Below are positions 1-34,091 of a DNA stretch of 34,091 bases, piece after piece (within the stretch, counting starts at the first letter, position 1; each line of letters opens with the position of its first letter). Origin of the DNA: Gemmatimonadaceae bacterium (GTDB lineage Bacteria; Gemmatimonadota; Gemmatimonadetes; Gemmatimonadales; Gemmatimonadaceae); the NCBI GenBank assembly GCA_014379355.1, contig JACMLX010000095.1, forward strand, positions 1 to 34,091, given 5' to 3'. The translations under genes and the position numbers were made by a program. Below the pieces are notes generated by a model, which was not told the DNA's origin, searched no databases, and saw nothing but the letters and a program-made list of their open reading frames with translations.

Positions 1-46
1 CGTGGGTGGGTCTGTCGAGGCCGGTGACCGGTCTCTGGGGCGAACG

Positions 47-784
47 TTACATCACCATGCCGCCATCCACCACGAGGACCTGACCCGTGATGTACGCCGC
101 ATGGTCCGACGCCAGGAACGCCACTGCCGACGCGACATCAGCGGCGTTTCCCAGCCGTTCAAGAGGAATCTGGCTCTCCAGCGCCTTTTTCTGCTCGGGC
201 CCGAGGGCCGCGGTCATGTCAGTCGCGATGAAACCAGGGGCCACGGCATTGCAAAGGATGTTGCGCGACGCGAGTTCCTTGGCCACCGATTTCGTCAGGC
301 CGATCAGTCCCGCCTTGCTCGCGGCGTAGTTGGCCTGGCCGCGATTGCCGATTACGCCGACGACGCTGCTGATGTTGATGATCCGACCGCTGCGTCGTTT
401 CATCATGCCACGTGACGCCGCGCGGATACTCGCGAACGCGCCACGCAGATTGGCGTCGATGACCATGTTCCAATCGTCGTCCTTCAAGCGCATGATCACG
501 TTGTCCTTCGTGAGCCCGGCATTGTTGACGAGGATGTCGAGCGTGCCGAAGGATGCCTCGACGTCGGCCACGAGCTGGCTGACCTGGGCCGTGTCGCTCA
601 CGTCGCACGCGAATCCCTTCGCGCCATGCCCGATTTCAGCGGCCGCCGTCTCAGCGCGCGACAGATCCCGGCCGACGATGGCCACGCGTGCCCCGGCGCC
701 GGCCAGCGTCTCCGCAATCGCGCGACCGATTCCGCGTGTGCTCCCGGTGACGAGCGCCACCTTACCGCCGAGATCGATCTGCAT
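47..784 (-). CDS. fabG: 3-oxoacyl-[acyl-carrier-protein] reductase FabG
   Basis: NADPH-dependent reductase that converts 3-oxoacyl-ACP to 3-hydroxyacyl-ACP in the elongation cycle of type II fatty acid synthesis in the cytoplasm. The 245-residue protein is a complete classical short-chain dehydrogenase. It has the TGSTRGIG nucleotide-binding loop at residues 13-20, NNAG at 87-90, and the catalytic tetrad Asn111, Ser140, Tyr153 and Lys157 (YAASK). The C-terminal ITGQVLVVDGG motif is typical of FabG rather than of other SDRs. Its ATG shares one base with the fabD stop (TGATG), so the two are translationally coupled. It is the last gene of the fab cluster visible here. The 46 bases after its stop contain nothing I recognise; acpP usually follows in such clusters and would lie off the left edge. 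Confidence 0.96.
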   Translation of the reverse strand: MQIDLGGKVALVTGSTRGIGRAIAETLAGAGARVAIVGRDLSRAETAAAEIGHGAKGFACDVSDTAQVSQLVADVEASFGTLDILVNNAGLTKDNVIMRLKDDDWNMVIDANLRGAFASIRAASRGMMKRRSGRIINISSVVGVIGNRGQANYAASKAGLIGLTKSVAKELASRNILCNAVAPGFIATDMTAALGPEQKKALESQIPLERLGNAADVASAVAFLASDHAAYITGQVLVVDGGMVM

Positions 785-1725
785 CAGGCCGCCTGTAGCG
801 CGAGGATGGCATCGAGATTGGCCGACGTGCCGGCCGGCAGGACGGTGGCGTCGGGTAGAATTTTTCGGATGAGCCCGCTGAGCACGTGGCCCGGTCCAAG
901 CTCCACGAATGTGATCCCGGGATAGTCAGCAGCAATGTGACGGATCGTCTCGGTCCAGCGCACCGGCGCGGTCAGCTGATCACCGAGCAATTGCCGGGAA
1001 GCTTCGGCGCCCGACACCGGCAGGCCGGTGACGTTCGCATACACGGGAATGCGAGCATCGTGCATGTCGACATCGGCCAGCGCGGCTTCCCACCCCGGTT
1101 TGGCAGCATTCATCAGCGGGGAATGGAACGCGCCGCTGACGTGGAGCCGCATGCATTTTCTCGCGCCATGCTCCCTGGCCAGTTCCATCAGGCGTTCGAC
1201 GCCGGCGACTTCACCCGACACCACCACCTGACCCGGCGAATTGAAGTTGGCCGGCACGACGGCACCCGCTTCCCTCGTCGCGCGGTCGCACAGCTCGCGC
1301 ACGCGCACCGTGAGGTCTCCGAGAATCGCCGCCATGGCGCCGGGCCGCGCTTCCCCGGCCGCCTGCATCAGCTCACCGCGCGTGCGGACCAGCTTCACGG
1401 CCGTCGCGAAGTCGAAGGTGCCCGCCGACACGTGCGCGGTGAATTCACCGAGCGAATGTCCCGCGGCGCATCGCACGCGCGCGCCCAGTCGCTCGGCGAG
1501 CAGACGCCAGACCGCGACGCCATGCGTCAGCAATGCCGGTTGCGCGTTGTGCGTTTCCATCAGCGTCTCGGCTGGTCCATCGAAGCACAGCGACGAGAGC
1601 GAGAAACCGAGTGCTGCATCGGCAGCGCGAAACGTGTCGGCCGCGATCGGATACGCGTCGACGAGGTCCTTGCCCATGCCGGGCTTCTGCGACCCCTGTC
1701 CGGGAAATACGAGCGCGATATCCAT
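784..1725 (-). CDS. fabD: Malonyl-CoA:ACP transacylase FabD
   Basis: Transfers malonyl from CoA to acyl carrier protein, supplying the extender unit for fatty acid synthesis. The 313-residue protein starts MDIALVFPGQGSQ, matching the family N-terminus. The nucleophile elbow GHSLGE is at residues 89-94 with Ser91. The other active-site residues are Gln10, Arg116 (RTRGELM) and His201 (AFHSPLM), very close to E. coli FabD numbering. An upstream in-frame start at 1752 would add nine residues, but I prefer the ATG at 1725. It gives the family N-terminus and a TGATG overlap with the fabH stop, the same junction as between fabD and fabG. Nothing is missing or odd in the catalytic core. Confidence 0.96.
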   Translation of the reverse strand: MDIALVFPGQGSQKPGMGKDLVDAYPIAADTFRAADAALGFSLSSLCFDGPAETLMETHNAQPALLTHGVAVWRLLAERLGARVRCAAGHSLGEFTAHVSAGTFDFATAVKLVRTRGELMQAAGEARPGAMAAILGDLTVRVRELCDRATREAGAVVPANFNSPGQVVVSGEVAGVERLMELAREHGARKCMRLHVSGAFHSPLMNAAKPGWEAALADVDMHDARIPVYANVTGLPVSGAEASRQLLGDQLTAPVRWTETIRHIAADYPGITFVELGPGHVLSGLIRKILPDATVLPAGTSANLDAILALQAA

Positions 1726-2714
1726 CAGAGTCGCACCACCATCGAACCCCACGTGAAGCCGGCGCCGAAGGCGCAGAGCAGCACGGTGTCGCCGGTGCGC
1801 ACGCGACCGGACGTGATCGCCTCGTCGAGGGCGATGCCGATCGAGGCCGACGACGTATTCCCGAATCGATTGACGTTCACGTAGACCTTGTCCATGGGGA
1901 CATTCGCATGCTTGGCTGTCGCCTCGATGATGCGGATGTTCGCCTGGTGCGGGATGAGCAGGTCGATATCCTTGCCTGTCAGGCGCGCGCCGTCGAGCGC
2001 CCTGTCACAGGCCTCCGCCATCATGCGGACCGCGTGCTTGAAGACTTCGCGTCCGGCCATCTTCACGTAGCTCGATCGATCCTCGAGCACAGGCAGCGAG
2101 AAGGGATGCGCCGCGCCGCCGGACGGGCGCCACAACAGCTCGGCCAGCGCACCGTCGCTGCGCATGAACGCCGAGAGAATACCGCGCTTGCCGTCACCGC
2201 GACGCACGATCGCCGCACCCGCGCCGTCGCCGAACAGCACGGCGGTGCTGCGATCCTGCCAATCGGTGATCGCGCTCATCTTCTCCGACCCGATGACCAG
2301 CGCCGTCTCGATCGTACCGGCGGCGATCAGTCCCTCAGCCACGGTCAGCCCATACAGCCAGCCGCTGCACGCGGCCGACAGGTCGAAGGCGGTTGCACGC
2401 GTGGCACCGAGCGCGGCCTGGATGTCCACAGCTGTCGAGGGGAGCAGCCGATCGGGCGTCGCGGTGGAGAGGATGATCGCGTCGATTTCAGCGGACGTGA
2501 TGCCAGCCTTCGCCATCGCCTTGCGTGCGGCGTCCGCACCCATGCTGCACGTCGATTCACCGTCGCGCGCAATGTGGCGCTGCACGATGCCGGAGCGCTC
2601 GAAGATCCACTGGTGTGACGTGTCGATCCCGATGGCGGCAAAATCATCATTCGTCATGACGTGCCGCGGCACGCTGTATCCCGTGCCGGTCAGTGCCGCA
2701 TACGGACGTTTCAT
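1725..2714 (-). CDS. fabH: 3-oxoacyl-ACP synthase III FabH
   Basis: Beta-ketoacyl-ACP synthase III, which condenses an acyl-CoA starter with malonyl-ACP to begin fatty acid synthesis. The protein has 329 residues, normal for the family. The Cys-His-Asn triad is visible: Cys116 in DLSAACSGW, His256 in IPHQAN and Asn286 in FGNTSSAS. The glycine-rich end (CAFGAGFTWGSMVVR) is also typical. The start is an ATG with GGAG nine bases upstream. Sixty bases separate it from plsX, the only real gap inside the yceD-to-fabG cluster, so some independent control is possible. The starter preference (acetyl-CoA or branched acyl-CoA) cannot be told from the sequence by eye. Confidence 0.96.
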   Translation of the reverse strand: MKRPYAALTGTGYSVPRHVMTNDDFAAIGIDTSHQWIFERSGIVQRHIARDGESTCSMGADAARKAMAKAGITSAEIDAIILSTATPDRLLPSTAVDIQAALGATRATAFDLSAACSGWLYGLTVAEGLIAAGTIETALVIGSEKMSAITDWQDRSTAVLFGDGAGAAIVRRGDGKRGILSAFMRSDGALAELLWRPSGGAAHPFSLPVLEDRSSYVKMAGREVFKHAVRMMAEACDRALDGARLTGKDIDLLIPHQANIRIIEATAKHANVPMDKVYVNVNRFGNTSSASIGIALDEAITSGRVRTGDTVLLCAFGAGFTWGSMVVRL

Positions 2715-2740
2715 GTGAATGATCTCCGCGTGAGCCGACG

Positions 2741-2774
2741 CATCGTGGGCACGGTGCGATGGCGCCGCACGATG
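2741..2774 (-). other. Inverted repeat between plsX and fabH
   Basis: CATCGTG at 2741-2747 is repeated as its reverse complement CACGATG at 2768-2774, directly after the plsX stop codon, with a GC-rich 20-base interior. It could form a hairpin in the plsX-fabH mRNA. There is no U-tract after it on the minus strand, so I do not call it a terminator. It may be an mRNA processing or stability element, or chance. Confidence 0.25.
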
Positions 2775-3782
2775 TCAGTCCGTGACGCCGAGCCGACGCC
2801 CGATATGCTCGGACATCCGCGACTCGGCCGCACGAACGGCGACGTTGACGGCGTTCTTGATGGCACGCGGCGATGACTTGCCGTGCGCAATGATGCTCAC
2901 ACCCTGGACACCCAGCAGCGGCGCGCCGCCGTAGTTGGAGTAGTCGAGATGCGCGAGTCCCTTCATCAACAGGTGCGGATCCGCGTCGATCGATCGTGCA
3001 ATCATGCCGACGAGTGCCGGCGCCAGCGCCTCGTAGAACTTGAGCAGCACGTTGCCGGTGAAGCCGTCGCACACGACGACGTCGAAGGGGCCGCGGTCGC
3101 AGGTGCCGGCGGCGATGTCACGACCCTCGACATTGCCGATGAAATTCAGGTCGGTCTGCGAGAGCAACTGATGTGCACTCTTCACGGCGGCGTTGCCCTT
3201 CTCGGGCTCCTCGCCGATGCTGAGCAAGCCGATGGCGGGGTTTTCGCGGCCGAGAATGTCTTCGGCGTACACGAATCCGAGCCTCGCGAAGTGCACCAGC
3301 TCTTCCGGGCTGCAATCGACGTTGGCGCCGGCGTCCAGGACAACGACGGTATGCAGCGACGTGGGAAAGATCGAGGCGATCGCGGGCCGCTTGAGCGACC
3401 CGTGCAACCCGAGGATCTGCACCGATGCCGCCATCTGCGCGCCCGTGTTCCCGGCACTCACGAAGGCATCGGCGAGACCGTCGGCGTGGCGCCTGAGTCC
3501 GATCGCCATCGACGACTGCGGACGGCGCATGACGGCCGTCGGCTTGTCCGCCATGCCGATGATGTCGGCGGCGTCGATCACATCGACGCGCGAGCGATGA
3601 GCCGACAACGCCGAATACTCACCCGCGAGGGCGGCATCGAGCGCCGCGACGACATCTGCCTCACGGCCAATCAGTTGGATGCGGTGCTCGGCCCCAAGCT
3701 CAGCCAGCGCGAGGAGCGCGCCACCCACCGGTGCGATGGGGGCGAAATCGCCACCCATCGCATCCAGCGCAATCCGGGCCAA
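2775..3782 (-). CDS. plsX: Phosphate acyltransferase PlsX
   Basis: Converts acyl-ACP and phosphate to acyl-phosphate, which PlsY uses for glycerol-3-phosphate acylation; a peripheral membrane enzyme of phospholipid synthesis. The 335-residue protein has the family signature DAMGGD at residues 7-12, SAGNTGA at 109-115, then LLSIGEEPEKGN, VCDGFTGN and HGKSS blocks, so the full fold is present. The start codon is TTG, supported by the Shine-Dalgarno GGGAAGG seven bases upstream within the end of rpmF and by alignment with the usual MRIALDAMGGD start. Only three bases separate it from the rpmF stop. The order yceD-rpmF-plsX-fabH-fabD-fabG is the widely conserved lipid cluster. Confidence 0.95.
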   Translation of the reverse strand: MARIALDAMGGDFAPIAPVGGALLALAELGAEHRIQLIGREADVVAALDAALAGEYSALSAHRSRVDVIDAADIIGMADKPTAVMRRPQSSMAIGLRRHADGLADAFVSAGNTGAQMAASVQILGLHGSLKRPAIASIFPTSLHTVVVLDAGANVDCSPEELVHFARLGFVYAEDILGRENPAIGLLSIGEEPEKGNAAVKSAHQLLSQTDLNFIGNVEGRDIAAGTCDRGPFDVVVCDGFTGNVLLKFYEALAPALVGMIARSIDADPHLLMKGLAHLDYSNYGGAPLLGVQGVSIIAHGKSSPRAIKNAVNVAVRAAESRMSEHIGRRLGVTD

Positions 3783-3785
3783 GGC

Positions 3786-3968
3786 TCAGCCTTCCCGGGC
3801 CGCGATCCGCTGCTCACCGCCGTAGTATCCGCATTCATCGCAGACACGATGGGGACGCTTCATGCTCGAGCACTGTGGGCACTTCTGAATCACGATCCGC
3901 GGCGCAACCTTGTGCGTGTTGCGGAGGCGCTTGCGCTGCTTGGATGTCCTGCGCTTCGGTACGGCCAT
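3786..3968 (-). CDS. rpmF: 50S ribosomal protein L32
   Basis: Small protein of the large ribosomal subunit. The 60 residues begin MAVPKRRTSKQRKRLRNTHK, the classic L32 start. The protein carries a zinc ribbon with Cys30, Cys33, Cys43 and Cys46 (CPQC and CDEC), so it is the zinc-binding form rather than the cysteine-free paralogue. The ATG has GGGAAG six bases upstream. It lies 26 bases after yceD and three bases before plsX, as in many bacteria, where this arrangement links ribosome synthesis to lipid synthesis. Confidence 0.96.
   Translation of the reverse strand: MAVPKRRTSKQRKRLRNTHKVAPRIVIQKCPQCSSMKRPHRVCDECGYYGGEQRIAAREG
3790..3796 (-). promoter_or_regulatory. Ribosome binding site deciding the plsX TTG start
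   Basis: GGGAAGG on the minus strand, seven bases before the TTG at 3782-3780. There is no ATG or GTG at the expected PlsX N-terminus, so this site is what supports TTG initiation. It lies within the last codons of rpmF. Confidence 0.6.
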
Positions 3969-3994
3969 GGGTCACTTCCCGGTAGTAAGACGAA

Positions 3995-4504
3995 TCATGA
4001 GTCGGTTGCGCGCTCTCTGAGCGCCGCCCAGCGCGCATCGCCACTCGATGCGCAGTCACAGGCGGTCGTATTGCGGTCGACGCCGCAGGTCGGACACAGA
4101 CCTTTGCAATCTTCACGGCACAACACAAAAGGCGGGACTGCAAGGATCCACCCTTCGCGGACTGCGGGACGCACGTCGATACTGCTCGACTTCGCGTTCA
4201 ACAGGAATACATCAGGGTCATCGTCGAGACCGTCCTCGTCCGATTCGACGAAGAGGCACGAAATCGAATCACCTGCCCTCACCGACACCTCGACGAGGCA
4301 TCGGGTGCATTCACCAACCGCCGACCCTGCGAACTCGCCGGTGAAATAGAATCGCCCTTCACCGGCGCTCGAGAGACGGCCGTGCACCGTTACCGGCGAA
4401 CTGGGCCGAATATCTCCATCGATCCACACCGCGTCGTCGGGAGAAATCTCTCCGTCCAACGTCACTGCCTGACCACTGAGATTGCGGATATCCACTGACA
4501 GCAT
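3995..4504 (-). CDS. yceD: YceD/DUF177 family protein
   Basis: Member of the YceD/DUF177 family, almost always found just upstream of rpmF; in plants and E. coli it is linked to 23S rRNA maturation, but the biochemical role is not settled. The 169-residue protein has a beta-rich N-terminal half, a CTRC pair (Cys66, Cys69), an acidic stretch (ESDEDGLDDDPD, residues 87-98) and the C-terminal family motif with Cys129, Cys133, Cys137 and Cys140 (CREDCKGLCPTC), plus Cys149 and Cys151. These cysteines suggest metal binding. A GTG at 4549 in the same frame would add 15 residues, but a promoter-like element covers that stretch, so I take the ATG at 4504. No Shine-Dalgarno is visible before this ATG. 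It is probably the first gene of the operon running to fabG. Confidence 0.88.
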   Translation of the reverse strand: MLSVDIRNLSGQAVTLDGEISPDDAVWIDGDIRPSSPVTVHGRLSSAGEGRFYFTGEFAGSAVGECTRCLVEVSVRAGDSISCLFVESDEDGLDDDPDVFLLNAKSSSIDVRPAVREGWILAVPPFVLCREDCKGLCPTCGVDRNTTACDCASSGDARWAALRERATDS

Positions 4505-4512
4505 AGCCGTGG

Positions 4513-4541
4513 AAAATACGCATCCCGACGTCAGGGGACAA
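4513..4541 (-). promoter_or_regulatory. Candidate promoter for the yceD-rpmF-plsX-fab operon
   Basis: On the minus strand, TTGTCC at 4541-4536 and TATTTT at 4518-4513 are separated by exactly 17 bases. The -10 element ends eight bases before the yceD ATG, so the predicted start of transcription falls about two bases before the start codon, giving a nearly leaderless mRNA. This fits the lack of a Shine-Dalgarno there. It is a visual match only; no transcription data were available. Confidence 0.45.
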
Positions 4542-4608
4542 GTGCCCACGGTGTCGCAACTTAGCTCGCTGCGATCGCCTCTCTCCGACGGCCGTCGTGC
4601 GAAGCAGC

Positions 4609-5022
4609 TCAGGCGAGGTCAGGAAAGAAGAAGGCTGCCTCGACCGCAGCCGCCTCATCCGAGTCCGACGCGTGAATCGCATTCCGGCCCTTCGACTCGG
4701 CGTAGAGCTTCCGGACGGTGCCTTCAGCGGCCTCGGCTGGATCCGTCTTGCCGATGGCGTCGCGCAACTCGGCGACGGCGTTGGCCTTGTCCAGCACCAT
4801 TGGCATACAGGGACCGGAGGTCATGAATTCCACCAGTTCACCAAAGAAGCCGCGCTCCTTGTGGACCTCGTAGAATGTGCCGGCCTGCGCCGTGGTCAGG
4901 TGCATCACCCGGGCGGCCTTGAGCACGAAGCCCTGGGCTTCGAGATGCGCGATGATCTTGCCGGCCTTGCCTGCGCCGAACGCATCCGGCTTGATGATCG
5001 TGAGGGTACGGGTTCCAGCCAT
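4609..5022 (-). CDS. ndk: Nucleoside diphosphate kinase
   Basis: Transfers the gamma-phosphate of ATP to nucleoside diphosphates through a phosphohistidine, balancing NTP and dNTP pools. The 137-residue protein begins [15 protein letters not shown] with Lys11, and the active-site histidine is His117 in NAIHASDS (114-121). Most family members have HGSDS here; the Gly to Ala change is conservative. A longer reading from 5088 is possible, but the ATG at 5022 gives the family N-terminus and has GGAG eight bases upstream. It stands between the sucCD hairpin and the yceD promoter region, so it may be a single-gene unit. Its own promoter is not obvious. Confidence 0.95.
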
Positions 5023-5073
5023 GTGCACGGCTCCAGTGTGGTGCGGGCGCAAACGCGCCAAGGATATCAGGCA

Positions 5074-5107
5074 GACGCGCCCGGTCACCGAGGTGGCCGG
5101 GCGCGTC
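5074..5107 (-). terminator. Strong hairpin between sucD and ndk
   Basis: A 34-base inverted repeat: GACGCGCCCGG at 5074-5084 pairs with CCGGGCGCGTC at 5097-5107. After one mismatch, three more pairs close a four-base loop. It starts 29 bases after the sucD stop. No U-run follows on the minus strand, so it is not a textbook intrinsic terminator. It may stop transcription with Rho's help or protect the 3' end of the sucCD mRNA. Confidence 0.5.
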
Positions 5108-5136
5108 GATCAAATGTAGTCCAAGCGATCGGTGGC

Positions 5137-6006
5137 TTACAGTCGAGCCTTGACCAGCTCCACGAAGTCCATCGGACGCTTGGCGATGCCCATGCCGGCT
5201 TTCTCGAACGCCTCGATCTTCTCGGCGGCCGTGCCTGCCGATCCCGAGATGATTGCGCCCGCGTGGCCCATCCGGCGCCCGGGCGGTGCCGTCTGGCCGG
5301 CGATGAAGCCGACCACCGGCTTGCTCATCTTCGTCCGAACGAATTCGGCCGCTTCCTGCTCGTCGGTGCCGCCGATTTCACCCATCATGGCGACGACCGT
5401 CGTCTGCGGATCCGCCTCGAACGCGGCCAACGCGTCGATGAAGTTGGTCCCGTTGATGGGGTCACCGCCGATGCCGACACAGGTGCTCTGCCCGATCCCG
5501 GCCTTCGTGAGCAGGTTCACGATTTCATACGTCAGCGTGCCTGACCGGCTGACGACGCCGACCGGTCCGGGCGCGCAGATGCGTCCCGGAATGATGCCGA
5601 CCTTCGACTGACCGGGTGTGATCAGGCCAGGGCAGTTCGGACCGAGCAGTCGCGCGCCCATCTCCTTCACATACGGATAGACCTTCGTCATGTCGAGCAC
5701 CGGCACGCCTTCGGTGATGCAGACGATCAGCTTGATGCCGGCGGCGGCCGCTTCCATCATCGCATCCGCCGCGAATGGTGGCGGCACGTAGATGACCGAG
5801 GTGTTCGCGCCGGTCGCGGCCACGGCCTGCGCAACCGTGTTGAAGATCGGCACCGTCTCCTCGAACTTCTGGCCGCCTTTACCCGGCGTGACGCCGCCGA
5901 CGACGGTCGTGCCGTACTCCATCATCTGCTTCGCGTGGAACGAGCCGTCACGACCCGTGATGCCCTGCACCAGCAGTGTGGTGGTGTTGTCGATGAAGAT
6001 GCTCAC
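5137..6006 (-). CDS. sucD: Succinyl-CoA synthetase alpha subunit
   Basis: Alpha subunit of succinyl-CoA ligase, which makes succinate and NTP from succinyl-CoA in the TCA cycle. The 289-residue protein has the CoA-binding Rossmann domain (GITGRDG at residues 15-21), the PNCPG loop at 123-127 and the ligase domain with the phosphohistidine His248 in MGHAGAI. Start and stop overlap with sucC as GTGA, so the start codon is GTG; coupling with the beta subunit suits a 1:1 complex. A large hairpin follows the stop. All catalytic features are present. Confidence 0.96.
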
Positions 6007-7145
6007 GCGGCGGCCCCGGTGGCGAGGGCGACCGCCTTCTGCACGGCTTCATCCATGTCGGACGAGGCGCTGAAGCCGTTCTCGGTCAGGATCTTCATCG
6101 CGACTTCTTCGTTGGTGCCCGTCAGGCGAATCACGATCGGCACGGTGAGCGGATTGGCCTTCGTCGCGGTGACGATGCCGTTCGCGACGTCATCGGTGCG
6201 TGTGATGCCGCCGAAGATGTTGAACAGGATCGCCTTCACGTTCTTGTCGGCCGTGATGATGCGGAGCGCGTTGACGACCTTCTCCGGATTCGACGAGCCG
6301 CCGATATCGAGGAAGTTCGCCGGGTCGCCGCCGTAATACTTGACGAGGTCCATCGTGGCCATCGCGAGACCCGCGCCATTGACGACGCAGCCCACATTGC
6401 CATCGAGCTTGATGAACGTGAGGTTCGCCTTGCGGGCCTCGACTTCGCTCGCTTCCTCGCTGCTTTCGTCGCGCAATGCCTCGATCGCTGGCAGGCGGTC
6501 GAGTTCATTGTCGTCGATCACCATCTTGCCATCGACGGCGACCACCGTGCCCGTCGGCGTGACGACGAGTGGATTGATCTCCGCGAGTGAGCACCCGCTC
6601 TCGATGAACGCCGAGTAGAGCTGCTGCATGATCTTCGCCGCCGCGCGCGCCTGCTTCACGTCCTCGTACAGGAAGAAGCCCATCTCCATCGCCTCGAACG
6701 TGCGCAGGCCGTAGCGCGGATCGACGGGATGGTACTTGATCTTCTCCGGCGTGGTCGCCGCGACTTCCTCGATGTCGATACCACCCGCAGCGCTGACCAT
6801 GAACACCGGCTTCTTCGTCGCACGATCGACGATGATGCCGACGTACGCCTCACTGCCGATGTCCTCGGCCACCGTCACGAGCACCTTGAGGACGGTGAGC
6901 CCCTTGATGTCCATGCCGAGGATCGCCGTGGCCTTCTCCTTCGCTGCGGCTGGCGTTGCACAGTACTTCACGCCGCCGGCCTTGCCGCGCCCACCGACGT
7001 GGACCTGCGCCTTCACCATCACCGGCACACCGTACTTCACCGCGAGTGCTTCAGCAGCGTCGGGTGTGGTTGCAATGTCGCCATCGGGAATCGGGACGCC
7101 GTGGCGCCTGAGGATCTCCTTGGCCTGATACTCATGTAGGTTCAC
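6003..7145 (-). CDS. sucC: Succinyl-CoA synthetase beta subunit
   Basis: Beta subunit of succinyl-CoA ligase, carrying the nucleotide-binding ATP-grasp domain. The 380-residue protein begins [12 protein letters not shown]. It has the glycine-rich loop GRGKAGG (residues 52-58), the metal-binding segment AEINPL (188-193), and the C-terminal flavodoxin-like domain with [14 protein letters not shown] (249-262) and [13 protein letters not shown] (309-321). The start is GTG at 7145 with GGAG five bases upstream. Whether ADP or GDP is used cannot be told by eye. It opens the sucCD unit after a 144-base gap containing two hairpins, so it probably has its own promoter, which I could not place. Confidence 0.96.
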
Positions 7146-7235
7146 ACACGCTCCATCTGCGATCGAGTGATTGCAGCGATTGTGACGTTGGAAAAGTCCC
7201 CGCCGCCGTGTGTGACGGACGCGAGGGTGGACGCA

Positions 7236-7281
7236 GCGCCCGCATCGGGCGCCGGAGGGCCGACGGCAAGCTAACCGTCGG
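7236..7281 (-). terminator. Two tandem hairpins after the UPF0182 gene
   Basis: CCGACGG (7260-7266) and CCGTCGG (7275-7281) form a perfect 7-base-pair stem with an 8-base loop, nine bases after the UPF0182 stop. GCGCCCG (7236-7242) and CGGGCGC (7246-7252) form a second perfect 7-base-pair stem just beyond. No U-tract follows. Together they are a plausible end for the long nuo-phosphomannomutase-UPF0182 transcript. The rest of the 7146-7289 gap holds only the sucC ribosome binding site. Confidence 0.4.
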
Positions 7282-7289
7282 TCGTGCGA

Positions 7290-9737
7290 TCATCGCTGGC
7301 TCGAGTCGCGAGGCACACCGAGGGCGCGGCCGAGCGCGTCGAACGAGGCACCGAACTCACTCCACGCACCACGCTGGAGGGCGTCGCGCATCTGCCGGTA
7401 CATGGCGGCAGCGGTGGAGCCCGGGACAGGCGCCCGGCCGCCATCTCGCCAACTGAGCACGGCCTCCGGAATCGTCTGCGCCACGCCCCGGTGCATGCCG
7501 TCGGTGAGCAGGACAGCAGCGATCTGCGTCGGTCGGCCATCACGAAGCGTGAAGTACGGCGTGAGGAATCGCGGTGCGCCGGCGCCAGGCAGCACACGCG
7601 TCGCACTGCGTCGCGCGCCGGTGAGACTGCCGGGCTGTCGCAACGAGTCCGACGTCTCCTGTGCCCCTCGGACCACGCCTTCATACGGCGCGCCGTCGGC
7701 GCTCGGCAGCCAGCGTGTGCGCCGATCCTCGCCTCCCGGCGCAAGCAGCACGCCACGCACGACACCGCGTGCGTCGATCGCCGCCGCCGTGAGGGCATAC
7801 GCACGTCGCGCCGGCAGCCAGACCGGCACATCCTCCTCCGTCGCAAAGACGCTGTCCGCCGCCACGCCGTGCACGAGGGAGAGTTCCGTGAGCGGGCCGC
7901 CGCGCCGCACGAATCCCGTCGTGTCTTCCTGCACCGCGCGCGACCCGAAATGGGCGGCGATGCCGCCTTCGAGCTGGAGTGCGTCGGCGCGCGGCGGCAG
8001 TGCGCGGCGCAGCGCTTCCGGCAACTCGGCGATCGGCAGCAGATGTCGCGCGAGACGCTCGAGCGGACGACGCGCGAGCAGCGGTGGATTGCGTTCCGTG
8101 ACGAGCGCGACGCGACCCGTGTGGGCGTTCACCAGTGCGGTGGCGGCAAACTGCGCCGCCGAGAACTCGTCGCCGGCGAGCATCACATGTTCGCTCAGCG
8201 GATACGTCGCGCTGACGGCGTACAGATCGAGCGCCCAGAGCAGCGAATCGGCGAAGACCAGCGGGACGACGTGGGCACCAGGGTGCAACGATGGCGCGAG
8301 CAGCGCGACGCGTTCACGCACGTCACGCACCGTGATGAGCACCGGTGACGGGCCTGGCGTCTCGCCGAACAGCAGGCGCGGATTCTGCTGATTCCATGCG
8401 TGTGCGAGTCGCGCCGACGTGCCGGCGATGGACGGCGCTGCGATGAGTCTCGCCCGATCGCTCACGATCGCGTAGCCGCGCCCGGAGTCGCTGACGACGA
8501 TCGGTGGCAATGTGCGGCCGGTACGCGCGGTCACGTTGCGCAACGGATTCTCGGACGTGATGTCGATCGGGATCGCGCGCCACGTCGGCAGCAGGCCCGG
8601 TGCGCGCAGCGCATCGAAGACTACCGCCTCGGGCATGCCGTTGCCTGCGTTCCACGCCAGCAGTGCGCCGAGCCGCCCCGGCGCGGTGTGCGGCACGGTG
8701 GCGCGATCCCACAGCGGCGTGGCCGGCAAGGATGCCGTGTCGCCCTGCGCGGCGGCGATCACCCGATCCGATTCGTACGCACGACGCGTATAGGAGGAAC
8801 CCGCGTCGAGATACCGACGCTCTCGCATGACCGTGTCACCACCGCCGTCGACGCTGTCCGCGAGCAACGGCATTCCCTGTCGCAGCAGGAGCGCCATCAG
8901 CAACACGGTCGTGACGGCTGCGATGCCGGCACGCGGTTGCCGGGACCACGCACTCCAGATCACCACACCGGCTGCGGCAAGGCAGATCACCTGCATCACG
9001 ATGCCACCGGGCAGGCCGACGCGATGATCGGCGAAGCCGAACGCACCCTCGCCGCCGGTACCGTGCACGAGGCGGTCGAAGCCGTCGATGCGGTAGCTCC
9101 ATGCGATCAACGCGAGGAGCATGGCACCCAGCACCGTGATGTGTCGGCGAGCGTGTCGCGTGACGCGCAGCGCTCGCCCATCGGTGCCGATGCCGCGCGT
9201 GAGCACATAGCCGACGATGGTCGCCATCGACATCACGGCGTGCGCCAGCAGCGCCCAGGTGTACGCCTGCAACTCGAACGGCAACCAGGTCGTCCAGAAG
9301 GCGAGGTCGTACTGGAAGTACGGGTCCGACTCCCCGAACGGTCGCGCATCGAGCACGTTCGCGAGCGGAGTCCAGTCGTCGATCGGTACGGTGAGCAGCA
9401 CGCCGATTGCGATCGCAACGGCCCACAACACGAGGGAAATCGTGCGATCGGGCACGGCACCATTGAACTCGAGGTTGCCGACGGTGCCCGGCACGACGAC
9501 ACTCACGAACGAGCGTCGAATGGCTTCGAGATGCGTGCGCATGACGAATGTCGCGAGCGTGCCGGCGGCCAGCTTGAGGGTCAGCGCGACGGTCGTCCGC
9601 CACCACCACACATCCCCGAATCCGAGCGCGTCGAACCAGGCATGATCGCCGATCAGCGCGCCCCATGCCCGCCCGATGGCCAGTACCAGCGCCACGCACA
9701 CGACGAGCGTCAGCAACCCGCGACGACGGATGATCAC
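7290..9737 (-). CDS. UPF0182 family large membrane protein
   Basis: Protein of about 815 residues that I assign to UPF0182 (COG1615), a family of large membrane proteins of unknown function. The first 300 or so residues hold about seven hydrophobic helices, the first preceded by IIRRRG. Family-like blocks are the aromatic WFDALGFGDVWWWRTT region, DPYFQYDLAFWTTWLPFEL, and YLDAGSSYTRRAYESDRV after the last helix. The remaining 500 or so residues look soluble and probably lie outside the cytoplasmic membrane. The C-terminus (MRDALQRGAWSEFGASFDAL) matches the family's closing motif. The protein is divergent overall. The start is uncertain: GTG at 9737, 19 bases after the phosphomannomutase stop, suits the positive-inside rule, but no Shine-Dalgarno is visible; GTG at 9815 would overlap the upstream gene. 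It is the last gene of the nuo run. Confidence 0.75.
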   Translation of the reverse strand: MIIRRRGLLTLVVCVALVLAIGRAWGALIGDHAWFDALGFGDVWWWRTTVALTLKLAAGTLATFVMRTHLEAIRRSFVSVVVPGTVGNLEFNGAVPDRTISLVLWAVAIAIGVLLTVPIDDWTPLANVLDARPFGESDPYFQYDLAFWTTWLPFELQAYTWALLAHAVMSMATIVGYVLTRGIGTDGRALRVTRHARRHITVLGAMLLALIAWSYRIDGFDRLVHGTGGEGAFGFADHRVGLPGGIVMQVICLAAAGVVIWSAWSRQPRAGIAAVTTVLLMALLLRQGMPLLADSVDGGGDTVMRERRYLDAGSSYTRRAYESDRVIAAAQGDTASLPATPLWDRATVPHTAPGRLGALLAWNAGNGMPEAVVFDALRAPGLLPTWRAIPIDITSENPLRNVTARTGRTLPPIVVSDSGRGYAIVSDRARLIAAPSIAGTSARLAHAWNQQNPRLLFGETPGPSPVLITVRDVRERVALLAPSLHPGAHVVPLVFADSLLWALDLYAVSATYPLSEHVMLAGDEFSAAQFAATALVNAHTGRVALVTERNPPLLARRPLERLARHLLPIAELPEALRRALPPRADALQLEGGIAAHFGSRAVQEDTTGFVRRGGPLTELSLVHGVAADSVFATEEDVPVWLPARRAYALTAAAIDARGVVRGVLLAPGGEDRRTRWLPSADGAPYEGVVRGAQETSDSLRQPGSLTGARRSATRVLPGAGAPRFLTPYFTLRDGRPTQIAAVLLTDGMHRGVAQTIPEAVLSWRDGGRAPVPGSTAAAMYRQMRDALQRGAWSEFGASFDALGRALGVPRDSSQR

Positions 9738-9756
9738 GGGCGGTGACGGCGCACGA

Positions 9757-11121
9757 TCAGACGGTGACGCCTTGCGTGCGCATCCATGCGTAGAACTCCG
9801 CACGGATCTCGTCACGACGCTCCGCGGTCAGCGCCTCGAACCGGCACACGACGATCGGCTGCGTGTTCGACGCACGAATGAGGCCCCATCCGTCGCCGAA
9901 GAGCACACGCGCACCGTCGACATCGATGACGTCGTGCGTCTTCCGGAAATGCGCCGTGGCCGCCTCGACCAGCTCGAACTTGCGCTCATCGCCGCAGTCG
10001 ATGCGCAATTCGGGTGTGCTGAAGTACGAGGGCACATCGGCGAGCAGGTCGCGGACACTGCCGGCGCTGGACGACACGATCCGCAGGATGCGCGCAGCGG
10101 CATAGAGCGCGTCGTCATGCCCGTAGAAGCCCTCGGTGAAGAACATGTGCCCCGACATCTCGCCGGCGACTGGCGCATGCAACTCCTTCATCTTGTCCTT
10201 GATGAGTGAGTGGCCCGTCTTCCACATCACCGGCACACCGCCCGCTTTCGTGATCGCATCCGGCAGTGCCTGCGAACATTTCACGTCGAAGATGATCGCC
10301 TGGCCGCCACCGGTGCGCGCGAACACATCACGCGCGTACAACAGCAGCAGGTAGTCACCCCAGATGATCGTGCCGTTCGCGTCCACGATACCGATACGAT
10401 CGGCGTCACCATCGAACGCGATGCCGATGTCAGCGCCTTGCTGCTGCACGGCACCGATCAGGTCGAGCAGGTTCTCCTCGACGGTCGGATCGGGATGATG
10501 GTTCGGAAACGTGCCATCGCTTTCGCAGAAGAGATACGTCGCATCGAGGTTCATGCGCGCGAAGATCGCCTCGGTGAGCGGCCCACCGGCACCGTTGCCG
10601 GCGTCGAGCACCACCTTCAAGCGCCGCGGCAAGGGCCCCGTGCGCTCCACGATGTCGTCGGCGTACGCTGCGTTCAGGTTCTCGGCGCGCACCGAGCCGA
10701 CATGTGCAGTCGGTGGGGCGTCGAGCAGCTCGCGCAGTCGCTGGATGCCGCCGCCGTGCAACGAGCCAGTGCCGACGCAGAGCTTGAAGCCGTTGAACTC
10801 CGGGGGGTTGTGTGAACCCGTGATCTGGATGCCGCCGGCCACCGGCAGGTGATGCAACGACCAGTAGAGCAGGGGCGTGGGACCGACGCCGATGTCGATG
10901 ACGTCGCGTCCGCGACTCGTCAGGCCCTGCACCAACGCCTCTCGCAGTGCCGTACCGCTCGGCCGGTTGTCGCGGCCGACGGCAACCGGGCCCTCGATCC
11001 CACGCTCATCGAGCAGCGCCGCATACGCCTGACCGATGCCTTCAGCCGCCTCGCTGGTCAGGTCGTCTCCGACGACGCCACGAATGTCATACTGCCGAAA
11101 GATGCCAGCGGCGATGGTCAT
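9757..11121 (-). CDS. Phosphomannomutase/phosphoglucomutase
   Basis: Alpha-D-phosphohexomutase of the AlgC/ManB type, interconverting mannose (or glucose) 6- and 1-phosphate for sugar-nucleotide and surface polysaccharide synthesis. The 454-residue protein has all four family sites: the phosphoserine loop ITGSHNP with Ser103, the metal loop DGDADR (237-242), the sugar-binding loop GEMSGH (320-325) and the phosphate-binding loop RASNTQP (416-422). Glu-Met-Ser-Gly-His is the form seen in bifunctional PMM/PGM enzymes, but substrate choice cannot be settled here. The start codon overlaps the nuoN stop as ATGA, so it is translated with the complex I operon, an unexpected partner. Longer in-frame upstream sequence is nuoN in another frame. 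Confidence 0.93.
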   Translation of the reverse strand: MTIAAGIFRQYDIRGVVGDDLTSEAAEGIGQAYAALLDERGIEGPVAVGRDNRPSGTALREALVQGLTSRGRDVIDIGVGPTPLLYWSLHHLPVAGGIQITGSHNPPEFNGFKLCVGTGSLHGGGIQRLRELLDAPPTAHVGSVRAENLNAAYADDIVERTGPLPRRLKVVLDAGNGAGGPLTEAIFARMNLDATYLFCESDGTFPNHHPDPTVEENLLDLIGAVQQQGADIGIAFDGDADRIGIVDANGTIIWGDYLLLLYARDVFARTGGGQAIIFDVKCSQALPDAITKAGGVPVMWKTGHSLIKDKMKELHAPVAGEMSGHMFFTEGFYGHDDALYAAARILRIVSSSAGSVRDLLADVPSYFSTPELRIDCGDERKFELVEAATAHFRKTHDVIDVDGARVLFGDGWGLIRASNTQPIVVCRFEALTAERRDEIRAEFYAWMRTQGVTV

Positions 11122-12677
11122 GGAAACACGGCCTGGGAATCGAACGGGGCCGACGCCTGCACCTGTGATGCGGCCGCCGGTCGTCCTGGAGTCATTGGGA
11201 GAGTGCTGGCCTTTGCCCAGCCAACGGCGGGTGACGGATACACGCCAAGCGCCAGCAGCAGTACGGCAGCCACGGCGATCACGCCACCGGTCATGCGCGC
11301 GTCGACCACCCGCGCCGGCGTCGCGTCCTCGACCGGCGGTTTCATGAACATCGTCGCGACGACCGAGAGGTAGTAGCCGGCCGACACGAGGCTCGCGAGC
11401 ACGAGGATGATCGCCAGCTTGAGTTGCGGTGCGGGAGACGACAACGCGGCACGCAATACGTACCACTTCGCGAAGAAACCCATCCCGCCGGCGACCGGGA
11501 ACCCCATCAACGAGAGCATGAACACGGCCATCGCGGTCGCGAGTGCCGGTCGCGTGCGCGACAGGCCGGCCAGGTCACTCATCCGCGTGCGTTTCTCGAT
11601 GCCGCCGGAGACGACGCTCAGCACCGCGTACGACCCGACCGTCGCCAGCGTGTAGGCGAGCGCGTAGAACACGATCGCGGCCACGCCGTTGGCCGAGTGA
11701 CTGGTGATGGCGACCAGGAGATAGCCGGCATGCGCGATGCTCGAATACGCGAGCATGCGCTTCACGTTCTGCTGCGCCAGCGCGAGCACGTTGCCGACGA
11801 CCATCGTGACGGCGGCCAGGACCCACGCGGCATAGTGCCACGACGCGTACGCCGGTCCGAGTCCGTCGAGCAACAACCGGGCGAACGCGGCGAAGGCGGC
11901 CGTCTTCACCCCGGCGGCCATGAAGGACGTGTACGGTGTCGGTGCACCCTCGTACACATCCGGCGTCCACATGTGGAACGGGACTGCCGCCACCTTGAAC
12001 GAGAAGCCGACGAACAACAGCGCCAGTCCGCCGATCAGCAGCGGATCCCGGCCAAGATCATGCTGCGTGATCGCCGCTGCCATCTCGCTCAGGTTGGTCG
12101 TGCCGGTGGCGCCGTAGAGCAATGCCATGCCATACAGGAGGAAGCCGGTCGAGAACGCGCCGAGCAGGAAATATTTGAGCGCAGCTTCGGCTGAACCGGC
12201 GCGGCTGCGATCGAGGCCGGTGAGGATGTAGATCGCGAGCGACATGACTTCGATGCCAAGAAAGATCAGCATCAGGTCGCGCGCGCCGACGAGGAGCAGC
12301 ATGCCGGCGGCGGAGAACAGGACGAGCGCCGGTGGTTCAGGCGCCGCGAGTGCTGCACCTTCGTTGTACTCCATCGCCATCACCAGCGTACCGATCACGC
12401 CGAGCAGGATGACGGCGACGGACGCCCAGCGGAACCCGTCGTACGCGAGCGGGCCGCTCGCCGCACCGAGTGGTGGCGATTGATTCGCCAGCATCGCCGC
12501 TGACGCGGCTGCGAGCAACGCCACGACGATTGCGAGCAGATGGGCGCGGCGTGTCGTCTCCACACTCTCCGCCGCGAACACACCGAACAACAACACGCAC
12601 ATTCCACCGATCGAGACGATCAGTTCCGGCAGCAGCAGGGTGCCGAGGTCAAGACCGCCGAATACGAAGCCGTTCAT
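11118..12677 (-). CDS. nuoN: NADH-quinone oxidoreductase subunit N
   Basis: Antiporter-like membrane subunit of complex I, forming one of the proton channels in the membrane arm. The 519-residue hydrophobic protein has about fourteen helices and the key charged residues of the central axis: Glu143 (GIEVMSLAIY), Lys228 (FSFKVAAVPFHMW), Lys258 and Lys404 (FFAKWYV). The motif PFHMWTPDVYEGAP is the family signature. The C-terminal 35 residues or so after the last helix are Ala/Pro-rich and poorly conserved. Its ATG overlaps the nuoM stop (ATGA), and its own stop overlaps the phosphomannomutase start. Confidence 0.95.
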   Translation of the reverse strand: MNGFVFGGLDLGTLLLPELIVSIGGMCVLLFGVFAAESVETTRRAHLLAIVVALLAAASAAMLANQSPPLGAASGPLAYDGFRWASVAVILLGVIGTLVMAMEYNEGAALAAPEPPALVLFSAAGMLLLVGARDLMLIFLGIEVMSLAIYILTGLDRSRAGSAEAALKYFLLGAFSTGFLLYGMALLYGATGTTNLSEMAAAITQHDLGRDPLLIGGLALLFVGFSFKVAAVPFHMWTPDVYEGAPTPYTSFMAAGVKTAAFAAFARLLLDGLGPAYASWHYAAWVLAAVTMVVGNVLALAQQNVKRMLAYSSIAHAGYLLVAITSHSANGVAAIVFYALAYTLATVGSYAVLSVVSGGIEKRTRMSDLAGLSRTRPALATAMAVFMLSLMGFPVAGGMGFFAKWYVLRAALSSPAPQLKLAIILVLASLVSAGYYLSVVATMFMKPPVEDATPARVVDARMTGGVIAVAAVLLLALGVYPSPAVGWAKASTLPMTPGRPAAASQVQASAPFDSQAVFP

Positions 12678-14230
12678 CGCGCGGCATCCTCGACCGCACT
12701 CGCCGTGGGCGGTGCCGTGATCGCCGACATGTTCACGCGCGTCACGAGTGACGCGACCGAGTCATCGAGTCGGTCGAGGACGGGTGCCGGTGCGAGACCG
12801 AGACCGATGATCGCGAGGACGAATGCGGCCATCACGCCGGCTTCGAGTCCGTTCAGGTCGCGTGCGACCGGGGCGCCGTCCGGGCGCTGGCCGAACAGCA
12901 TGCGCTGCACGGCCCAGAGCAGGTAGGCCGCTGCGAGGATCACACCGATCGTGGCCAGCAGCACGAGCACCGGGAAATGGGTGAACGAGCCGATCAGCAC
13001 GAGGAATTCGCCGACAAAGCCATTCGTGCCGGGCAGGCCGGCGTTCGCCAGTGCGAACAGCACCACCAATGCGCCGAACATCGGCATGTCCTTCGCCAGG
13101 CCGCCGAGTGACTGAAAGCGATCGTCGCTGATCCGCTTGCGCAGCATGCCCAGCAGCAGGAACATGCCGCCCGTCGTGATGCCGGCATTCACCATCACGA
13201 TCACCGCACCCTGCAACGATTCAGCCGTGAACGCACTGATGCCAACCACCACGAACCCGAGATGTGCGATGGACGCGTACGAGATCACGCGCCGGAAATC
13301 CGGCTGGACGAGTGCGACGAGCGAACCGTACAGCACGCCGACGACACCGAGCGACGCGAGAATCATCCGTGTCACCGGATGCAGCGCAGCCGAGGGAAAG
13401 AGCGGATATGCGAGGACCATCAACCCGTACGTGCCGACCTTGATGCCCAGTGCGACGGCCGCGATCGGCGGTCCCTCGCTTTGCGCGTCAGGCAGCCAGG
13501 TGTGAAACGGGATCAGCGCACTCTTGACGAGGAACGCGGCCGCGAACGCGAAGAAACAGAAGGCCTGCGCCGTCATGCTCATCGGCTGGTTCGTCGCCAT
13601 CGTGCGCACCGTGTCATACGTCGTGCCACCGGCGGCCGACGCCACGACGATGACCGCGACGAGCATCAGCAACGAACCGAGCATGGTGTAGATGAAGAAC
13701 GTCGTGCCAGCCGCGGGTCCGCGTCCTGATCCCCAGACACCGATCAGGAAGTAGAGCGGCACGAGCATCAATTCCCAGCACAGATAGAACAGCAGCAGGT
13801 CGGCCGCGAGAAAGATGCCGAGTATGCCAGCGGTCAGCAGCAGGATGAGTGCGTAGTACGACACGGCGCGATGCGTGATCGCCGCACGATCCGTCGCGAT
13901 CACACTGAGCAACATGAGCCACGCCGTCAGCACGATCATCGGCAGCGAAATGCCCGTCGCCGCGAAGCGAATCCGTGCGCCGAATTCGTCGATCCACGGA
14001 TAGTCCACCTGCTCGGTCGATCCGTTCGGCACGACCAGCCAGAGGGCGAGTGTCAGGATCGCCGTCACGGACAGCAGACCAATGGTGATGGTGCGTGCCA
14101 GGCGTGCGTCGGTGTCGCCAGCGGCACGGGGCAGCAACCAGACGGCAATCGAGCCGACGAGCGGCAGCGCGAAGATCCCAGGGAGCAGCCAGCCCGGGGC
14201 AAAGCCGATCGCTGCCAACATGGTGTTCAC
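12674..14230 (-). CDS. nuoM: NADH-quinone oxidoreductase subunit M
   Basis: Second antiporter-like subunit of complex I. The 518-residue protein carries Glu153 (LCWELMLVPLYF), Lys236 (FLVKSALIPFHTWLPDA), Lys264 and Glu408 (GEFLVL), matching the essential E. coli NuoM residues Glu144, Lys234, Lys265 and Glu407. One usual residue is changed: in the helix with VNAGITTGG the customary histidine (His348 of E. coli, in an AHG context) is Ala349. The start is GTG at 14230, giving a GTGA overlap with nuoL and a GAGG site six bases upstream; the ATG at 14221, three codons later, would be too far from that site. Confidence 0.95.
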   Translation of the reverse strand: MNTMLAAIGFAPGWLLPGIFALPLVGSIAVWLLPRAAGDTDARLARTITIGLLSVTAILTLALWLVVPNGSTEQVDYPWIDEFGARIRFAATGISLPMIVLTAWLMLLSVIATDRAAITHRAVSYYALILLLTAGILGIFLAADLLLFYLCWELMLVPLYFLIGVWGSGRGPAAGTTFFIYTMLGSLLMLVAVIVVASAAGGTTYDTVRTMATNQPMSMTAQAFCFFAFAAAFLVKSALIPFHTWLPDAQSEGPPIAAVALGIKVGTYGLMVLAYPLFPSAALHPVTRMILASLGVVGVLYGSLVALVQPDFRRVISYASIAHLGFVVVGISAFTAESLQGAVIVMVNAGITTGGMFLLLGMLRKRISDDRFQSLGGLAKDMPMFGALVVLFALANAGLPGTNGFVGEFLVLIGSFTHFPVLVLLATIGVILAAAYLLWAVQRMLFGQRPDGAPVARDLNGLEAGVMAAFVLAIIGLGLAPAPVLDRLDDSVASLVTRVNMSAITAPPTASAVEDAAR

Positions 14231-16290
14231 TGTCCGCCTCGCATCGTGAACACACCGATCAGAGCGACCGCACCGAGCGCGATCGCCCACACATAGCTCC
14301 CCGCGAATCCAACCTGTGCACGGGATGCGATGGATGAGATGACGCGGAAGAGCTGCGCACTGCCCTGCACCAGCACCCCGTTGATCAAGCCGAGGTCGAG
14401 GCCACGCCACAACACCTTGCGCGACGCGGCCACCGTGGGGCCGACGACGCCACGCTCGATCGCCGCGTCGACGAAGTAGTCGTTCGCGAGCACGAGACCG
14501 ATGCCCGTTTCCGCAGGGGCGGCGTCCTTCGTGGTGAGCGAGGCCGGCTTGAGCAGGACGAACGCCGTTGCGATACCGGCAACGGCGACGGCCACGGCGA
14601 TGCCGATCAGGAGGTATTCGGTGTTGTGCGCGAGATGACCCGTGCCAGCGAGTAATGTCGTTGCGCTGCCAGTGATCGGTGCGAGCCACGTCTCGAGCAG
14701 ACCAGTGCGCCCGACCGGCAACACCTCGGGAAGCTGCAACCAGCCGCCGATGAGCGTCAGCGCACCGAGTGCGACCAGCGGACCGCGCAGCATCCAGGGC
14801 GCGTCATGCACCTCCGCTTCCACATCGGCGCCCGAGCGAAACGTGCCGTGAAAGGAATAGCGCATCAAGCGAGTCATGTAGATCGCAGTCAGGAACGCCG
14901 TCACCACCGCGAGTGCGTATGCGAACCAGAGCACCACACGTCCAGGAACCGGACCGAGCGACGATTCAGCCAGCGGAGATTCCATGGCGCGTTCGGCGAT
15001 CGCACTCAGGATCGCGTCCTTGGAGAAGAATCCGGCCAACGGCGGGATTCCGGCGATCGCGAGTGTGGCAATCCACATCAGCGTTCCGGTGGCCGGCATC
15101 CTCCTCATCAGGCCACCCATGTTGCGCATGTCCTGTGCATCGTCGTGCCGATGCGTCGCGTGCAAGGCGTGATGCATGCCGTGAATCACCGCGCCGGCGC
15201 CGAGGAACAACAGCGCCTTGAAGAATGCATGCGTGACGAGGTGGAACATCGCCGCCGTGTACGCCCCCGCGCCGACGGCCACGAACATGTAGCCCAACTG
15301 CGAAATGGTGGAATACGCAAGCACCTTCTTGATGTCCAATTGCTTGAGGCCGACCGTCGCCGCCCACAGCGCCGTCAGCGCCCCGACGAGCACGATGACG
15401 AGGCAGGCGACCGGAGCCGCCGAAAACAGCGTCGCATTCCGCACGATGAGATAGATGCCTGCCGTGACCATCGTGGCAGCATGGATCAGCGCCGACACCG
15501 GCGTCGGGCCGGCCATCGCGTCGGGCAGCCAGACATACAACGGGAGTTGCGCACTCTTGCCGGCGCAGCCAAGGAACATGAACAGGCAGATCGCCGTCAC
15601 CAGCGGTGTCGACAGCACCGCGTGCTGTCGTGCGATCTCGGCGAAATCGAGCGACCCGATGTTCGCGAACAGGATGAACATCGCCAGCAGCAGGCCGAAG
15701 TCACCGATGCGATTGACCACGAACGCCTTCTTGCCCGCCACCGCGTTCGCCGTGTCTCCGAACCAGAAACCGATCAGCAGGTATGACGCGAGTCCGACGC
15801 CCTCCCAGCCGATGAACAACACCGGCAGGTTCGCGCCCATCACGAGCATCAGCATGAACCCGACGAACAGGTTCAGGTACGCGAAATAGCGCGCGAACCC
15901 CGCGTCGTCGGCCATGTAGCCGACGCTGTAGATGTGAATCAGGCTGCCGACGCCGGTGATGACGAGCATCATCAGCACGCTCAGCCGATCCACGCGCAGT
16001 GCCCAGTCGACGCTGAACGAGCCCGCGTGCATCCAGACGCCGAGTGTGGAGTCGATGGCCGTGTCGTCGCCACCGAGTTGCATCGCGAGTGCGATGGTCA
16101 GCGCGAAGGCGAGCACCATCACACCCACGCCGACCAGGCTGACGATACCCCGTCGACCCGCCGGCGTCGACGCGACGCGTTCGCCACGCCAGGACGGCAC
16201 CAGCGAGAACAACCCGTTCACCACGAAGCCAGCGAACGGCAACAGGGGAATGAGCCAGAGGACCAACGAAGCGGACGAAGAGGAGAACAT
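14227..16290 (-). CDS. nuoL: NADH-quinone oxidoreductase subunit L
   Basis: Largest antiporter-like subunit of complex I, with the long lateral helix along the membrane arm. The 687-residue protein shows Glu163 (GWEGVGLASYLLIGFWF), the NRIGDFG motif (193-199), Lys245 (GKSAQLPLYVWLPDAM) and the following GPTPVSALIHAATMVTAG block. After the AVIHGMHH segment there is an extra run of about ten residues, rich in histidine, before DMRNMGGL, compared with E. coli NuoL. The ATG lies 12 bases after the nuoK stop with no good Shine-Dalgarno. The end overlaps nuoM as GTGA. Confidence 0.95.
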   Translation of the reverse strand: MFSSSSASLVLWLIPLLPFAGFVVNGLFSLVPSWRGERVASTPAGRRGIVSLVGVGVMVLAFALTIALAMQLGGDDTAIDSTLGVWMHAGSFSVDWALRVDRLSVLMMLVITGVGSLIHIYSVGYMADDAGFARYFAYLNLFVGFMLMLVMGANLPVLFIGWEGVGLASYLLIGFWFGDTANAVAGKKAFVVNRIGDFGLLLAMFILFANIGSLDFAEIARQHAVLSTPLVTAICLFMFLGCAGKSAQLPLYVWLPDAMAGPTPVSALIHAATMVTAGIYLIVRNATLFSAAPVACLVIVLVGALTALWAATVGLKQLDIKKVLAYSTISQLGYMFVAVGAGAYTAAMFHLVTHAFFKALLFLGAGAVIHGMHHALHATHRHDDAQDMRNMGGLMRRMPATGTLMWIATLAIAGIPPLAGFFSKDAILSAIAERAMESPLAESSLGPVPGRVVLWFAYALAVVTAFLTAIYMTRLMRYSFHGTFRSGADVEAEVHDAPWMLRGPLVALGALTLIGGWLQLPEVLPVGRTGLLETWLAPITGSATTLLAGTGHLAHNTEYLLIGIAVAVAVAGIATAFVLLKPASLTTKDAAPAETGIGLVLANDYFVDAAIERGVVGPTVAASRKVLWRGLDLGLINGVLVQGSAQLFRVISSIASRAQVGFAGSYVWAIALGAVALIGVFTMRGGQ
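14237..14240 (-). promoter_or_regulatory. Ribosome binding site deciding the nuoM GTG start
   Basis: GAGG on the minus strand, six bases before the GTG at 14230-14228 and fifteen before the ATG at 14221-14219. The spacing favours the GTG, which also gives the GTGA overlap with the nuoL stop. Confidence 0.45.
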
Positions 16291-16302
16291 GCGTGTGTGC
16301 GT

Positions 16303-16596
16303 CTAACCCCTGAGCAGCCGAATGCGGCCGAGATCGACCGTGCGATAATGCCGGAACACACTGATCACGATCGCGAGGCCGACCGCGGCCTCGGCGGCGG
16401 CGACGGTCATCACGAAGAGGACGAAGACCTGGCCGCCGACGCCATGTAGTCGCGAGAGCGCCACGAACGACAAGTTCACTGCGTTGAGCATCAACTCGAC
16501 GCACATGAACAGGATCAGCGCATTGCGGCGCGTGAGCACGCCAAGCACACCGATGCTGAAGAGGATGGCCGAGACGAACAGTGCTTCACGGATCAT
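16303..16596 (-). CDS. nuoK: NADH-quinone oxidoreductase subunit K
   Basis: Small membrane subunit of complex I with three transmembrane helices, part of the proton path next to NuoJ. The 97-residue protein has both conserved membrane glutamates: Glu34 in [11 protein letters not shown] and Glu69 in [12 protein letters not shown], equivalent to Glu36 and Glu72 in E. coli. The length is normal. Its ATG overlaps the nuoJ stop as ATGA. Confidence 0.96.
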
Positions 16597-17117
16597 GTGC
16601 GCGCCTCGCCAGCGACCTTGCCGCGCTTGGCGAGAACGACGGCGCCGACCACTGCCACCAGCAGCAGCAGCGACGTCACCTCGAATGCCACCAGGTTGTC
16701 GGTGAACAGCGAGTTTGCGATCGGCGCGAGTGCATCGGCATCGACGGGCCTGAGACCGTCCACCGGAAACGGCTGCGCCCGCACCACATACAGAAGCTCC
16801 GCCGCCAGCGCCCCGGCGATCGCCGATGCCGCCACGGCCGCGCCGACACTCCGTCGCTCCTTCACGTCATTCTCGCCGAGGTTGAGCAGCATCACGACGA
16901 AGACGAAGACCACCATGATCGCACCCGCGTACACGAGTACCTGTGCGGCGCCGAGGAAATGCGCGCCGAGCATCACGTACAATGCGGCCAGTGCAAACAT
17001 CACGTTGACGAGCCAGAGCGCGGCAGCGACGGGATTGCGTCGCGTGACCATCGCCATTGCCGCGACGATCGCAAGAATCGAGAAGAGCCAGAAGTGAATC
17101 GTGTAGTACGTGCCCAT
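16593..17117 (-). CDS. nuoJ: NADH-quinone oxidoreductase subunit J
   Basis: Membrane subunit of complex I with five predicted helices. The 174-residue protein begins [13 protein letters not shown] and contains the conserved third helix region [19 protein letters not shown], where a pi-bulge is known in the family. Two ATG codons stand in tandem; I chose the second (17117) because it makes a TGATG junction with nuoI like others in this operon. The ATG at 17120 is equally possible and adds one residue. The loop after the fourth helix ([15 protein letters not shown]) is long and variable. Confidence 0.94.
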
Positions 17118-17614
17118 CATTCCCCGGCGGGATCGGCGGGATCCCACATTTCACAGACCGGGTGTGTCTGCGCCGTGAGGCGCTCCAGGTCGTACACGAA
17201 GCCGTCGCGCGAATATTCCGCGTTCTCGTAGTGGCGCCCGACGTGAATGGCCTCTTCTGGGCAGACTTCCTGGCAGTAGCCGCAGAAAATGCAGCGGAAT
17301 TCGTCGATCTCGAACACGAGTGGAAAGCGATTGCCGTGTTCGTCCTCGCCGGGCACGAGCTTGATGCAGTTGGCGGGGCACACGGTCGGGCAGAGACCGC
17401 AGGCGACACACTTGGCCTTGCCGTCTTCCGTGGTGAGCATGCGATGCGTGCCGCGCCACCGCTTCGACAGCGCCTCCGTTTCCTCGGGGTACTGCGTCGT
17501 GACCTTGTGCGGATCGACGAGGTGCTTGAACGTGTGCGCAAGCCCGGACAGCGTCGCACGCACGTAGCTGACCTGCTCCACGGGCCGGTCCATGACCTTC
17601 ACATTGATCGCCAT
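17117..17614 (-). CDS. nuoI: NADH-quinone oxidoreductase subunit I
   Basis: Ferredoxin-like subunit of complex I that carries clusters N6a and N6b and passes electrons towards NuoB. The 165-residue protein has two CxxCxxCxxxCP motifs: Cys69, 72, 75 and 79, and Cys108, 111, 114 and 118. The N-terminal amphipathic segment that binds the membrane arm is present (LAHTFKHLVDPHKVTTQYP). The start at 17614 gives a TGATG overlap with nuoH; further upstream in-frame sequence is nuoH in another frame. The C-terminal tail after the second cluster is of ordinary length. Confidence 0.96.
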   Translation of the reverse strand: MAINVKVMDRPVEQVSYVRATLSGLAHTFKHLVDPHKVTTQYPEETEALSKRWRGTHRMLTTEDGKAKCVACGLCPTVCPANCIKLVPGEDEHGNRFPLVFEIDEFRCIFCGYCQEVCPEEAIHVGRHYENAEYSRDGFVYDLERLTAQTHPVCEMWDPADPAGE

Positions 17615-18894
17615 CAGTCTCCCATCTCGGGTTCCGGTCGCACCGCGGCCGACAGTGGTGAGCCGAGTCGATCCTGCGTGCGGAGCCGGAGCATCTCTGC
17701 GGCCGACATCTTCGACGTCGTCGGGCTGAGCAGGCGACCGCGGTCGAAGATCACGAACACCGCAACCAGGACCGCCGCGTTGATCAGGAACAGGACGCCG
17801 GTCTGCAACACGCCCTGCTGGATGCCAAGCGCCTGCAGCACGAGCAGCACGGACGCGATCAGCACGATGTAGCCGAGGCTCAGCGGCAGGAGAAAGCGCC
17901 AGCCGAGCGACATCAGCTGATCGTACCGGAAGCGTGGCAACGTCCAGCGGATCCACATGTAGAGGAACAGGAAGAAGCCGGCCTTGAGTCCGAACGACAC
18001 GAGCGTGAGCAGCGTCTTGAGGACGGAGGGGTCCCCGGTGTTGTCCCAACTCGTGAACGGAATGTCCCATCCGCCGAGGAACAACGTGGCCATCATGCCG
18101 CTGGCCGTCAGCATGTTCGCAAACTCGGCGATGAAGAACATCGAGAACTTCATCGAGCTGTATTCGGTGTGATAGCCCGCGACCAGTTCACTCTCGGCTT
18201 CAGGCAGGTCGAACGGCAGGCGGTTCGTCTCGGCAAAGGCGGAGATCAGGAACGTGAGGAATGCGACTGACAGATTGAGCACGTTCCAGCCGCCCATCGC
18301 CTGCTGCTTCACGATCGCGTCCATCGTGACGTTTCCGGCCAGCAACAGCACCGGGATGATCGACAGACCCATCGCGATTTCGTACGAGATCAGCTGCGCA
18401 CTCGAGCGCAGACCGCCGAGCAACGAATACTTGTTGTTCGAGCTCCATCCGGCGAGCGTGATACCGAAGACGCCCAGCGACGAGATCGCGAGTGTGAAGA
18501 TGAAGCCGACCGGCAATTGCGCGATCGAGACCGACATCACACCCCACGGCGTCGGCAGCGGTGCGGCGAACGGAATGACCGCCCAGCTCACCATGGCCGT
18601 GCAGAACGCAATCGCTGGTGCGAGCGTGAACAGAATGGTGTTCCCCGCACCAGGCGACAGCTCTTCCTTCATGAAATTCTTGAGGCCATCGGCGGCCGGC
18701 TGCAGCAGACCGCCGGGTCCTGCGCGATTCGGCCCGTGCCGGTCCTGAATCCAGGCGCTGACCTTTCTCTCGGCGAGTGTCAGCAGCGCCACGGTCACGA
18801 GATAGACGCCGAAGAACGCGACCACCTTGATGGCCGATGCGATCGCGAACGCGGTGGGATTGTCGGTGATGGGAGTCATGAGCATGTCGCCCAT
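17614..18894 (-). CDS. nuoH: NADH-quinone oxidoreductase subunit H
   Basis: Membrane subunit of complex I that forms most of the quinone chamber entrance. The 426-residue protein shows the signature loops ERKVSAWIQDRHGPNRAGP, LLQPAADGLKNFMKEE and AETNRLPFDLPEAESELVAG followed by TEYSSMKFSMFFIAEF. Eight or nine helices are visible. It is about 100 residues longer than E. coli NuoH, mostly through a cytoplasmic C-terminal tail after the last helix (from about residue 375) with no recognised domain. Start and stop form TGATG junctions with nuoG and nuoI. Confidence 0.95.
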   Translation of the reverse strand: MGDMLMTPITDNPTAFAIASAIKVVAFFGVYLVTVALLTLAERKVSAWIQDRHGPNRAGPGGLLQPAADGLKNFMKEELSPGAGNTILFTLAPAIAFCTAMVSWAVIPFAAPLPTPWGVMSVSIAQLPVGFIFTLAISSLGVFGITLAGWSSNNKYSLLGGLRSSAQLISYEIAMGLSIIPVLLLAGNVTMDAIVKQQAMGGWNVLNLSVAFLTFLISAFAETNRLPFDLPEAESELVAGYHTEYSSMKFSMFFIAEFANMLTASGMMATLFLGGWDIPFTSWDNTGDPSVLKTLLTLVSFGLKAGFFLFLYMWIRWTLPRFRYDQLMSLGWRFLLPLSLGYIVLIASVLLVLQALGIQQGVLQTGVLFLINAAVLVAVFVIFDRGRLLSPTTSKMSAAEMLRLRTQDRLGSPLSAAVRPEPEMGD

Positions 18895-20471
18895 CAGACC
18901 GCCGCCCCGGCTGGGAGTGTCGCAGGAGCTCCCTGCAGGCCGAGCGTGCGATACGTCATGCCGGCGAACGCCGGAACGGTCGCGACGATCGTCGCGAAGA
19001 CATCGCTGGCAAGCGCAGGGTACGAACCGGCGCCGATCGCGGCAGCCACTTCACCGAACACGCGGTACGTCGGGCGCACCTGCGCCGGTGGCGCCTTCGA
19101 CTGCTGAAATCGCTGCACGCGACCACGCAGGTTCATGAACGTGCCATCCTCCTCGGCGAAGTTGCACACCGGCAAGGCGACGATCGTCGCGCCCTTCAGC
19201 ATGTCGTCGAGCACCGTACCGATCACGATGACACGCACGCCGTCCGGCACCGCCGACACGGATGCAGCAGCGTCGGCAACGATCAGAAGATCATTGGAGC
19301 CAAGCCCGGCGGTCGGAGAGATCACGTCGGTGAAGCCAAACAGCTCGGCACCCGTGTGATTCGGCGCACGTTCGGCACGCAGCGACAGATCCTTCACACC
19401 CGGCAGCGGCGCCTCCGGACCACGCGCGATGGTCATCACGGCGGTGGCGCTCACGTGTGAGGCGATGCGTCCGAGCAGGTACAGCGCTTCGTTCGACAAT
19501 GCCGGCGATACAAGCACGGTCACACGTGCCGCAGCCGTGATGGCGCTGGCGGCAGCCTTCACCGCCTCGCTCCACGAGGTCGTTACGAGTCCCTGCGATG
19601 AACGCACCTGCGGATACTCGAGCCGATCGCGGCGATTGATCCAGCGATAGTTCAGGCGCCCGACATCACACGCGAAATGCTGGTTGACCGACGCGTTCGG
19701 GCGCGGGCGAATCCGCACGACGACGTTGTCGCGCGTCTCGAGCATCACATTGCAGCCCTGTGAGCAACTCGGGCAGATCGACGCGGCGCGATCAAGCTCC
19801 CAGGCACGAGCCTTGTTCAGGAAGTCCTTCGAGAGCAGCGCACCGACGGGACAGAGATCGACGACGTTCGACGCCCAGGCATGCGTCAGGTCGGCGCCTT
19901 CGAACTTGCCGATGTAGGCGCGATCGCCACGCTCGCTCACATTGAGCACGGACTCCTTCGCCACGACATCCATGAAGCGCACGCAGCGCGTGCAGAGGAT
20001 GCATCGGTTCGGGACGTAGAGCACATCGCCGCCGAAGTCCTCCATCGGATTGAAGCGCTTCGGCTCCATGTACCGGGAATCCTTCCGGCCTTCCGCGAAC
20101 GTGTAGTCCTGAAGCTCACACTCGCCGGCCTGGTCGCAGATCGGGCAGTCGAGCGGGTGATTGATGAGCAGGAATTCGAGCACACCCTTTCGGGCCTCGC
20201 GTGCCTTGGCCGAGTGCACGTGCACGATCTGCCCTTCACCGACGGTCGTCGCGCAGGCCGGCGTGAGCTTCGGAAACTTCTCGACTTCGACGAGGCACAT
20301 GCGGCACACGCCCGCCACCGGCAACGACGGGTGATAGCAATAGTGCGGAATGAGCACACCAGCCGTCTTCGCCGCCTCGATCAAGTTCGTGCCCGGCGGC
20401 ACGATGACTTCACGGCCTTCGATCGTGAGTGTCACCATGCCCGGATTCGCCGGCGCTGCGGGAGCCGTCAT
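18894..20471 (-). CDS. nuoG: NADH-quinone oxidoreductase subunit G (short form)
   Basis: Iron-sulfur subunit of the peripheral arm of complex I. The 525-residue protein has a [2Fe-2S] site (Cys45, 56, 59 and 73), the His-Cys3 site (His105, Cys109, 112 and 118), a [4Fe-4S] site (Cys157, 160, 163 and 207), and a fourth set, Cys233, 236, 240 and 268, with the spacing of the N7 cluster in Thermus. The molybdopterin-oxidoreductase-like part is short: E. coli NuoG has about 900 residues and Thermus about 780. I see no frameshift, since the protein ends cleanly and overlaps nuoH as TGATG, so it looks like a genuine short form. A formate dehydrogenase is ruled out by the operon context. One base separates it from nuoF. 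Confidence 0.93.
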   Translation of the reverse strand: MTAPAAPANPGMVTLTIEGREVIVPPGTNLIEAAKTAGVLIPHYCYHPSLPVAGVCRMCLVEVEKFPKLTPACATTVGEGQIVHVHSAKAREARKGVLEFLLINHPLDCPICDQAGECELQDYTFAEGRKDSRYMEPKRFNPMEDFGGDVLYVPNRCILCTRCVRFMDVVAKESVLNVSERGDRAYIGKFEGADLTHAWASNVVDLCPVGALLSKDFLNKARAWELDRAASICPSCSQGCNVMLETRDNVVVRIRPRPNASVNQHFACDVGRLNYRWINRRDRLEYPQVRSSQGLVTTSWSEAVKAAASAITAAARVTVLVSPALSNEALYLLGRIASHVSATAVMTIARGPEAPLPGVKDLSLRAERAPNHTGAELFGFTDVISPTAGLGSNDLLIVADAAASVSAVPDGVRVIVIGTVLDDMLKGATIVALPVCNFAEEDGTFMNLRGRVQRFQQSKAPPAQVRPTYRVFGEVAAAIGAGSYPALASDVFATIVATVPAFAGMTYRTLGLQGAPATLPAGAAV

Positions 20472-20472
20472 C

Positions 20473-21798
20473 TCAGGCCGCCGCCGTGCTGAGGCTCGGG
20501 ATCATCACCGACGAGCGATTCTTCGGAATCTTGGCCTCGAACTCATGGCGGAATTTCTTGAGTCCGCTGACCACGGGCGTCGCACACGAGTCGCTCAACA
20601 CACAGATCGTCTTGCCGGTCATGTTGTCCGCGATCTCGAGCAAGGTGTCGAGATCCTTCATCGTGCCCTGGCCGTCACGGATCCGCTCGAGAATCTTCGT
20701 CGTCCACGCGGTGCCTTCGCGGCACTGCGTGCACTGGGCGCAGCTTTCGTGTGCGTAGAAACGTGCGAGACGCGCGATCTGCCGTACCATGTCCTGCGAA
20801 TCGTCGAAGCAGATCACGCCGCCCGAACCGAGCAGGGAACCGGCCGCCTGGATGCCCTCGTAGTCCATGACGGCCGCTTCACACTCCTCAGGCGTCAGGA
20901 TCGGCACGGAGGATCCGCCGGGAATGATCGCCTTGAACGCGCGACCGGCAGGTGGGCCGCCGCACAGTTCCCAGAGAAAGTCCTTCATCGGGAAACCCAT
21001 CCCGACTTCGTAGTTGCCCGGTCGCGCGACATTGCCACACACCGAGAACAACTTCGTGCCGGTGCTCTTGGGATTCGTCGGACTGGAGAGCGACTTGTAC
21101 CAGTCGGCGCCATTGCGCAGTACGTGAATCGCCGCGCACACCGTCTCGACATTGTTGATGGTCGTCGGCTGCGCGAACAATCCCGCCACAGCGGGAAACG
21201 GCGGCTTGATCCGAGGATTGCCGCGGCGGCCCTCCAGCGAATTCATGAGCGCCGTTTCTTCGCCGCAGATGTACGCACCAGCGCCCTTGTGCACATGCAC
21301 GTCGACGCGCTTGCCGCTGCCCATGGCGTTCGCGCCGAGGATTCCCGCGGCGTATGCCTCGCGAATCGCCTCGCTCACACGCGCGATCGGCTCCGTGTAC
21401 TCACCGCGGATGTAGATGTATGCCGTTTCCGCATAGATCGCGTGCGCGGCCACGGCAGCGCCCTCCACCAGCTGATGCGGCGTCCAGCGCATCAACTCGC
21501 GATCCTTGAACGTGCCGGGCTCCGACTCGTCACCGTTGATGCAAAGATAGTGCGTCTTGCCGTCGGGCTTCATGAAGCTCCACTTCACGCCTGTCGGAAA
21601 CCCGGCGCCGCCGCGACCGCGCAGCCCGGAATCCTTGACGACGTTCTGCACCTCGACCGGGTCGGTCGACAGCGCCTGCTTGAGTACTTCGTAGCCGCCG
21701 CGCTTCTGCCAGCCGGCCAGCGTGCGCGCTTCCGGATCGCCGAAGTATTTCGAGATGACCGGCGTCTCTCGCGAGTGCGACGGATGCGGATACCCCAT
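20473..21798 (-). CDS. nuoF: NADH-quinone oxidoreductase subunit F
   Basis: NADH- and FMN-binding subunit of complex I, where electrons enter. The 441-residue protein has the FMN loop GLRGRGGAGFPTGVKW (58-73), NGDESEPGTFKDR (88-100), the nucleotide-binding GAGAYICGEETAL (172-184), and the N3 cluster ligands Cys353, 356 and 359 (ESCAQCTQCREGT) with Cys399. The true start is the ATG at 21798, making a TGATG overlap with nuoE; more upstream in-frame sequence is nuoE in another frame. The C-terminus is typical in length. Confidence 0.96.
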   Translation of the reverse strand: MGYPHPSHSRETPVISKYFGDPEARTLAGWQKRGGYEVLKQALSTDPVEVQNVVKDSGLRGRGGAGFPTGVKWSFMKPDGKTHYLCINGDESEPGTFKDRELMRWTPHQLVEGAAVAAHAIYAETAYIYIRGEYTEPIARVSEAIREAYAAGILGANAMGSGKRVDVHVHKGAGAYICGEETALMNSLEGRRGNPRIKPPFPAVAGLFAQPTTINNVETVCAAIHVLRNGADWYKSLSSPTNPKSTGTKLFSVCGNVARPGNYEVGMGFPMKDFLWELCGGPPAGRAFKAIIPGGSSVPILTPEECEAAVMDYEGIQAAGSLLGSGGVICFDDSQDMVRQIARLARFYAHESCAQCTQCREGTAWTTKILERIRDGQGTMKDLDTLLEIADNMTGKTICVLSDSCATPVVSGLKKFRHEFEAKIPKNRSSVMIPSLSTAAA

Positions 21799-22322
21799 CA
21801 GTCGAGTCCCGCCAGGAGGTCCTTCACACTGTCCACCGACACACACTCGATCATCGTCTCGTTCACCATCACGGGCGTCGCGAACCCACACGCGCCAAGG
21901 CACTCGACTTCGATCACCGTGAAGCGTCCGTCAGCGGACGTGACGCCGAGTTCCCCGCACTTCGTCTCGCGCAGGAAGGCGCTCACGACATCCTCGGCGC
22001 CACACACGTTGCACGGTGTCGTGGTGCACACCTGCACGAAGTGCCTGCCGACCGGATGCTGGTGATACATGGTGTAGAACGTGACCACACCGTTCACGTA
22101 CGCCGGCGTCAGCTCGAGCGCCTGCGCCACTTCCTCGATGCCGTCGGGACTGACCCAGCCGCGCTCTTCCTGCAGGATCCAGAGCGCCGGCAGCAGCGCA
22201 GCCATCTTGCTGGGATATCGAGACAGCAGCGTATCCAGTTCGGCCCGACGTGCACCGACAAACACGGGCCGGTACTCCGCATGGGGCGCATGACCGTCGG
22301 GCGCCATCGCGTGAAGACTCAT
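21798..22322 (-). CDS. nuoE: NADH-quinone oxidoreductase subunit E
   Basis: Thioredoxin-fold [2Fe-2S] subunit of complex I (cluster N1a), next to NuoF. The 174-residue protein has the ligands Cys99, Cys104, Cys141 and Cys145 in CTTTPC and CLGAC. The helical N-terminal part (LLSRYPSKMAALLPALWILQ) and the VVTFYTMYH segment are standard. The start at 22322 gives an ATGA overlap with nuoD. Cys107, just after the second ligand, is an extra cysteine of no obvious role. Confidence 0.95.
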   Translation of the reverse strand: MSLHAMAPDGHAPHAEYRPVFVGARRAELDTLLSRYPSKMAALLPALWILQEERGWVSPDGIEEVAQALELTPAYVNGVVTFYTMYHQHPVGRHFVQVCTTTPCNVCGAEDVVSAFLRETKCGELGVTSADGRFTVIEVECLGACGFATPVMVNETMIECVSVDSVKDLLAGLD

Positions 22323-23632
22323 CGGTCGATCTCGCCCATCACGATGTCGATGCTCGCGTTGATGGCAATCACGTCGGAGAGCAGGTGGCCCTCGGCCATC
22401 TTCGAGATCGCGGACAGGTTCACGAATGCCGGCGGGCGAATGCGCCAGCGCACCGGCTTCGACGTGCCGTCGCTCACCAGGTAGTACCCCTTTTCGCCCT
22501 TCGGACTTTCGGTGGCGACGTAACACTCGCCGATCGGCGGACGCGGCCCTTCCATCACCAGCTTGAAGTGATGGATCATCGATTCCATCTCGCTCGTCGC
22601 CTTGATCTTGGCAGGCAGGATGACGCGCGGATCATCCACATTGATCGGTCCGTCGGGGAGGCGCGCGACCGCCTGCTCGATGATGCGCACGCTCTGCCGC
22701 ATCTCCTCCATGCGCACGAGATAGCGATCGTACACATCGCCCTTGGTGCCGACGGCGATGTCCCAGTCGTAGGTCTCGTAGTCGAGGTACGGAACGTCCT
22801 TGCGCACGTCGTACGCCACGCCGGACGCGCGCAGCATCGGCCCGGACAGCCCGTAGTTGATCGCTTCGGACGCCGTCATGATGCCGAGGCCCACGGTGCG
22901 TCCGACCCAGATGCCGTTGCGCGTCAGCATGCGGTCGGTTTCATCCAGTGTCTTCGGCAGCGAGCGCAGGAAACCCTTCAGCCCGTCGATCCAACCGGAC
23001 GGCAGATCGGCCGCCATGCCGCCGATGCGCGTGGCGCTGGTGGTCAGTCGCGCACCGACCCAGCTCTCCCAGAGATTGTAGACCGTCTCGCGTTCCTGGA
23101 ACGTCCAGAGAAACGGCGTGAAGGCGCCCAGGTCGATCGCCGTCGTACCGAGCCACACCAGGTGCGAGATGATCCGCGACAGTTCCATCGCGATCACGCG
23201 CAGCACCGTGCATCGCGGCGTGATCTCGATGCCGAACAACCGCTCCGCGCTGAGCGCGTAGGCGACGTTGTTCCCCATCGAGTTCAGGTAATCCTCGCGA
23301 TCCGTCCACGGAATTATCTGGTTGTACTGCCGGTATTCGCCGATCTTCTCGAAGCCGCAGTGCAGATACCCGATGTGCGGCACGCAGCGGATGACCGTCT
23401 CGCCATCGAGTTCGAGCACGAGTCGCAGCACGCCGTGCGTGGCAGGATGCTGCGGCCCGATGTTGATCAGCATCCGCTCGCTGCCCATGTCCGGCTCGGT
23501 CCCGGGCGCGAGGTCGATCGGCATGACGAATCCGGCATCATTGGCCGTCAACGGCATGCGGAACACCTCACCCGTCGGGCTCATCGTCTGCGTGGCCAAC
23601 TCGACTTCCACCGTGCGTGTCGTGGTCGCCAT
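22319..23632 (-). CDS. nuoD: NADH-quinone oxidoreductase subunit D
   Basis: 49-kDa-type subunit of complex I, related to NiFe hydrogenase large subunits, forming the quinone headgroup pocket with NuoB. The 437-residue protein has NIGPQHPATHGVLR (57-70) with His62 and His66, and Tyr115 in DREDYLNSM; the 49-residue spacing from His66 to Tyr115 equals that between His38 and Tyr87 of Thermus Nqo4, the quinone ligands. It ends with the conserved MGEIDR. About 50 extra residues precede the core, with no recognised motif. It starts three bases after nuoC and ends in an ATGA overlap with nuoE. Confidence 0.96.
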   Translation of the reverse strand: MATTTRTVEVELATQTMSPTGEVFRMPLTANDAGFVMPIDLAPGTEPDMGSERMLINIGPQHPATHGVLRLVLELDGETVIRCVPHIGYLHCGFEKIGEYRQYNQIIPWTDREDYLNSMGNNVAYALSAERLFGIEITPRCTVLRVIAMELSRIISHLVWLGTTAIDLGAFTPFLWTFQERETVYNLWESWVGARLTTSATRIGGMAADLPSGWIDGLKGFLRSLPKTLDETDRMLTRNGIWVGRTVGLGIMTASEAINYGLSGPMLRASGVAYDVRKDVPYLDYETYDWDIAVGTKGDVYDRYLVRMEEMRQSVRIIEQAVARLPDGPINVDDPRVILPAKIKATSEMESMIHHFKLVMEGPRPPIGECYVATESPKGEKGYYLVSDGTSKPVRWRIRPPAFVNLSAISKMAEGHLLSDVIAINASIDIVMGEIDR

Positions 23633-23635
23633 GGC

Positions 23636-24325
23636 TCAGCCCCCGGCCTTGACGCGCAGGAGTCTTTCGCGCATGTCCGCAGGCAATTCGTGAAAGGCGT
23701 CCGCGACGCTCAATTCCTCCATCGAATACGGCGCTTCCGGATTCGCGGCGAGCGCCTGCGTCAGCTGCTCCGAGCGACTGAAGCGCCCGCGCAACGGAAA
23801 ATCCTTGCGCAGCGGAAAGCCTTCGGCGTAGCTCTCCCAGAGCAGGATGCGGCGCAGGTCCGAGTGCCCGCCGAAGCGGACGCCGAACATGTCGTACACT
23901 TCGCGCTCCAGCCAATTGGCGGACTTGTACACCGGCTCGATGCTTGGCACCTCGAGTTCAGCATTCGGATCGAGCGCCGCCTTGATGCGCAGGAAGCGAC
24001 GATACGGCAGCGAGCGCACGTGCCAGACCATCTCGAGCGGCATGGCGGCGTCGCGATGCTCGACCGCGGTGACATCCACCAGGTAGTCGTACTGCTGCGT
24101 CGGATCATCGCGCAGCCAGAGCGCGATCTCGCGGACCTTCGTCGCATCGATCCACACGGTCGTCTCGCCCCACGTGACATCGTGTCGGCCGATCGTGGCC
24201 CCGAACTGCGCGCGCAACGCCTCGACGGAGGGATTCACGTCACCGCCGCGATGTGGCACGGTGCGCGGCGTGACCGGATCCGGTGTGTTCTTCGGCAGCG
24301 CCGCACCGGGCAGCACGACGCTCAT
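23636..24325 (-). CDS. nuoC: NADH-quinone oxidoreductase subunit C
   Basis: 30-kDa-type structural subunit of the peripheral arm of complex I. The 229-residue protein contains the family signature [20 protein letters not shown] followed by [20 protein letters not shown]. It is separate from nuoD, unlike the nuoCD fusion of E. coli. The start at 24325 gives an ATGA overlap with nuoB. The first 30 residues are Pro-rich and variable, so a later start is possible but less likely given the overlap. Confidence 0.94.
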
Positions 24326-24951
24326 GGTGCGGACCGCGTCTGATGCACCGAATTCCCGAACGGCTCGGACAATTCGTCGATGCGAGACGCCGGGATGTAA
24401 TGACGCGACGTCGGATCGATGACGAGTTCCGCGTACTGCGCATCGTTCGACAGCGATCGCTGCTGCTTGACCTTGTCCTGCAACATCAGGATGCCGTGAA
24501 TGAGCGCTTCGGGGCGCGGTGGACAGCCGGGCACATACACATCCACCGGAATGATCGTATCGATGCCCTGCACCACCGCGTAATTGTCGAACATGCCGCC
24601 GGTCGACGCACACGCGCCCATCGAGATGACCCACTTGGGCTGCGGCATCTGCTCGTAGATGCGGCGAATGACCGGCGCCAGCTTGTACGGCACACGACCC
24701 GCGCAGATGAGCACATCGGCCTGCCGTGGCGAGTAACTCATGCGCTCCATGCCGAAGCGCGCCAGGTCGAAGCGACTCGCTGCCGTGGCCATGAATTCGA
24801 TCGCGCAGCATGCCGTGCCGAACGGCATCGGCCACAAGGAATTCGCGCGACCCCAGTTGACGAGAAACTCCAGTCGCGTCGTGACCCAGCCATCCTGCGA
24901 TGGTGGATCGTACGACACCTGCGACGTCGTCGTCGCCGGACTCAATCCCAT
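24322..24951 (-). CDS. nuoB: NADH-quinone oxidoreductase subunit B
   Basis: Subunit of complex I carrying cluster N2, the last iron-sulfur centre before quinone. The 209-residue protein has the adjacent cysteines Cys48 and Cys49 (TACCAIEFM), Cys114 ([11 protein letters not shown]) and Cys143 ([10 protein letters not shown]). The start is an ATG at 24951 with AAGGGAG seven bases upstream; it overlaps the end of nuoA by ten bases, which is the largest overlap in the operon. The upstream in-frame sequence is nuoA in another frame. The 25-residue C-terminal tail is variable. Confidence 0.96.
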
Positions 24952-25346
24952 TGCAGTGCTCCCTTGCGCCACACGTAGGTCAGGCCGACGGCGAGGATCG
25001 CCATGAACACGAGCATCTCGCCAAGGCCGAAGAAGCTCGTCGCGCCATTGCACACGCCGTCCACCAGTGTGCCGCTGCACGACAGGCGACGGAACGCCGT
25101 GCCCCACGGGATCAGGAACACCGTCTCGATGTCGAACACGATGAACAACATCGCGACCAGATAGAACTTGACCGAGAAACGTTCGCGCGCGTCGCCGACC
25201 ACCGGAATGCCGGATTCGTACGCTTCCGACTTCACCACGCTGGGCCGTCGTTGCATCGCCCACTGTGACAAACCGATGATGATGGCCGCGTTCAAGAGAA
25301 CGAAACCCATCAACATCAGGATTGGGAGGTACGCTTGAAGCCCCAT
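24942..25346 (-). CDS. nuoA: NADH-quinone oxidoreductase subunit A
   Basis: Three-helix membrane subunit of complex I and first gene of the nuo operon. The 134-residue protein has the conserved cytoplasmic loop with the [19 protein letters not shown] segment (44-62), the second helix with [11 protein letters not shown] (71-81) and the third with [12 protein letters not shown]. Between helices two and three there is an insertion of about 15 residues containing Cys90 and Cys99. By family topology this loop faces the periplasm, so a disulfide is possible. No clear Shine-Dalgarno precedes the ATG. Confidence 0.95.
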
Positions 25347-25362
25347 TCGTGGTCACACGCTC

Positions 25363-25376
25363 GTGAAAAAATTCAC
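25363..25376 (-). promoter_or_regulatory. AT-rich palindrome in the nuoA leader
   Basis: GTGAATTTTTTCAC on the minus strand: five-base arms around four T residues, beginning 16 bases before the nuoA ATG. It is a conspicuous AT island in GC-rich DNA and lies downstream of the candidate nuo promoter. It could be an operator half-site pair, a small leader hairpin, or chance. Confidence 0.3.
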
Positions 25377-25391
25377 TAACCGGTCACGGGC

Positions 25392-25420
25392 AAGGTAGCC
25401 GTCCGCTGGACGTACTTCAA
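25392..25420 (-). promoter_or_regulatory. Candidate promoter of the nuo operon
   Basis: On the minus strand, TTGAAG at 25420-25415 and TACCTT at 25397-25392 are separated by 17 bases. Transcription would begin near 25385, giving a leader of about 40 bases to nuoA that includes the AT-rich palindrome. This is a match by eye, with a fair -35 and a weak -10. Confidence 0.4.
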
Positions 25421-25491
25421 CGCTCGTGGAGGCCGGTGTCGGACACCCGTCGCACGAGGGCAATTCGCGCGGCGCAGGCCACGCCCGGCCG

Positions 25492-25521
25492 GTGGCACCG
25501 CGGGTGCGGGTCCGCTACGTT
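25492..25521 (+). promoter_or_regulatory. Candidate promoter of dcd
   Basis: GTGGCA at 25492-25497 and TACGTT at 25516-25521 are separated by 18 bases; the -35 is poor. The -10 ends eight bases before the dcd ATG at 25530, so the transcript would begin about two bases before the start codon. This is the same geometry as at yceD. No Shine-Dalgarno is seen before dcd. Confidence 0.35.
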
Positions 25522-25529
25522 CCCGCGCC

Positions 25530-26084
25530 ATGCCCATCATGAACGACGCGTGGATCCGCCGCATGGCGCTCGACCACGGGATGATCGAACCCTATGAAGA
25601 CCGACAGGTCCGCGACGGCGTCATCAGCTACGGGGTCTCCTCGTACGGCTATGACATGCGAGTGGCCCGGGAATTCAAGATCTTCACCAATGTCCTCAGC
25701 TCGATCGTGGATCCGAAGGACTTCGATCCGAAGAGCTTCGTGGAATTCGAGGGTGATCACTGCATCGTGCCGCCGAACAGCTTCGCGCTGGCGCGTTCGG
25801 TCGAGTATTTCCGCATTCCGCGGGACATCCTGACGATCTGTGTCGGCAAGTCCACCTACGCACGCTGCGGGATCATCACGAACGTGACGCCGTTCGAGCC
25901 GGAGTGGGAAGGGTTCGTGACGCTCGAGATCTCGAACACCACACCGCTGCCGGCCAAGATCTACGCCAACGAAGGCATCGCCCAGGTGCTCTTCCTGCAG
26001 GGCAATGCGCCACCGGATGTCAGTTACCGGGACAAGCGCGGGAAGTACCAGGCGCAGACGGGCATCACGCTGCCCAAGATCTGA
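25530..26084 (+). CDS. dcd: dCTP deaminase
   Basis: Deaminates dCTP to dUTP, feeding dTMP synthesis. The 184-residue protein begins [13 protein letters not shown], like other family members, and contains [20 protein letters not shown] (106-125) and the catalytic Glu133 in TLEISN, followed by [17 protein letters not shown]. This is the [17 protein letters not shown] subtype and not the E. coli KSSLAR subtype. It is a member of the trimeric dUTPase-like fold. Whether it also hydrolyses dUTP (bifunctional form) cannot be judged by eye. It is the only plus-strand gene in the window, divergent from nuoA across 183 bases and convergent with sdhB. No Shine-Dalgarno is visible. Confidence 0.94.
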
Positions 26085-26110
26085 CCGATCCGCGCTGGCC
26101 GGATTGTGTT

Positions 26111-26144
26111 GCGGGGCCCGCGCCGATCCGGCGTCGGGCCCCGC
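26111..26144. terminator. Bidirectional hairpin between dcd and sdhB
   Basis: GCGGGGCCCG (26111-26120) pairs perfectly with CGGGCCCCGC (26135-26144), and an inner CGCCG/CGGCG stem continues the helix to a three-base loop, with one unpaired T. It sits midway between the convergent dcd and sdhB stops. No U-tract is present on either strand. Its position makes a shared terminator likely. Confidence 0.6.
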
Positions 26145-26168
26145 GTCACAGCTGCGTCATCGACGACG

Positions 26169-26945
26169 TCACCCGTGGCCGCTCGCCCCGGCCATGTCCG
26201 GCGTCTTGGTCGCCATTGCCACGATGTAGTCGCGGTTCATCAGGCCGATCACATCGATCGAAATCTGCTTCGGACACGCGGCCTGACATTCACCGTACAA
26301 CGTGCAGTGGCCGAAGTGTTCGTCGTCCATCTGCGCGACCATCAACTCCACCCGCTTGTAGCGCTCGGGCTGTCCCTGCGGCAAGCGCGCGAGGTGCGCG
26401 ATCTTGGCCCCCGTGAACAGCGAGGCGGACCCGTTCGGACAGGCCGCCACACAGGCACCGCACCCGATACAGGCCGCGGCATCCATCGCCGAGTCCGAGT
26501 CGCTCTTGGCGACCAGGATCTCGTTGGCATCGCGCGCACCGCCGGTCGGCGCGCTGATGTAGCCGCCCGCCTGGATGATGCGGTCGAAGGCACTGCGGTC
26601 GGTGACGAGGTCCTTGAGCACCGGGAAGGCCACCGAACGCCACGGCTCGATCGTGATCACCTGTCCATCCTTGAACGACCGCATGTGCACCTGACACGTC
26701 GCCGCTCCCTTCACCGGGCCGTGCGCCACGCCGTCGATCATCATGCTGCAGCTGCCGCAGATCCCTTCCCGACAATCATGCGCGAACGCGATCGGCTCCT
26801 TGCCGTCCGCCTCCAGATGATCGTTCACGATGTCGATCATCTCGAGAAACGATGCATCGGACGGAATCTCCTTCGCGGCGTACGTCTCGAGTCGGCCCGC
26901 GCTCTTCGCGTTCGCCTGGCGCCACACCTTCAACGTGAAATTCAT
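26169..26945 (-). CDS. sdhB: Succinate dehydrogenase iron-sulfur subunit
   Basis: Electron-transfer subunit of complex II, linking flavin to the membrane cytochrome. The 258-residue protein has the [2Fe-2S] ligands Cys58, 63, 66 and 84 ([10 protein letters not shown]), [4Fe-4S] ligands Cys159, 162 and 165 with Cys224, and [3Fe-4S] ligands Cys169, 214 and 220. A GTG immediately before the ATG could also start it, but the ATG at 26945 gives a TGATG junction with sdhA. The C-terminal 15 residues (Ala/Met/Gly-rich) are not conserved. It ends the sdhCAB operon before a convergent hairpin. Confidence 0.95.
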
Positions 26946-28858
26946 CACTTGTAGCTCCGCTGGCTGAGCTGCACGTTCTCGAACGTGAGCGGTTCCACGA
27001 GACGAGTCGGCGTGGCGCCTTCACCGGTGTACTGCCACGCGGCGACGTGCGCGAAGTCGTCGTCGTTGCGCAGCGCCTCGCCGTCGGGCGTCTGGTATTC
27101 GGTGCGGAAGTGTCCCCCGCAACTTTCCTCGCGTTCCAGCGCGTCGCGGCACATGAGCTCCCCGAGCTCCATGAAGTCGGCGATGCGATTCGCCTTCTCG
27201 AGTGCCTGATTGAGGTCGGCATCGGAGCCCGGCACATTCACGTTGCGCCAGAATTCCTCCTTCAGCGCGCCGATGTCCTGGATGGCCGTCGTCAGTGATG
27301 CGGTGTTGCGCGCCATGCCGCACTTCTCCCACATGATCTTCCCCAGGTCACGATGGAAGCTGTCGGCGGCACGCTTGCCCTTGATGCCGACGAGGCGCTT
27401 CATGCGATCGTTCGCCGCCGCTTCGGCCGCGCGCACTTCGGGATGCTCCGGCGTGACCGGCGCCAGCTTCGCCTGCGCCAGATAGTCACCGATCGTGACG
27501 GGAATGACGAAGTATCCATCGGCCAGCCCCTGCATGAGCGCGCTGGCACCGAGGCGATTCGCGCCGTGATCGGAAAAATTCGCCTCACCCAGCACGTGCA
27601 GGCCGGGCACGGTGCTCATCAGGTTGTAGTCCACCCACAGCCCACCCATCGTGTAGTGCACGGCCGGATAGATGCGCATCGGCTGCCGATACGGATTTTC
27701 ATCCGTGATGCGCTCGTACATCTCGAACAGGTTGCCATACCGTTCGGCGACCGTCTTCTCACCGAGGCGCTTGATCGAGTCGGCAAAATCCAGATACACG
27801 CCGAGGCCGGTGTCACCGACACCGCGGCCCTCGTCGCAGACTTCCTTCGCGGCACGACTCGCGATGTCACGCGGCGCGAGATTGCCGAAGCTCGGATACT
27901 TCCGTTCGAGGAAGTAGTCACGCTCGCTCTCCGGGATGTCGCGTGCGCTGCGGGTGTCGCCCTGCTTCACCGGCGCCCAGCACCGGCCGTCGTTGCGAAG
28001 CGACTCCGACATCAGCGTCAGCTTGGACTGGAACTCACCGGCCTGCGGAATACACGTCGGATGAATTTGCGTGAAACACGGATTGCCGAACGCCGCGCCG
28101 CGCTTGTACGCGCGCCACGCCGCCGTCACGTTGCACTGCTTCGCGTTCGTGGACAGGAAGTACACGTTGCCGTACCCACCCGTCGCCAGCACCACCGCAT
28201 CGGCGAGGTGCGTCGAGATCCTGCCGGTCGTCAGGTCGCGCGCCACGATGCCGCGCGCCACACCGTCGATGACGATCACGTCGATCATCTCCGTCATCGT
28301 GTGCATCGCCACCGCGCCCTTCGCGATCTGCTTCTCGAGCGCCTGGTAGGCACCCAACAGCAGCTGCTGGCCGGTCTGCCCGCGGGCGTAGAACGTGCGG
28401 CTCACCTGGGCCCCACCGAACGAACGGTTGGTCAGCAGTCCACCGTACTCACGCGCGAACGGCACACCCTGCGCCACACACTGATCGATGATGTTCACCG
28501 AACACTGCGCGAGGCGGTGCACGTTCGCCTCGCGCGCACGGAAGTCCCCACCCTTGATCGTGTCGTAGAACAGGCGCTTGATCGAATCACCGTCGTTCTG
28601 GTAGTTCTTGGCGGCGTTGATGCCACCCTGCGCCGCAATCGAGTGTGCTCGGCGCGGTGAGTCGTGATACACGAAACACGACACGCGATAGCCGAGCTCC
28701 GACATCGTCGCGGACGCCGATGCGCCGGCGAGGCCCGCACCGACCACGATGACGTGGTATTTCCGCTTGTTGGCCGGGTTCACGAGCTTCATGTTGAAGC
28801 GGTGCGAATCCCACTTCTGCTCGAGTGGACCCGACGGGACCTTGGACTTCAGTTCCAT
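26945..28858 (-). CDS. sdhA: Succinate dehydrogenase flavoprotein subunit
   Basis: Catalytic subunit of complex II, oxidising succinate to fumarate with covalent FAD. The 637-residue protein has the dinucleotide-binding GAGLAGASA (40-48), His72 in [11 protein letters not shown] as the probable FAD attachment site, the active-site segment with [12 protein letters not shown], and the C-terminal helical domain with MARNTASL. The sequence style (long N-terminus, [13 protein letters not shown]) is that of the Bacteroidetes/epsilon-type B enzymes, consistent with the SdhC here. It starts 15 bases after sdhC with no clear Shine-Dalgarno, and ends in TGATG with sdhB. Direction in vivo (succinate oxidation or fumarate reduction) cannot be told from sequence; the other respiratory genes favour oxidation. 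Confidence 0.95.
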
Positions 28859-28873
28859 ATGCTGTGCGCCCGA

Positions 28874-29533
28874 CTACCTGAGAACACCGAGAAGGAAGGC
28901 CAGCGGGATGACCGCGAACCCGAGGGAGATCACGATCGCCAGCGCCACCGGCAGGTATCGCTTGAGTGGATGTGCACTCTGCCGGGCCAGGCCGAGTGTG
29001 CGCATCGAGCTCCACGCACCGTGATACAGGTGCATGCCCAGTGCGATCATCGCCACGAGATAGAACGCGGCCACCCACTTCACTTCGAATCCGGTCGCGA
29101 GGTTCCGATACACCTTGCCGTCAACGAAGTCGGGGTGCACCGTGCCGATCGTGAAATGCAGGATGTGGAAGACGATGAAGACGAGCAGCAGCACGCCACC
29201 CCACTTCAGTGTCTTCGATGCCAGTGTGCTGACCTGCGGCTTGCGTCCCGCGTAGTCCACCGGTCGGGCGGCGCGCGAAATCATCGTCAACTGATACGCC
29301 GCCGTGATGTGCAGGATCACCGCAGCGATCAGCACCACGCGCGCGATCAGCAGCAGTTCGTGCAAGGGACCATGCAGCAGCGCGCCATAGGCATCGAGCT
29401 TCTCAGCGCCCGAGAAGGCCTGCAGGTTCCCGGCCATGTGACCGATCACGAAGCCAAGGCCGATCAGCCCCGTCACGCCCATCACCACCTTCTTGCCGAT
29501 GGTCGAGCGCCAGAACGTCAACAGCATGTTCAT
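28874..29533 (-). CDS. sdhC: Succinate dehydrogenase cytochrome b558 subunit
   Basis: Membrane anchor of complex II, of the single-subunit five-helix type with two hemes, which replaces SdhC plus SdhD. The 219-residue protein begins MNMLLTFWRSTIGKKVVMGV. It has histidines in consecutive helices that can serve as heme ligands: His32 (GHMAGNLQAF), His75 (ILHITAAY), His123 or His126 (FHILHFTIG) and His168 (GMHLYHGAW). This type usually works with menaquinone. The operon order sdhC-sdhA-sdhB fits the type. A GGAG lies 11 bases upstream of the ATG; an in-frame ATG two codons later is a possible alternative. An 82-base gap with a hairpin separates it from mdh. Confidence 0.93.
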   Translation of the reverse strand: MNMLLTFWRSTIGKKVVMGVTGLIGLGFVIGHMAGNLQAFSGAEKLDAYGALLHGPLHELLLIARVVLIAAVILHITAAYQLTMISRAARPVDYAGRKPQVSTLASKTLKWGGVLLLVFIVFHILHFTIGTVHPDFVDGKVYRNLATGFEVKWVAAFYLVAMIALGMHLYHGAWSSMRTLGLARQSAHPLKRYLPVALAIVISLGFAVIPLAFLLGVLR

Positions 29534-29570
29534 CGAGCAGGGTGCTCCAGAACTGGGTCAGGAAACTTTC

Positions 29571-29604
29571 GTGGCGGGTCAGGCCGCTCGCCCGAACCCG
29601 CCAC
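29571..29604 (-). terminator. Hairpin between mdh and sdhC
   Basis: GTGGCGGGT (29571-29579) pairs perfectly with ACCCGCCAC (29596-29604); a three-base GGC/GCC helix can extend it inside the 16-base interior. It begins 11 bases after the mdh stop. The following bases on the minus strand, GAAAGTTTCC, hold only a short T run, so it may be a weak terminator or a processing site within an mdh-sdhCAB transcript. Confidence 0.45.
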
Positions 29605-29615
29605 TCGAAGAACGT

Positions 29616-30545
29616 TCAGATCGTGAGCGCTGCCATCGGCTCGCGGACCGCCTGGGCGCTTTTTTCGAGGGCCGCGCGCTCATCCGCGGACAGCTCGACC
29701 TCGATCACTTTCTCGAGCCCGTTGCGTCCGAGTTTGCATGGAACGCCGAGGTAGAGCCCGGATAGGCCATACTCCCCGGTGAGCCACGCGGCGCAGGGCA
29801 GGATGCGCTTCTGGTCGTTGACGATCGCCTCGACCATCTGGACCGCCCCGGCCGATGGCGCGTAGTACGCCGAGCCGGTCTTGAGATACTTGACGATCTC
29901 CGCGCCGCCGTCACGCGTGCGCTGCACGATCGCATCGAGCGTCGGCTTGTCGAGCAGCTGCGTGACAGGAATGCCGCTGACCGAGGTGTAACTGACGAGC
30001 GGCACCATCGTGTCGCCATGACCGCCGAGGACCATCGCGCGAATGTCCTTCACCGACACATCCATCGCCATCGCGAGGAAGGCGCAGTAGCGCGCCGTGT
30101 CGAGCACACCGGCCATGCCGATCACGCGTTCGCGAGGGAACCCCGTCACCTGCTTTGCGACATAACACATCACGTCGAGCGGGTTCGACACCACGATCAC
30201 GATCGCGTTCGGTGACGTCGCCTTGATCTGCTCGCAGACCGCCTTCATGATGCCGGCGTTGGTGTTCACGAGATCATCGCGCGACATGCCCGGCTTGCGC
30301 GGGATGCCGGCCGTGATCACGACGATGTCGCTGCCGGCCGATTCCTCGTAGCCGTTGCTGCCGATGACGAGCGAATCGAAACCCTCGATCGGCGCACTCT
30401 GATACTGATCGAGTCCCTTCCCCTGCGGGACTCCCTCGGCGACGTCCACCATCACCACATGGCGCGCCAGTTCCTTCTCGGCAATGCGCTGGGCGGCGGT
30501 CGCACCGACATTGCCGGCGCCAACGACCGTGATCTTGTTCACCAT
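29616..30545 (-). CDS. mdh: Malate dehydrogenase (LDH-like type)
   Basis: NAD-dependent oxidation of malate to oxaloacetate in the TCA cycle. The 309-residue protein has GAGNVGAT (9-16) and Asp34 for NAD binding, the substrate loop [12 protein letters not shown] with Arg83 and Arg89, Asp149 and Arg152 (GVLDTARY), and the catalytic His176 (GGHGDTMVP). An arginine in the IPRKPGMSR loop marks malate rather than lactate dehydrogenase. It belongs to the tetrameric LDH-like MDH group common outside the gamma-proteobacteria. It starts 127 bases after moaA with a promoter-like element in between, so it is probably a separate unit, followed by sdhCAB. Confidence 0.95.
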
Positions 30546-30577
30546 TTCGTCAATCGATCTGAGAGGTATGCGTCAGG

Positions 30578-30597
30578 CGCATCGAGCCTGCGATGCG
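30578..30597 (-). other. Stem-loop in the mdh leader
   Basis: CGCATCG (30578-30584) and CGATGCG (30591-30597) form a perfect 7-base-pair stem around a 6-base loop, 32 bases before the mdh ATG and downstream of the candidate promoter. No U-tract follows. It could affect mdh mRNA stability or translation. Confidence 0.35.
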
Positions 30598-30626
30598 GGT
30601 AACCGTCACTGTCGAGTATCAGCGGA

Positions 30627-30655
30627 AACCTAGATACCAACAGCACTCCCGACAA
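30627..30655 (-). promoter_or_regulatory. Candidate promoter of mdh
   Basis: On the minus strand, TTGTCG at 30655-30650 and TAGGTT at 30632-30627 are separated by 17 bases, in the gap between moaA and mdh. The predicted start is near 30620, leaving a leader of about 75 bases that contains a stem-loop. It might drive mdh alone or mdh-sdhCAB. Confidence 0.4.
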
Positions 30656-30672
30656 CGACGGGCATCGTGCGC

Positions 30673-31659
30673 CTAACCACCCACCTGGCTCAACGCTCGC
30701 AACCCACCAACCTGCATCTGCAGCAGCGAATGCTCCCGTGGCTTGCCGGCCAGCGCTTCACGGAACAGCGGCTCGAGTGGCTCACCCGCGCGCAGGGCAT
30801 CGCGCAGGTTGACTTCGTGGTCGCCGAACAGGCACGTGCGCAGGCGTCCATCGGCCGTCAGGCGCACCCGGTTGCAGGTGCCGCAGTACGTGTGCGTCAT
30901 CGGCGTGATCACGCCCACAGTGCCCGCAGCGCCCGGGAACCGGTAGTACGTCGCCGGTCCGTTGCCGCGTGTCGGACCGTCGGCCGCCGTCAGGGCATCG
31001 ACGGCAGACGCCCGGTCGAGAATCTCGGCCGAGGGCACGACGTGATCCCATGTCAACTCGCGCATGTCGCCGACCGGCATGAGCTCGATGAAGCGGACGT
31101 GCCAGGGTCGATCGAGCGTCAGTCGCGCGAAGTCGGCCACTTCGTCGTCATTCACCCCGCGCATCACGACCACGTTCAGCTTGATCGGTGACAACCCGGC
31201 ATCCTGCGCTGCCACCAACGACGTCACCGGATCGAACGGGAAATTCCGGCGGGCGATCGCCACGATGCGATCCTCGCGCAGGCTATCTGCGCTCATGTTG
31301 ATGCGATCGAGCCCGGCGTCACGCAGCGGCCGTGCGAGCTCGGGCAGCTTCACACCGTTCGTCGACAGCGCGATGTCGGAGACGCCTGGCACCCCGCGCA
31401 ACTGCGCCACGAGGGACGTCAGCTGCGGACGGATCGTGGGCTCACCACCGGTCAGGCGAATGCGTCGCAATCCCAGCGGCGCCAGCTGCGTCACCACGGC
31501 GACGATTTCTTCATACGACAGGATGTCCGCCTTCGGCAACCATGGCAGCCCCTCGAGCGGCATGCAGTACGTGCAGCGGAAGTTGCAGCGGTCGGTGACC
31601 GAGATACGCAGGTATTCAATACTGCGGCCGAACTGATCGGTGAGCGTGACGTCACTCAT
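30673..31659 (-). CDS. moaA: GTP 3',8-cyclase MoaA
   Basis: Radical SAM enzyme that, with MoaC, converts GTP to cyclic pyranopterin monophosphate, the first step of molybdenum cofactor synthesis. The 328-residue protein has the radical SAM cluster Cys25, Cys29 and Cys32 (CNFRCTYC), the GGEP motif (71-74), the C-terminal cluster ligands Cys259, Cys262 and Cys276 (CGTCNRVRLTADGRLRTC), and the conserved C-terminal Gly-Gly needed for catalysis. The ATG at 31659 overlaps the moaE stop as ATGA; more upstream in-frame sequence is moaE in another frame. moaC is not in this window. Confidence 0.95.
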   Translation of the reverse strand: MSDVTLTDQFGRSIEYLRISVTDRCNFRCTYCMPLEGLPWLPKADILSYEEIVAVVTQLAPLGLRRIRLTGGEPTIRPQLTSLVAQLRGVPGVSDIALSTNGVKLPELARPLRDAGLDRINMSADSLREDRIVAIARRNFPFDPVTSLVAAQDAGLSPIKLNVVVMRGVNDDEVADFARLTLDRPWHVRFIELMPVGDMRELTWDHVVPSAEILDRASAVDALTAADGPTRGNGPATYYRFPGAAGTVGVITPMTHTYCGTCNRVRLTADGRLRTCLFGDHEVNLRDALRAGEPLEPLFREALAGKPREHSLLQMQVGGLRALSQVGG

Positions 31660-32099
31660 GACGCCACCACGCTGGCGCGTGATGCCGTCGGATCGATCCA
31701 CTGACGCTCGCCGTCGGCATAGTGCTCACATTTCCAGATCGGCACGCGACGCTTCAGTTCCTCGATGATGAAGCGGCTCGCATCCATCGCCTGGGTGCGA
31801 CGCGCATGTGCGACCGCGATCGCGACGCTGACGTCGCTCAGGCCAAGCGTGCCGATGCGATGCTCGACGGCCACGCGAACGCCATCGAACTGTGTCTGCG
31901 CTTCGACGGCGATCCGCTGCAGCTCGTCGCTCGCCATGCCCGCGTACGCGGTGTACTCGATGCCCGTCACATCCCGTCCGTCGTTGACGTCACGGACGGT
32001 GCCAAGAAAGAGCGTCGTGGCGCCAGTCGCCTCGGACGTCACCTCGCGGATGAGCGCCGGGACATCAATCGCATCGCTGACGATCGCGGTGCGGATCAT
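31656..32099 (-). CDS. moaE: Molybdopterin synthase catalytic subunit MoaE
   Basis: Large subunit of molybdopterin synthase, which inserts two sulfurs delivered by MoaD thiocarboxylate into cyclic pyranopterin monophosphate. The 147-residue protein has FLGTVRD (31-37), YTAYAGMA (49-56), HRIGTLGLSDVSVAIAV (80-96) and the active-site lysines Lys116 and Lys123 (ELKRRVPIWKCEHY), with the same 7-residue spacing as E. coli Lys119 and Lys126. It overlaps both neighbours as ATGA, so MoaD, MoaE and MoaA are translationally coupled. Confidence 0.95.
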   Translation of the reverse strand: MIRTAIVSDAIDVPALIREVTSEATGATTLFLGTVRDVNDGRDVTGIEYTAYAGMASDELQRIAVEAQTQFDGVRVAVEHRIGTLGLSDVSVAIAVAHARRTQAMDASRFIIEELKRRVPIWKCEHYADGERQWIDPTASRASVVAS

Positions 32100-32341
32100 C
32101 CGCCGGCCACCGGTGGGATCACGGCGATCTCCTGCCCTGCGGACACGGCGACGTCCCCGCGCGTGTAGCGCCGATCGACGGCCACGAGCGGGGACATCGG
32201 CAGCACATGGCCGCCCGGGAGGGCGCGCAGCGCGCCGACCACGTCCGCTGTCGTCGCTGGCTCGGCGACCGTGACGGACACGCAGTTGGCGCCGAAGGCG
32301 TCGGCGTACGACGCAAAAAGTAGAACCTGAAGCTGAGTCAT
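32096..32341 (-). CDS. moaD: Molybdopterin synthase sulfur carrier subunit MoaD
   Basis: Small ubiquitin-fold protein that carries sulfur as a C-terminal thiocarboxylate for molybdopterin synthase. The 81-residue protein begins MTQLQVLLFASYADAFG and ends PPVAGG, with the essential C-terminal Gly-Gly. An ATG seven codons upstream (32362) is possible, but a -10-like TATCTT at 32371-32366 would start transcription after that ATG, so I prefer 32341. Neither start has a clear Shine-Dalgarno. It is first in the moaD-moaE-moaA unit, just downstream of the HU terminator. Confidence 0.9.
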   Translation of the reverse strand: MTQLQVLLFASYADAFGANCVSVTVAEPATTADVVGALRALPGGHVLPMSPLVAVDRRYTRGDVAVSAGQEIAVIPPVAGG

Positions 32342-32365
32342 TGGGTCAGGTCGCGGTGACATCTA

Positions 32366-32371
32366 AAGATA
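32366..32371 (-). promoter_or_regulatory. Possible -10 element of the moaDEA unit
   Basis: TATCTT on the minus strand, between the HU terminator and moaD. It would place the transcription start near 32359, giving an 18-base leader to the chosen moaD ATG. I see no good -35 at the right distance, so this is weak. Confidence 0.3.
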
Positions 32372-32406
32372 GCGCGGTCGTCCGATGATCGTTCCCGAAA
32401 CGACGA

Positions 32407-32429
32407 CGGGGCGCCCGTGAGGCACCCCG
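32407..32429 (-). terminator. Intrinsic terminator after the HU gene
   Basis: On the minus strand CGGGGTGCC and GGCGCCCCG form a nine-pair stem (one U-G wobble, which only works in the minus-strand RNA) with a five-base loop TCACG, followed by TCGTCGTTT. It lies 41 bases after the HU stop. It is the closest to a standard Rho-independent terminator in the window. Confidence 0.65.
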
Positions 32430-32469
32430 CATTCGTCATTCGGCGCGTATCTGCAAGCATGACTTCGAC

Positions 32470-32814
32470 TTACTCGTCGTCGTCGTCATCGTCCTCGGGA
32501 AATCCGCCTTCCGGGACTTCCTCGCCGGCAACCATGGCGCGCAATTCCTTCGACGGCTTGAACACCGGTACCGGACGCGCCGAGACCTCGACCGGCTCAC
32601 CCGTCCGCGGGTTTCGCGCCATGCGCGTCTTGCGCTGACGGATCTTGAATGTGCCGAAACCACGCACCTCGATGTTCTTCTGGTCCTTCATCGCGTCCTT
32701 GATCGCGTCGAGGAACGCATCGACGACTCGCGCGCAATCCTTCTTGGAAATCAGCGGCCCGGCCGTGCGAGAAATCTGCTCGGTGACCCGCTCCACCAGA
32801 TCGGCTTTCGTCAT
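32470..32814 (-). CDS. HU/IHF-family nucleoid protein with acidic tail
   Basis: DNA-bending protein of the HU/IHF family. The 114-residue protein has the dimerisation helices (MTKADLVERVTEQIS and so on) and the DNA-binding arm GFGTFKIRQRKTRMARNPRT (52-71), with Pro69 in RNP as the intercalating proline. After the usual end near residue 95 it carries an extra tail of about 20 residues, GEEVPEGGFP followed by EDDDDDDE (107-114). HU proteins normally have about 90 residues. The start is the ATG at 32814, supported by GAGGG five bases upstream; a TTG four codons earlier is unlikely. It has a promoter and terminator of its own. HU and IHF-alpha cannot be told apart here, so no symbol is given. Confidence 0.92.
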   Translation of the reverse strand: MTKADLVERVTEQISRTAGPLISKKDCARVVDAFLDAIKDAMKDQKNIEVRGFGTFKIRQRKTRMARNPRTGEPVEVSARPVPVFKPSKELRAMVAGEEVPEGGFPEDDDDDDE

Positions 32815-32819
32815 GGACG

Positions 32820-32824
32820 CCCTC
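32820..32824 (-). promoter_or_regulatory. Ribosome binding site deciding the HU start
   Basis: GAGGG on the minus strand, five bases before the ATG at 32814-32812. The upstream in-frame TTG (32826) overlaps this site and has no site of its own, so the ATG is the start. Confidence 0.55.
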
Positions 32825-32835
32825 AAGGAGTCAAC

Positions 32836-32853
32836 GCCCGGTTGGCACCGGGC
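32836..32853 (-). other. Stem-loop in the HU leader
   Basis: GCCCGGT (32836-32842) and ACCGGGC (32847-32853) form a perfect 7-base-pair stem with a 4-base loop, downstream of the candidate HU promoter and 11 bases ahead of the GAGGG site. It may be a leader hairpin for HU or a remnant terminator of carA; no U-tract follows it. Confidence 0.4.
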
Positions 32854-32862
32854 TCGGGCGCG

Positions 32863-32892
32863 AAGCTAGCGACGTAGAGCGTTGTCAGTCAA
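32863..32892 (-). promoter_or_regulatory. Candidate promoter of the HU gene
   Basis: On the minus strand, TTGACT at 32892-32887 (five of six consensus bases) and TAGCTT at 32868-32863 are 18 bases apart, in the gap after carA. Transcription would start near 32856, giving a leader of about 40 bases that contains a stem-loop and the ribosome binding site. This is the best-looking promoter in the window. Confidence 0.5.
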
Positions 32893-32906
32893 GAGGTTGG
32901 CTAACT

Positions 32907-34037
32907 TCAGGCCCGATCGCGGAGGGCCGCCATGAACTCGTGGAACACCGGTCGAGCGTCGTGCGGACCCGGCGCCGCCTCCGGATGATACTGCACGGCG
33001 AACACCGGCAGCGTCCGGTGACGAATCCCTTCGATGGACCCGTCGTTCAGGTTCACATGCGTCACCTCAAGCTCGGTCGAGCCCGCTACAGCGGTCGCCG
33101 TGCCGGCGACGGAGAACCCATGATTCTGAGCGGTGATCAGGACGCGCCCCGTCGACAACTCCTTCACCGGCTGATTTCCGCCGCGGTGCCCAAACGGCAT
33201 CTTCACGGTATGCCCGCCGAACGTGAGGCCGATCAGCTGCTGCCCGAGGCAGATGCCGAACATCGGTGTGCCGGACTCTGCCACACCTCGGATCATCGCG
33301 GGCGCGTACGGAATGGCAGCCGGATCGCCCGGACCGTTCGAGAGAAACACCCCGTCCGGCTTCATGGCGAGGATGTCGTCCGCCGTCGTCGTACTCGGCA
33401 CCACCGTCACCTTGCAGCCTTCGCTGGCGAACAGGCGGAGCATGTTCGCCTTGATGCCGAAATCGACGGCCACGATGTGGTGCGCCGTATTCTCGGCGCC
33501 ATACACGTAGGTCTCGCGAGTCGCGGCGGTTGTCGCGAGGTCCGCCCCTTCCATGCGCGGTGCGGCCGCGAGGAGCGCGCGCGCGGCGTCCGATGGCCCG
33601 TCGCCGGCGCAGATCACGCCAAGCATGACGCCCGCGCTCCGCAGATGTCGCGTGAGTCGACGCGTGTCCACATCGTGAAGGATCGGCACGCCAGCCGACG
33701 TCAGCCAGGACTGCAGGTCACCGGTCGCGCGCCAGCTCGAGTAGTGTCGTGAAAGTTCTCGCACCACCACACCCGAGACCTGCACCTTGCCGCTTTCCGG
33801 ATCCTCGGTGTTCACGCCGTAGTTGCCGATCTGCGGCGTCGTCATGACGACGATCTGGCCGTTGTACGAGGGATCCGTGAAGACCTCCTGATAGCCGGTC
33901 ATGTTCGTCGTGAACACGACTTCGGCAACCGTCGGCATCGTGTCCGCACTGACGAGACCCTGAAACGTCGAACCGTCCTCGAGGAGCAGTACCCCGGGGA
34001 CGGTTTCGACTGCCAGCGGCGCGTTGCCGCTGCTCAC
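32907..34037 (-). CDS. carA: Carbamoyl-phosphate synthase small subunit
   Basis: Glutaminase subunit of carbamoyl-phosphate synthase, supplying ammonia to CarB for pyrimidine and arginine synthesis. The 376-residue protein has the N-terminal CarA domain (LLLEDGSTFQG, NMTGYQEVFTDPSY, GNYG) and the class I glutamine amidotransferase domain, with Cys263 in GICLGQQ, His351 and Glu353 in QYHPEAAPGPHD, closely matching E. coli Cys269, His353 and Glu355. The start is GTG at 34037, overlapping the stop of an upstream gene as GTGA. carB is not downstream: HU follows with its own promoter. The N-terminal ten residues are variable. Confidence 0.95.
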   Translation of the reverse strand: MSSGNAPLAVETVPGVLLLEDGSTFQGLVSADTMPTVAEVVFTTNMTGYQEVFTDPSYNGQIVVMTTPQIGNYGVNTEDPESGKVQVSGVVVRELSRHYSSWRATGDLQSWLTSAGVPILHDVDTRRLTRHLRSAGVMLGVICAGDGPSDAARALLAAAPRMEGADLATTAATRETYVYGAENTAHHIVAVDFGIKANMLRLFASEGCKVTVVPSTTTADDILAMKPDGVFLSNGPGDPAAIPYAPAMIRGVAESGTPMFGICLGQQLIGLTFGGHTVKMPFGHRGGNQPVKELSTGRVLITAQNHGFSVAGTATAVAGSTELEVTHVNLNDGSIEGIRHRTLPVFAVQYHPEAAPGPHDARPVFHEFMAALRDRA

Positions 34038-34091
34038 TTCTTCGCGGGCGCCGGCGCGGCCGGAGCAGGTGTCTGGGCGGCCGGTGCGGCC
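34034..34091 (-). CDS. C-terminal end of an unidentified gene, cut by the window edge
   Basis: In the frame that ends with TGA at 34036-34034, the last 18 codons before the stop read AAPAAQTPAPAAPAPAKK. The stop overlaps the carA GTG as GTGA, the same coupled junction seen at sucC-sucD and nuoL-nuoM, which supports a real gene here. The Ala/Pro-rich, Lys-ending tail is low complexity and does not reveal the function. A pyrimidine-operon partner of carA would be a reasonable guess, but the sequence does not show it. Confidence 0.5.
   Translation of the reverse strand, partial: AAPAAQTPAPAAPAPAKK

Follow-up and report, generated by a model that had tools for sequence, protein, structure and literature searches.

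For the UPF0182 family (PF03699/COG1615), the accessible parts of the literature give no function. We take Rv3193c to be one of its members. In the parts of the sources that were available, Rv3193c is reported as a Tn-seq hit beside division and wall genes (PMC8093794), MSMEG_1959 is grouped with cell-envelope proteins (PMC10433963), and a Leptospirillum UPF0182 gene is placed in a spermidine cluster, a context said to be kept in many organisms (PMC7231039). The Leptospirillum cluster resembles the locus described here in that a UPF0182 gene occupies one kept genomic context; however, its neighbors are speH, speE, and an odc-like gene, and the available text names no gene of the block described below. 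No paper title on this gene order was found, and the phrase "gene order" is absent from the main text, as far as accessible, of an article on Gemmatimonadota energy genes (PMC9426454).

The window, i.e., the whole analyzed stretch of 34,091 nucleotides from a Gemmatimonadaceae bacterium (GCA_014379355.1, contig JACMLX010000095.1), carries nuoN, a phosphomannomutase (PMM) gene, and a UPF0182 gene in succession on the minus strand (12677-7290), with the ATGA overlap and the 19-base gap that a previous sequence-only reading had described (Table 1). The interval of that reading ended at 11121, nuoN itself lying outside it. The pair had been seen as appended to the complex I operon; it does follow nuo, but it sits between nuo and sucCD within a wider block, and the presence of sucCD, ndk, plsX, and fabH 3' of it means that it is no mere nuo tail. 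The window's nuo genes fall into the known complex I families, but their setting differs from that of a plain nuo operon, with sdh-mdh on one side and PMM-UPF0182-sucCD on the other; many genomes of the class share this arrangement. The tandem hairpins at which the run was said to end are present (about 7281-7260, 7254-7234, and 7226-7197) but are doubtful as a transcript end, because they lack a T-run and a terminator scan of 6950-11300 returned 0 sites (shuffled sequence averages 1.4). The sucC gene starts 144 bases past UPF0182 on the same strand, and the block continues. A promoter scan also returned 0 sites and is uninformative in this GC-rich genome.

Table 1. Coordinates of the block genes and intergenic features in the window
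Feature	Position	Strand	Basis
mdh	29616-30545	minus	Pfam
sdhC	28874-29533	minus	TIGR02046, 172 bits
sdhB, sdhA, sdhC, then mdh (upstream part of block)	26169..30545	minus	Pfam
nuoM to nuoB, remaining complex I genes	12674..25356 (outer limits are ORF limits)	minus	Pfam and NCBIfam
nuoN, complex I subunit N	11118..12677	minus	TIGR01770, 410.4 bits (cut-off 332.6)
ATGA overlap, nuoN stop/PMM start	11118..11121	minus	Sequence
PMM/PGM, predicted AlgC-type phosphohexomutase, 454 aa	9757..11121	minus	PGM_PMM I-IV domains; 2fkf match
19-base spacer, PMM stop to UPF0182 GTG start	9738..9756	minus	Sequence
Diverged UPF0182, 815 aa, GTG start at 9737	7290..9737	minus	PF03699, 173.2 bits (cut-off 27)
GC-rich hairpins without T-run, 3' of UPF0182	7197..7281	minus	Folding; no terminator-like site
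sucC, succinyl-CoA synthetase beta	6003..7145	minus	Pfam ATP-grasp_2, Ligase_CoA
sucD, succinyl-CoA synthetase alpha	5137..6006	minus	Pfam CoA_binding, Ligase_CoA
ndk, nucleoside diphosphate kinase	4609..5022	minus	Pfam NDK
Presumed plsX (downstream part of block)	2775-3782	minus	Position kept in relatives
fabH (downstream part of block)	1725-2714	minus	Pfam

Conservation and spacing of the block

To describe the gene order among relatives, 86 loci with a block UPF0182 copy were read from ten families in one class of Gemmatimonadota, 79 of them picked by UPF0182 match and 7 from 20 loci picked by PMM match. PMM adjoins UPF0182 in 85 of the 86, one of which (L098) retains only the C-terminal half of PMM, and nuoN precedes PMM in 75, with 6 of the other 11 stopping at PMM through a contig end. 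An automatic recount put these two counts lower, at 82 and 74, since its distance limits were exceeded by over-extended frames in three loci (L074, L080, and L134) and by a broken PMM frame in a fourth (L079); on reading, the genes in these four loci are adjacent. The gene order persists in ten families, far more than chance would give, and adjacency confined to this genome, which the sequence-only reading had named as grounds for dropping its proposal of a stable association, is contradicted by the 85 loci. As judged from the compared genomes, the block is an old, vertically inherited set of central-metabolism genes with mixed contents (carA, mdh, sdh, nuo, sucCD, ndk, plsX, and fabH); among 15 stretches upstream of nuo, 8 carry carA, mdh, or sdh genes. 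Outside the class, the block was sought in one phylum, that of G309 (record titled Latescibacterota), where 33 of 64 genomes match UPF0182 alignment A1 (29 of 53 copies of at least 560 aa, plus the window). Of these, 20 copies in 18 genomes were read; every one scores better on the long profile, and the stretches fetched (4 to 18 kb) contain no PMM, nuo, or suc match.

PMM and UPF0182 are closely spaced, with a median gap of 2 nt and at most 25 nt in 73 of 85 loci, while the nuoN-PMM gap has a median of 40 nt over a different set of 85 loci (both medians omit gaps outside -200 to 1000). Overlaps of -4 or -1 between nuoN and PMM are a minority trait (9 of the 85 loci measured), and the ATGA overlap is shared by both congeners read (L036 and L037) and few others. 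Thus, the translational tie to NuoN, proposed earlier as the key link, gives way to the closer PMM-UPF0182 junction. A short gap does not single out this pair, however, since the carbamate kinase-sucC junction is equally close (median -4 in 30 loci of the window's order).

The three components are also separable. The PMM-UPF0182 pair is kept with nuo elsewhere in three genomes (G079, G101, and G227) and in G121, a genome that is 95% complete and gave no match to the NuoN family. Conversely, nuoN stands beside PMM with no UPF0182 there in nine genomes (9 of 20 PMM-centered loci), and UPF0182 is missing between PMM and sucC, or carbamate kinase-sucC, in 9 of the 20. In total, PMM remains but UPF0182 is lacking at the locus in 13 of the 20 genomes located through PMM, 10 of these having been selected for UPF0182 absence in an earlier genome screen. 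UPF0182 lies next to sucC or carbamate kinase-sucC in L098, with the half PMM, and in L114, with no PMM across the 17 kb read. As the nine loci without UPF0182 and the genomes G079, G101, G227, and G121 show, UPF0182 does not constantly occur with nuo or lie beside it, and the block UPF0182 protein is taken not to be a part of complex I.

The mutase and the diverged UPF0182 protein

The PMM is predicted to be an AlgC-type phosphomannomutase/phosphoglucomutase. It matches the Pseudomonas aeruginosa PMM/PGM structure 2fkf with 409 bits over aligned residues 2-444 and has four PGM_PMM domains, with the loops TGSHNPP, DGDxDR, GEMSGH, and RASNTxP, which we take to be the catalytic loops, aligned with 2fkf; its gene, unlike that of the Pseudomonas enzyme, stands between the genes of complex I and those of succinyl-CoA synthetase. 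Its score of 501.7 bits is below the NCBIfam PgmG equivalog cut-off (600 bits). It is the sole AlgC-type enzyme found in the assembly, the other two PGM_PMM matches being GlmM and an alpha-PGM.

The sequence-only name "UPF0182 protein" holds insofar as PF03699 is matched above its cut-off, but the sequence has diverged strongly and the canonical core motifs are missing. Its best stretch covers residues 9-328, and the 770-position model is matched at 2-325 with a second part at 499-612, short of the full length, while L125, a block copy of another family, matches 3-770 with 971 bits. The UPF0182-type model NCBIfam PRK00068.1 gives 151.4 bits, far under its curated cut-off of 995. In two motifs chosen from alignment A2 and its patterns, THGxG occurs in 116 of 116 long rows (some duplicates) versus 6 of 86 block copies, and FTPRxK in 94 of 116 versus 0 of 86; the window protein lacks both. 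A profile-profile comparison nevertheless aligns it with canonical long copies (probability 100, E 9e-61), both over the seven N-terminal helices and over portions of the periplasmic domain, at 18% identity and with 815 aa versus a long-row median of 923. The neighborhood of the canonical long copies is not fixed: across 80 loci in the phylum no fixed neighbors were found, with PMM, sucC, and sucD near one only.

In a tree of 92 rows, selected from 202 collected plus the window, a single branch (SH-aLRT 99) sets the block copies apart, 49 of 49 rows, and their branching largely follows families. Their form ranges from canonical, in two families, to short, in the window's order. In three loci (L040, L042, and L066) the copy shrinks to 571 to 581 aa. 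A copy above the Pfam cut-off, with no stop in the matched stretch, is present in each of 60 genomes sampled from the window's order (its own genome among them), although G084, another genome of the family, has no UPF0182 match at all. A single internal stop was present in three of the matches listed in another genome screen (G024, G034, and G142). Compared with two congeners, UPF0182 has dN/dS values of 0.154 and 0.206 versus 0.131 and 0.168 for nuoN, and the highest dN among the genes compared with both; as estimated from these alignments, the block UPF0182 gene is under purifying selection in the window's genus. Because the conserved core of the canonical family is lost, its biochemical activity in the window's order has probably changed, with the membrane domain kept.

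Hydropathy and loop charge indicate seven hydrophobic segments with the N-terminus inside by the positive-inside rule, and a membrane domain of several helices is predicted to precede a large C-terminal domain outside the cytoplasm. The AlphaFold2 model has a well-formed fold (pLDDT 85, pTM 0.84). Candidate fold matches in the PDB were rejected for the whole model and domain 318-815 (best E 0.011 and 0.0016; top-hit TM-scores of at most 0.20), as were those from VIA-align (Z of at most 7.1 for the whole model, in the helical part, and at most 4.9 for the domain). A PDB sequence search with alignment A1 returned nothing at E 1.

Possible roles of the PMM-UPF0182 pair

The explanation we tentatively prefer, at slightly below even probability, is an envelope protein working with PMM and expressed with growth genes. 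A closely spaced PMM and diverged UPF0182 pair, sitting in an old central-metabolism block, would supply a protein that spans the inner membrane with seven helices, carries a large domain in the periplasm, and may act in building or maintaining the envelope, where it could use or sense products of the hexose-phosphate branch fed by PMM (mannose-1-P or glucose-1-P). Sitting among nuo, sdh, sucCD, ndk, and plsX-fabH, its gene would be expressed in step with energy supply and growth. A stronger version, that UPF0182 was remodeled in place at one locus since early class history, keeping its membrane domain, shedding the canonical periplasmic core, and becoming a dedicated membrane partner of PMM that couples envelope sugar supply to respiration and TCA gene expression, seems rather unlikely.

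Adjacency alone is a weak sign of a shared pathway, because the block is full of unrelated housekeeping genes. A plausible, if doubtful, alternative has PMM and UPF0182 riding as passengers in an old block with strong growth-linked expression, its order frozen and UPF0182 eroding and being dropped with no specific partnership. The mixed contents of the block, the fastest divergence and near loss of THGxG in UPF0182, its shrinkage in three loci, its absence in 9 of the 20 PMM-centered loci, and its survival where PMM is halved or gone (L098 and L114) are consistent with this, whereas the constraint implied by dN/dS of 0.15 to 0.21, its presence in 60 of 60 order genomes (G084 of the family excepted), and the close spacing to PMM in nearly all loci argue against it. 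The same constraint, the absence of stops in the order sample, the single stops confined to G024, G034, and G142 among the matches listed, and the well-formed predicted fold make a functionless degenerate remnant very improbable, even with the conserved core lost and the gene absent from several lineages. That UPF0182 assists assembly or regulation of complex I or quinone-linked enzymes is improbable: nuoN does precede the pair in 75 of 86 loci, with 6 of the other 11 ending at PMM, and carA, mdh, or sdh lies 5' of nuo in 8 of 15 stretches, but PMM intervenes between nuoN and UPF0182, nuoN-PMM occurs without UPF0182 in 9 of 20 loci, and the pair persists with nuo elsewhere or NuoN not found.

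For the preferred envelope role, ManC-type (PF22640) and LpxC matches are present in the window's genome, and their co-occurrence with UPF0182 was counted in 28 hand-picked genomes, 15 with UPF0182 (G090 and G107 counted by score, the block unread) and 13 that lack it there. PF22640 was above cut-off in 13 of 15 versus 6 of 13, a weak trend among related genomes with scores near the cut-off, and at E of at most 0.001 in 14 of 15 versus 12 of 13; LpxC was full-length in 15 of 15 and in 11 of 13, with a fragment in G148 and none in G143. Beyond this weak trend, the co-occurrence is no proof either way. The published placements of Rv3193c and MSMEG_1959 are further hints toward an envelope role. 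The gene pair may be taken as a testable lead on, rather than proof of, the role of the diverged UPF0182 form: lasting, tight linkage to a single enzyme leaves fewer hypotheses for UPF0182 and points to the genes for a first test, and the gradation from canonical to stripped-down copies, all at the same locus, shows which parts of UPF0182 are dispensable and which are retained.

Locus and gene order within the order

The sequence-only reading had placed nuoN, a phosphomannomutase gene (PMM) and a UPF0182 membrane-protein gene in a row, and all three family identities held: NuoN exceeded its curated family cut-off, the phosphomannomutase/phosphoglucomutase (PMM/PGM) protein carried all four domains, and the UPF0182 protein matched its family. 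On the minus strand, 19 bases separate the PMM stop from the UPF0182 start, and sucC, sucD and ndk follow on the same strand; upstream of the complex I (nuo) genes lie mdh and sdhCAB, with carA farther up. The tandem hairpins said to end the group are indeed present 3' of UPF0182, but they lack a T-run, and a scan for intrinsic terminators after the gene gave none. The window spans the entire contig C166 of its assembly, most of which is occupied by one-strand central-metabolism genes; the stretch at 28874-34037, upstream of nuo, holds sdhC, mdh and carA.

Coordinates of the junction and of the UPF0182 gene in the window
Feature	Position	Strand	Basis
nuoN stop / PMM start overlap, ATGA	11118-11121	minus	sequence
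UPF0182, GTG start	9737-7290	minus	173 bits to UPF0182 family (PF03699)

PF03699 was matched in every one of 60 genomes searched, namely that of the window plus 59 relatives labeled as the same order. All 59 relatives carry a lower-scoring copy; for 29 of the 60 genomes a high-scoring long copy was listed as well, full length in 27 and in pieces in 2. The 59 regions read were each centered on the lower-scoring copy, which the adjacency counts describe where a genome has two. UPF0182 adjoined PMM in all 59, nuoN adjoined PMM in 57, with contig ends at the remaining two (L063 and L092), and sucC followed UPF0182, directly or via a carbamate kinase gene, in 57, again with contig ends at the other two (L046 and L082). 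The automated nuoN-PMM count was 56, since at locus L054 a long nuoM frame sorts after nuoN; gene order there is intact. At locus L059 (genome G024), an unannotated frame of 562 aa lies between UPF0182 and sucC.

Gene order across the class and the wider block

The short-form profile A1 (30 rows, including the window protein), which also catches long copies, matched 244 of 298 sampled genomes of the phylum. Of this sample, 34 genomes were not listed and the most distant kinship label among those listed was "same class," so conservation is claimed class-wide, for families f1 to f10. Forty further regions were read, 20 around UPF0182 matches and 20 around PMM matches, 10 of the latter from genomes without a UPF0182 match in the A1 search of the phylum sample. 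PMM adjoined UPF0182 in 19 of the 20 UPF0182-centered regions (exception L114), with nuoN before PMM in 15; UPF0182 was present in 7 of the 20 PMM-centered regions, always adjoining PMM, with nuoN before PMM in 3 of those 7. Pooled, the PMM-UPF0182 adjacency was found in 85 of 86 loci and nuoN-PMM in 75. For the block as such, sampling covered this phylum and that of genome G309.

Among the 11 loci without nuoN before PMM, the contig ends at PMM in six (L063, L092, L107, L132, L133, and L134), other genes precede PMM in four (L097, L098, L102, and L125), and L114 has no PMM. At L098 (genome G101, one contig), PMM is reduced to its C-terminal half beside UPF0182, and at L114 (G282) no PMM was found within the 17 kb read; at both, UPF0182 still precedes sucC or carbamate kinase-sucC. 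The 13 PMM-centered loci without UPF0182 otherwise retain a similar block, with sucC, or carbamate kinase and sucC, directly following PMM in nine and nuoN directly preceding it in nine. The genomes are mostly drafts, many probably metagenome assemblies, and absences can be gaps.

Because block genes flank both sides (mdh-sdh-nuo upstream, sucCD-ndk-plsX-fabH downstream), PMM and UPF0182 are embedded and not, as had been proposed, appended to the complex I operon. In other genomes, 15 upstream stretches were surveyed, among them L257, where the separated nuo genes of G101 lie; eight had carA, mdh or sdh before nuo, and the rest had nuo only, a few nuo genes, or nothing. Downstream, the order sucCD, ndk, plsX, fabH was kept to the ends of the stretches read. 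Of the 57 loci of the order with sucC visible, 30 have a carbamate-kinase-like gene (∼310 to 330 aa) separating UPF0182 from sucC; the one copy scanned scored 339.5 bits to TIGR00746 (below the cut-off of 358) and 287 bits to PRK12352.1 (above the cut-off of 266). This gene, absent from the window, frequently overlaps sucC by 4 bases (e.g., L056:5625-6614).

Gene starts were set by profile, and individual gap values may be off; the median gap was 40 bases for nuoN to PMM (n=85 loci; −4 or −1 overlap in 9), 2 for PMM to UPF0182 (n=85; ≤25 in 73, −4 or −1 overlap in 18), and 66 for UPF0182 to the next gene (n=79). The congeners L036 and L037 share the ATGA overlap of nuoN and PMM that had been read as a translational tie; few other loci have it. 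The carbamate kinase-sucC junction (median −4, n=30 loci of the order) is as close as PMM-UPF0182, and closeness is therefore not unique to that pair.

Forms and history of the UPF0182 copy

In a tree of 92 rows, all 49 block copies fell on one side of a single branch (SH-aLRT 99) and 43 long copies on the other, with inner branching largely matching family codes; the method was quick (LG+G4), many rows have unusual composition, and the outgroup was not a single clade, leaving the root not firm. Three block copies have the canonical form, with 894 to 960 bits to the long profile (L125, L133, and L134; families f8 and f10), and that of L125 spans the entire Pfam model. Seventeen from f4 to f7 and f9 are intermediate (490 to 672 bits on the long profile). 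For the remaining 66 of 86, the short profile gives the better score; it was made from copies of the window's order, a bias in its favor within that order. Six of 86 block copies, all from outside the window's order, keep the THGxG motif; FTPRxK was found in none of the 86. At L040, L042, and L066, the protein has only 571 to 581 aa, with the membrane region kept and much of the periplasmic domain gone.

Long copies elsewhere had no fixed neighbors on 80 named contigs, which include many short ones and some titled as other phyla. PMM, sucC and sucD lay close to a single copy (L145), three others had a fabH-like gene nearby, and the commonest neighbor cluster (single linkage, mixed positions) reached 12 of 80. 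At L145, a block UPF0182 (916-3516) lies ∼6 kb from a canonical long copy (9626-12718) on one chromosome. Seven records whose titles name Patescibacteria or related candidate phyla (L187, L194, L199, L203, L209, L212, and L214) also contain canonical UPF0182 at 47 to 48% identity, from transfer or misbinning.

Constraint, structure and possible role

Compared with two congeners, UPF0182 dN/dS (0.154 and 0.206) was close to that of nuoN (0.131 and 0.168) and nuoH (0.154 and 0.251) and above that of PMM (0.085 and 0.115) and sucC (0.038 and 0.059), while its dN was the highest among the compared genes in both; the gene is fast-evolving but constrained. AlphaFold2 with a 30-row alignment gave pLDDT 85 and pTM 0.84. 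Hydropathy placed seven segments within the first 292 residues, with an eighth, weak one (477-495) inside the globular domain. Positive charge lies on the N-terminus and loops 2-3, 4-5, and 6-7, so that the predicted topology puts the large C-terminal domain on the extracytoplasmic side. PDB comparison of the whole protein and of residues 318-815 found no match of weight.

The window PMM can be aligned along its length to the AlgC-type enzyme of P. aeruginosa. Since the other PGM_PMM genes in the assembly are GlmM and alpha-PGM, it is likely the cell's phosphomannomutase, judging from sequence, unless the 89.6% complete assembly misses another. An envelope role for UPF0182 together with PMM tentatively ranks as the most likely reading. 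LpxC and PF22640 showed at best a weak trend with UPF0182 presence, so the envelope reading is based mainly on the partner and the topology. LpxC was nearly whole in 26 of 28 genomes, all but G143 and G148 of one genus (g86), where it was not found in one and was a 64-position piece in the other; both lack a block UPF0182.

Ranked second, and quite conceivable, is that UPF0182 is a passenger in the block: it outlasts the whole PMM at L098 and L114, and the carbamate kinase junction is equally close, which together shifted weight slightly from the envelope role to this one. A respiratory role is unlikely; PMM-UPF0182 stands apart from complex I in G079 and G227 (NuoN matches on other contigs) and in G101 (nuo genes ∼130 kb away), and a NuoN family search of G121 found no match, though the pair is present. 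Rv3193c is presumably a UPF0182 member. The available portions of papers give the family no role; they describe a membrane-proteome band in Syntrophomonas wolfei, a gene within a spermidine cluster in Leptospirillum (PMC7231039), a mycobacterial member classed as an envelope protein (PMC10433963), and Rv3193c as a Tn-seq hit alongside division genes (PMC8093794).
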